From Chondrosia reniformis (lineage: Eukaryota > Porifera > Demospongiae > Chondrillida > Chondrillidae): a stretch of DNA of 64,000 nucleotides. The notes under the pieces are model-generated. The model worked only from the letters and a program-made list of their open reading frames with translations, was not told where the DNA came from and made no database searches. Shown piece by piece: positions 1-64,000 of this stretch. Where the stretch lies: NCBI GenBank assembly GCA_947172415.1, contig OX359192.1, positions 870,501 through 934,500 on the forward strand. Reading direction: 5' to 3'. Numbering within the stretch: position 1 is the first letter of the stretch; each line of letters starts with the position of its first letter. A program made the position numbers and the translations under genes.

Positions 1-3224
<3,224 letters not shown>

Positions 3225-3478
3225 ATGAATATTGTAGTCTTTAATAGTTTAATAGTATGTAGTTGTATAAATATGGTGCATATACGTATATTGTTCAATG
3301 TATGATTGGTTTTAGTAACTGTGTTAACACGTTAAAGGGTCTCTGACTGTCAGCTTATCTGATGAATATGTACAGCTAGGTTAAACATCCACGATCAATT
3401 AATAAATATTGCGAGATTAATGTATCACATAATATGTACGTATGTAGAGCTTTGGGATTTCCCCGTAATAGTCTTTAA

Positions 3479-6400
3479 ATGGCTGCTAAGCAGGAGGACT
3501 GGGTGTTGTACGAGCAACGCATACAACAACTGAGAGTCACAGAATTTCCAAACCTGAAAAGTAATCAAGTAATCGTTACATGTATACACAACATATGAAC
3601 CCCAGAATATAATAAATCTAATTTATGTGGATAAAACATATGCGTACGTGTTTAATTATCTAAAATATTTAGTAGTTTTATATAATATAAACGTGTACTT
3701 CTGGTATTAGTTTATATATACGTAGCTTGTCATTATAATTGATTAGACACAGTATATGGTCACACTTGTTGATAGTACATGGACCAGTTGAGAAGAGTAG
3801 AGGAAGTATAAATCTCTTGTATCCTCACCCAAAGCTCTCACTAGGGTTTACTCTAAAGTAGATGTAGCATGTAAGAAAAATGGTTTATTAGATTATTCGT
3901 GGTCACACTTAGATGAGGTGTATCTGGACCACGCCGGATGTACACTGTACAGTCAGTCACAGCTAAGGAACCACCTTGAGGACCTTTCATCTTCCTTATA
4001 TGGCAACCCGCACAGTGGTAACATCTCCAGTAGGGCCACACACGAAGCAGTGGAGTTTGTGAGAGATCTGGTGCTGCAGCACTTCAAGACAGACTGTGAC
4101 AGATATGATGTAATCTTTACCAATGGATGTACTGGAGGACTGGTGTTGCTGGGCAACATGTTTCCATGGAGATGTGCTAGCAGCGACAAGGATGGTCCAC
4201 GCGGACAGCAGTTTGAATATATCACATCAGACAACCACGATACAGTAGGTAAGTGTCTTAATGGGGGCAGTACATTTCTGTATAATGTCTGTGTGTATAC
4301 ACAGTAATCCAGGGCATCGGTTTATGACTACCAGTGCTCGGCCACTGAGCTACAATTGCCACATATTTTCCTTCTTAAACTACCTTAGTAGAGTAGTTAT
4401 GATAAAATTTTGGAAATTTTTAAATACCCTTTTGGTCTAAGGTCTAATCCTTCTGATACACTTTACACAAATACCATCTAACTATACTATAATTGTGTAT
4501 AGCTTACGTACATGTCGTTCTGTGGAGGGAGCATTGACAGTTAATTGTTACAGAGTATAAGAACATGTAAACAGAAATGGAGTATTGCTGTGGCACTTGT
4601 AGCTCAGTGACAGAGCACTGGTGGTCATAACCAGCTATCCTGGGTTCAATTCCTTACAATTATTTTGGGGATTTCCCTCTTTATGATGATTATGATTACT
4701 TGTGGTTTGATTATCACTTTGAATTCACTTGACTGTCCTGTTCCTTAGGTGATGATGGCAGGAGTGTATTTTGTTATCTGGAGGACAACCACACTTCAGT
4801 GGTTGGGCTCAGAGAAGTTGCAATGTCGGAAGGGGCTGCAGCAGTTTGTATCTCTCCATCAGCTGTACAGAAAGTAACTGAGAAAAGTAAGTTTAGAAAG
4901 TTAAGCTAGACCGATAGTGACACAGCGCAAAGCTAATCTTTGCCACTTATTAGGGTGGATCTAGACTTTTGTATATGAGAGATAAGTTTATAGGAGTGTA
5001 ACGGAAAGATACAATTAGGGATAAGGTCCCTCAGAATTAAAATGGCTAATGCAAAATCAAACTCAGAAGGGGTGTTCCAACACCCAGAGGACCTCCAAAA
5101 CTGCACTGCTTATTCATCTCTATTTAACCACTTGTGGTTGATCTGATCTACAGGTGCACCCTCACCTAGCCAGACCCCTCCATCTAACTCAGATCCTCCA
5201 CATTCCTATGGACTTTTTGCCTTTCCAGCCATGTCCAACTTCTCTGGCACCAAGTACCCTCTGGAGTGGATACATCTGGTGCACGAGAGACAGCTGATGA
5301 TGAGAGGGTTGTCCGACACTTGTAGAGAATGGCTAGTCCTTCTGGATGCAGCAGCCTATGTCTCCACAAACCCTTTGGACCTCAGTGTGTATCCGGCAGA
5401 CTTTGTGAGTGTCTCCTTCTACAAGATGCTTGGCTACCCAACAGGGCTGGGAGCTTTGCTGGTGAGGTCTGACAGGAGTGACCTGCTGCAGTCAAAGTAT
5501 TTCGGTGGAGGAACAGTCAGAGCTTACACCAGCAGTGACCATTATCATGTGCCAAAGGAATCACTACATCAAAGGTATCCATTGTGAATATACATATACT
5601 ATACATCAAAGGTATCCATAGCAACAGGGGTTAATGCATTGTGAATATATAATATATATACATCAAAGGTATCCATAGAAAAACAGAGGAATTATGCATT
5701 GTTAATATCCATATCATTACATCTCCACACCTCCCTTAATGACTGTTCATTAATCACTCTCTCCCTCCCCTTAATGACTGTTCATTAATCACTCTCTCCC
5801 TCCCTTAATGACTGTTCATTAATCACTCTCTCCCTCCCTTAATGACTGTTCATTAATCACTCTCTCCCTCCCTTAATGACTGTTCAATCACTTCACTGTT
5901 AGCATAGCTAATGTATATATCCTTTGTGCCTGTTTACTGTTAAATTGTTTGTATTTCACTCTTTCCTCTTTGTCTTGTAGATTGGAACATGGTACTCTAC
6001 CATTTCTTGAGATTCTAGCACTGAAACATGGTTTCACTGCTGTCAAATCTATAGCTCAGTCTTTCCATCTTATCTCATTTCATACTTACAATCTTGCTAA
6101 ACTTGTCTATTCTCAAATGGCCAGCATGAAGTATGAAAATGGCTCACCAGTTTGTCGCTTGTATCATGACAATGATTTTTCCAGTCAGTCAGTCCAAGGA
6201 GGAATAGTTAACTTTAACATATTATCCCACAGTGGTTCTTACATCGGATACAGTCAGGTACATACATAACTTACAGTCCTTATATATTCTATATACCATA
6301 TAGAGATACTTATATTGGAGTAATTTAAACACCATTTTCCTACATACATACTACAGTAAAAGACCTATAGGAAACTAAACCTAGTGAGAGCTTTAGATGA

Positions 6401-9400
6401 GGATACAAGAGTTTTCTTCTCCTTCTGCTTCTGCTCCACTTGGCCAGACAGTTGTTCTGGTAATACCATCCCTCATCAGTGACCCTGGGAATCTTCACAG
6501 AAGATCCTTAGAACCTAATAAACGTACATGTATGCTATACTTTGATGTGATTCAGACAAAACAATACAGTCTTGTTCAACAACATTCTCTGTTATGTCAC
6601 CACCTGCTTGCTCAGGTCGACAGTCTTGCCTCTAGTTTTGGTATTCACCTGAGGACTGGGTGTTTCTGTAACACTGGAGCTTGTCAGAGATATCTGGGGA
6701 TCACCTTGGAGCAGGTAAAGAAGAACCTGGAGGTGAGTTGGCTGTGTAAGCATGGTAAATTAAAACATTGACAGACAGCTCTGAACATACGTAGTTAGAG
6801 GTTCTTATATACAGTTGATATGCCATACTGAAGTGATCAATCAAATTAAGAATTTGAATTACAGCTAGGGACCAATTCTGTTTACTTTGGGAGATATATG
6901 TCTAATATGACTTAAGGCTTGTAGAAATGCCCGCCATCTTCATCATGCATAGTGTCTCTACTTTCTACTTAGTCCGGGCATGAATGTGGCGATGCTATAG
7001 ATATTATTAATGGTGTGCCTACCGGTTCTGTGAGAATATCATTTGGCTACATGTCTACTCTAAATGATGCACACCAATTCTTAAAGTTTATCAGGGAATG
7101 TTTTGTTCAAAGGACTTTGTCAAAAGTAGGCAAACAAATGGGGAAGACCCACCAATTAGGTGCAGAGGCTGATTATTTGATGACTCAAGGTGGGAGTACA
7201 TGTTTGTGTAACTTGTAATGGCTAAATATGTTTGTTCCTATATATACTTACATAAATGTAGAATTACTATATATATACACTGGTCATATTGATGTGCTTT
7301 CTCTTGTTAAGCTAATAGTAAAAGAATTTACAAAATACGTACGTATGTAGGTGTAGACATATCTGGTATTTCCATATGTTTCTAAGCTGTAATAATGTCC
7401 TTTGTGGTAAAACATTCTTGGATTCCGTACAACAGGAAACTAGTACACTCCAATAAATGTGTATTTAGTTATTTGAAACATGAGATAGGAGCTAATTAGC
7501 GAATTAGTACATGTACTTGTTTTTATATATGCTACGTACATATGTATATACTGTATTATCTGAGCACATCTGTTTCTATGCAAACCGTTTTTTGGGGTGG
7601 AGTCCACATTTTATTAAGAGGAACATCCTCCTCTGATTGAGGTCAAAGGCTTGTTTTTGTTACATTTCCTCTTTACTTATAGACAGTTTACAGGATGGTC
7701 ATGAATATCATTATGAAACAGGTCATGAATCTAATTTACTTGGAAAGCTGAGTGTGGGCATGTCTGTCACATATCAATCCAGCTACACCACAGGTATGAT
7801 AACTAGTCCAAACAACAGCTTTGCTCTCCTCCATTGTGATGCTTATACAATCCTTGTCCCTCTGAAAATTGAGGATTTTCCCCCTAAGGTGTACAGTTAC
7901 TTGTGTTTAGATTCATAAACTAAGAGAAGATTCTTATTATATATATATCTAACATTGTGTTGGCCTGTTTATTTAGTATGAATTTCAAAAGACATTAGTA
8001 AGTACTTTCTCTGTAGAATTATTTCCTCAAAGTGATCATAAGTTGACTTTAAAGGAGCTGTGTATTTATCCTGTGAAGAGCTGTTCTCCATATAAGGTGC
8101 ACCATTATATTCACATATCACAAGCCAGTACGTTGTTAGTATCTCTGCACTCTAGTATACATTTCAAGCCAAACCAATACTCTATACATAGACCATTTAG
8201 ACCACCACCATTTTTAGAACAGTTTAGTCTGATATAGGGTTCTGTAATGTATATTGTATACAATATATTTGTGTTTTGTATGCTTCTTTTGTGTGTAAGG
8301 TGACTGAATGGCCAGTGAGTGATAAAGGTCTGTTGTACGACCGCGAGTGGTTAGTTATGTCAGAATCTGGAGTCACATTGAACCAGAAACAGGAAACTAA
8401 ATTATGTTTAATTTCACCATCAATCGATCTAAGGGATGGATCATTGACATTATCAGCAGCTGGTATGGTCTATATACATACTGTATATTACATTCAACTC
8501 CATCTCTATTTGTTTATCAAATCTTTTGATTGTTATTCCCACTCTCCTGTACTGCCTGTCTGTGGTTAGGTTATGATCCAGTGTCCATCTCCCTGAGCTG
8601 CACTTCTCCAAAGAGTGGCTCCTTACGCTACAAGACTAAAGTCTGTGGGGACAGGCGAGTTGTACACTATTGTATTGGCTGGCTTCACTGATATGTGTAA
8701 ACCTTGTCTACATGGATTGCTAAGGAGTAGAGGAAATGGTCAAAAGATAAGATGATTGAGAATTTCCTTTTCAAACTTGTTATCTTGTGAACCATTTCAT
8801 TCTTTTCTGTATTTAGAGTGTTTACTATTAACAGTACGATTATCAGCAAATTCATTTAACATATTGCTAGATGCATTATCAGTCTTCTCTGTAACAGCCC
8901 TGTTGAAAATTCTTAAGGCATGAATAATCTAACACACCATTTTTCAGCATGCTACATCTAGTAAAAGGCCTATAGGAAAAACCTAGTGAGAGCTTGGATG
9001 AGGTTACAAGAGTCTTCTTCTCCTTCTCTTCTTCATTGGGTAATACTCTGATGAGTTTAGAGATGACTTTATTTATACAGTTCTACAGTAAATGTGTGGC
9101 ATATAAATGTGTATATATACACTTACATGTATAATACGAAATTGTCCATGTAATGTGTATCCATATTTAGAGTATGTGGAGTGGACTGTGGGGAAGAGGT
9201 TGCTAAATGGCTGAGTCAGGTGTTGAAGAGAAAGTGTAGATTTATCAGACAAGACACAGACAACAGAAGATCAGCCAAAGATGGTAAGAGAAGAATAATC
9301 TAACACACCATTTTCCAACATGCTATAAAAAAGACATACAGTATAGGGAACTAAACCTAGCGAGAGCTTTGGATGAGGATACAAGTGTTCTGAGAGCTGT

Positions 9401-11156
9401 TTCTAGGATTCCACTCTTCATCAGTGATCCTGGGAATCTTTGTTTTCTTTTTGATCTTTTGTGAGTCCTTGGTTTGAGATATACTTGCACTTGAGAGGTA
9501 TAATTTGATGATTGTGATGAGTTGACCTGTCTGCTTATCTGATATGTCCTCTAGTAGGGATGGGGGCTTACCTACTGAACAGTACTCTGTTTCATCTACC
9601 TTTTCTATTCATGTAAAGTTTCAATGCAAAACACATTTGTTATCTGCAACTAAAGATATGCTATATGTAACCTACATATAGATATATACTAGTATCAACT
9701 AATGTAACCTACGTATACATATATACTAGTATAAGTGTTACATTATCACATATAATATGTACCAACTCATCCTTCTTGTCAGATCCTAAGGTTTCCACAG
9801 GCTCATATAAATAAAACCCTTTGTTCTTATCTCGTAGGCTCTGGAACGCTGTCCTTTGTCAACCAAGCTCAGTATTTGTTGGTAACAGAATCTAGTGTAA
9901 GTCATCTTCATCAGCTTCTCAAGGAAGCCTCTTCAGGGACTAGTATGTTGGTATGTAATACCATATACCTCTAAAATAAGTAAACAGTATTGTATTACAA
10001 CTTCTAACTATTTTTAGAATGTGTTTATTTAACTTGACACCTGTCATGTGTGTACCTATGAGTAGTTAAACACAGTATACGTACTTAAAGTACAGTACAA
10101 TATGTATATAGTAGACTGTACGCAGTAAGAAGAAATCCTTACTCTACTATAGTAGACTGGTTATTGTATATTTATTGTAATATAGTACATACACATTCAT
10201 GCTGTGTAGTTGGTGAGTCTTTTAAGAGCCCATTCATTTAAGAGCCCACTCATTTAAGAGCCCATGTATGTCCTGTATATATGAGTGCTAATTTAGTCTA
10301 TAGTTACAAACTACATTTATGAACAAATGAAGAATCAATTTAGAAGTATATAATAAGAATTATACTTATGTGAAAGACTTAGCATATTTATATTTCTGTC
10401 ACCATTTTCAGAATGTGGAAGAACTTTGTGATCGCTTTCGTGCCAACCTCATAATCAGCGGAAGCAGTAAGCCATTTGCCGAAGACTGCTGGTCTCATGT
10501 GAATATTGAGAATATCCAACTGAAGGTATTCAAGTACAGTGAATAATATCAAGTTAATTATGATCTCCATCATTGAAAGATGATACAATCAATACAATTT
10601 AGTGTAGTGACTTCGTCTTGTACTGTACTTGTTTGATGGTAAAATGTTCTTACATTATTAAAATCTGCATATCTATATATATACGTATAACACCTGCCCA
10701 TCACTTTAGATAACCAGGGTATATTATAACTTGCACTGTATCTACATAGGTGGTAGGAAAATGTAGTAGGTGTCAGATGGTGGGCATCAATCAGAACACA
10801 GGTGAAAGAAGTTCTGACATTCTTCAAAGCCTCTTTACTGAAAGAGGTAGCAAAGTAAGTTCATCTTAAAGTTTGTTTATTTCAATTTGTTAAATTATGC
10901 ATGCATTTAGTATAAATCAAGACAGTAGAAGTTAGCTTTTTACCAAATTACAGCTTGTCATAATGTATATATACAATGCTCTTTGAAGCTGTAAATAAGG
11001 AGACTGCTACGTATACACACTTTAATTTCAATTTTATGTTTTATCAGTGGACATAATGTCATACATAAAATGTGTATTGCATATTTGAACTGTAACTCCC
11101 CCTCCCCCAATACATTTCTGTAGGCTACTTTTGGCATCTATCTCTCCAGCTGCTGA
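3479..11156 (+). CDS. MOCOS: Molybdenum cofactor sulfurase
   Basis: Converts the desulfo molybdenum cofactor of xanthine dehydrogenase and aldehyde oxidase to the sulfido form, using cysteine. Sixteen exons join in frame to 834 aa (human about 888): 3479-3560, 3913-4248, 4749-4886, 5154-5574, 5981-6257, 6616-6732, 6973-7189, 7683-7793, 8017-8096, 8300-8462, 8570-8654, 9171-9283, 9838-9950, 10412-10525, 10750-10854, 11124-11156. The N-terminal aminotransferase-class-V part shows VYLDHAGCTLYSQSQL, YGNPHSGNISS, DNHTSVVG, the PLP lysine in SFYKMLGYPTGLGALLV, and the persulfide cysteine in RTGCFCNTGACQRYLGI. The C-terminal MOSC part shows IYPVKSC, KGLLYDREW, LVTESS and GKCSRCQMVGINQNTGE. Intron 11 has a GC donor (8655). 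The last exon is short and its stop is less certain than the rest. Introns contain hammerhead-type repeats and a tRNA-derived SINE. Confidence 0.95.
3780..3894 (+). mobile_element. Family A hammerhead repeat, starting at cleavage site
   Basis: Copy in MOCOS intron 1, ribozyme strand forward. It opens with TGGACCAG, the counterpart of TGACCCAG that follows the predicted self-cleavage site in full copies, and runs to the conserved end ATGGTTTATTAGATT. The ribozyme core is absent. Confidence 0.7.
4312..4366 (-). mobile_element. tRNA-derived SINE fragment
   Basis: The reverse strand reads TTGTAGCTCAGTGGCCGAGC, a tRNA-like A-box head, followed by CACTGGTAGTCATAAACC. It lies in MOCOS intron 2, a few hundred bases from a second copy in the opposite orientation. 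Confidence 0.55.
4590..4665 (+). mobile_element. tRNA-derived SINE copy
   Basis: TGTAGCTCAGTGACAGAGCA (A box) is followed about 32 bases later by GGGTTCAATTCC (B box). It lies inside MOCOS intron 2 and lacks an intact cloverleaf, so this is a SINE rather than a tRNA gene. Confidence 0.6.
5737..5893. repeat. 34-bp tandem repeat
   Basis: Four to five copies of a unit containing TTAATGACTGTTCATTAATC and CTCTCTCCCTCCC, in MOCOS intron 4. Confidence 0.9.
6322..6495 (-). mobile_element. Family A repeat with damaged hammerhead
   Basis: In MOCOS intron 5. The ribozyme strand is reverse. The hammerhead region is about 6441-6485: CTGATGA and the TGGTATT loop are kept, but GAAA has decayed to GAAC with a one-base loss. 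The central CTATAGGAAACTAAACCTAG block is typical of the family. Confidence 0.75.
8926..9042 (-). mobile_element. Family A repeat ending at the cleavage site
   Basis: In MOCOS intron 11. It begins AATCTAACACACC and continues through AACCTAGTGAGAGCTTGGATG. It stops after ATTGGGTA, where complete copies read GGGTCA immediately before the ribozyme cleavage position, so the ribozyme core is absent. Confidence 0.7.
9297..9464 (-). mobile_element. Family A repeat, full-length ends
   Basis: In MOCOS intron 12. It has both ends: AATCTAACACACC and the far tail GGGAATCTTTG followed by TTTGATCTTTTGTGAG. The hammerhead region keeps CTGATGA and GAAAC, but stem I and stem II are mutated and an internal stretch before the ribozyme is deleted. 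Confidence 0.7.
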
Positions 11157-12344
11157 GGTTATTCACCATAAACAAGAAAATATGTTTTTATACATTAATA
11201 TAGCTTTAATTTTTGATTCAAATATTTATCAATAAATGAATTGAATATTATACGTACCGACGTATTATACATTCAACATTATATATGTATATACGTATAT
11301 CTAGCCATTCTATAAACATGCCCAATGGAAAAGTGGATAATTATATAAAAGATAGCAAGTTGTAACTGTATCCTCATCCAAAGCTCTAAAGGCTTGCCCT
11401 AAGTCTCATATATACGTAAGTCTTACATGCAGTGGATAAGAAGATGAAAGAGAGGAAAAGATTCATCCAAAGCTCTCTCCAGGTTTAGTTCCCCTATAGG
11501 CTTTTTTACAGAATAGGCATAGCATGTAGGAAAATGGTATATTAGATTTTTCATGCACAAGGTGTTTGGTCTATATACAGATTATATATAATCTTTGTTT
11601 CCTTTGCTCAATAACCATGTAGGTAGAGTGGTGCTTAGATTCATTCAGTTTCTTGTATTATTATATGCATTTATATTGCAAGTACACACCAATAAACACC
11701 AAGTTTAATTATGGAATTCATGTACAATGGATTCCAGTGATTGCATATAAGTACAAACTACGTACATTTGATAAATGTATGCCAAAGTTGATTTAAACTT
11801 TGTACAGTGTCTTAGTTAGAAGTTTTCAATTGTTATCAATTCTATGAGAACTCCACCCAAAACTGCAAAAAATATGAAGAAAATTGTCACAAAAATAATT
11901 TCTGGCAAGAGAACATGAGAAAGTGGAGGAAATATGTTTCCACATCTCTAATGCAGCAAATTCACATTTCTATAGACAGCACATGATAACAGATGTTCTT
12001 CTAAATAATGTAAAATATTTGAATTACAGAGCATAATAACATCTACTGGGTGAACAATCTCAATTAATACAATTAAGTGACATGGCTTAAAAGAGACTTC
12101 TTTAGCTAGGATTAATGATAGTAGTTAGGATTGGTTCATTCATTGAATAGAGAACTATTATATCTACATACGTATATATGTAGAATGCGCCTCTATAATA
12201 TACTATATATAATATATATATATAGCAAGTTGTATGTGCACACTTATACTTGCAGAACTGACTCTGTTAGAGGAATAAATATATACGTACATATGTTGCA
12301 TGCATTACATTGTATGTACTGCTTAAACTTACACAACTAATGTG
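11157..12344. other. Convergent intergenic region
   Basis: Lies between the 3' ends of MOCOS (+) and the next gene (-). AT-rich. It contains one family A copy, a short family A fragment near 11367-11412 and simple TA/ACGTA-rich sequence. No coding exon was found. Confidence 0.6.
11424..11548 (+). mobile_element. Family A repeat copy
   Basis: Ribozyme strand forward: CAGTGGATAAGAAG, then CATCCAAAGCTCTC, GGTTTAGTTCCCCTATAGGC, CATGTAGGAAAATGG and TATTAGATT. It lacks the hammerhead core at its 5' side. Confidence 0.75.
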
Positions 12345-15113
12345 TTAGAGGAAGAATGCCGGGTGAATGAAATAGCCAAATATACACACAACAAGCACAC
12401 TAAACACCAAGATTGCGCCAATCACTGCAAACACATAATCCCCTGCATACAAGTAAAAATTGATCGGATTTGGATTTTCCACAAAATCTAAATTGTCAGC
12501 GAAATCTTTACTCTCCATTCGTGGAACTTCGCCAGCTAATAAGAAAGGAAGAGAATGCATTTCATATGAAAGTTGTGATAGCAATGCACGTTTGAGCAGT
12601 AGCCAGTAGAAATTACAGAAAATGGCACCCCAGCCGGCCCAACTTTTTTCTTTGGAGTTTTGTTGGCTGTCGATTGGTGAAATTTCACTTTAACCACATT
12701 CATATGTAATATATGGAACAAAATTAACTTTTTCCTAGCATAAGTTTATATGGCCCTTAGAGAATTCGTGTAATATGAGCAAAATTCTCTTCTTTATGAA
12801 GTCAATTAAAAATACCATACCATATACATACATTTTTACCATATCAAAATATATGATGGCCATTTTTTGATAAATATTGTGGTGGCAATTTTCTGTGATC
12901 TCTACTGGAGGTATTCACATATACATAGAAGTGACTTGCACATAATCACAAATTTGATTTACCAAAAATATGCAGTAACCACATATTGAGAGATGTAGCA
13001 TGCATGAAAATTGTTACAAGATTAACAGTATCGAAATATTACAGATACTAATTGTCTTCCCAGTTAGAGATTACATGTAATGTTACTGTGAATAATATTA
13101 GACACCTTTAAAATCTAAAACACCATTACTTACTTCCCATGTAAAGGAGGAAAGCACGTCTACGAACAGTATTTGGATCTTCTGTGACAACCTCTCTTAG
13201 AGTATCTCTAGGTGGCAAGTCATTAACCCTCAAAGAAGAAGGTATGTATTGACCAGCTTCCTGATACAAATCAGCCCCAAGCATATCCAGTGTTATTGCT
13301 CCCATGTAACTCTCAAAATAAGACAGAGTTGCATAATTCATATTAAAATCGTCTCGCATATTTTCTCCACTCAACCCTGAAGGAGTAGTATCCACTTGAT
13401 TCCGATCATAAAAGGTAACCAAAACACTAAAAATAAAATAAAATGGAGACCAAATCAAACCTAAGATGAGTACTATATTATCTAAATTAAAGAGGTTTCT
13501 ATTGTCTGCACAGCAGTACAATGCTACTCCTTATGTATGACCCAGTGGAGCAAAAGAAGAAAGAGAAGACTCCTGTATCCTCATCCACGGCTCTCACCAG
13601 GTTTAGGCTGCTCCTTTAAGAGGAACCATGTCATTTTAAATTGCTATACAGTGTCTCAAATTTTATGCCAATACATGCTTAATTGTATGTACTCTTAAAT
13701 TGATAATAGTATGTTTAGTCAGTTAAAACATTAAAACTAGAACTAGAATTAGAACCCTAAATTAAAATTAGAACTTAAAAAGTGGTTGTTAGAAGTATTG
13801 CAAGCTTGGAAGGCCTTAAGTATATTAATGCCAATTTTCAGCTCAAAAATAGTTTAAGCTGACTCAAAATTAACACATACATGTACGTACAGGTACAAAT
13901 AGCTATAAATCATGCATCACAAGTAGGAAAATAGAAATATTAACAAAATAACAAGCACTGCATAGCTCTTTATATTCATCACTTACCCCTCCTCAAAGTA
14001 TCCAACGTTATATGGTACACTTCTGTAAATACACAGTCGGTTTGCATCCTGACCACCAAAGATAGCCTCATTCAGAGCTCTCATTATTATAGCCCTCACT
14101 TCATAGTCAAGATAGAGGATATTTGGCATTTGAAAGAAAATAGATAGGGTATTTCCGGCTAGGTTAGCAGGGTCAGGAAAGGTTTGGCCACCAGTTGAAT
14201 TTCTCACTATACACTGGAAGAGAAGATACCAAATGTAGTTAGTGCCACCTCATTATTTTGACATTTGTAATACCCATTTTTGATTGATCAAACCATGGAG
14301 GCCAAGAACCAGCCATTTTCATGCAAATGGACAGCGGGGAATCTAAAACACTATTTTCAATCAATTCTAGAGTAAGGCCTATAGGAATCTAAACTGGTGG
14401 GAGCTTTAGATGAGGATACAAGAATCTTCTCTTTATTCTTCTGCTCCACTGGACAAGACAGCTCTTTCTGAGAAGACCACTTTACATCAGTGACCCTCAA
14501 AGCACAGCCAAGCTAGATTCCACTGCTTTTGTAGACAATTTATTGATATTTCTTATTAACATTTAATATTCATAGAATAATATTTCACTCAATATACATT
14601 AACAGAGCACTCTATAGTCTACAAGTGGTAAAGAATTTAGTGATGTACATTACATAGCATTTATCCGATGACTCTCTATGGATTGCAATGAAGAGAGTTA
14701 AACTCTTCTAGCTAAACTTAATTTAGAGCATCTTGTGAAGTGAAGAAATGAATAATCACTACTTCATCATAGACTTAGCAGTAGCTACATCATGTGAATT
14801 GATTCTTTACCAGTTTGATGACAACATAACTAATAGAAACCACTTGGTAAAACGAATGTGCTATATTTACATGCATAAGTTACCGATAAACACAACTCAC
14901 GTTAAAGTAGAGGTTTCTAGCATCCCGTGCCACTGGACTACTAAATCTACCAGAATCATACACTGCATCTAATTCCATTTCACTCCTGAAGCCAATCGAT
15001 GCATTAAATTCTTGCACTCTTATCAAAGTGCTTTCTATATCAGTAGGAAGATCACCTTGACTCCATGCTAGTCCACACAGGCCCAATAGCACTAGACATC
15101 TCACGGCAGCCAT
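12345..15113 (-). CDS. Unrecognised signal-peptide single-pass membrane protein
   Basis: Not recognised. Four exons in transcript order join in frame: 15113-14901, 14213-13987, 13426-13134, 12535-12345, giving 307 aa. The start carries a clear signal peptide (MAAVRCLVLLGLCGLAWSQG). The middle is an extracellular region with few cysteines and several N-glycosylation sequons (NAS, NVS at the exon 1 donor is not retained, NST). A hydrophobic helix near the C-terminus (about residues 275-298, VFAVIGAILVFSVLVVCIFG) is followed by only a few residues, so there is almost no cytoplasmic tail. A preceding acceptor-like TTCTTAG suggests a 5'-UTR intron. Function cannot be assigned. A lineage-restricted cell-surface protein is the simplest reading. 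Confidence 0.7.
13538..13615 (+). mobile_element. Family A repeat starting exactly at cleavage site
   Basis: Within an intron of the 12345-15113 gene. The copy begins TGACCCAGTGGAGCA, precisely the 3' strand of ribozyme stem I in intact copies, with unrelated DNA just before it. It runs to ACCAGGTTTAGGC and then diverges. Confidence 0.75.
14340..14495 (-). mobile_element. Family A repeat, diverged
   Basis: In intron 1 of the 12345-15113 gene. It has AATCTAAAACAC, GGCCTATAGGAATCTAAAC, GAGCTTTAGATGAGGATAC, CTGCTCCACTGG and ACATCAGTGACCCTC. The ribozyme core is degraded. Confidence 0.65.
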
Positions 15114-15205
15114 TTTACTGCTGGTACTAAGAATAAATAGATAGGCAAATAGGCTGACCAGGAGGGATTTTTACCAGACCTCATAAAATGGCTTCATTGT
15201 AAAGG

Positions 15206-16243
15206 TCAATTTTTAACCCTACCCGTCTCTTGAGTCAAATTAGACAAAGGATTCCAAGACTTGACAGACATAAGAGCATACATATGCAGTGCAGTATCAC
15301 TTCTACTAACTTGAGAAGCAACAATAATATTACCATTCCAAAGGTCTACGCTTGTGGAGAATTTTAATGAAGGATCAATTAGACCACTCACTATCAGTTG
15401 CATTGTAGTAGGACTATTTGACCTAAAAGTTACCAAAGTGTTCAAATATCTTTAAGGTCTCGACATTACAGTCAAATGTAAACTTTAAATCTTTAAATTT
15501 GAGCTATTTGTGAATATTGAAGCTAAATACACAGTATTTAAAAATGCGCACATATTTTCAATGAAAGTACACAGAACAAATTGAGTTCATCGCGTATGCA
15601 TGGCGAGGGTTACAGAAACGTACACTAACATCTTATTAGAACCTCATATAGCTCTACAGTGGATGGAGCAAGCTGTTGCGAAACGCCTGCCTAGGAATCA
15701 CAAAACATGAATGAACTAATCTTACACGTTGTCTTCGCTTCGCCCCTTCAGGAGGGGATAAAGAAAACGTTATAAACCTTTGCAAAATATATTCCTTTAG
15801 CTAATACTTGTCCTTCGGCACTTCAGGCTTCACTGATTACCTGAATGGGATCAACACACACCCGTAGCTCGGTCTATTGTCAAACCGGAAGCGACTACTA
15901 ACCTAATAATAGCTAGCAAAGTTCGTTTTACTAAAGACTAATACAAAACAATGAAAACAAAATAGCAATGAGCGCTTACAGGCCTAAACTGGCGACAAAC
16001 AAAAAAGCTAGGGCAGTTGGAAATGCCTGGTAAATGCGACATGCAGAATCACTTTGCTGTTACCAAACTCCAAATTACAAGAAAGTGATTTAAGCGATTG
16101 CTACTACAATTCCACAGAAACTCGAGTCTATACTCACCTTTTAAGAGATTCTGACTGAAGACTTTCGTTGCTTCTTCAAGAGATGCAGGCCAAAAATGCC
16201 GTATGACGTCAGGGTCACATCCGGTGAACTCGGATGTCATCAT
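15206..16243 (-). CDS. Unrecognised small gene, model incomplete
   Basis: Not recognised. Three convincing coding pieces lie on the reverse strand: 16243-16138 (MMTSEFTGCDPDVIRHFWPA start, donor GTGAGT), 15686-15630 (VSQQLAPSTVELYEVLIR, joining the first in phase) and about 15453-15206 (QLIVSGLIDPSLKFSTSVDL to the stop after TQETGRVKN). The second and third do not join in phase, so a small exon between 15630 and 15453 has been missed or a boundary is wrong. The start faces the mucin-LRR gene at 16379 across 135 bp. No domain could be named. Confidence 0.45.
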
Positions 16244-16378
16244 ATCAGACCGACTACCTATTTTGGTACCTGTAGATAAATATAGTAACTAGTACGTTTT
16301 TCGCCGTTTCTATAGATAGGTCCTGTAGCCTTTTTTAAAATTTCGCGCTAACTACATACAATAGCTTTTGTTTGCAAG
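16244..16378. promoter_or_regulatory. Divergent promoter interval
   Basis: 135 bp separate the start codons of a reverse gene (16243) and the forward mucin-LRR gene (16379). No TATA box stands out at the expected spacing for either. Assigned as a shared promoter from the head-to-head layout only. Confidence 0.5.
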
Positions 16379-19300
16379 ATGGCCATATTGTTGATTTACT
16401 TATCTTTCCTTTGGCTAAGTCCATGTAAGGGGCAGCTCAACATCGGAGAAAAAGGAGCTGAACTACCTCCAGTTCCTCCAGATAAAGTCTTAATTCTCGG
16501 TATACCAGACCCCAGATTTCCTCCACCTACAAACCTTCCAACCTTACCTGCAGAAACTAGCAAAGTTTATTCTACCGAAAAAGTAACTACTACAAGTTCT
16601 ACATCACGTATTGGGGATAGTCAGCTGGGTAGTGCAACAATCAAGTCTATGGGGGTAGGATCAGTAGGAATACAAACCACACCCACTACTAAAGTAACCA
16701 CACCCTCAACTGAAACTGATCACACAACTAGAAGGACATCTGATTTTACCATCCAACCCTCCAAGCAACCAATCCCCACAACCGAAGGGACCACTCCCAC
16801 AACTGAAGGGACCACTCCCACTACTGAAGGGACCACTCCCACAACTGAAGGGACCACTCCCACAACTGAAGAGTCCACTCCCACAACTGAAGGGACCACT
16901 CCCACAACTGAAGGAACCACTCCCACAACTGAAGAGTCCACTCCCACAACTGAAGGGACCACTCCCACAACTGAAGGGACCACTCCCACAACTGAAGGGA
17001 CCACTCCCACAACTGAAGGGACCACTCCCACAACCGAAGGAACCACTCCCACAACTGAAGGAACCACTCCCACAACTGAAGAGTCCACTCCCACAACTGA
17101 AGGGACCACTCCCACAACTGAAGGGACCACTCCCACAACTGAAGGGACCACTCCCACAACTGAAGGGACCACTCCCACAACTGAAGAGTCCACTCCCACA
17201 ACTGAAGGGACCACTCCCACAACTGAAGGGACCACTCCCACAACTGAAGGAACCACTCCCACAACTGAAGGAACCACTCCCACAACTGAAGGGTCCACTC
17301 CCACAACTGAAGGGACCACTCCCACAACTGAAGGGACCACTCCCACAACTGAAGAGTCCACTCCCACAACTGAAGAGTCCACTCCCACAACTGAAGAGTC
17401 CACTCCTACTACTGAAGGGACCACTCCCACAACTGAAGGGACCACTCCCACAACTGAAGAGTCCACTCCCACAACTGAAGAGTCCACTCCTACTACTGAA
17501 GGGACCACTCCCATAACTGAAGAGTCCACTCCCATAACTGAAGAGTCCACTCCCACAACTGAAGAGTCCACTCCCACAACTGAAGGGACCACTCCTACTA
17601 CTGAAGGGACCACTCCCACAACTGAAGGGACCACTCCCACAACTGAAGGGACCACTCCCACAACTGAAAGGACCACTCCCACTACTGAAGGGACCACTCC
17701 CACAACTGAAGGGACCACTCCCATAACTGAAGGGACCACTCCCACATCCGAAGGGACCACTCCCACAACTGAAGGGACCACTCCCACAACTGAAGGGATC
17801 ACTCCCACAACTGAAGGGACCACTCCCACAACTGAAGGGACCACTCCCACAACTGAAGGGATCACTCCCACAACTGAAGGGACCACTCCTACTACTGAAG
17901 GGACCACTCCCACAGCTGAGCCTACAACACCACCACCTACTAAGCTGCCTGTGAGATTAAAGTATCGTTGTCCAGCTCTCAATTGTAGAAGATGTGACAA
18001 TACATCTATTGACTGTTCAAACATCTTGTTGACAGCAATTCCTATTCTTGAAGGAGACTACTCAGACATCACATTCTTGTAAGTCACACCATTGGCCCTT
18101 AGTTTCAAAGTTGACGAGACTTGCTGTTGTTATTGTCATTTTACTCTTTCAGAAATTTGAGTTTCAATAAGTTTGAAAGTGTTAATGAAGACTCTTTTGT
18201 TCATTTTTCATCACTTAGAACACTGTGAGTTTGCCTCTCTTTGAAGCAGCGCTGTATGTTGTTTATGGATAGTCTATAAAACTTTGTGATAGTCAAGTGT
18301 TAATTGTAAATCTTGAGATATGGAATTAAATGTGTGCTATTGCTCCGCTTTCACTGGAGCTATCATCCTCCTGCCACTGCTTTCACTTTATCCTCCTATG
18401 TGCCTGCCTCAAATGGTAACATTTTGAATATTCTTTAGCCGTCTGATTCAATCTACTGTATAATGTTATAATTCTCTCAAAACCTTTATGTAGAGATCTT
18501 TCTTTGAACCGCATTAGCAGTATACATTCAAGAGCTTTTGCTGGGCTCTCCCAGCTAGTATACCTGTGAGTGATCCAGACTTAGAGACTTTTTAATAGAT
18601 ACATACGTATATATATTTTTGGGTTGTTAAGAATTTGATATATATAGTATTAAACATGTTGTAATTGTACTTACGTACATGTTGTACTTTTTGACAATGA
18701 CTCTATTTATTGACATAAAATTATATTGGTTATTTTTAGATAAGTATATAAGTAAGTGCTCTCCGGAGTCTTTTAGTTAGTATTCTCTGTCTGCACTTCC
18801 TAGGTATCTGGAAGATAATCAACTCACTGAAATAGAGCCAGTTTTCAATGGACTAACTAATCTAAATAGACTGTGAGTATACCAGCGACCAGACTTTAAC
18901 CTGTACACTGTATATATTACATAGTTATTGTTTCTTTCCATATAGACTGTTACATAGAAATACCATTAGAAGGATTGCACCTAGAAGCTTTGCACAGCTC
19001 GCCTCATTAACTATACTGTAAGATTGAGACATTTTAGTCTCCCAGCTGTACATATACTAGTTATACCACACTCAAGTGTGATGCATGTTGCCCTGGTAAC
19101 GTGATATATATACGTATACGTATAAGTATTTCTATTTGATTTGATAATGTGGGTATTTTATTTTTACGAGCCTGATGTGTGTTGTTGATGTGACTCTATC
19201 AGTTGGTCTTGTATAATTAATAAATTTATGTATATAATGCTTATATAGAAAATGACTGCTTTTAATTAAATGAAAATACTCTATACTATTAAATATATAC

Positions 19301-22300
19301 ATACATGTGCAAATGTACAATCAAGTATATAGAAGATGCACATTGCAACAGCACACATACGTACGTAGGTCAAAAAGTATATTCTAAGCTGAATTGTTCT
19401 CAGAAATGTGTATTGCAACCACCCAACTACATTATGAATGTGCATGGTATTAAGGTCTACAAATGCTGAATGTTCAGTTAAATGCCACTTTCCTGTTTCA
19501 TCTTCAGATCTCTCTTTGAGAATGAATTGACCTACCTAGAACCAAGCTGGTTTGAGGGACTCACCAATCTGCTTTCATTGTAAGACGAGCGTTATTACTC
19601 TATTGTATGGCAATGAAGGCTGAGCTAATTCTGCCTAATAATCTTACTCTGTATGCATCCATGCATATATGGAGATTATAAATATAACCAACCAAGTGAT
19701 CAAAGTCTGACCTTGGTTGAGAGACCGAAGTCCTGTTGAATTGTGGCCAGTGATCACCTCCCAGTGATTGTTCTATCACATCATGGCCTTTGCACAGGCC
19801 TTGCACAATTAACTCCCTTTTCATATTCATGTAGTGTAGTGTGAAGTGATATAGATTATTTGTTGCGTTGCGAGAATAGTACGTAATTAGCTTCAACAAC
19901 ACAATTTTTGAAAGATTGTGTTGCTGAAGCTCATTTAAGCTAATATGTGTGAGTATATATTTTGAGAGAGTATGACTGATACAATTCCATATATACATAG
20001 CTAGGTATATCCACTAGCTATGCCTTCTCTCACAGTAGTATAATATATGCATCCTTTCAATGCTGATGTGTTCATCTTCTATTTGGTTGATTAGGGGCAG
20101 ACCTCAAAATATTATTTCATCTATTTCACAGGTTTCTTAATGACAACCAACTGAGTGACTTATCCAGATCTCCATTTTCAAACTTGACATCACTCACATC
20201 ATTGTAAGTGTTTTGAGTCAATACATACCTGTTAATGGAGATTTGTGTATCTTAGATTTTTCATAATGGAATGTATGAAAATCTAATACACCATTTTCCT
20301 ACATGCTATGTAATAAATTAAAAGCCTATAGGGAACTAAACCTGGAGAGAGCTTTGGATGAAGATACAGGAGTCTTTTTTTTCTTTCTTCTTCTGCTCCA
20401 CTGAGTCATGCACACTTCTTGAAGTTAGAGCTTTGGGTGTGTTTCCATATTATTTGTGTGCTACATGGAATACCTACAAGTTCTTTGGTAAATTGGAACA
20501 CCTAAAATTTGCAAGTGTGGTGTCAATAATTGTTACAATATAGTATATTTAGGAATAAAGCATCCACAGAAACTGTTAGGAATGGAACTGCTGTACTAGT
20601 ATACTACAGGGTTACTGTATACTTTAACAATGTCATATACTACATACAAGCTTACTCAGTTCTTTACTATGTACTAGTAGTACTAGTAATGACTAAGCAT
20701 GTACTTAGACTGAGCATATACTTAGACTGTGCTTTGACTAAGCACGTGTATAATCCTTCAATCTCCCATACCAAATGGACAGTGAACTGCTAGTAATGTG
20801 AGTGGCTTTACGTAAATGTGCTCCTAAGGATTTCCTTAAAAGTACACTTCAATTTTCCTCCTCTTACAGAAACATATATTAGCTGTTCTAGTGTAGTGAC
20901 TACATAATATGTTTACAGCTACGTGTACGCATATATGTAGCTCTATGTTTGTATACATGTAGTGGGAATGTCTTTTCATTATTTTTACAGCTCAAATAAC
21001 TAGTTTTTGTAGTATGGATGTATAATTCCTTGGTTTAGTGATCCGCTCTAATATTATTGGCTGTTATGGCTATACCTACCAATATAGCTTGTTATGAAGT
21101 CATAGAAACTGGCAGAATGGTGTCAGGTGTGTATGGATTCACTATAACATATTGAAAGCTTTGAAGCCCTTCAGTATAGCTACAGTTATTTATAGACATG
21201 ACACTTGCTTACCTATGTACGTACGTACATATACTGGTATGTACTACATATACTGGTATGTACGTAGTTGAAATATTTGAGCATCAGCACAATAGAAATA
21301 TCAGAAATTGAACGTTTCTAACTGGAGGTCTTCATCAGCAATGGATACGTTTATAGTACATATGTACGTATATAGTGCCTTATAAATAAATTCTTAAAGT
21401 GGTATATATTACCAGTGAATCAGTAATGTCATAACGCAGCCCTAAGCTCTACACTATAGCATACTTATACCATATAGCAATACATGATAACTATAGATTT
21501 TGGAATACAGCTTTTTTTAGATAATTCATGAACAATCTAAAACACAAAGATATACCTATAAAGCTACATAAGGAAGATAGACTTAAAACTTAAAAAACAC
21601 AATTTTCTTAGACTAGCTACTTGGGGCACATCTGATGCATATTGATTTTAAGATGATCATCTTGGATGTACACATACAACTACGATTGCTCTTCCTTCAG
21701 TGTTCAAAGGGTACAAAGGATCCTCTTTAAATTGAAATTGTAATTAGCTTTCCATCTTTCTATTCAGTTGCTTTCAAAAATGTTTCATATAAATCATTGA
21801 GTCAGTAAGTTGTGTTGCAAATGATTACTGTCAAAATACATACGTATAATGAAAACGAACTCTATTCATACATTGGTATACGTACGTACATACATACCTA
21901 AGTAGGTATTATCTGCTCTTCTATTATGGTTAGGGGAAGAAAAGGAAACTCATAACTGCAAGCAATGTATTCCAGTAATTTAAAACTTGCCCGGTACACA
22001 ACTTTGTAAAAAGTTGATGTGTGGGGGTACAAGTGAATGTCATGCATGTCAATCAGTCAACACATTCCTTTTTGAGGAGCTGGTATGTCAGAGTATCCTA
22101 TTAGTGCAGTCTGATCACCTTCCTCTGTTTATTGTCCGACTTCCCCTTCTGGTGTCCTAAAGGAGGTGTGATATCCTAGTCAGGTAGTGGATATGTCTGC
22201 ATCTGGCTTCCTCGCATACACATTTGTGGTATGTTACTGTGTGCGCTCATGTTTTACATTTGTTGTTTTTGATTGAAAGCCATGAGACACCATGCCTCTT

Positions 22301-25300
22301 GCATCTTCACATTTAAAGGGACTTGCAGTTAATTAACTGAGTTAATTGCTCTAACATTTCTAACATGGCACATCTATATAGGCTGACTATTTATTGTCAC
22401 AGCTTGACCTATATGTATGTGCATACATATATAAGCATATTTACTGAAGTGATAGGGTTTATTTGTCACAATCATGATGAGATATGAAGTTTATTGAACA
22501 ACAGCAACAATAAATCTTTGGCCATGGAATAGAACGTTTCAACCCGTAGGTCTTCATCAGCAATGTATATCTCAGCATATTTACTGTATGTTTCTGAAAT
22601 GATGTCTACCTTAGCTATGGAACAAATACATAAATTAGGCGTTCTGTTTTGCGATTACCTACTAATGAAATGTACAAAGAAATTGAAAGTATTGCTTAAC
22701 AAATAGAAGTCAGCTTTAATATACCCAGGTGCAGGTTATCTACGTACAAAAGTATATAACTTTGATCTAAACTTTAGAGATGGATATTAGATAATGTCCA
22801 TATATCTAATTACTAGTCCTGTTTAATTACGTACAAGATACTTAGAAAGACATATGGAAGTCTTGAGACAATAGTGACCCAATTCTGTAAGTTCAAGTTT
22901 TCTATATACAAATCTAGAGACATCAATCCCTTTAATTCTGCAGTAGTATACAGTACATCTTGTGTATACATGGATGGCACTTATATCTGTATTATATGTA
23001 TAAAATGTTTAACAGATAAGTAATCACCATGTAACCACTCCTAAATGTGTTGCAACACTTCCAAGCACCTAATGTATTGCAACACTTCCAAGCACCTAAT
23101 GTATTGCAACACTTTCAATAACCTAATGTATTTGTAATAATGGATTATCTCTTTATTTAGACATATTTAGCATTCAAATATATCCTAATACTTGAAAAAT
23201 AACTGACTAAAGATAGCGTTGAAATTATTAAATTCCGCTGTACATTTGGAGGATCTTTGAGTTTAGCTGTCAACCATTGGATAATATAGTGTCTTGATCA
23301 TGTATGGTTTGCACTGGTATATAATCATTCACTTCCACACAGGTACTTGTACGAGAACCTGATAGAAGTGATAGAAAAGCCTCATTTTGCTGGACTGAAC
23401 AATCTTGTTAGATTGTGAGTGCTTTTATAATCACATGAATGATTTAACTTCCACTTGACACATGAAGCCATTTTCTCACTCTTCAATTACCTGACTGGCA
23501 ACATTTTTGGGGTCCAGTAATTCACTCTTATCTCATATCCTATACAAAGAGACCATGCACCTATACCATCCATATTTCTATTAGAAACCACGCCTTGACT
23601 AGACATGCATGCTCTTATAGAGGACCATGCTCTTATTAGAGGTCCATTCTTTTATTAGAGGACCATGCTCTTATTAGAGGACCATGCTCTTATAGAGGTC
23701 CATTCTTTTATTAGAGGTCCATGTTCATATTAGAGTTCCATGCTCTTATTAGAGGTCCATGCTCTTATTAGAGGTCCATGCTCTTATTAGAAGTCCATGC
23801 TCATATGGTCCATACTCATATTCGAGGTGCAATACTCTTATTAGAGGTCCATGCTCTTATAATTGCACTATCACAGCAATAATTGTGCATTCACCAGTTT
23901 ATGTATGCATGTACATAGGTATTTGGGGAATAATAGGATACGCAGTGTGGAATATAAGGGCTTTGAGCCTTTGGAATACCTGCAAGAATTGTAAGTGTTA
24001 ATTCAAAAATAGTATGCACATATTTAGTTTTATTTGATCCATCCATCCATCCATCCATCCACCATCCACCCCTCCATCCACCCCTCCATCCATCCATCCA
24101 CCCCTCCATCCATCCATCCACCCCTCCATCCATCCACCCATCCATCCATCCACCCCTCCATCCATCCACCCCTCCATCCATCCATCCATCCATCCACCCA
24201 CCCTCCTCTACACCCATCTGTCCATCCATCCATCACTCTACATAGTTTAGTTATATAATAGATTTAATTCTCATTTCAATCAGGTATATTAATAATAACA
24301 AGTTACCTTCAATCAGAACATTTACATTTTCTGATTTAATAAGAGCCAGAGTTGTGTAAGTATTCTACATTATTATGTGTGTTTGGTCAATTAGTACTTC
24401 TACTTACCAGTGAGTGACTTTTTAGCAAGAACAGAAGACATATATGTATTACACTGCATTTATCAAGTGTTTCTGTTAGTTTAGTAATAAGCCAATTATT
24501 GTGTAATGCCATCTCTAATGTAGATATGCTACCTCAAATGAAATTGAATTTATAGACCCCGGAGCATTCTTTCGGTTAACCTTTCTGTCAAGTTTGTAAG
24601 TTTATTGACAATGCTACATGAAGATTATATCTTTGTAGGTGATAATAATTCTGCAATAGTGAATATATATATATGCTAATAAATGTAATTCCTTGACATT
24701 TTGTAATTCTAAAATAGCACCAGTGAAGTACTTCTCTAGTAATGGTATTATGGGAAAAATCTAATACACTATTTTCCTACATGTTAAAAAGCCTATAGGG
24801 AACTAAACATGGAGAGAGCTTTGGATGAGTATACAGGAGGCTTTTCTTTCTCTTCTGCTCCACTGGGTCAGACAGCTGTTTCTGGGAATTCCACCCTTCA
24901 TCAGTGACCCTGGGAATCTTTGTCTTTTTCTTGATCTTTTGTGAATCTTAAGAGGACCATTCTATTTCATATTCCAAAGTGTTGAATATGTAGGTACGTG
25001 AGTAACAACCTGATAAAGATACTGGATCCCAACAGTTTTGATGGTCTTAGGAACCTGATCCTGCTGTGAGTGATCAATGTACATGTTCAAGGCTGCATGC
25101 AGAATATTGGGGCCAAGGGGAGGGGGGCAAAATGAGAAGTTTCAAAATTCCAGGGGGGGGGGGGCAATGGTATATATGAGGGTGTCGAAGCAGTTTATAT
25201 TAACTAGGGGGGCATTCCCCCTACCCCCCCTTTATGCAGATGTTTGATGATGTTTGCATGTTTGTCTTCCGTTAGCAGTTGCTTGCATGTGTCTGTATTG

Positions 25301-28300
25301 TTTTCTACGCCTCTCAATCTATAGTGATATAAGTTCTAACAAGATTCAAACAATTTTTTCTAGAAGTTTCTACCACACTCCTAATATTCAGAGCCTGTGA
25401 GTACCTGTTTGGAAATAAATCTCCATATGTACTGTCATTTGTATCTCATACACTTTGTCTCACATATAGTTTTTTGAACAACAATTCAATCAGCTGTATT
25501 GAGGCATCTGCATTTGATCGTCTAAACTATTTAACCTTGCTGTGAGTATCATTAAACAGTGCACCATGCTTTTACTGTATACTGTACTCTGATTGTATGC
25601 ACTTCTGGAATGATCCAAATAGGAATATTGAATATTTAAAAACATATACGTACGTACATGTACATTGAAAAAGGGAGTTAATTGCAATGAGCCGTGCAAA
25701 GGCTAGGATGATGAGTAAAATATTCACTGGAAAAATATTACGCCAGACTGGGAGGCGATCACTGGTTGCCATTTTTAATAGGACTTCGGTCCCCCAGCCA
25801 AGATTAGACTTCAGTCACTTGGCTGGTTTGGCGTAATATTTTCCAGTGAATATTTTACTTACCGTACATGTACATTGCGTAAAAGTAACTCATTTTATTA
25901 AGCAGTAAGAACTATATACTACAGTATTAGACTAAAATACACTAGAAGCTCTGTTTAGATTTTTATTTCCAAATTACATACATACATACCTTATATACAT
26001 TTCATCAAGATGATGTATTGTCGCATCTGTATGTTATTTAAAACTTGTGTGGTGCATGTATTTGTTTAGTAATCTCGGAAGGAACAGTTTGAAGGAAATC
26101 AGGGCTGATATGTTTTCTAATGCTCCAAACCTGAGAGTTCTTCATTTGTACTTTAATGAAATGCTGATGATTCCAAAAGGTGTCTTCACATCTCTGCCTC
26201 AAATTAATAGCCTGTAAGTCTCTATCCCAAACTGAACTCTGTTTACTAAAGCAACTGTTACCAGTGGAACCTGCATGTATAACTGTGAGCTTATCTCCTT
26301 GTAGTGTCTTGTCATTCAACAGAATTGAAGTAGTTGAAGAAAATGCATTTTCCAGCCCACCTCTTCAAACTCTGTAAGTTCACTAGTATAATAGTTTACT
26401 GAATTTACTGTAACTTACTTAATGTATTGTATTTACGTATGTACTAAACAGTGTTCTGTGACTACATAAAGACACATTAGCACAAGCTGATAAACCTGTA
26501 TATTTGTCATGTTAAAGTTATAGAGGTTCATGTTTTATACGTATATTATGTTATGAAGATAATACATGAAATATACAAACAAAAATAATTTCGCTTTTTT
26601 CGTAACTACTCTAGCCAAATACACTGAAAAATTCCAATGAAACGTTTCTACCTAAATCCAGAGGTCCTCATCAGTGATAAAGTGATTATCACTGATGAGG
26701 ACCTCTGGATTGAGGTAGAAACGTGTCGTTGGAATTTTTCAGTGTATTTGGCTAGAGTAGTTGCGAAAAAAACAAAGTTATTATGACACCTAGCCACACG
26801 AGTGTTTTCAAGTTAAAAAATAATTGAAAGAAATGTGATTGAGATAATAAGTATAATTATTGTTTTATTATTATAATTATTATATGTACGTACGTAGGTT
26901 GTGGGACTACCTTGGTTTCCCTGGTAACAACCTTGTCTGTGACTGTAATGCACTGTGGCTCTGGAGGTTCCTGAACACTAGTAACATTATCAGCTCTATC
27001 ACATGCACAAAGCCTGATTCTCTAACTGGACAACTGCTAACATCCATACAAGAGACAGACCTACAGTGTGGTAAGACAAGTTATCAGTATTTATGTATGT
27101 ATTATGTACACGAGATAAGGAACCTGCCCTATGGGCGTGGTACTTCCTCTTCAGCTATGTGTGAAATATAATTTCCATAGCAACCGCATAAATCTGTAAC
27201 AAAAATGGCATCCTCGAATTCAGCCAATAACACAACATCAGGGTAGTTTGAGGTAGATGGCACATGATTTGAAGGAGGAGTTTGCAAACAAACAACCAGA
27301 ATTATTATATAGATAAAAAACAAAATGCAAAGTGTATATACATATGTTTGGAAATTCCTCATGCAGCCATTGCTAAATCTAGACAAAACTTACCCAATGC
27401 TTGGACTGCATGTCCACTGTAGGGAGTCCCTGAGTTTAATAGACCTTCAGCGTGTATATATAGATGCTTAGTTTTGATATACGTATGTGATCATACACAA
27501 TTCTAAATATAGAAATTCAAGTTATATTATGCTTATGTACATGCATATAGTTATGTCGTCCCATGACCTGTGCACCAACATTTCCTTACCACTTTATCAG
27601 CGCTGTTACGTGACTCCCCTCTTCATTAGATTATAACGACATTCAGTTGACTGTGACTCCCAATTGCAGTGACATGTATGTCAAACCTGGGGACTGTTTG
27701 AAGCTATCTTGTTCAGCACAGCCTTTCTTAAAAGTTGAATGGAGCAAGGTCAGCAAATCTTACAGTCAGCTCTTAAAATCCCTAAATATAATGGGCTGAC
27801 AGTCCGTACGTAAGGCAATGTTCACCTGGTCAGGCTGGCCACATTAGACAGATTTCACTTTCCAAGAAAGTTTTGTGATTAAGTTGTTTCTGTTCTTCAG
27901 ATTGGGGACAGCAGAGGTCTGACTCCGCTATCAACTTCCCAATCTGGCACATGTCGACAGGAAACTTGTTATGCTGCAAGCTCCCGTGAGATAGCCATTC
28001 CTCGTCTGTCTACAGCAGACAGCGGTTTGTACATGTGTATAGCGCAGGGACAGAGTCGTCTGATCAGTAAAATGTGCAAAGTAACAGTTGGAAGTAAGTA
28101 TAGCTGTTCAAAGACAGTTCTGGTGTTATGTTCTGAATGTTCCAGATCTGAATTTGAAATTGGATTTGAGATATTTGTGAAGCAATCTCAATTATAGTAC
28201 ATGCAATGTATGACTCTTTTTGCTTGTTAAATGATCACCATCCATAGTATTTCTTTAAAAAAGTCTTGTACATTTCTGCATGTGACCTAACACTATGTTA

Positions 28301-30616
28301 ACTGAAGTATATACAGTACATTAGCTCATTTTCAGCAAGGTATATCAACTTAGCTAATATGCATTATAAATGAAGTAAAATTCTAAATTTAGATTTAGAT
28401 TTCACACTTAAGAACTAATGGAAGCTGCATAGCTTTATAGGACTATTTGTTAACACCTATATACGTAGATATGCATAAATTAAGAATGCAGACATACGTA
28501 TTAAGATTTGTTCACGTACTGCATGATTTATTGATTTCCCAATCTTCCAATTGTGTCTGTCTGTAGGTACACCTTTTATTGTGGAAGGAACAGGTGATAT
28601 ATTTCTACGATTTCCTGGACAATCTGTGATTTTCTCTGTGGAACCCGGTGGAATCCCAAAGCCTAGTATCATCTGGTCTTATGAAGATAGTTCATTGCCC
28701 ATCAACGAACCCGGTTCAAGGTTCTGGCAAACGTCCAATGGTTCTCTTGTTATACTGTCGACTGTCTACGAGGATGCAGGCAGGTATACAGCTGAGATGA
28801 GTAATCCTTTTGGAACGTCATTTTACACAGTAGCTCTAGAGTTTACCCTTAGTGAGTGTATTAGGTTAATTTGAAACAGACATGAAGATACCATTTTCCT
28901 ACATGCTATGCCTATTCTGTAAAAGAGCCTATAGGGGAACTAAACCTGAAGAGAGCTTTGGATGAAGATACAGGAGTCTTTTCTTCCTCCTTTTCCCTTC
29001 TTTCATCTTCTTCTCCACTGGGTCAGACAGCCATTTCTAGGAATTCCACCCTTCATCAGTGATCCTGGGAGTCTTTGTGTCATGTCATGTGTGGGGTTGA
29101 TAAGGGTTACAGGAATGCTGTATAGAATCTACTATATATCTGTGAGGTTCTATGAGTATATTATATGTATATACGTACGTATAGACATATACATACATAC
29201 TGTGTATTATTTTTGTATGCATATACATACAATACATACATACATATAATGTATTATTATTAGCCATGTATACATTACCATTGAATGGATTCTGTACAGT
29301 AAAACCTGTGTAAGAGCTCACCCAGATAGAGCAGTCACAGTCCAGCAAAATCATATTGGGGTGCCATACACAAGACTTTCTATAAAGCAGTCACCTCTCT
29401 AATAAGGCCAAGTTCAGCTATCCGCAAGCTGACCACAATAGACAGGTTTTTACTGTACATTTAGTTTCTGATTGCTCCAACATATAATTCCATTATTGCA
29501 TACCAACTCGAGCTTGCACATGCACTCTGACATTCTCTGTCCACAGGAGATTCCTGTGGTGGTCGTTGTGATAATGGCGGAACTTGTCAAACCATTTCTA
29601 GATGCTTCTGCCCTGAAGGCTACTCTGGAGCAAGATGTGGTGAGCCTTAACTTGACTAGGACAGAAGAAGCTCTAAACCTATTCATTGTCAATTATTGTT
29701 GTGGTAAAATATAGACATACAGGGCAGCCATTTTTCCTATGCCCTTCCTTATATGCCACTGCCAAAACAAATTCATCCTTCACAAGTGATTTCCTTCTGT
29801 TCCTTATAAGTATATGTGTTGTTGGTTATTGTGCATATTTAATTATGTCTTTCTATAGGAATATATAACCCGCCTACCCCATCCAACCGTTCAAGGGACT
29901 CGGTGTCACAATCTTCTTCAACCAAAACATCTTCTTCTATTTCATCTAAGGTTCCAGAAACTGTTCAACCAACTGAAGAATCAAATCCTCTTCCAACACC
30001 TACTTCTGACCTCCAACCAAATACAACTACTATTCCTTCTCCTACCCACTCAGGTGGAATCACTCTAGTCACTTCTGAAAGCTTTCCCACACCTGCAGAA
30101 ACATCTATAGTTTTTCCTTCATCAAGTCCATCTATTGATAATATTCCTACAAGTTTTTGTTCTGAAGTTCAACCTGAAGAAATAGAAGATTATCAATATT
30201 GTATGGACTTTTGTGAAATTAAAGTTAACGAAAGAAATAATTTTGAAAAAGCCTGTGAAAGTGATCAGCAATTAGCTTGTGAAAAGTTAATTGAAGAACC
30301 CATACCCGATTTCTGTTCACGCTTTAATACAACACTAACAACTACAGAAACATCATCCAATGAAACTGAACCATCAAGAAGAAAGAGAAACGATTATGAT
30401 GAAGCTAAAGAGCATTCATTTTCTAGTGAGCCTCTATCTCAGGAGAACAAAGCACTTCTAAAACGAAAGACTAACAAGAAAAGAGATATTTCCAACAAAT
30501 TCAAATCAACTATTAATTCTCCATATAACGGTCTTAAATTTGAAGTGGAAGCTGCCCACTTTGTCCTACATACAATAGCCGCTGATGATGAACGGCTGAA
30601 GAAAATCAACAATTGA
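16379..30616 (+). CDS. Secreted mucin-like LRR-Ig-EGF protein
   Basis: Twenty-two exons join in frame to 1488 aa. Exon 1 (16379-18078) encodes a signal peptide ([20 protein letters not shown]), a Thr/Pro mucin stalk of about 54 heptads (GTTPTTE), and an LRR N-cap ([16 protein letters not shown]). LRR exons follow: 18153-18224, 18494-18565, 18804-18872, 18946-19017, 19508-19579, 20132-20203, 23343-23414, 23919-23990, 24284-24355, 24524-24595, 24994-25065, 25325-25396, 25470-25541, 26070-26213 (two LRRs), 26305-26373. Then come an LRR C-cap (26898-27070; [16 protein letters not shown]), Ig 1 (27630-27748 and 27901-28093; DSGLYMC), Ig 2 (28567-28851; [11 protein letters not shown], lacking the usual cysteines), an EGF (29547-29639; [19 protein letters not shown]) and a Ser/Thr-rich tail (29859-30616) with a basic RRKR site. 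No transmembrane helix is seen. Likely an extracellular matrix or surface-coat adhesion protein; no specific orthologue recognised. Confidence 0.9.
16780..17919 (+). repeat. 21-bp coding repeat (mucin heptads)
   Basis: About 54 units of ACCACTCCCACAACTGAAGGG, encoding GTTPTTE or ESTPTTE, inside exon 1. Copies are nearly identical at synonymous sites, which points to recent unit duplication or gene conversion. The reverse strand is also open over this stretch, but that is a shadow of the repeat. Confidence 0.95.
19060..19112. mobile_element. Family D MITE half-copy
   Basis: TTATACCACACTCAAGTGTGATGCATG matches (in pieces) the arm of the palindromic element at 44944-45050; it then reads CCCTGGTAACGTGATATAT. 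Intron 5 of the mucin-LRR gene. Confidence 0.5.
19682..19820 (-). mobile_element. Family C MITE copy, diverged
   Basis: The reverse strand reads GGGAGTTAATTGTGCAAGG, then CCAGTGATCACC in reverse context and AGGACTTCGGTCTCTCAACC. These blocks recur at 25670-25870 and 35985-36425. Confidence 0.5.
20280..20408 (-). mobile_element. Family A repeat ending at cleavage site
   Basis: Reads AATCTAATACACCATTTTCC through CTATAGGGAACTAAACCTGG to CTGCTCCACTGAGTCA and stops there, exactly where the predicted hammerhead cleavage site lies in complete copies. Unrelated DNA (TGCACACTTC) follows. Confidence 0.8.
21283..21345 (-). mobile_element. Family B fragment with hammerhead-like core
   Basis: The reverse strand reads CTGATGA, then AGACCTCCAG and GAAACGTTCAAT. 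ATTG before the core can pair with CAAT after it. Part of the fold-back family seen in full at 26585 and 46015. Confidence 0.5.
22483..22575 (-). mobile_element. Family B fragment with hammerhead-like core
   Basis: The reverse strand reads CTGATGA, A, GACC-TACG-GGTT, then GAAACGTTC. The forward part GTTTATTGAACAACAGCAAC matches the outer arm of the other family B copies. Confidence 0.5.
23036..23128. repeat. Threefold 32-bp tandem repeat
   Basis: Three copies of a unit with GTATTGCAACACTTCCAAGC and ACCTAAT in intron 7 of the mucin-LRR gene. Confidence 0.85.
23584..23872. repeat. Degenerate about 19-bp minisatellite
   Basis: Repeated GAGGTCCATGCTCTTATTA and GGACCATGCTCTTATTAGA units, imperfect, in the intron just before an LRR exon at 23919. 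Confidence 0.85.
24039..24240. repeat. CCAT microsatellite
   Basis: (CATC)n with interspersed CACCCCTC, about 200 bp. The forward and reverse frames that stay open here (IHPS, MDGW) are simple-sequence artefacts. Confidence 0.95.
24758..24945 (-). mobile_element. Family A repeat, best complete copy
   Basis: 188 bp in intron 11 of the mucin-LRR gene. The ribozyme strand is reverse. In that direction: TCACAAAAGATCAAG, a short A-rich leader, the 46-nt hammerhead (24910-24865), GTGGAGCAGAAGAG, CATCCAAAGCTCTC, GTTTAGTTCCCTATAGGC (B-box-like) and the end GTGTATTAGATT (here ATAGTGTATTAGATT). No ORF. Non-autonomous. Confidence 0.8.
24865..24910 (-). ncRNA. Predicted minimal hammerhead ribozyme
   Basis: On the reverse strand: stem I GGGTCA paired with TGACCC (6 bp), core CTGATGA, stem II GGG/CCC with loop TGGAATT flanked by an A opposite A, core GAAA, a very short stem III (A-U and C-G around AGCT), then U and C at the cleavage position. 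The catalytic-core bases of the hammerhead consensus are all present. The A opposite A at the base of stem II is unusual and may lower activity. It closes the 5' side of the family A repeat. Confidence 0.65.
25092..25242. mobile_element. G-tract repeat element
   Basis: Begins near CTGCATGCAG, contains several G runs including one of 12, and ends with CCCCCTTTATGCAG. It shares the TGCATGCAG end and GGGGCCA/GGGGGGCAA blocks with 48531-49003. Confidence 0.5.
25668..25872. mobile_element. Family C fold-back MITE
   Basis: Inverted arms: GTAAAATATTCACTGGAAAA with ATATTACGCCA on the left and TGGCGTAATATT, TTCCAGTGAATATTTTAC on the right. The centre carries AGGACTTCGGTCCCCCAGCC and AAGATTAGACTTCAGTCAC. 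No ORF. Near-identical arms suggest a fairly young copy. Confidence 0.7.
26585..26785. mobile_element. Family B palindromic fold-back element
   Basis: About 95-bp arms in inverted orientation around TAAAGTGATTA. The arms match over CTACTCTAGCCAAATACACT, GAAAAATTCCAA and CCAGAGGTCCTCATCAGTGAT. On the forward strand the right arm reads CTGATGA, an ACCTC/GAGGT stem, GAAAC, GTGTC: a hammerhead-like core. The left arm carries the same on the reverse strand. Intron 16 of the mucin-LRR gene. Confidence 0.7.
28888..29080 (-). mobile_element. Family A repeat with mutated hammerhead
   Basis: Intron 20 of the mucin-LRR gene. The hammerhead region 29065-29020 keeps CTGATGA, the TGGAATT loop and GAAA. 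Stem I has a mismatch (GGATCA against TGACCC) and stem III is altered. Confidence 0.75.
29296..29461. mobile_element. MITE with CAGTAAAACCTGT ends
   Basis: Starts TACAGTAAAACCTGTGTAAG and ends GACAGGTTTTTACTGTA, giving terminal inverted repeats of about 14 bp flanked by TA, as in Tc1/mariner-pogo-type elements. No ORF. Confidence 0.6.
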
Positions 30617-31167
30617 TCATGACCACAAGCATTAAATATACGTATGTAACATTTGTAAAACTAATATAATGCAATTGTGTTGTCGTTAATTGTTAAAATG
30701 ATATTAGCCAGTAATTTATTCACGCATGGATATTCCTCTCCTGTATATCTTCCTCCAAAGCATGTAGGAGAATGGGATATTAGATTATATTCAAGCATAC
30801 ACCACGACAATATGCATCATGCATGATAATGCATTTACAATTGAATTGTAAATTAAATTATAGTGAGGCATAACTACAAAGCCCCAAAGTAACAGCCTAT
30901 AGCTATATAGAAAAACAATCTATTCTCTTTCTTGTTGTTATTATATATAAAATTTACTTCTTTTTAAAAAATATTCTTATGTAAGAACAGTTTCTTAAAG
31001 TGGTCTATTTATAATGTATTTTTTCCATATTGATGTGTCAAGCATATATATCTACATGAAGAAATAATAATGTTATTGTTCTAAAAAAAGTATCAAGCCT
31101 CAAGGATCAATCTTTAGTGTACCAATCTTATTAGAATTCCGTAATTCTAGATCACGTGATCAACCTC
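30617..31167. other. Intergenic region with family A end fragment
   Basis: Between the mucin-LRR stop and the sulfatase start. AT-rich. A family A 3' end occurs at 30755-30787 (CCAAAGCATGTAGGAGAATGG). No coding signal was found. Confidence 0.6.
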
Positions 31168-32676
31168 ATGATCATGATGCTCGCTCTGGATCTCCTTGTT
31201 TGTCTTTTAGGATTAACTGCAGCTTTAAATGATTATGTGCCTTTACAGAAGGGGATTAATTCACCAAACATTGTTCTGTTGTTGAACGACGACCAAGACC
31301 TACTCTTTGGAGGAGAAACACCAATGTCTTTTTCTGTCGATTTTTTCAAACAACGAGGAAGTTCTTTATCCAACTTTTTTGTAAATACTCCCGTTTGCTG
31401 TCCTTCTAGAGCTGCCCTTATATCTGGTCGCTACCCGCACAATTACCTTTCGACGGATGGCAGTGGATGTATGCATATGAACGTATCAAATGACGACTTC
31501 CAGAAGAGAACGATTGGCGTATATATGAAGGAGCAGGGTTACACTACAGGAATGTTTGGGAAACTTCTGAATCCTGAAGGTATGATAGACTTCTGTAAAT
31601 CAGAAAATGCCAAGCAACTTCCAGGGTTCGACACATGGTTCGCAATGTGCAACGATAACCGATACTTTCAAAACTTATTCTCAGTGAACGGAGAACTCTG
31701 GAAATCCGGAATAGCTAGCGAAGATTACCTAACTTCTTTAATTGGAAACAATTCTCTAAAATTTATAGAAAATTCCGTTAAAGCTAAAAAGCCCTTTTTT
31801 GCATATGTTGCCCCGCACGCCCCGCATGCTCCATCAACTCCTGCTCCGTGGTACCAGAACGAATTTGAAGGTCGAACTGCTCCTAGAACGCCTCACTACA
31901 ACTATTCGGCAACCGACCATCACTATATTGTCCGCTCTCAGGCATATCTGACATCAATGATAGCAGCTGATATTGATGAAGAGTTTAGAAATCGATGGAG
32001 GTCCATTTTGTCTGTTGATGACATCATGAGAGGTATTGTTCAATTGCTAGATCAGTATGGCCAGTTGGAGAACACATACTTCATCTGGACCAGCGACCAC
32101 GGATATCAACTCGGTCAATTCAATATTCCTTGCTGTAAACTGCAGCCTTACGAACATGATATAAGGGTCACCCTGAGAATTGCTGGACCAGGTATTCCGA
32201 AAGGGGTGGAGTTTAAAGAGGTAGTATCTATGGTTGATATCGCTCCAACTCTAATTGATCTGGTTGGCGGTACGCCACCAGAGGATATGGATGGAATTTC
32301 TTTCAAGGACGTTATTAAGAATACCACCGATAAATTCAAAGCAAGTGAATTTAGTAAATCTATCATCGAGTATTGGAGTCTCGGTCATGTGTATCGATAT
32401 GAGCATTATATAGATGGTACCAACAACACCTTTATTGGCGTTCGATTGCTAAATGACACCCATAACATGGTCTATGTAGAGTTCTATCCAAATGAAATTG
32501 AACACACCTTTAGGGAATATACTCCAAGTGAATATGAATTCTATGACCTAAATGTTGACCCACTTCAGATGAAGAATGCTTTCCATGACAGCAGGTACCA
32601 AAAGGTTATAGAAGAACTGCATAGTTACCTACACAGACAAGTAGTATGCTCTGGAAAAACGTGTAAACAAACTTAA
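31168..32676 (+). CDS. Intronless sulfatase, N-acetylglucosamine-6-sulfatase-like
   Basis: 502-aa single-exon arylsulfatase-fold enzyme. The first ATG in frame is 31168 (MIMMLALDLLVCLLG), giving a signal peptide; an upstream GTG is not a start. Visible motifs: NIVLLLNDDQD (metal-binding Asp pair), CCPSRAALISGRYPHN (formylglycine cysteine in C-x-P-S-R), YMKEQGYTTGMFGKLLN, FAYVAPHAPHAP, WTSDHGYQLGQF. Closest by eye to the GNS group, which removes 6-sulfate from N-acetylglucosamine in heparan or keratan sulfate. Lysosomal or secreted. The substrate cannot be proved from sequence. Absence of introns is unlike its neighbours and may reflect a retrocopy or ancient intron loss. Confidence 0.88.
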   Translation: MIMMLALDLLVCLLGLTAALNDYVPLQKGINSPNIVLLLNDDQDLLFGGETPMSFSVDFFKQRGSSLSNFFVNTPVCCPSRAALISGRYPHNYLSTDGSGCMHMNVSNDDFQKRTIGVYMKEQGYTTGMFGKLLNPEGMIDFCKSENAKQLPGFDTWFAMCNDNRYFQNLFSVNGELWKSGIASEDYLTSLIGNNSLKFIENSVKAKKPFFAYVAPHAPHAPSTPAPWYQNEFEGRTAPRTPHYNYSATDHHYIVRSQAYLTSMIAADIDEEFRNRWRSILSVDDIMRGIVQLLDQYGQLENTYFIWTSDHGYQLGQFNIPCCKLQPYEHDIRVTLRIAGPGIPKGVEFKEVVSMVDIAPTLIDLVGGTPPEDMDGISFKDVIKNTTDKFKASEFSKSIIEYWSLGHVYRYEHYIDGTNNTFIGVRLLNDTHNMVYVEFYPNEIEHTFREYTPSEYEFYDLNVDPLQMKNAFHDSRYQKVIEELHSYLHRQVVCSGKTCKQT

Positions 32677-32771
32677 CAACTCTACATCGATAAATTATAG
32701 TGTTAAAATGTGGAGATTTTTTTTCTATATTGCAATATATGACTATTGTATTTCGACAGACCTCAATCAAA

Positions 32772-34751
32772 ATGGCGTCCAAGTTAAAACCAATCGTGAA
32801 GCGAGCCAAGGTTTTTCTTATACAGAAGAATACTCGTAAAATAGCCACTCTAAAGTATAAGAAGTAAGCATTGATACTTTATTTGCTCATAGCTTGTTGC
32901 AAGAAGTAGTAAAAATGTTTAATCTACAGAGGAACTGAGGTACAAATTAAGAAAAATCACAGGAAAGCTAAAAGACTTCACGAAGAAATAAAAGTTCTTA
33001 AGGTATACGTATATCCATATTGGGATCGAGACTCGGATGCCAAAAATTAGTTAAAGAATCCTTGCTTATACTTTTAAAATCTTTTCTTATCCTTTTATAG
33101 AATTTGAATCTTGACCAATTTGCAGGGGAGCTCTTATCAGCTGTACAAGACTCCAATACCAATAGGATTGCGTTCAATGTACACGCACACGCACAATCAT
33201 ACACGCATTCTCAATTTCTGTGATTATCCAGCTAAAGTGTATACTCTAAATTATCATCTATCTTCAGAGTTCTAGTTTGGGGATTTCCCTACACTAACTA
33301 GGGGGTGGGCATGCCTTTTATGAACTGTTGTTTACTTACCTTTTGAATGGTCAATCTGTCAACATTTGAGCATTTTAGGATGCAGTTTGTTTAATTTTGT
33401 ACTTTACGAGATTACATGGTGTACATGTGTTGTATGTTATCTTAATTACTATAGGGTGGATCACTTGAGGAGAAAGTTAAACAAGAGTTAGTCGAAATTA
33501 AAGTCCTTAAAAATAAGCTGACTAAATGTGCTAAAAAAAGTTAGTAATTACGTATTTGTCAATTTTCATGGACAGGTGGATATGATGTCCTGTATTTCTT
33601 TGTCAGGTTTGGGTGAATAATTGTTCATTCTCTTGGTTGACCTATATATTACTATTGTATCAGCTATGCATACTATTCTAATAAGTATGCATTTGTACAG
33701 TACGTAGTATTAAATCTTAATTTTCCATTAATTAACCATTTTCTTAGAAAAGCATAACAACATACAACAGTTTATCAAATCAGAGCTACGTGTACCCAGC
33801 ACCACTGAATCACTTGAGACATTCAGTAACTCTTCTGATACTTCCAACATTGCTGATGACATACCAAAGATGGAACTATTAGAGGAGCAAGAATCACACT
33901 CTTTTTTATCCAGCGGTACTGAGGATGAGGGGAACACATTTCAAACTACTCCTAATTCTGACTTGAAAACTAAAGGAGAAGTAAAACAGCCCAACATGGC
34001 ATCAATGTTTGTGGAATCATTAGCCTCAAAAGAAATACTTAAGGACAAGGTGATCAGTCGGACTACTGAAAAGGACATGTACTATATGTTTGTCCATTAT
34101 AGGCTTGACTCATACAATCTCACACATAGCAGCTAGCCAGTTCAAACAGAGGGTGGGTTAAAATATAATTAGAGCTCAGGGCCCTTATTCTGACTGACAT
34201 GGCATGTATTAGAGCTCGTGGCTCTTATTCTTACTGACATGGTATGTCACCTTGATATGAATGCATAGTCTTTTCAAATATCAATTTAGTCAAAAGTAAA
34301 AAAGACAGCTAATCATTCCAAGTGTCGTTCAAATCGTTTAGGACAGAGAGCAAGGAGGAGGTACACAATGACCTACCTAGAGTGATGCAATACCATTATT
34401 CCTTATACTATGTTAGTCTATATATATGTATAGTGGATATCTATAGTGTGATGCAATACCATTATCTAATATACTATTAGGTTGTGGGAGGAAAAGTATG
34501 GTGCCAGAGCAAAACATGTAGTCAGCAGTGAAAGAAAGCTCCATATTAAAGCAAAAAGGGGAAAAACGGTCAATAAGCACAGCACTCCTTACACCCCATC
34601 CAGTAGCAGGCCTAAGGTAGTTGTAGTAGGTAATAAAGATGAGAGTTTGAGTGAAAAGATGCATCCGTCATGGTCTGCTAAGAAGCGACAAACAAGGATG
34701 GCATCTTCCATTGGGCAGTTTTGTGGAAAGAAGACAACTTTCTCAGATTAA
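32772..34751 (+). CDS. SRFBP1: SRFBP1/BUD22 family nucleolar protein
   Basis: Seven exons join in frame to 323 aa: 32772-32863, 32930-33002, 33101-33178, 33455-33539, 33748-34049, 34290-34360, 34481-34751. The basic N-terminal coiled region resembles the BUD22 head (VKRAKVFLIQKNTRKIATLK). A middle acidic, Ser-rich segment follows. Exon 6 gives SNRLGQRARR and joins to LWEEKYGARAKHV, a motif typical of BUD22-type ribosome-biogenesis factors. The C-terminus HPSWSAKKRQ with GKKTTFSD matches the end of human SRFBP1 (HPSWEASRRR, GKKITFDD). Shorter than the human protein (about 429 aa). Expected role: nucleolar ribosome assembly and, in mammals, binding serum response factor. The 3' boundary of exon 3 is the least certain. 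Confidence 0.85.
34152..34252. repeat. Short tandem duplication
   Basis: Two copies of AGAGCTC followed by GGCYCTTATTCTKACTGACA in SRFBP1 intron 5. Confidence 0.7.
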
Positions 34752-35361
34752 GAGATTTAAGAGATTAATATCACACTGCAGCCAAATTTTGAATATTATT
34801 GCTGATACACACATTTTACAGATAAACTGTATTGTGTTTAGCATGTATATACGTATATATATACATGTTTTTCTTTTTGACCACTCACATAATTTTTATT
34901 TCAAAAGTAAAGTTTATTAATGAATTTTTATTCTTCAAAATGATATGTGTGAATGATTACAATGTTGTACCATAAATGTATACACTTACTTTCTATATAC
35001 GTTTATACTATACGCATACATATACATGTATATACCCTATGCAGTGGACTCTCCATCCAAGGGACGGGCTGGGACACCATATACTTAACATCATACATGC
35101 ATACATGCATGGTTGTTTTATTTTATTTATTATAGAAAGAGGGATGGCCTGTAGAAAAATGGTGTATTAGACTATATTCATGAATTATAAATGGGTTAAA
35201 TATAGTAAGTTACACTGTTGTATATAGTAGGCATATAGTTTCATTGGTATACTGGATCATGACTCAGTTTCTTGACAAATGCAGCCCTTCAAATAAGCTA
35301 AAAAGGTGAAATAATATGTATACATGACTTACAAGTAAGAAACATCCGTGAAGGAAATACT
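34752..35361. other. Convergent intergenic region
   Basis: Between SRFBP1 (+) and the receptor kinase (-). AT-rich with many TATACGTATA-type words. A family A end fragment is at 35136-35174. No exon recognised. Confidence 0.6.
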
Positions 35362-38300
35362 TCATACGTTGATGGTTAATCCCATCTCTATGGGCTGTTC
35401 TTCATCAGTTGCCGTGTCCAAAGATTCCTCTAGACTGAAAATATTTTCATACAGAATGACTTCCACATCAATGTAGTCCTTTCCATGATCTTCCTCTATT
35501 ATTGTCTCAAAAAAGTGTTTGATTTCTGCAAAGTTTTCCCTCTTCCCGGGATCTAACTCCCAGCATTGGCACATGGTATTGTATCTGACAGTGTTTAACA
35601 GATTATGTAATGTATACGTATATACATTGATTGTTTAAATGTGTTCAGTATATAGCTAATTAGACATAATTATGTATAGAGATTCTCTTAATTAATTCTT
35701 AATATGTATTGTATATGTATCATGCATAAAATCTATACACATTTAGTACTGTACTCATAATAGTTGAACTAACGCCATATTGCTGCATCCCTTAGGCTGT
35801 TCCATTTTATATCCTTGTGGGATCTTAAACATTACATCCATATTGCTTAGATCAGAGTAAGGCTGCCTTCCTAAAGTATGTATTTCATAAAAATATATAA
35901 ATACATTCTAAGGGTACACATACTACACACATATATACGTAGTATATATGTTATAAAGTATTTAAATGAACTATATAAGGGAGTTATATAATTGCATTGA
36001 GTTGTGCAAAGGTTATTATGATAAGCAAATAATCACTAGAATGTATTACGCCAAACCATCCAAGTGACCACAGTCTAATCTTGGCTTCAGTTTAGTTCAT
36101 TGTGAGCGCTCAGCTTTGCTTAGACTATAGCCTTCATGCACCTTCACTATTTCTATATAAAATCACAAGGTGTTTCACTCATGGTGGATTAACAAGTGAA
36201 GGTAGTCATGATCATCCAAACTAAAGTGTACCACACTGATGAGCCCAAATAAGGGCAAAACAGCTGTCTGTGGTTCTTTGATGAGCCATCTTGGATGACT
36301 GGGAGATGCATGATCACTGGTTGCCAATTTAATAGGACTTTGGTTCCCCAACCAAGATTAGACTGCAGTCACTTGGCTGGTTTTGTGTACACATTCCAGT
36401 GATCATTTTGCTTATCAAAATATTTAAAAAAGCACAAATATACATAATGAATAAAATTACCAAATGTGCAGATCTCCCACAAACATATTCCAAAAGACCA
36501 CCTACAAAACATATTATATTAATAAGCAAAGTAATAATTAAACCAATTGTATATGTAATCAGTCTCAAACGTTATGAAGAACCATGCGGGTGACAGGTGA
36601 TTATGACCACCAGTGCTCTGCCACTGAGCTACAATTGCAATAGCAACACTCCCTTCATGTTTCTCCTCTTATATATACTAACTATATACAAAGAAGAAGT
36701 TGATATTGCAACCTAACACAGATACAGGCTATTATGCCCAATGAGTATATCATAAACTGCGATGGCCCTAAAAACATGGCCGTCCTCTATTCAATGTATT
36801 TTCACTTTAGGAGGAGGTTAATGAGTGGCATGACTTACACATCTGACTTCTGTGAATATTGGTTATCTTTGAGACATTCTGGGGCTAGCCATCTGATTGG
36901 CATCCCAACGGCACAAGTAGATTCATATTCTCCTTCACTTTCCTTTGACAAACCAAAATCTGAAATTTTCAGACACTTTTCAAAATCCATGAGAATATTT
37001 CTACATGCCAGATCCCGATGGATGATACCAAGGTCTGAGAGATATGCCTATTAGATATTGCATTATAAATACTATAATATATATTAATTGTGTCCTCATG
37101 TATCTAAGGCGCCTATAAGCATTAAGTTTGGTACGTATATAATTTCTTAGTCTCACATTGATGTCAACCATGTATGTCAATATAGGAAAATGAAATTCAG
37201 GAGCAATGAAAGATATATAATCAATCCATAAGTTATCAAAGTTGAACGTCATGAAGTAGAAAAAACATGAATTCAAAGGAAGCAATTGTTGGGAGTTGAA
37301 CCCAGGACAGCTGATCTTATATATGCATGCATCACTGTTCTACCACTGAGCTATAAACGCTAGCATTATATATATATGTTCTAACACTGCCTCCTCTCTA
37401 GATCTATAAGGATGAGGTCATCTTATATAATTAACCAATTGTTTAATGCGCTTACCATTCCAGATGCTATCTGGTAGGCAAAAGATGTCAAGTCTTCTTT
37501 CTCAATTGACATTGCTGGGTAATAGTTGCCATTATTATCACTGTCCTCCTCCAGAACATACCTAAGTGGATCCGCATTTTTTATAGCTTTGGGTTCACCT
37601 CTTTCATAATGATGAGCTTCAGGACTAGTACTTGCAGGATAGATTTTGTTGTAGGTGTTACCTTCTTCACCAGACTGGTCATGGGACTTCTAAAATAAGA
37701 AATAAGAAAATGTAGATAAATTCATTAGGTAATAATTTATATGATGCATGTGGATCAATTGCTCTCACCTTCTTCATTTCTTTCCAGTTCCTCAGAACAC
37801 TCTGCAAGTCACCCAGTGGAACATACTCTATAATTACTGCAAAGTCTTCCTTTGTGAGACACCCAAGAAGACTCACAATATTTGGACAGTTCCCGCAACA
37901 TGCCTTCTGCATGATCTTAAATTCATTCAGAAAAGCCATTTGATGCTCAATTGATGACATTTCTACATTAAACATATATCATATATATGACATAATAAAC
38001 AACAATGGAATAACGTCAACCAACCAACCAGCTTACGTACAATAAACTCCCCTTTTCATATTATATGACATGTTTATGACGCGCAAATATACTGTTACGT
38101 ATATATACCTTTTAGCCTTTTGACAACCACTAAGTTGGAGCTCCCGGTTGGGTTACTCCTTTCACTTCTCTTGAAATAGTTCTGTACTTTGGAATTTGGA
38201 ATATCATGTGGAACGACTGCCAATTGCACCTCACCAAAGTTGCCATTCCCAATTAATTTCAAAATTGCCACATATTCTTCAGAAATTTCCCAATCGCTGT

Positions 38301-41300
38301 TATCTTCAATTAAAAGAGCTGTGTTAAACTGAAAATTACAGTATATACGTATATATAATAACACCTTCTCATGTGTCATACGTATATATACACAATATTG
38401 TATTAAATAACTGCTGTTTTTAACTGACTATTTCAATTTTGAAATACCACAATTTAGAATCAGTTGCCTTTCTGTAAAAAATAAATAAAGAACAGTAAGT
38501 TACCATGTGTACAATACATATATACATAATATAGTATAAATAATATGTACATATATATATATTATTTAATATATACTCCACTTTCAAAAATACAAAGCAA
38601 GCTAACAGTTATGTACCTTTGCTTTCTTTGAGATCTTCTATTTAGCATAACCAATAACAAAATCATACCAAGAAAAAAAATAAACACTATCACTGCTACC
38701 AGCAACCCAATAAAAATGTATAAAACCAGGTTTTCATCAGTTCCTATATAATTGCAAAGCCGGAGAAGCATTAATTGTTAGGTTGAGTGAGTACATGCAT
38801 ATATGCATACTCCAACAGCTCTGCATATATATAAATAAATTATGTTCATGTTCATGTTCACGTATAATACTTGCAGTAGCTAATAAGAATGTTATATTAT
38901 TATATGTACGTATATGTATATACATACCTGAATTGCTTGGTACAGTTGTAGTGAAATTCACCCAAAAATCTATTTCTGGATACTTTTCTGATCTTGTTTG
39001 AACATGCAGGGTATAATTAGTGCGTGATTCTATATATTAAATCATACAGAAATTTCCTTTAATAGCCGAATCCCATGTTAGATATTATTTTCTATAAACA
39101 GACCTAAGTCTTTAATGACGAAAGATGACTCTGAACTGTTCACACTATAATTGCGACTGTAATTGTAATTGCTATAGCTAGTAGTGTTGGCATTACTGTC
39201 CTCTATATTTTCCACATTGAACCAGTACATTATATTTAAAACATTAGGAGTCCAAGATATTGATACTGATGAATAAGAAGGAACTAAAACAATATCCTCT
39301 TCAGATTTTATTGGCGGCTCTGTATAATATAAGTGGCAAAAAGATCAATTTAATGAGTAATCATCATGTAATTATGTAAATTGAAGAGTGTACATGTATT
39401 GATCATGTATATACTGCAAATATTATGCCATATATATATATATATATACAGTTCCTATACAGTATAATTTATATTACTGGTAATTTTTTATAACATACAT
39501 TAAAGAGATTATTCTACAGTTGACTATCATACAAACTCAAGAGTCGCAATATATACATTCGTATTAGCATTTATGTATTTGTATGTACCTATTGTGGTTG
39601 TGTTGACTGTATAATTTTCAGTCTTATAACGTCGACTACTGGTCTCTGTTGACATGGTCACTATATAGCTCTTGGCTGCTTCTATACAATGAACACATAC
39701 GTACATCATGAAAATATTTGAAAAGTATTTACCGTAATTTGGGAAATATTCGTGGTTGGCTCAAAGCACAAAAAAATCTCGCACTAAATTTTTGCTTGAT
39801 TATTTGTTCATGTGAATCAAGAAGTACAGTTGGTTTAGACCACAAAAATATTTCAACTCGAAAATTTATCACAGAAAAATGTCTGCACACAAAAATATCA
39901 ATAGTGGTATGTACGTACATGTTGATAAAATAATAAGTACAGACATATATAATACATATACATCATCACATAGACAAAGATTCCCATTGTCACTGATGAA
40001 GGAAGGATTTCCCAGAAAAGGATCTCTGGCCCAGAGAATTTAAGGAAAAGAATAAAATGTTTTGATGATTCCATTAATGCTGTACATATTGCATTTACAG
40101 TATATACGTATGTACAACAAAATTTCCAAAATATTATATAGATGCTCTACATGCAATGCAAACAATCATATACGCACATATGTATTATAAGTTTAAAATA
40201 CATATATACTATCATTATCATTATTCTTATATATATATATATATATATATACAGTAGCTGTCATATTCACTCTCTATAGGTTATTATACATATAATATGA
40301 AGGTCATTTTTAATACCATTTAATATACATCCAGGACACTGATCTACATACGTATATAACTGACAATAGGGGATATTTTGAAGTCTCCATTGTTAGGTTG
40401 TTTCACTGAATATATATACATATAGGCATGACATTGAATATACAAGTGCATGAATTTCTTGTTATATATAAATATAGAGTATATATGTATATGTCAAAGA
40501 GGATATATATACGTACCTAATCCATTGAAAGTATATTGTCTCCCATCACCCCTAACTACAGTAACTTCTTTAAAAACAGCTTCATCTGCTGGGTTTTCAG
40601 TAAGAATAATGAAATATCTGTCACAATCGCTGTCTTCTCTTGTATCCCAAGATACTGTAATGTTTTTAGTACCAGCTGTAGCCGTGATGTTCAATGGTAA
40701 TTGAGGTTCTATAAAAATGAATAATTGGAGTGATATATAGACTTTGTCCTCCGTTTTCTAACAAGTGGAGGCCTAAATGAAAAATCCCTTAAGTTAAAAT
40801 GAGTTTTATATCCTAAACTTTATGATACTATGCCCATTCTGTTTCTAGGTCCTTTCTTGGAGCCATATGAATTATTTAACATTACATTATTATATTGTAA
40901 CTTGCACTATATACAGTACAAGTTACAATATATATATATATATAATAAGTCAGACCATATAACTTCACATATATTCGAAGTATGTACATATTAAGTATAT
41001 TATATAAGAAAGAAGAGCAATTGGAATTAAGGATCCAGAGCTGACCATGGTCTGAACCACCACTGCTCTGGCCGCTAACTTATAATGAGTGTGCCTTCAA
41101 TCATGAAGGCTCCTTTTACTTTATCTGTACTAAATCTTACATTTACGATTTGGTGATATAATTATAAATATATAATTTCTCCTAATTATATATTTACAGA
41201 TCAAGGTGGAGGACCATGCATTATGTTTTTAAGTCTATATGGCCAAAATGTTCATTTTAAAATCAGAGTTAATTGCATACGTATATTATTCAAACCAATT

Positions 41301-43102
41301 AATTAGTTATAGACAGGATTTAAGCTAATGGTTGGTTTGGCATAATTAAAATTTTCCAGTGATCATATCGTAATCAAATGTATGTATGATCTTAATTCAA
41401 TTTACAACATACATATACGTATATATGTAAATACACTCACACACACATGCACACGCTCACACACACTCACACACTCACACACACATATGCACACACTCAC
41501 ACACTCACACACACATATGCACACACTCACACACTCACACACTCACACACACATATGCACACACTCACACACTCACACACACATATGCACACACTCACAC
41601 ACACACATATGCACACACTCACACACTCACACACACATATGCACACACTCACACACTCACACACACATATGCACACACTCACACACACACATATGCACAC
41701 ACTCACACACTCACACACACATATGCACACACTCACACACTCACACACACATATGCACACACTCACACACATGCACACGCTCACACACACATATGCACAC
41801 ACTCACACACTCACACACACATATGCACACACTCACACACTCACACACACATATGCACACACTCACACACACATGCACGCACTCACACACACATGCACAA
41901 CTCACACATACGTATGCAAAACTACCTTTGCAGTTTACGATAGCTTCATTTGTAGAGCACTGATGTTTTTCCAGTCCACATTTTTGCAGGTTCTGTTCAT
42001 ATCCATTACATTTTAAGCTATACTGCCAAAGTGGCACACTTCCTTTGCTAAAATTAAATGTAGCTACGTCAGACAATGCTTTTGGATATCCTAGCTTTTT
42101 GCAGACCACATTAGCATTTATATCATTATTCCAATACTTGTCACACACACGCATCCAAGTATTGTTGGAAAATATCTCAACGTAACCTTCATTGGTGTTG
42201 TTATGGGTACCATTTGTAATCCTAAGGTCAACTGGAACATATACAAATACATATTTAATTGAAATGCAGGAAAAAGATATATATAGTATGTAGTTAGTGA
42301 TGCAATGGAGCGGTAAATAAAAATATGGAAGAATGCAATTCAACATTTTCCTCAAGTATACGTATACACTATATAATTAAAACACTTGTGAAATGATGTA
42401 TACTGAAATAAATGAATGCTGATATGAAAGACGGAGAGAAAAGGAAAGGGGAGAAAATATTAGTATATAAAGTAGAAATGCCATTATGCTAGCGTATTCA
42501 TTGGGGTTACTTATTTATGTAAGCATGGATGAATTAAATCAATTAAGGAATCAATTAAATGTTAGACAGTATACATTTGGTACTTACTTTCACATGTCAA
42601 ATTAATATAACTGCTACAATTTCCAAGTTTATAGCTCCTAGATGTATTAGTACAGTCGAATAGTGAACTTTCTGTTCCATTACAATTTATTTCCAACATT
42701 TTATCAGAATTATCATTGCTTCCTATTATATTTTGAGATCTAGAATAAGTATAGACTGCTGAATATCCAAGTGTTCTACAGGCTACATTAGCTTCATGTT
42801 TTCCCCATAATATGGGTCTAAAAGGAAATTCAAAATCCTTCCAGTCTCTATTATCGCTACCACAGACTCTCTTCGTTTCAAGGCCATTATTGATCTCAAC
42901 TATACCTTTCCAAGGGTATCCGTTACCAACAAGATTTACTATAATAATAATACGTATATATGTATAATTATTTACATAAATCTATATAATATGTACACAT
43001 ATGTGTGGATTATAATTGACTGTTTATATACCAACTTGTTGGACTATCTGATGCTGATGTACAGCGCAACAGAAGCACCGCATATAAAGTACAAATATTC
43101 AT
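35362..43102 (-). CDS. Receptor tyrosine kinase with SRCR and FN3 ectodomain
   Basis: Sixteen exons in transcript order, 904 aa: 43102-43036 (signal peptide [17 protein letters not shown]; boundary less certain), 42938-42588 (SRCR 1), 42231-41926 (SRCR 2), 40708-40517 and 39681-39589 (FN3 1), 39319-39104 and 39029-38928 (FN3 2), 38743-38617 ([22 protein letters not shown]), 38471-38429, 38328-38109 (IGNGNFGEV loop; VVVKRLK lysine), 37962-37769 (helix C Glu in FLNEFKIM), 37689-37456, 37047-36839 ([26 protein letters not shown]), 36501-36461 ([11 protein letters not shown]), 35870-35774, 35584-35362. A kinase insert between the lobes holds several Tyr (YNKIY, RYVLEED, NYYP). HRDLACRN marks a tyrosine kinase, and all catalytic residues are present. 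SRCR cysteines are abundant ([16 protein letters not shown]). The tail has [11 protein letters not shown]. The ligand is unknown. Confidence 0.92.
35985..36425. mobile_element. Family C MITE with nested hammerhead-like repeat
   Basis: Outer arms are TGATAAGCAAATAATCACTAG with TATTACGCCAAACC on the left and CCAGTGATCATTTTGCTTATCA (in two pieces) on the right. The inner part includes CCAATTTAATAGGACTTTGG. About 220 bp between the arms are absent from the 25668 copy and carry the family E hammerhead-like motif, suggesting nested insertion. It lies in a receptor kinase intron. Confidence 0.6.
36230..36274 (+). ncRNA. Hammerhead-like motif with one core change (family E)
   Basis: Stem I ACCACA pairs with TGTGGT (6 bp). 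The core CTGATGA is intact. Stem II is GCCC/GGGC with loop AAATAA. The GAAA box reads AAAA (first core G changed to A). Stem III is ACAGCTGT-type, followed by C at the cleavage position. The fold is complete, but the core substitution predicts little or no activity. Confidence 0.5.
36590..36642 (-). mobile_element. tRNA-derived SINE fragment
   Basis: The reverse strand reads TTGTAGCTCAGTGGCAGAGC, then ACTGGTGGTCATAATC. Same head as the 4590 copy. It lies in a receptor kinase intron. Confidence 0.55.
37288..37362 (-). mobile_element. tRNA-like SINE copy
   Basis: The reverse strand has GCGTTTATAGCTCAGTGGTA (A box) and, about 40 bases on, CCTGGGTTCAACTCCCAAC (B box and T-arm). This is the most tRNA-like copy in the window, but the acceptor ends (GCGTTTA, and the sequence after CTCCCAAC) do not pair well, so it is not called a tRNA gene. 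Confidence 0.55.
39974..40036 (+). mobile_element. Family A ribozyme-end fragment
   Basis: CAAAGATTCCCATTGTCACTG, split here as CAAAGATTCCC and TCACTGATGAAGGAAGG, then TTTCCCAGAAAAGGATCTC. It matches the hammerhead end of family A on the forward strand, with a degraded stem III. Receptor kinase intron. Confidence 0.55.
41035..41092 (-). mobile_element. tRNA-derived SINE fragment, diverged
   Basis: The reverse strand shows TATAAGTTAGCGGCCAGAGC and AGTGGTGGTTCAGACCATGG, a weak match to the SINE head. Receptor kinase intron 3. Confidence 0.35.
41430..41912. repeat. CA-rich minisatellite
   Basis: Tandem ACACACTCACACACTCACAC and ACATATGCAC blocks, repeating every 24-36 bp. It begins 14 bp downstream (in transcript sense) of the donor of the SRCR 2 exon. 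Long open frames here are artefacts of the repeat. Confidence 0.95.
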
Positions 43103-43974
43103 TTTCGCACAGTATCTCCACTTTATTTTTCATATGAAATAGATTTGGTTCTCTGTAACTCCTCGAGCTCAAAACGTATTTGCTGACCACAACTGAGTGA
43201 ATTATACATATAGCTCATACACTTTTAAAGATAGCTTATTCCAACAGGAAGTTCCTATATACATTTTATGTCCTCAAAACATATAGGTGGGATATATATA
43301 TAATTTTTACAAATCTTGCATAGTATACAGTGACTTATATTCTATACATTGCATATATATATACAGCATAATTTTTTTAACTGAAGATTGTTTATCTCAA
43401 TAGCAATAACAAGCTATTTCCTAGTTAGAGCGACCGGTTTGTGCAAGAACTCAAAGTGGGTATGCCTATTTACCATATCTCCTTGTGAATGGGTGAACAG
43501 TGAACCAAAATGTTATGGAATTTGTATCTATATACCATAAAAAACAATTAAATACATTAAATAACAATTTAGACTCCAGAAAAGGGAAGGCATCATTAAG
43601 GAGTAAATTCCTTTGGTTCTGCCCAGTGTAACTCAGTTATATACCCTGTTCAGAGTGCACTAGTGATGGGGTAAACCAGGTCTAGAGTCTAATGAACTTG
43701 ACATCAAAATGAGGCTTTAAACTTTTTACATAAAGATTAAGTAGAATAATAGCTAGAATGATTATAATCCAAATATGGCTTACTTGAAAACATATATATG
43801 AACCACTGCAGAACTCATTCCAAACCACTTCATACAATAAACCACTTTATAGATGAGTATTAGAACAATATCAATTTTATATACGTACGTATACACATGA
43901 AATAATAATAATGTAGGTCTTCATACAGTTTGTAATCTACAGTTCTCAATAATGAGCGCTGTCACACACACAAG
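43103..43974. other. Intergenic, upstream of receptor kinase
   Basis: About 870 bp between the receptor kinase start and the STOML2 stop, both on the reverse strand. AT-rich, no exon seen. Presumed to hold the kinase promoter. Confidence 0.5.
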
Positions 43975-46900
43975 TTATTTGTCATCATATTTCCTTCTGG
44001 TTGGAGAGGTAGCTATACTCATGACACTGTCTTCATTGTCAAGAGATTCTGACAGGTTTGTTTTCTGTGGCGAAAATGTCAGGAGATCGCTTTCTTCATT
44101 AAAAGGTAGTTTCTCAGTAGTACCCGACTTGGGAAGGACAGATGTTCCCCCACTTTCAATCTAATTAGTATAAAATAGACTATTTTCAATAGCTGGAGCC
44201 TTTTAATCTCAATTATGTACAAAGTACATTGCAGTACAAACCTGCTTAACCATCTCTTCCATCTCTCTAGCCAAATCCTCTTCCTGTTCAGTGGTCAAAT
44301 CTTCTTCATTGGTTTTAACATTATTTCCTTTCTGTGACATATTACTGTAAATGGCCATAGCCTAAAGTTGAGGAAACCAATGTGAGTAGGAGGATGTGGG
44401 TAGAAGATACATACGTATCTACCACGATGGAGTCCAATTAGTGTGTGGGGGCAAGGCATTCCAAGATAATGGCAGAGTGGAACAAAAATAATCCAATTAA
44501 AAATCTATCCATTTTCTTTGATAATGACAGGATGTTAAAAATATAGTTAATTCGTAATTTCTTTTGTAATACATTTTGAAATTATTTTGTATTGCTTAGT
44601 CCTAAGTAGTCACTAAAGGCCGAGGACTGAAGGTCATAACTTGAACAGTTCTACCATACAAATTGTTCTGAAAGATTTCAGTTGGATTTGGTGGCCTGTT
44701 ACCTCAGTGGATCACCCATAATGCACTGTATGTATGCAAAGTAGAAAAACATCGGCAGCAGAAACATTAGAATTACCTGGGCCACCATAGAAGACACATC
44801 TCCAGTCTTCTCGGGTAGTATGACAGTGTTGGTGGTCTTGGCTAGCTTTTTAAAGGCATCTACATACTACACAAATGACAAGGAGGAGGAATGGAAGTTG
44901 AAATATACAGCTCCTTAAAGGCCTTAAATGTACATACAGGTAGTAGTTATACCACATTAAAGTGTGATGCATAAGTGATATCTGCCCAGACCAAAGGTCG
45001 AGGGCGGATATCACTTAGCTTCACACTTAAGTGTGGTATAATTAATATATATCACATATGACTTGAATCAATTGTAAAGGTGATGATAGGTACTGTAACT
45101 AAGAGTAGGCCTACTGGTGATATAACATTTATCACTAGTTCAAGTGTGAAATATAAGGTTTGTAACACCCCAGATATCACCCAGTTGCACTGGTAATGTG
45201 ATATATTAATGGGTTATAATATCCCTGTACCATGAACATGTATGTATGTACTGATAGGAAATGAATTTCACACTTTATAAGAGGATGTAACAAAGTAGTG
45301 TACAGTAACATGTATTACTTAATCCCAAACCTCTGGATTTACCCTATCCACTTATATCTCCTCAGAAGCTCAAATGAGCTGTAATAGGCGAAACCCTAGT
45401 CAACTTAGGGCCAGTACATCAACAGAGGGCCAGTACATCAACAGAGGGCCAGCACATCAACAGAGGGCCAGTACATCAACAGAGGGCCAGTACATCAACT
45501 TAGGGCCAGTACATCAACAGAGGGCCAGTACATCAACAGAGGGCCAGCACATCAACAGAGGGCCAGCACATCAACTTAGGGCCAGTACATCAACAGAGGG
45601 CCAGCACATCAACAGAGGGCCAGTACATCAACTTAGGGCCAGTACATCAACTTAGGGCCAGTACATCAACTTAGGGCCAGTACATCAACAGAGGGCCAGC
45701 ACATCAACAGAGGGCCAGTACATCAACTTAGGGCCAGTACATCAACTTAGGGCCAGTACATCAACTTAGGGCCAGTACATCAACAGAGGGCCAGTACATC
45801 AACAGAGGGCCAGTACATCAACAGAGGGCCAGTACATCAACAGAGGGCCAGTACATCAACAGAGGGGTACTACATTCAAAGTATTAGTCTCACTTGTTCT
45901 GCTACTGAGAGTGAAGCGGCATTGGACCCGTGCTATACACAAAGAAACAAATGAAACTAATTATGCAAGATCTATGTACGTACGTATGTATGAAGTGATA
46001 GGGAGTAATTTTAGTTGCATTCATAATGAACGATAAGTTTATTGAAGCTATGTGCAATGAAAATTAATTGAGCTACAGTAGATTGGATGTTTCGATCCGT
46101 AGGTCTTATTGCTGATGAAGACCTACGGGTCGAAGCATTCAATCTAGTTCGATTTTTGTTGCAGATAACTTCAATAAACTTATCGTATGTATGTATGTAC
46201 GTATGTATTGTATAGGAAGAGGTATCTGACCTTCCTGCCAATAGCCTGACCAACCACTTGGAGTGATTTAGCTCTTGCTGTGGCCTTAGTGAGGATTGCC
46301 TTAGCCTCACCTGTGTCCATGACAACCAGAAATATTTAGAAAGTACATACACGAATAAATCTAACATATCATTTTCTGCTACATCTACTTTAGAATAAAG
46401 GCCTATAGGGAACTAAAATTAGTGAGAGCCTTGGATGAGAATACAAGAGTATTCTCCTTCTACTTTTCTTTAACTGGGTCAGACAGCTGATTCCAGGAAT
46501 TCCACCCTTCCTCAGTGACCCGGGAGGCTTATCCTCTAGTGAGTCCTTACCATGCATGGTCAGCAATGGGTAACCTTTACTATTACTTTATTCATTCAAA
46601 TGGTAAGTATCCTTACTATATTTTTGTATCTTCTTATGTCAGTGCCATATATGTACATAAACAGACGTACGTACATACATATGTATGTAGGTGTCCTTGT
46701 AAATGTTTACAGTCATAATACATAACTGACCCTGAGCCTGATTGATCTGCTGTATCTTATCAGCTTCAGAGGTGAGGATCTTGCTTTGTCGAACCCCCTC
46801 CGCCTTGTTGATAGCTGACTCACGAGCACCTTTAGGGAAGGAGACAAGCAGAGGAAGAAGACATGACATACATAGGGTTAGGATTAGAAAGCTACATACT

Positions 46901-49900
46901 GTATCCTCTCTTGCTGAGAAGCCAGTATAAACATTAACATATTATATAATATTCACACCTCAAGTGAAAGCTACATCGACGACTGAAGATGGTGATTGTG
47001 TAATAAGAAGATCTTGTCCAGGGAAGATCAGGGCTTACAGTATGTTGTGATATATGTAGCTATAAGTTTTCAAATATGTATTACAGTTTTACAGAAAAAT
47101 CCAGAGATATGTTACTCATACCGCAAGTCCTGCTACGTATGCAATATTCAGGAGCATTTGAGTGTCACTTATGTACGTATACTGCTATAGGAATGACAAA
47201 CCTTCGGACTCCAAAATGGCCGCTCTCTTCTTCCGTTCCGCCTCCACCTGTAAAGAGAGTTTAGTTATGATCACATCCTAAGGCTTCAGGTTCCTATAAA
47301 AGATGTCTGACTTAAAGTACGTACGTATTTCTATCTCTTAATGAATTGACATCTACGTACTTGATTAGGATTTCAAGCTACGTATGTATGTATATGTTCA
47401 TTAGATGATAGATATTGCTTCTGGGCGTGCCAAACTTATCTTTAATATGATTTATCTTTGCTAAAGAAGATACCGAGGGGTTGCCATATCTATAGACACT
47501 TACAAGACCAAAGATGAACCATCTCAAAGATGCATGGTCTTAAAGATGAATCATCTCAAAGATGCTTGGTCTTAAAGATGAATCATCTCAAAGATGCTTG
47601 GTCTTGCTCAATATACGTAATATACATTTGTTAGTCCAATAGGAGTGAATGTGAGGTTTGAGAATGAGGATTACCTGCATCTGCATGGCTTCCTTGACTT
47701 TAGGCGGTAACTGTATGTCTCTAATCTCGTACCTCATGCAGATGATACCCCAAGCCTCTGAAGCATGGTTGATAGCCTCTATACATCATAACAACACAAC
47801 ATGTACGTAACTACGCATTGACCATGCAGAAAATGAGGAAAAGTTGGCATGAAACTGTTTACTTATCCAAAGCTCTTTAAGTGTTCCCTTAGTAATGTAT
47901 TGGTCTCGGAAAACAGTCTCTTCTAAGTATTTTACTCAGTCTAAGCTCTACTGAGGTCAACCACACCCTTAGGAAATTGATTATTCTTATGAGTCGCAAG
48001 TAAACATAAATATAGTACATATACACCCCGTTGCTGGGGCAACCAAGGCAAATTATATTCCACAACCGTTCTAATAAAAAGCCTTGCAATTATTTACACT
48101 TGTAGCAATACATATAATATAGCAATGGTTTGGTTATCTCACCAACTATTGATGCATTTAAACTGGTCCTCTCCTGAAAAACTCTATCCAAAGCAATTTT
48201 ACCTAAATGATTTTAACAATTACAAAACAAGTAAGGCGTGGCATCTATCATTTGGACACCTTCTAAAACAGGTGCCACACCTACTGTAGTATATAATACA
48301 GTGTGTTTATGGCATGTTCAGATACCAGTAGCTACTGGTAGTAACCTATACATACAAACTGATTTGACATAAGAGTTGAGGGAATCGCTTTTAACAATCA
48401 TACACACATACAGTGCAACAAGTGAATCAAATCACACACTTTAACATTGAATGTACTGTACAGTAAAGTATGTACCTTTCAAGTGACTCACTATCACATG
48501 TACTTATAAAACAGAGCTAATACACTCACAGGGCTGCATAGAGGGGGGGCATTTGCCCCCACTAGGATTGATCCCCCCCCCCCCCCAGATTTTGGGAAGT
48601 AAATATAATGAACAAGGAAATTATTAACTGTTTTAAATCGTATTAACCATTTCCTTGTTCATACTATTTTGCCTACATAATAATATTGATGTTGGTCATA
48701 GAGTTTTCTGAGTTCTAGGTTTGACGTTTTTAAATGTGTTTCAGCCAATCCTTTGTCGAGAGATAAAGAATTGGTAGCTTGGTTACTCTAAAGAATTGCT
48801 ACCCAGTGCTACTGATGAGGAGTGGTATTCTCCGAAAAGGCCTTATAGCACAGTGGTAAACTTGAGTTTTATGACGATTTTTACTACGAAGTTAATATAA
48901 ACTACGTACGTACGTATGTACTTCAACAACACCCTCATAACATTGCCCCCTAAATTTTGAAAATTTCATTTAGCCCCCCTGGCCCTATTTCTGCATGCAG
49001 GCCTGACTCACCCAACTCAGATCTCATCGTGGTCTGCGCTAGCTGTATCATGGCATACTCTGCATCCTCAACACCATAAGATGCCTGCACACATGATATT
49101 AAAGTCTCAGAATAACAGTGTGTAAGAGGAAGGCCTAGTATTATATAAGCTATAAACCAATTAATTTATACATGATTCTTAGCATTATATCAATATTGTA
49201 CCAACTGGTAGACTCACTTTATAAGTATCAAAGACGCGTAAATACAGGACTCCATCAATGTGAAGAGTTACATTGTCTGAGAATAAATCACATTTACATA
49301 CGTACATATACAAATGTATATAGCAGGATCAGTGGAAAAGGAAATATGTACAAAGAAAATATTCATATGAATGGATGTAAAATGAAATTTCTTTGAACAT
49401 TGTGTAAATTAATAAATAAAAAAATAATAAATGATAGACATGACTATACATTACAGGCATCATTGCATACAAAAAGTATTCATAAATGTATGGATATACA
49501 TACAGTAGGAAGAGTGGATGGACGATGGATATAGTTGTGAACATGAATCAGTGAGATTGGGAAAAACTGTTCTATGTTCGTACCTTCTGTTATTGCAGAC
49601 TGAGATGGTATTTCAATTGTTTGTTCCTTCAAGCTCTGAATGTAACGGATCTGATCAATGAGGGGAATTATGATATTCAGTCCCTGTACACAAGAAAGAA
49701 TAAAACATATCAGGCAGTTTCAGCCAAACTATATATATACATACATCAACAAGTGAGTACCACTAGTAGAAATTGCACAAAATCTCTGAGGCCATTTTTG
49801 TGCTATAATATCAATTAAAGCTCTTACAGGAGACATTGTCTTTTTAAACTTGCCAAATCTCTCCACTATCCACTCCTCTTGTTGTGGAACAAAATGGATG

Positions 49901-50878
49901 ACCTTCAAAACAAACAGAGATAATAAGAAAATGGCAGTATCACATATGCTTGAAGCTAGTGCTCTTGCTTGCAATGATGCATGTGATCCCTCAAACTTAA
50001 GAAATTGGCAGAAGGAAGAATGTCTGCTTCCATTATCCAATCATTTTGTTATAAATTGTGCAAGAAATTGATATATACGTACATACGTATATACTGTATA
50101 ATGCACGCCTTAAGCATTTGTTAAACTACGTATGTATTAAAAAAGAGGCTAGTTATTAATACAAATCACAGTTAAAGTTTGATTGATAGGTGTCTGTAAA
50201 TGCTGAGACCAAGTCACAGCTTCATATCTTTCCATTTGATGGAGTTACAGAATGAATATAGAGTACTCATAGTTTTAGAAGGAGAAAATTTCACTGTATA
50301 CGTACATGTAACATGCAAAGTAACCATCAATTTTTTCAAAATACAGTGTTTGATTTTCCTTAATTCACTGGGATCCTTATTAAGTTGAGCTACGTAAGTG
50401 GAGTTTCAGTACTTAATAATGACACTTGCTGCATCAAGCAAAGACAACTGGTGGGGCATTGCAAGCATGTATGCTAGTGTACTGACTCACGTGGTTCATA
50501 GGCGGCCTTCTACGTGATGAGTGGGCACTAGTGGTCCTCAATGACCGAATTTGCACTTCAAAAAGAGTTGAGCGCAGATTCTACAACGAAACAGATTAGA
50601 TGATTCGAAAAACTACATGGAGGGAACAGTTTTCCAGGCATTAAGTTGATCTGCAGATGGCTTTACATTTCCGTTATCTCTCAGCCATATTAGGTGCTTA
50701 ATCGTAATTACAGGTGACCAAAGTTTTATAGAGTAATCTATTGCTTAACGTCTCATTGGGGAAATAGCCGTCTTGCCCGATTTGTACAGAAACATTTTCA
50801 CGAAAATCGACAAGTAAGAGTACTTTCGCTTACTATCGGTCTTATGTTGAAATAGCTTCCTCGAAGAACTGACGCCAT
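43975..50878 (-). CDS. STOML2: Stomatin-like protein 2, mitochondrial
   Basis: Inner-membrane SPFH scaffold protein that binds prohibitins and cardiolipin. Fifteen exons in transcript order join in frame to 421 aa: 50878-50834, 50580-50491, 49902-49828, 49683-49584, 49276-49218, 49084-49012, 48202-48143, 47778-47675, 47247-47202, 46829-46731, 46310-46231, 45932-45894, 44866-44777, 44361-44242, 44160-43975. The first two exons give an Arg-rich mitochondrial presequence (MASVLRGSYFNIRP; RTTSAHSSRRRPP). SPFH matches include HFVPQQEEWIVERFGKF, IPLIDQIRYIQSLKE, DNVTLHIDGVLYLRV, ASYGVEDAEYAMIQLAQTTM, EAWGIICMRYEIRDIQLPP and QMQVEAERKKRA. The coiled-coil part has ARESAINKAEGVRQSKIL, and the C-terminal part YVDAFKKLAKTTNT with GDVSSMVAQ. 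The Ser-rich tail (about 60 aa) goes beyond the human length. Head-to-head with the sulfotransferase at 51067. Confidence 0.95.
44944..45050. mobile_element. Family D palindromic MITE
   Basis: Inverted arms TATACCACATTAAAGTGTGA and TCACACTTAAGTGTGGTATA, with inner AAGTGATATC and GATATCACTT. The centre is CCAGACCAAAGGTCGAGGGC. A related half-copy is at 45125-45212. STOML2 intron 12. Confidence 0.7.
45408..45866. repeat. 19-bp minisatellite
   Basis: About 24 copies of GGGCCAGTACATCAACAGA, with an AACTTA variant of AACAGA. It ends 28 bp downstream (in transcript sense) of the donor of STOML2 exon 12. Confidence 0.95.
46015..46195. mobile_element. Family B fold-back element with hammerhead-like core
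   Basis: Outer arms are ACGATAAGTTTATTGAAG and CTTCAATAAACTTATCGT. The inner part reads CTGATGA, A, GACC-TACG-GGTC, GAAGCATTCAAT on the forward strand and a mirrored, more decayed core on the other arm (TTTCGATCCGTAGGTC). STOML2 intron 11, next to its donor. Confidence 0.65.
46358..46536 (-). mobile_element. Family A repeat with mutated hammerhead
   Basis: STOML2 intron 10. The hammerhead region 46521-46476 has a perfect stem I (GGGTCA/TGACCC), but the core reads CTGAGGA and GAAT. Ribozyme strand reverse. Confidence 0.75.
47490..47612. repeat. 31-bp tandem repeat
   Basis: Three copies of AAGATGAATCATCTCAAAG followed by ATGCTTGGTCTT. STOML2 intron 8. Confidence 0.85.
48531..49003. mobile_element. 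G-tract repeat element(s) flanking a hammerhead
   Basis: The left end reads GGGCTGCATAGAGGGGGGGC. The right end, reversed, reads CTGCATGCAGAAATAGGGCC, then AGGGGGGC. Either one element with inverted ends or two copies head to head. The predicted hammerhead at 48806 lies between them. STOML2 intron 6. Confidence 0.5.
48806..48851 (+). ncRNA. Predicted hammerhead ribozyme, intact core (family F)
   Basis: Stem I is GTGCTA paired with TAGCAC (6 bp, perfect). The core CTGATGA is at 48812-48818. Stem II is GGAG/CTCC (4 bp, with the preferred G-C at its base) and loop TGGTATT. The core GAAA is at 48834-48837. Stem III is very short (AGGCCT), followed by U and A at the cleavage position (48844-48845). 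Every conserved core base is present. The 46-nt layout and loop match the family A ribozyme at 24865-24910. It is antisense to STOML2, in intron 6. Downstream TAGCACAGTGG also resembles a pol III A box. Confidence 0.6.
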
Positions 50879-51066
50879 TTTCCTGGTATATATGAGTGCA
50901 GTGGCTTTATGGGGAAATCCCTTTACGAATGGCGCTAAGAATCGCGTAACTTCGCACATTTTTATTATTTTCACTTTGAGATTAAATTCCTAAAAATTAA
51001 TGCGAAAAAAAGAGCGAAGTTGTTATTAGTGTTAGCAAAGATTTGTAGCAAACTAACCAGAGTATC
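50879..51066. promoter_or_regulatory. Divergent promoter interval
   Basis: 188 bp between the STOML2 start (reverse) and the sulfotransferase start (forward). No clear TATA box. Called a shared promoter region from layout alone. Confidence 0.5.
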
Positions 51067-52104
51067 ATGAGGATGTTTAGACTGAACTCGTTGATATTTT
51101 TATTTCTATTCTCTTGTATGACCTTGTTGTTACTGTTGACGAAGACCAACCACAGAAATGCAGATTTCGAACGACTTCTAAGTACTAGTATTACCAAAAA
51201 GGATGAATCCCAACTGAAGATAACTTTACAAGATTCATCTGGTCGTACTTCACCTGTTTTGACAAAAAGAATAGAAAAAGGAATCAAGAAACTACTTCTT
51301 TTTGCTGGATGGCCGAGAAGTTGTGGTTCCTTCGTCGGAAGTGTACTCGATGGACACCCTAATATGATTATCGCAAACATCTTTTCTCTTTTTCCCAAGC
51401 TAGGAAGGGGAGAGCTGAAATTTGAAAAATCCACCATCTTCAACGCTTTGTACGAATTTACTCAAGTTGACAAAGAAGAAGGGCAAAGGGCAAATGCAGA
51501 AGAGAAAAAGGGATATCAATTAGTGTTTGACGATATGTACCAAGGAACCTTTGTAGATCATGTCGATGTCATAGGCGAGAAGCACGCATTGGGATTGCCA
51601 AACCTGTACATGCATCATCCGGAAAAGTTTAAATCCATTTTAGGGACTCTTCAAAAGAAGCTTAGAATCCCTGTATACATCATACGGGTAATTCGTAATC
51701 CTTATGACAATATAGCAACATGGGCAATGTATGAGAAATATCATTTGGAAGGAATTCTGCAGTTCAAGAAAGACACAAAGGAAAAAGGAATCAAATTTAA
51801 CGATTCTGCTATTTTAGACAGAATATCAAGACTGTATTTTAAAGCCTACAAAGCTACTGAAGACATTAAACTTCTTGCTGACAAATCTACAGACATTTAC
51901 TGTGCAGAACTGATAAGGAACCCAGAGGCTGAGATTAGAAGGATTTGTTCATTTTTGGAGGTTGAATGTTACCAAGAATATGTGTCCAGTGTTGTGTCTC
52001 ATGTGTATCCGTCAGATTCTTCTACCAGAGATTATGTTCAATGGCCTAAGAATATTTCAACTTTCATTGAGAACTCTATCCGTACTTTTGGTGTTTCTCT
52101 GTAA
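51067..52104 (+). CDS. Intronless Golgi-type sulfotransferase
   Basis: 345 aa, single exon. A short cytoplasmic N-terminus and a signal-anchor helix (LIFLFLFSCMTLLLLLT) give type II topology. The PAPS-binding sites are recognisable: a 5'-phosphosulfate loop in LLLFAGWPRSCGSFVGSVLD and a 3'-phosphate site in VYIIRVIRNPYDNIATW. The C-terminal IYCAELIRNPEAEIRRICSF is typical of sulfotransferase family folds. It transfers sulfate from PAPS to a glycan or Tyr acceptor in the Golgi lumen; the acceptor is not clear. Head-to-head with STOML2. Confidence 0.8.
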   Translation: MRMFRLNSLIFLFLFSCMTLLLLLTKTNHRNADFERLLSTSITKKDESQLKITLQDSSGRTSPVLTKRIEKGIKKLLLFAGWPRSCGSFVGSVLDGHPNMIIANIFSLFPKLGRGELKFEKSTIFNALYEFTQVDKEEGQRANAEEKKGYQLVFDDMYQGTFVDHVDVIGEKHALGLPNLYMHHPEKFKSILGTLQKKLRIPVYIIRVIRNPYDNIATWAMYEKYHLEGILQFKKDTKEKGIKFNDSAILDRISRLYFKAYKATEDIKLLADKSTDIYCAELIRNPEAEIRRICSFLEVECYQEYVSSVVSHVYPSDSSTRDYVQWPKNISTFIENSIRTFGVSL

Positions 52105-53076
52105 GAACTGTTCACTGAAGATATCTTATAACTTTGATCCTAACCTCACAAATAGCCTTAAATTAAGATGTATCATTTTCAGTAATTTTGTACACTGATC
52201 TTGAAATAAGTATAGCTATAAACTACAGCGTAGCTACATTTTTCAAAAATTATTTCGAGTTTAAAAAAATTCGTGGAGCACCTGGCGCCCCCAAACTCGA
52301 ACCACTTACTGGTTCTTTAGATGTCTGGGTGTATTAATGCCGCCAATTTCGAGGTCATATCTAGTAGAAAACGTTTTTGCGCAAGCTTTACGTTACGTAG
52401 TATTAGTAAAGGTGGTTTTTAAATCCTTTTCGTTCGTTCAATGTTCGACGCAAAGGAAAATTGCTAGAAAACGAAAGCCATCCGAGCTTCCGCCATTTTG
52501 GTGGCAGATACGAACAGGAAGCCATACGTTATAAAGGCACCTTGGGCGCCCAAAAATTGCTAAATTGACGTGATTGCGCAATGTTAGGTCAGACTAAACG
52601 AGTTCCAGATCGATAATTTCGAATAGAAAGGTATCGATTTCTATATACGAAGTGTTCTGTTTTTAGCCGTTCTTACGCAATCAGGGCGCATACGGTGCAT
52701 AGCACACAAAAAACCGCATCCGGGTCAGTGGTATATGGTGCATGGTGTTAAAGGAAACAGACATTGGTCTCATAAAAAGAATATCTATATAGTCTGGGAC
52801 TAGTGCAATGTGGTACACTTTATATGTTCCTGCTACTTGTCTGCATGTTCGAATTCTTGGTGTGTCATTCATTCATTTTAAGCAAGTAACTATATCCTCA
52901 CAGTAATTTCATAAATATCTACTTTTACCAAAGACTCGTATTTAGTATATTTAGTATTAAATCAGCATTTTCATCTCTTTAACTAGGAGCAGTAGTTATT
53001 TTGGCATGCAATTATAATGTAAAGTTTGCATATAGCCATGTTCGAGTGAATACATTATAATTATAAAGTGGAATGA
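52105..53076. other. Convergent intergenic region
   Basis: Between the sulfotransferase (+) and the fucosyltransferase-like gene (-). It has a comparatively CpG-richer part around 52260-52560 with CCTGGCGCCCCCAAACTCG and CTTGGGCGCCCAAAAAT, possibly a repeat. No convincing exon. Confidence 0.5.
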
Positions 53077-54555
53077 TTAAAATCTTATGATGGGATATCG
53101 ATAGCTGGGACAATGATCACAACAGATTTGTTTTCGATAAGGAATGAGTCCAAGGTTAGATGATAAGGTGGAAAAAGTGCTTATAGCCAAAATGAAATAT
53201 TCAGAACTTGCTAACAACCAAACATCTACTAAGGCGTTGAAAAAACTCTTCTGACATTTTGCAATAGAAATATTTTTTGCTAAAGCCACATCCAATTGTG
53301 TGTGAATGGCTTCAATGTCAGTACTTACAATCTTGGAGCTACCAAAATTAATTCTTGCATATTTCTTCAGCTCAGTGGAATCCGTTATCAGCAAAAGAGG
53401 AAAATCAATGTCATGATCTTGTATGAACCTTAGGGCACAACGAATTTTACTAGCCCAGGCCACTTCATCCGGCACATAGCGTGTTGGATTCCTCGTAACC
53501 CATGTACCATTATCTTGCTTAACTTTTATCAATTTATATTTTAGCCTATCTTCCATCCTCCCATTGGAAAAAAGTCCGGTACGAACGTGTAAAGAAACGT
53601 ATTTGCTTGGAAGGCCCGACTCAATTTTAAACGCTTCAATTTGCTTATAAAGAGCGTCGGGTTGACCAAAGTCAAGTAGTAAATGCGTAAGCAAAGCTGA
53701 AAGGAAGACAAGAATTCGATCATCTTGACCAGGATGTTTCCTAAATAGGAACATCTCATTTGCTCCACATCGCTCGTTAAAACGGATTTTTATATGCACA
53801 TCAGCTAATAGAACTTTTGTTTTGCTAAACACTGCCTCACAATCCAGTTTCTGATGTGGCCCTTTCCGAATATGCAGCCTCCGATCTAGCTCATCAGTGA
53901 CCCTCCAAGGAATTACATTTGGCTTCCAAAGTAGGATAGTTTCGTTACACTGAGGAACAAAATCGGCGAGGAAAAATCGTCTTGATAATATGGAAAGTAG
54001 GAAGGCAATTCTAGTATTCGCTACCATGCCGCCAATACCTATACTGGCTTTCCCCCGCTGAATGTGCATCCATTTAATGTCACTGTTAAATATTTCTGTG
54101 TCTCCATCCTTAATTCTCTTGTCAATATCTTTAACCCACTGAATATAATCATATATCTTCAACACAACTTGCCGAAAAGAACTATTTGGTTGGGCAGAGC
54201 ATACAACCTTATTGCATTCCTCTATGAAACCTTGGCGTACTGGTAGAGAACTTTTGGAGTCTTTTAGTAACCCTTGGCACAATATCACACAATCGTCTTT
54301 CCTTCCTTTACTAATAGGAAAGCTTGGAATGGTTGGAGGTTCAAAGTTATCTGCTTTCACAGATGGCTGAATAGACGCTGCTGCATGTACGACCGTCTTA
54401 AAGTCGCGATCGATTAGGACTTTCGCGAATTCCATACTTTGAGAAGTTAGAGCTTGAAAACTTAAGTATATAGCAATCAATGTTATTGCTATTGTTGGAT
54501 AAAATAATATCTTGAATAACCGCAGTCTCTTCATTGCCATCACATGCAGGCACAT
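53077..54555 (-). CDS. Intronless type II fucosyltransferase-like enzyme
   Basis: 492 aa, single exon. The first ATG (54555) precedes two other Met codons (MCLHVMAMKR). An N-terminal anchor (ILFYPTIAITLIAIYLSF) is followed by a luminal domain. Fucosyltransferase-like signals: GIGGMVANTRIAFLLSILSR near a nucleotide-sugar loop, KYVSLHVRTGLFSNGR (HxRxG-type motif of the alpha-1,2/1,6/protein-O-fucosyltransferase fold), PLLLITDSTELKKYA, and a C-terminal SEYFILAISTFSTLSSNLG. The donor would be GDP-fucose; the acceptor is unknown. Family assignment rests on these short motifs, so another GT-B inverting enzyme remains possible. Confidence 0.65.
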   Translation of the reverse strand: MCLHVMAMKRLRLFKILFYPTIAITLIAIYLSFQALTSQSMEFAKVLIDRDFKTVVHAAASIQPSVKADNFEPPTIPSFPISKGRKDDCVILCQGLLKDSKSSLPVRQGFIEECNKVVCSAQPNSSFRQVVLKIYDYIQWVKDIDKRIKDGDTEIFNSDIKWMHIQRGKASIGIGGMVANTRIAFLLSILSRRFFLADFVPQCNETILLWKPNVIPWRVTDELDRRLHIRKGPHQKLDCEAVFSKTKVLLADVHIKIRFNERCGANEMFLFRKHPGQDDRILVFLSALLTHLLLDFGQPDALYKQIEAFKIESGLPSKYVSLHVRTGLFSNGRMEDRLKYKLIKVKQDNGTWVTRNPTRYVPDEVAWASKIRCALRFIQDHDIDFPLLLITDSTELKKYARINFGSSKIVSTDIEAIHTQLDVALAKNISIAKCQKSFFNALVDVWLLASSEYFILAISTFSTLSSNLGLIPYRKQICCDHCPSYRYPIIRF

Positions 54556-56489
54556 GAAATTTACAAGTCAATTCTGTTTATTATATATCCCGTACTCTCT
54601 AAGTAGGAATAGCCGGGAAAAAAGATGGCCACCCTATCTAATTTAATACCAATTAACGCCTCATAAATCGCCAACGAAGCGATTTTCGATTATATTCGGT
54701 TATTTGTAGCCATTCATGCACTCTTTTCTCAATGCCAAAACGTCTTTCGACGCTCTACAGCGTTCAAAAAGCTGTTAACCAGGAATAGGCCCATTCCTGA
54801 AATTCATTTTAATTCTTCTTCTTTTGTCAAATGGACTAGCGCTAATATGCAAACTTATGCAGGCACGTACAAGTTATAAATCGTTATAAATGTTTCCGAA
54901 CTAGGGAATAGACAGCCCTAAATCTGAATGCGCTCTACAGGAAACAGGTTTATTATGAAAAGCGAAAATTGTGGTCCTCTCGGCCGCCATTTTTATATAA
55001 GAGATCATGGTTTTTGGCACATTTCTCTTGTCTGAGACGTTATTTCGAGATTTTCGCCAAGAAAACGTTCAAATCTATTTAAAACAAGTAATATTAAGAA
55101 GAAAAATGGGGAATACAAGTAAATAAAAAACATTTACAAAAATATTGTTAGAAGTACGTAGGAATGGCAGTGTTCACTAATACATCTGCAAAAGTATCGA
55201 AACAAGACACTGATTATAATATGATAAGGCTAATCATATAGAAGTTGCATATATACTGAAATTTAAGTAACTTAACCATACACTTCTGTACATGTGTTTG
55301 GGCGCACCATTCCTAGTGCGCCCAAAGAGATTGAAGATGCTATTCATTTCCTGGCAGTATGTCCCAAACTCAATGACAAATGACAAGAGATCTTCCAGAG
55401 GCTTAATGAATGAATGAGTGATTTACGATGAATGTATACATACTGTAAATATAATTTGAGAGCACTCAGCAAAAAAGATTATATCTGCAGGATGATTAAA
55501 ATAAGTGGAGTCCTCTTTTGCACCACAGTTACACAGCTGGCAAATCCTGCTCTCCAGATCAACCTATAAGGGTGTGTCATGATCAATCTGCCCTTTTCAA
55601 TTTCGAGAGGGAGGCACCCACAGCTCATGCAGGGCTGCCAGTACTCTCCTTTTGTTAAATCACTGATCCTTGTATAATCATCAGTTGAAGGCATTCAAGC
55701 CTGTAGTCAACTAACCTGCCCCCAGATCTACTGTTTTTGTCTAATAATGTCTAGTCTTAAGGTCCAATCTTGCAAAGCTAATTTATATAAGTTGCATTGT
55801 ATGACTAAGGAATTGTGATCTTGGAAGTTATACTAGGGTTAGAAATAGCAGGGAGCATAGAAGTAGTCTATAGGTGAGGAAATATGAAGGAATAGAGGCC
55901 TATAGTGTCCCTATTAGGTGAAGATATTATATGAAATAATTAATTCGTTTCTCTGCTTTAATTTCATTCTTATCGAATGATACTAGATATCATTTTTTTC
56001 ATCACTTGTATCTATTAACCGTTGTTACTGTAACTAATAGCTGGTTAATATAAACAGAAGCTTATGTGCATGTGGAAGAATATAAAAAGAATAATATAAT
56101 TCAAGACACTATAGCAATATACCTATGAGAGTTGTCTATATACATGACTGTCATGTTGGATATACTTGTGCCAAAACACTATCACCTTGATCAGCAAAAA
56201 CTATATGCAATGCCAATGAGTTTTATAAAGACAATTTAATGTGTAATATATAGCTATATTTGCCCTATACGTATATCTTTCACAATACATATAATAGGCT
56301 ATATAGTAGAATTGTTTATATTTATCAAAGGAAATGATATGAAGTGTCAGCATTCACAGACATCGTTAAATTTAGAAATTTGATGGCACCTTTCTTTTTT
56401 CATACATAAAGTTTTATTCAATGCAAGAGATTGGAATAAGCGTTTAAGAAAAGCTTTTAATAAACGCCGGGTGCCAAATTGGAATTTAA
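54556..56489. other. Intergenic region, divergent genes
   Basis: About 1.9 kb between the fucosyltransferase-like start (-) and the Miro start (+). Contains a GGGCGCACCATTCCTAGTGC palindrome near 55309-55324 and a reverse open stretch at 55479-55694 reported separately. Confidence 0.5.
55479..55694 (-). CDS. Doubtful small reverse ORF
   Basis: 71 codons, MPSTDDYTRISDLTKGEYWQ onward with three closely spaced Cys (CMSCGC). The composition looks protein-like rather than AT-noise. No splice partners, domain or promoter could be seen. Could be an exon of an unmodelled gene, a decayed gene piece or chance. Confidence 0.2.
   Translation of the reverse strand: MPSTDDYTRISDLTKGEYWQPCMSCGCLPLEIEKGRLIMTHPYRLIWRAGFASCVTVVQKRTPLILIILQI

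Positions 56490-64000
<7,511 letters not shown>

Follow-up and report, generated by a model that had tools for sequence, protein, structure and literature searches.

The 64,000-nucleotide stretch of Chondrosia reniformis DNA analyzed here (hereafter, the window) holds a hammerhead motif on the minus strand at 24865..24910, inside one copy of a dispersed repeat that we call family A. Read directly from 24910 to 24865, this strand gives GGGTCA-CTGATGA-A-GGG-TGGAATT-CCC-A-GAAA-CAGCTGTC-TGACCC, in which the CTGATGA core box (24904-24898) and the GAAA box are both exact. Stem I has 6 bp (GGGTCA/TGACCC), stem II has 3 bp (GGG/CCC) with the loop TGGAATT and an A.A mismatch at its foot, and stem III has 2 bp (A-U and C-G) around the loop AGCT, forming an octamer (ACAGCUGU) that is its own reverse complement. 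The cleavage triplet is GUC, with the predicted cut between 24871 (C17) and 24870, and the motif has the core (CUGANGA...GAAA) and NUH triplet of a type I hammerhead. Alignment and pair counts extend the structure to 24858..24916: outside stem I lies an internal loop (CA/AGU) and then a 4-bp helix, which is UUCC/GGAG here and CUCC/GGAG in other family A copies. A strict descriptor that requires unaltered CTGATGA and GAAA boxes, complete pairing at the six stem I positions, an NUH triplet, at least 3 bp in stem II with a foot mismatch allowed, and at least 2 bp in stem III matches the window twice, once per strand (24904- and 48812+), and has no match in 30,000,020 random bases drawn from an order-1 Markov model with the window's dinucleotide content and searched on both strands. 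The hammerhead that a first-pass annotation had read at 24865..24910 is thus borne out by the direct reading and by the descriptor, and the motif is real.

The copy that carries this motif spans 24753..24950 (minus strand) and is A2-like, aligning with positions 3-220 of the A2 subfamily profile in nhmmer (E = 1.9e-61); it begins with TAAGATTCACAAAAG and ends with AGATTTTT. By nhmmer, the window has 12 family A copies, and the related motif at 48812 is matched as well; about 14 copies had been estimated. Seven copies reach the hammerhead region; both core boxes are exact in four of them, and the one at 24904 (minus strand) alone matches the strict descriptor. Combining nhmmer with reading of the motif, we find on the minus strand a copy with a degenerate hammerhead and the loop TGGTATT (6319..6496), a copy that runs from CCAAGG and has lost the 3' side of stem I (9293..9472), an A1 copy whose stem I, GGATCA/TGACCC, contains an A.C mismatch (28884..29078), a copy with a degenerate core of CTGAGGA and GAAT (46357..46534), and a copy that starts right at stem I and has the core CTGATGT (14340..14497). 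A partial copy with weakened hammerhead stems lies on the plus strand at 39966..40037 (nhmmer and descriptor). Five copies, noted previously at 6322, 9297, 24758, 28888, and 46358, had been said to keep the ribozyme region; all are nhmmer matches of one family, but 6319-6496 and 46357-46534 are degenerate and 9293-9472 has an incomplete stem I. The other copies, placed by nhmmer and by reading of their flanks, lack the hammerhead. Three begin exactly at position +1 of the predicted cleavage site: 3780..3898 (plus strand; flank TACA, then TGGACCAG), 13538..13616 (plus strand; TGTA, then TGACCCAG), and 20278..20408 (minus strand; TGCA, then TGACTCAG). One begins at about +6, the foot of stem I (11429..11553, plus strand), and one begins near +1 at an ambiguous junction that was left uncounted (8921..9045, minus strand; TATTACCCAATG).

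The genome searched has 15 contigs that total 117,379,552 bases, and its last contig measures 17,451 bases; the published C. reniformis assembly is described as 117.37 Mb in 14 chromosomes with a 17.45-kb mitochondrion (PMC12181767). The core word of family A has 3,106 genome matches at up to two mismatches, and the reversed word, used as a control, has none. In chromosomal stretches sampled at fixed positions (L009-L027; 190 kb in all), nhmmer finds 11 copies, which would scale to a genome-wide total of roughly seven thousand. The profile lengths of the two subfamilies, 243 nt for A1 and 221 nt for A2, replace the earlier figure of about 190 bp, and the hammerhead is internal rather than terminal, starting about 40 nt from the 5' end of the repeat. 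Mean pairwise identity is 0.94 in A1 and 0.82 in A2, which indicates that A1 is the younger subfamily. Since the 17 A1 and 8 A2 copies used for the profiles were all found by their core, the consensus is not independent evidence of core conservation. The first-pass annotation had proposed that a consensus lacking a core base or stem I covariation would speak against a ribozyme: among 15 copies that reach the hammerhead region and were not selected by core, both boxes are exact in 10 (L045 and L046 being near-duplicates), but the young A1 subfamily, with an A.C mismatch in stem I (GGATCA/TGACCC), goes part of the way toward that adverse outcome.

The description of family A as an abundant non-autonomous family with a minimal hammerhead of very short stem III stands, and the copies are dispersed and have no protein frame of their own. 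A lysine-rich open frame seen by eye on the hammerhead strand of A1 was dropped as a candidate, as it is shifted by eye in A2 copies. Tandem arrays of the kind that characterize retrozymes (150-450 bp repeats with one hammerhead each) were not found among the matches listed, and on this ground the classification of family A as a tandem retrozyme was rejected; outside a satellite, the sole same-strand pair less than 400 bp apart among the matches listed for the A2 word is C2:2467941/2468262, and the matches listed for the core word, the pattern search, and the A1 word include no such pair. The satellite itself (C2:756961-757412) consists of units of about 25 bp, contains TTGGCCCAGTGGAGAAGAAG, and apparently grew from the family A segment past the cleavage site.

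The second descriptor match belongs to a related and fully paired hammerhead on the plus strand (48800..48858; nhmmer match 48798-48856), identified by descriptor, alignment, and genome word search. It reads TACC-CA-GTGCTA-CTGATGA-GGAG..CTCC-GAAA-AGGCCTTA^TAGCAC-AGT-GGTA and aligns with 24858..24916 over 59 columns without gaps. Both motifs have the internal loop CA/AGU and the flank CAGTGG, and their stem II loops are nearly the same (TGGTATT at 48812, TGGAATT at 24865-24910); the 48812 motif is tied to family A by the old copy at 6319-6496, which carries the TGGTATT loop. Homology between the two hammerheads is likely. Over 18 aligned sequences, 9 of 16 pairs are changed on both sides, a value reached in none of 500 shuffles, and slid structures give only 0-1 such pairs. 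Stems I and III are paired in 88-99% of cells and stem II in 76%, the lower value being due to the A.A at its foot. All stems show compensatory changes when compared with the 48812 motif, and much of the covariation signal comes from this one sequence; its interpretation therefore assumes either common descent or convergence on one fold. The 48812-type word occurs at 110 genome places at up to three mismatches; the 100 matches listed include at least 37 exact ones and nine divergent pairs with a spacing of 100-345 bp. These pairs suggest an inverted-repeat element with outward-reading hammerheads, a family separate from family A.

The predicted ribozyme of family A also has weak points. The A.A mismatch is the rule for the family: positions 10.1 and 11.1 are unpaired in 16 of the 18 aligned sequences, and they are A.A in 95 copies among the 100 matches listed, a set that was selected by pattern. 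A search with the Rfam hammerhead models, as the first-pass annotation had recommended, returned no match at 24840-24940, even when only 101 bases were searched, and the Hammerhead_1 gathering score was reached neither at 24865-24910 nor at the fully paired 48812 motif; this model looks insensitive to the family A variant. For four sequences, the minimum free energy was no better than that of shuffles (z of -0.42, -1.02, 1.07, and 0.25), and none of the four minimum free energy folds was a clean hammerhead. The fold of 24858..24916 keeps stem I, part of the outer helix, and a 3-bp stem II, and it pairs the core CUG with the CAG of stem III. The A.A of family A is analogous to a U.U mismatch that occupies the stem II foot of the axolotl hammerhead HHR_Amex2, in which cleavage is weak rather than abolished and is better in dimers (PMC7229834).

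The 5' ends of shortened copies bear on the activity of this hammerhead. Among 30 copies that were not selected by core, five start exactly at +1 (window 3780, 13538, and 20408; L012:4528; L001:953, which is also a row of the A2 listing described below), and three more start at +6/+7, where stem I begins. A word typical of A2 (TGGCCCAGTGGAGAAGAAG) occurs at 335 genome places, for which 100 matches were listed with 14 upstream letters. Eight satellite rows, seven rearranged hammerheads, and nine additional copies from a duplicated cluster on C2 were removed by hand, which left 76 rows (sorting was partly manual; automatic sorting kept 82 rows, a few of them miscalled through chance matches). 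Among these 76, the hammerhead is present in 60, and the other 16 begin between -14 and +1, with 13 at +1, two at -8, and one ambiguous (-4 or +1); for one of 15 positions, 13 of 16 corresponds to a binomial probability of 2e-13. Shortened family A copies thus often start exactly at the predicted hammerhead cleavage site, which is a new observation. The cluster on C2 (2549849-3520758) comprises, among the matches listed, ten family A +1 copies with related flanks, duplicated over 1 Mb.

The corresponding A1 word occurs at 1,241 genome places, and the 100 matches listed include 93 copies that carry the hammerhead side, four that start at +1, two at -4, and one rearranged. Among the matches listed, +1 starts are rarer in A1 (4 of 97 usable rows) than in A2 (13 of 73; p = 0.004), a comparison between sets that also differ in age and word length. 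The lower A1 frequency would fit a weaker predicted ribozyme with a mismatched stem I.

The junction CA/TG (flank/element) is shared by 10 of the 13 A2 +1 starts, CA being absent in three, and the contribution of microhomology was therefore examined at two control sites. An internal TG has no starts in the 85 rows that show letters (15 further rows are blank). The junction CA/TGG at -24 is found at 7 places in the genome, where the word downstream of it has 546 copies, both counts including duplicated loci; it is thus rarer than at +1 (10 of 76 among the matches listed; p = 4e-6). Since the internal TG is unused and CA/TGG at -24 is rarer, the +1 peak seems to need more than microhomology. Shortened A2 copies that start at the predicted site, together with two control sites that lack a peak, make it probable that family A RNA cleaved itself in vivo before reverse transcription.

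Family A copies have two preferred 5' ends and a constant 3' end. Their 5' ends fall into several classes, namely copies with upstream promoter-like sequence, copies that begin near CCAAGG, copies that begin at the cleavage site or at +6/+7 (the foot of stem I), and scattered truncations. The 3' end is ..AGATTTTT, followed mostly by CAT(G/A), and the tail ends in ..GGAAAATGGTATCTTAGATTTTT; in SINEs, truncated copies and a constant 3' end would be expected in combination with target duplications, which in family A are weak overall. Upstream promoter-like sequence is present in 7 of the 21 copies with both ends readable, and an intact upstream TATA box (TATATAAGG) in 5 of the 21; in L006 this box lies 31 nt upstream of CCAAGG. 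In some promoter-bearing copies, the TATA box is preceded by TTTTGGCGCCAAAA, a perfect palindrome that adjoins it in L006, L008, L031, L045, and L054 (as TATATCAGG in L031) and that we take to be E2F-like. The pol III B box that had been suggested inside the repeat is poorly supported: by eye, GGTTTAGTTCC agrees with the B box consensus at 6 of the 9 positions that are defined. One copy (L057) is flanked by a target duplication that is perfect over 15 bp. By longest shared word, duplications of at least 8 bases occur in 1 of 21 copies, with no excess beyond L057; by prefix there is a weak excess (5 of 14, versus 21% in controls). CAT lies no more than 14 nt from the 5' end in 8 of 14 copies, versus a background of 25%.

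Other hammerheads are encoded in this genome as well, and the family A hammerhead resembles neither the Rfam Hammerhead_1 matches nor the Penelope-type motif. For Hammerhead_1, 73 of 11,921 candidates were scored, yielding at least 65 matches, at least 51 of them above the gathering score. At least four same-strand pairs lie 352-355 bp apart (C3:1599837/1600191, C6:3921765/3922119, C6:4724360/4724715, and C6:3372216/3372568), and these four are probably canonical tandem retrozymes, separate from family A. A Hammerhead_1-like motif occurs in the window at 36230-36274 (plus strand; 28.9 bits, under gathering), with GAAA changed to AAAA, a 6-bp stem I, stem II GCCC/GGGC, and stem III ACAGCTGT; an Rfam HH9 match at 36219 belongs to this motif and was rejected as family A. 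Just downstream, a 62-bp repeat (36328-36389) has a 90% copy at 25774-25835. Another hammerhead, at L016:4313-4357 (minus strand; 30.3 bits to Hammerhead_1), has a 13-bp outer stem I (CTAGCCACTCAAA / TTTGAGTGGCTAG), and direct repeats lie about 1.2 kb apart near it. The window also includes a 576-codon frame at 16352-18082 (plus strand), largely composed of TTPTTEG/E repeats in 21-bp tandem units, whose putative product looks like a mucin-type surface protein.

Kinship of the family A hammerhead with Penelope-like elements is not shown: Penelope-like loci in this genome carry another one. A search for GIY-YIG domains gave at least 38 matches from 150 of 382 candidates scored, and 20 loci were examined. 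The hammerhead of the Penelope-like loci is CTGAGGA-AGACCC..GGGTC-GAAACG, located 3' of the GIY-YIG match; the distance from the frame is 37 nt in both L045 and L046, and other loci have antisense copies. Relics of this type (CTGATGA-RGACC...GAAACG) are scattered through the window at 21315-21338 (-), 22537-22560 (-), 26645-26674 (-), 26692-26721 (+), and 62646-62669 (-), those at 26645 and 26692 forming an inverted pair. One GIY-YIG locus near a family A copy looks like an SLX1-type gene.

We propose, with a probability of about 0.7, that the family A element, about 243 nt long, is a dispersed and non-autonomous retroposon, part of whose RNA was self-cleaved, with cleaved and uncleaved forms both being inserted. 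Transcription would probably start near CCAAGG from a TATA-type promoter that is kept upstream in a minority of copies. The cleavage site would lie about 88 nt into the RNA, in a minimal type I hammerhead made up of a 6-bp stem I with the CA/AGU internal loop, a stem II of 3-4 bp, and a 2-bp stem III. Because the stem III loop is self-complementary in many copies, dimers may be the form in which the ribozyme works best. In vivo, a fraction of the transcripts would be cut at GUC^UG; borrowed machinery would reverse transcribe intact transcripts as well as 3' cleavage products, the cDNA often being inserted next to CAT(G/A). On intact, folded transcripts the reverse transcriptase would be prone to halt at the foot of stem I (+6/+7), and run-off on cleaved ones would give the +1 starts. 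A further reading, which we offer only tentatively, is that the hammerhead acts as a brake on its own element: cleavage would behead the RNA and yield dead copies with neither promoter nor ribozyme, and A1 would have spread after the stem I mismatch weakened the ribozyme. The +1 starts (A1 4/97, A2 13/73) and the genome matches (1,241 versus 335, for words of different length) are consistent with this reading, for which the ages of A1 and A2 are a confounder.

The +1 copies could instead derive from a separate, short master element with its own transcription start at TGRCCC, the hammerhead being a relic. The imperfect hammerhead of the young A1 subfamily would agree with such an origin, and the duplicated C2 cluster shows that some +1 copies share a history; but the start would then coincide with the predicted cleavage base at odds of about 1 in 220 element positions, it recurs at unrelated flanks in A2 (TGGCCC), in intermediates (TGACCC..GAGCA; window 13538 and 20408), and weakly in A1, and it is rarer where stem I is mismatched. 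We consider this origin unlikely. Truncation set by microhomology between the 5' junction and a CATG target site, without any cleavage, would account for CA/TG at most of the +1 junctions, for the enrichment of CAT near 5' ends, and for two A1 junctions of the form CATG/TC. It is nonetheless improbable, given that CA/TGG 24 nt upstream serves as a junction about ten times less often, that the other internal TG is unused, and that three of the 13 junctions lack CA.

A similarly low probability, if anything slightly lower, attaches to family A as the solo terminal repeat or a 3' fragment of a Penelope-like element that would own the hammerhead. Near-full-length family A copies do occur in 4 of the 20 GIY-YIG loci, and some GIY-YIG matches are in Penelope-like loci, but these copies are antisense and about 430-1,100 bases from the GIY-YIG matches; with the hammerhead of the Penelope-like loci also differing from that of family A, a Penelope origin was rejected. 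A frame with reverse transcriptase and GIY-YIG, which would mark such an element, does not fit in the 243 nt of family A. That the hammerhead is a chance resemblance in an ordinary repeat is very improbable: the A.A and A.C mismatches, the silence of Rfam, and the lack of a folding-energy signal would be expected of such a repeat, but the empty descriptor search of 30 Mb of random sequence, the compensatory changes, and the peak of starts at the predicted base would not.

By its sequence features, family A appears to be a hammerhead-bearing, SINE-like retroposon. Among the systems closest to it are SMalpha and Sjalpha of schistosomes, described as short, non-autonomous, SINE-like retroposons with a type I hammerhead (PMC8490949), and the related W elements of schistosomes have an extremely short stem III, as in family A. 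These likenesses are of features, and the elements belong to a different phylum; family A also differs in having no convincing internal pol III boxes, upstream TATA boxes in some copies, and 5' ends at the site of cleavage. Metazoan retrozymes are non-autonomous, carry type I hammerheads, have RNAs of 170-400 nt, and form tandem arrays, and the axolotl hammerhead HHR_Amex1 has a palindromic tetraloop on stem III (PMC7229834). Family A shares stem features with these amphibian hammerheads (HHR_Amex1 and HHR_Amex2), but its copies occur singly and are dispersed, and their cleavage site lies 88 nt in from the 5' end. The hammerheads of Penelope-like elements are reported to be minimal with a rudimentary stem III (PMC11167929, PMC7761336), like that of family A, and dispersed minimal motifs are mentioned in animal genomes (PMC7761336). 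Among the openly available articles searched, some of them judged by title, no paper on sponge hammerheads was found.

R2 and other non-LTR elements have HDV-like ribozymes at their 5' ends, whose self-cleavage determines where the RNA template for reverse transcription begins. In R2 the fold is HDV-like and cleavage releases the full element, whereas in family A the fold is a hammerhead and cleavage would behead the element. For an anole Penelope-like element, it is reported that cleavage was dispensable for insertion in vitro and that no RNA reads began or ended at the cleavage site (PMC11167929); by contrast, many genomic copies of family A begin there. Self-cleaved RNAs of animal retrozymes are described from tissues (PMC7229834), but it is less clear that such cleaved molecules are the form inserted by a retroelement. 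In family A, the genome itself seems to record cleavage, with at least 13 independent insertions among the 100 matches listed that begin at the predicted base. If this is confirmed, histograms of the 5' ends of repeat copies would make it possible, in general, to test for in vivo ribozyme activity from sequence alone, and family A would add a sponge element to the class of hammerhead-bearing retroposons.
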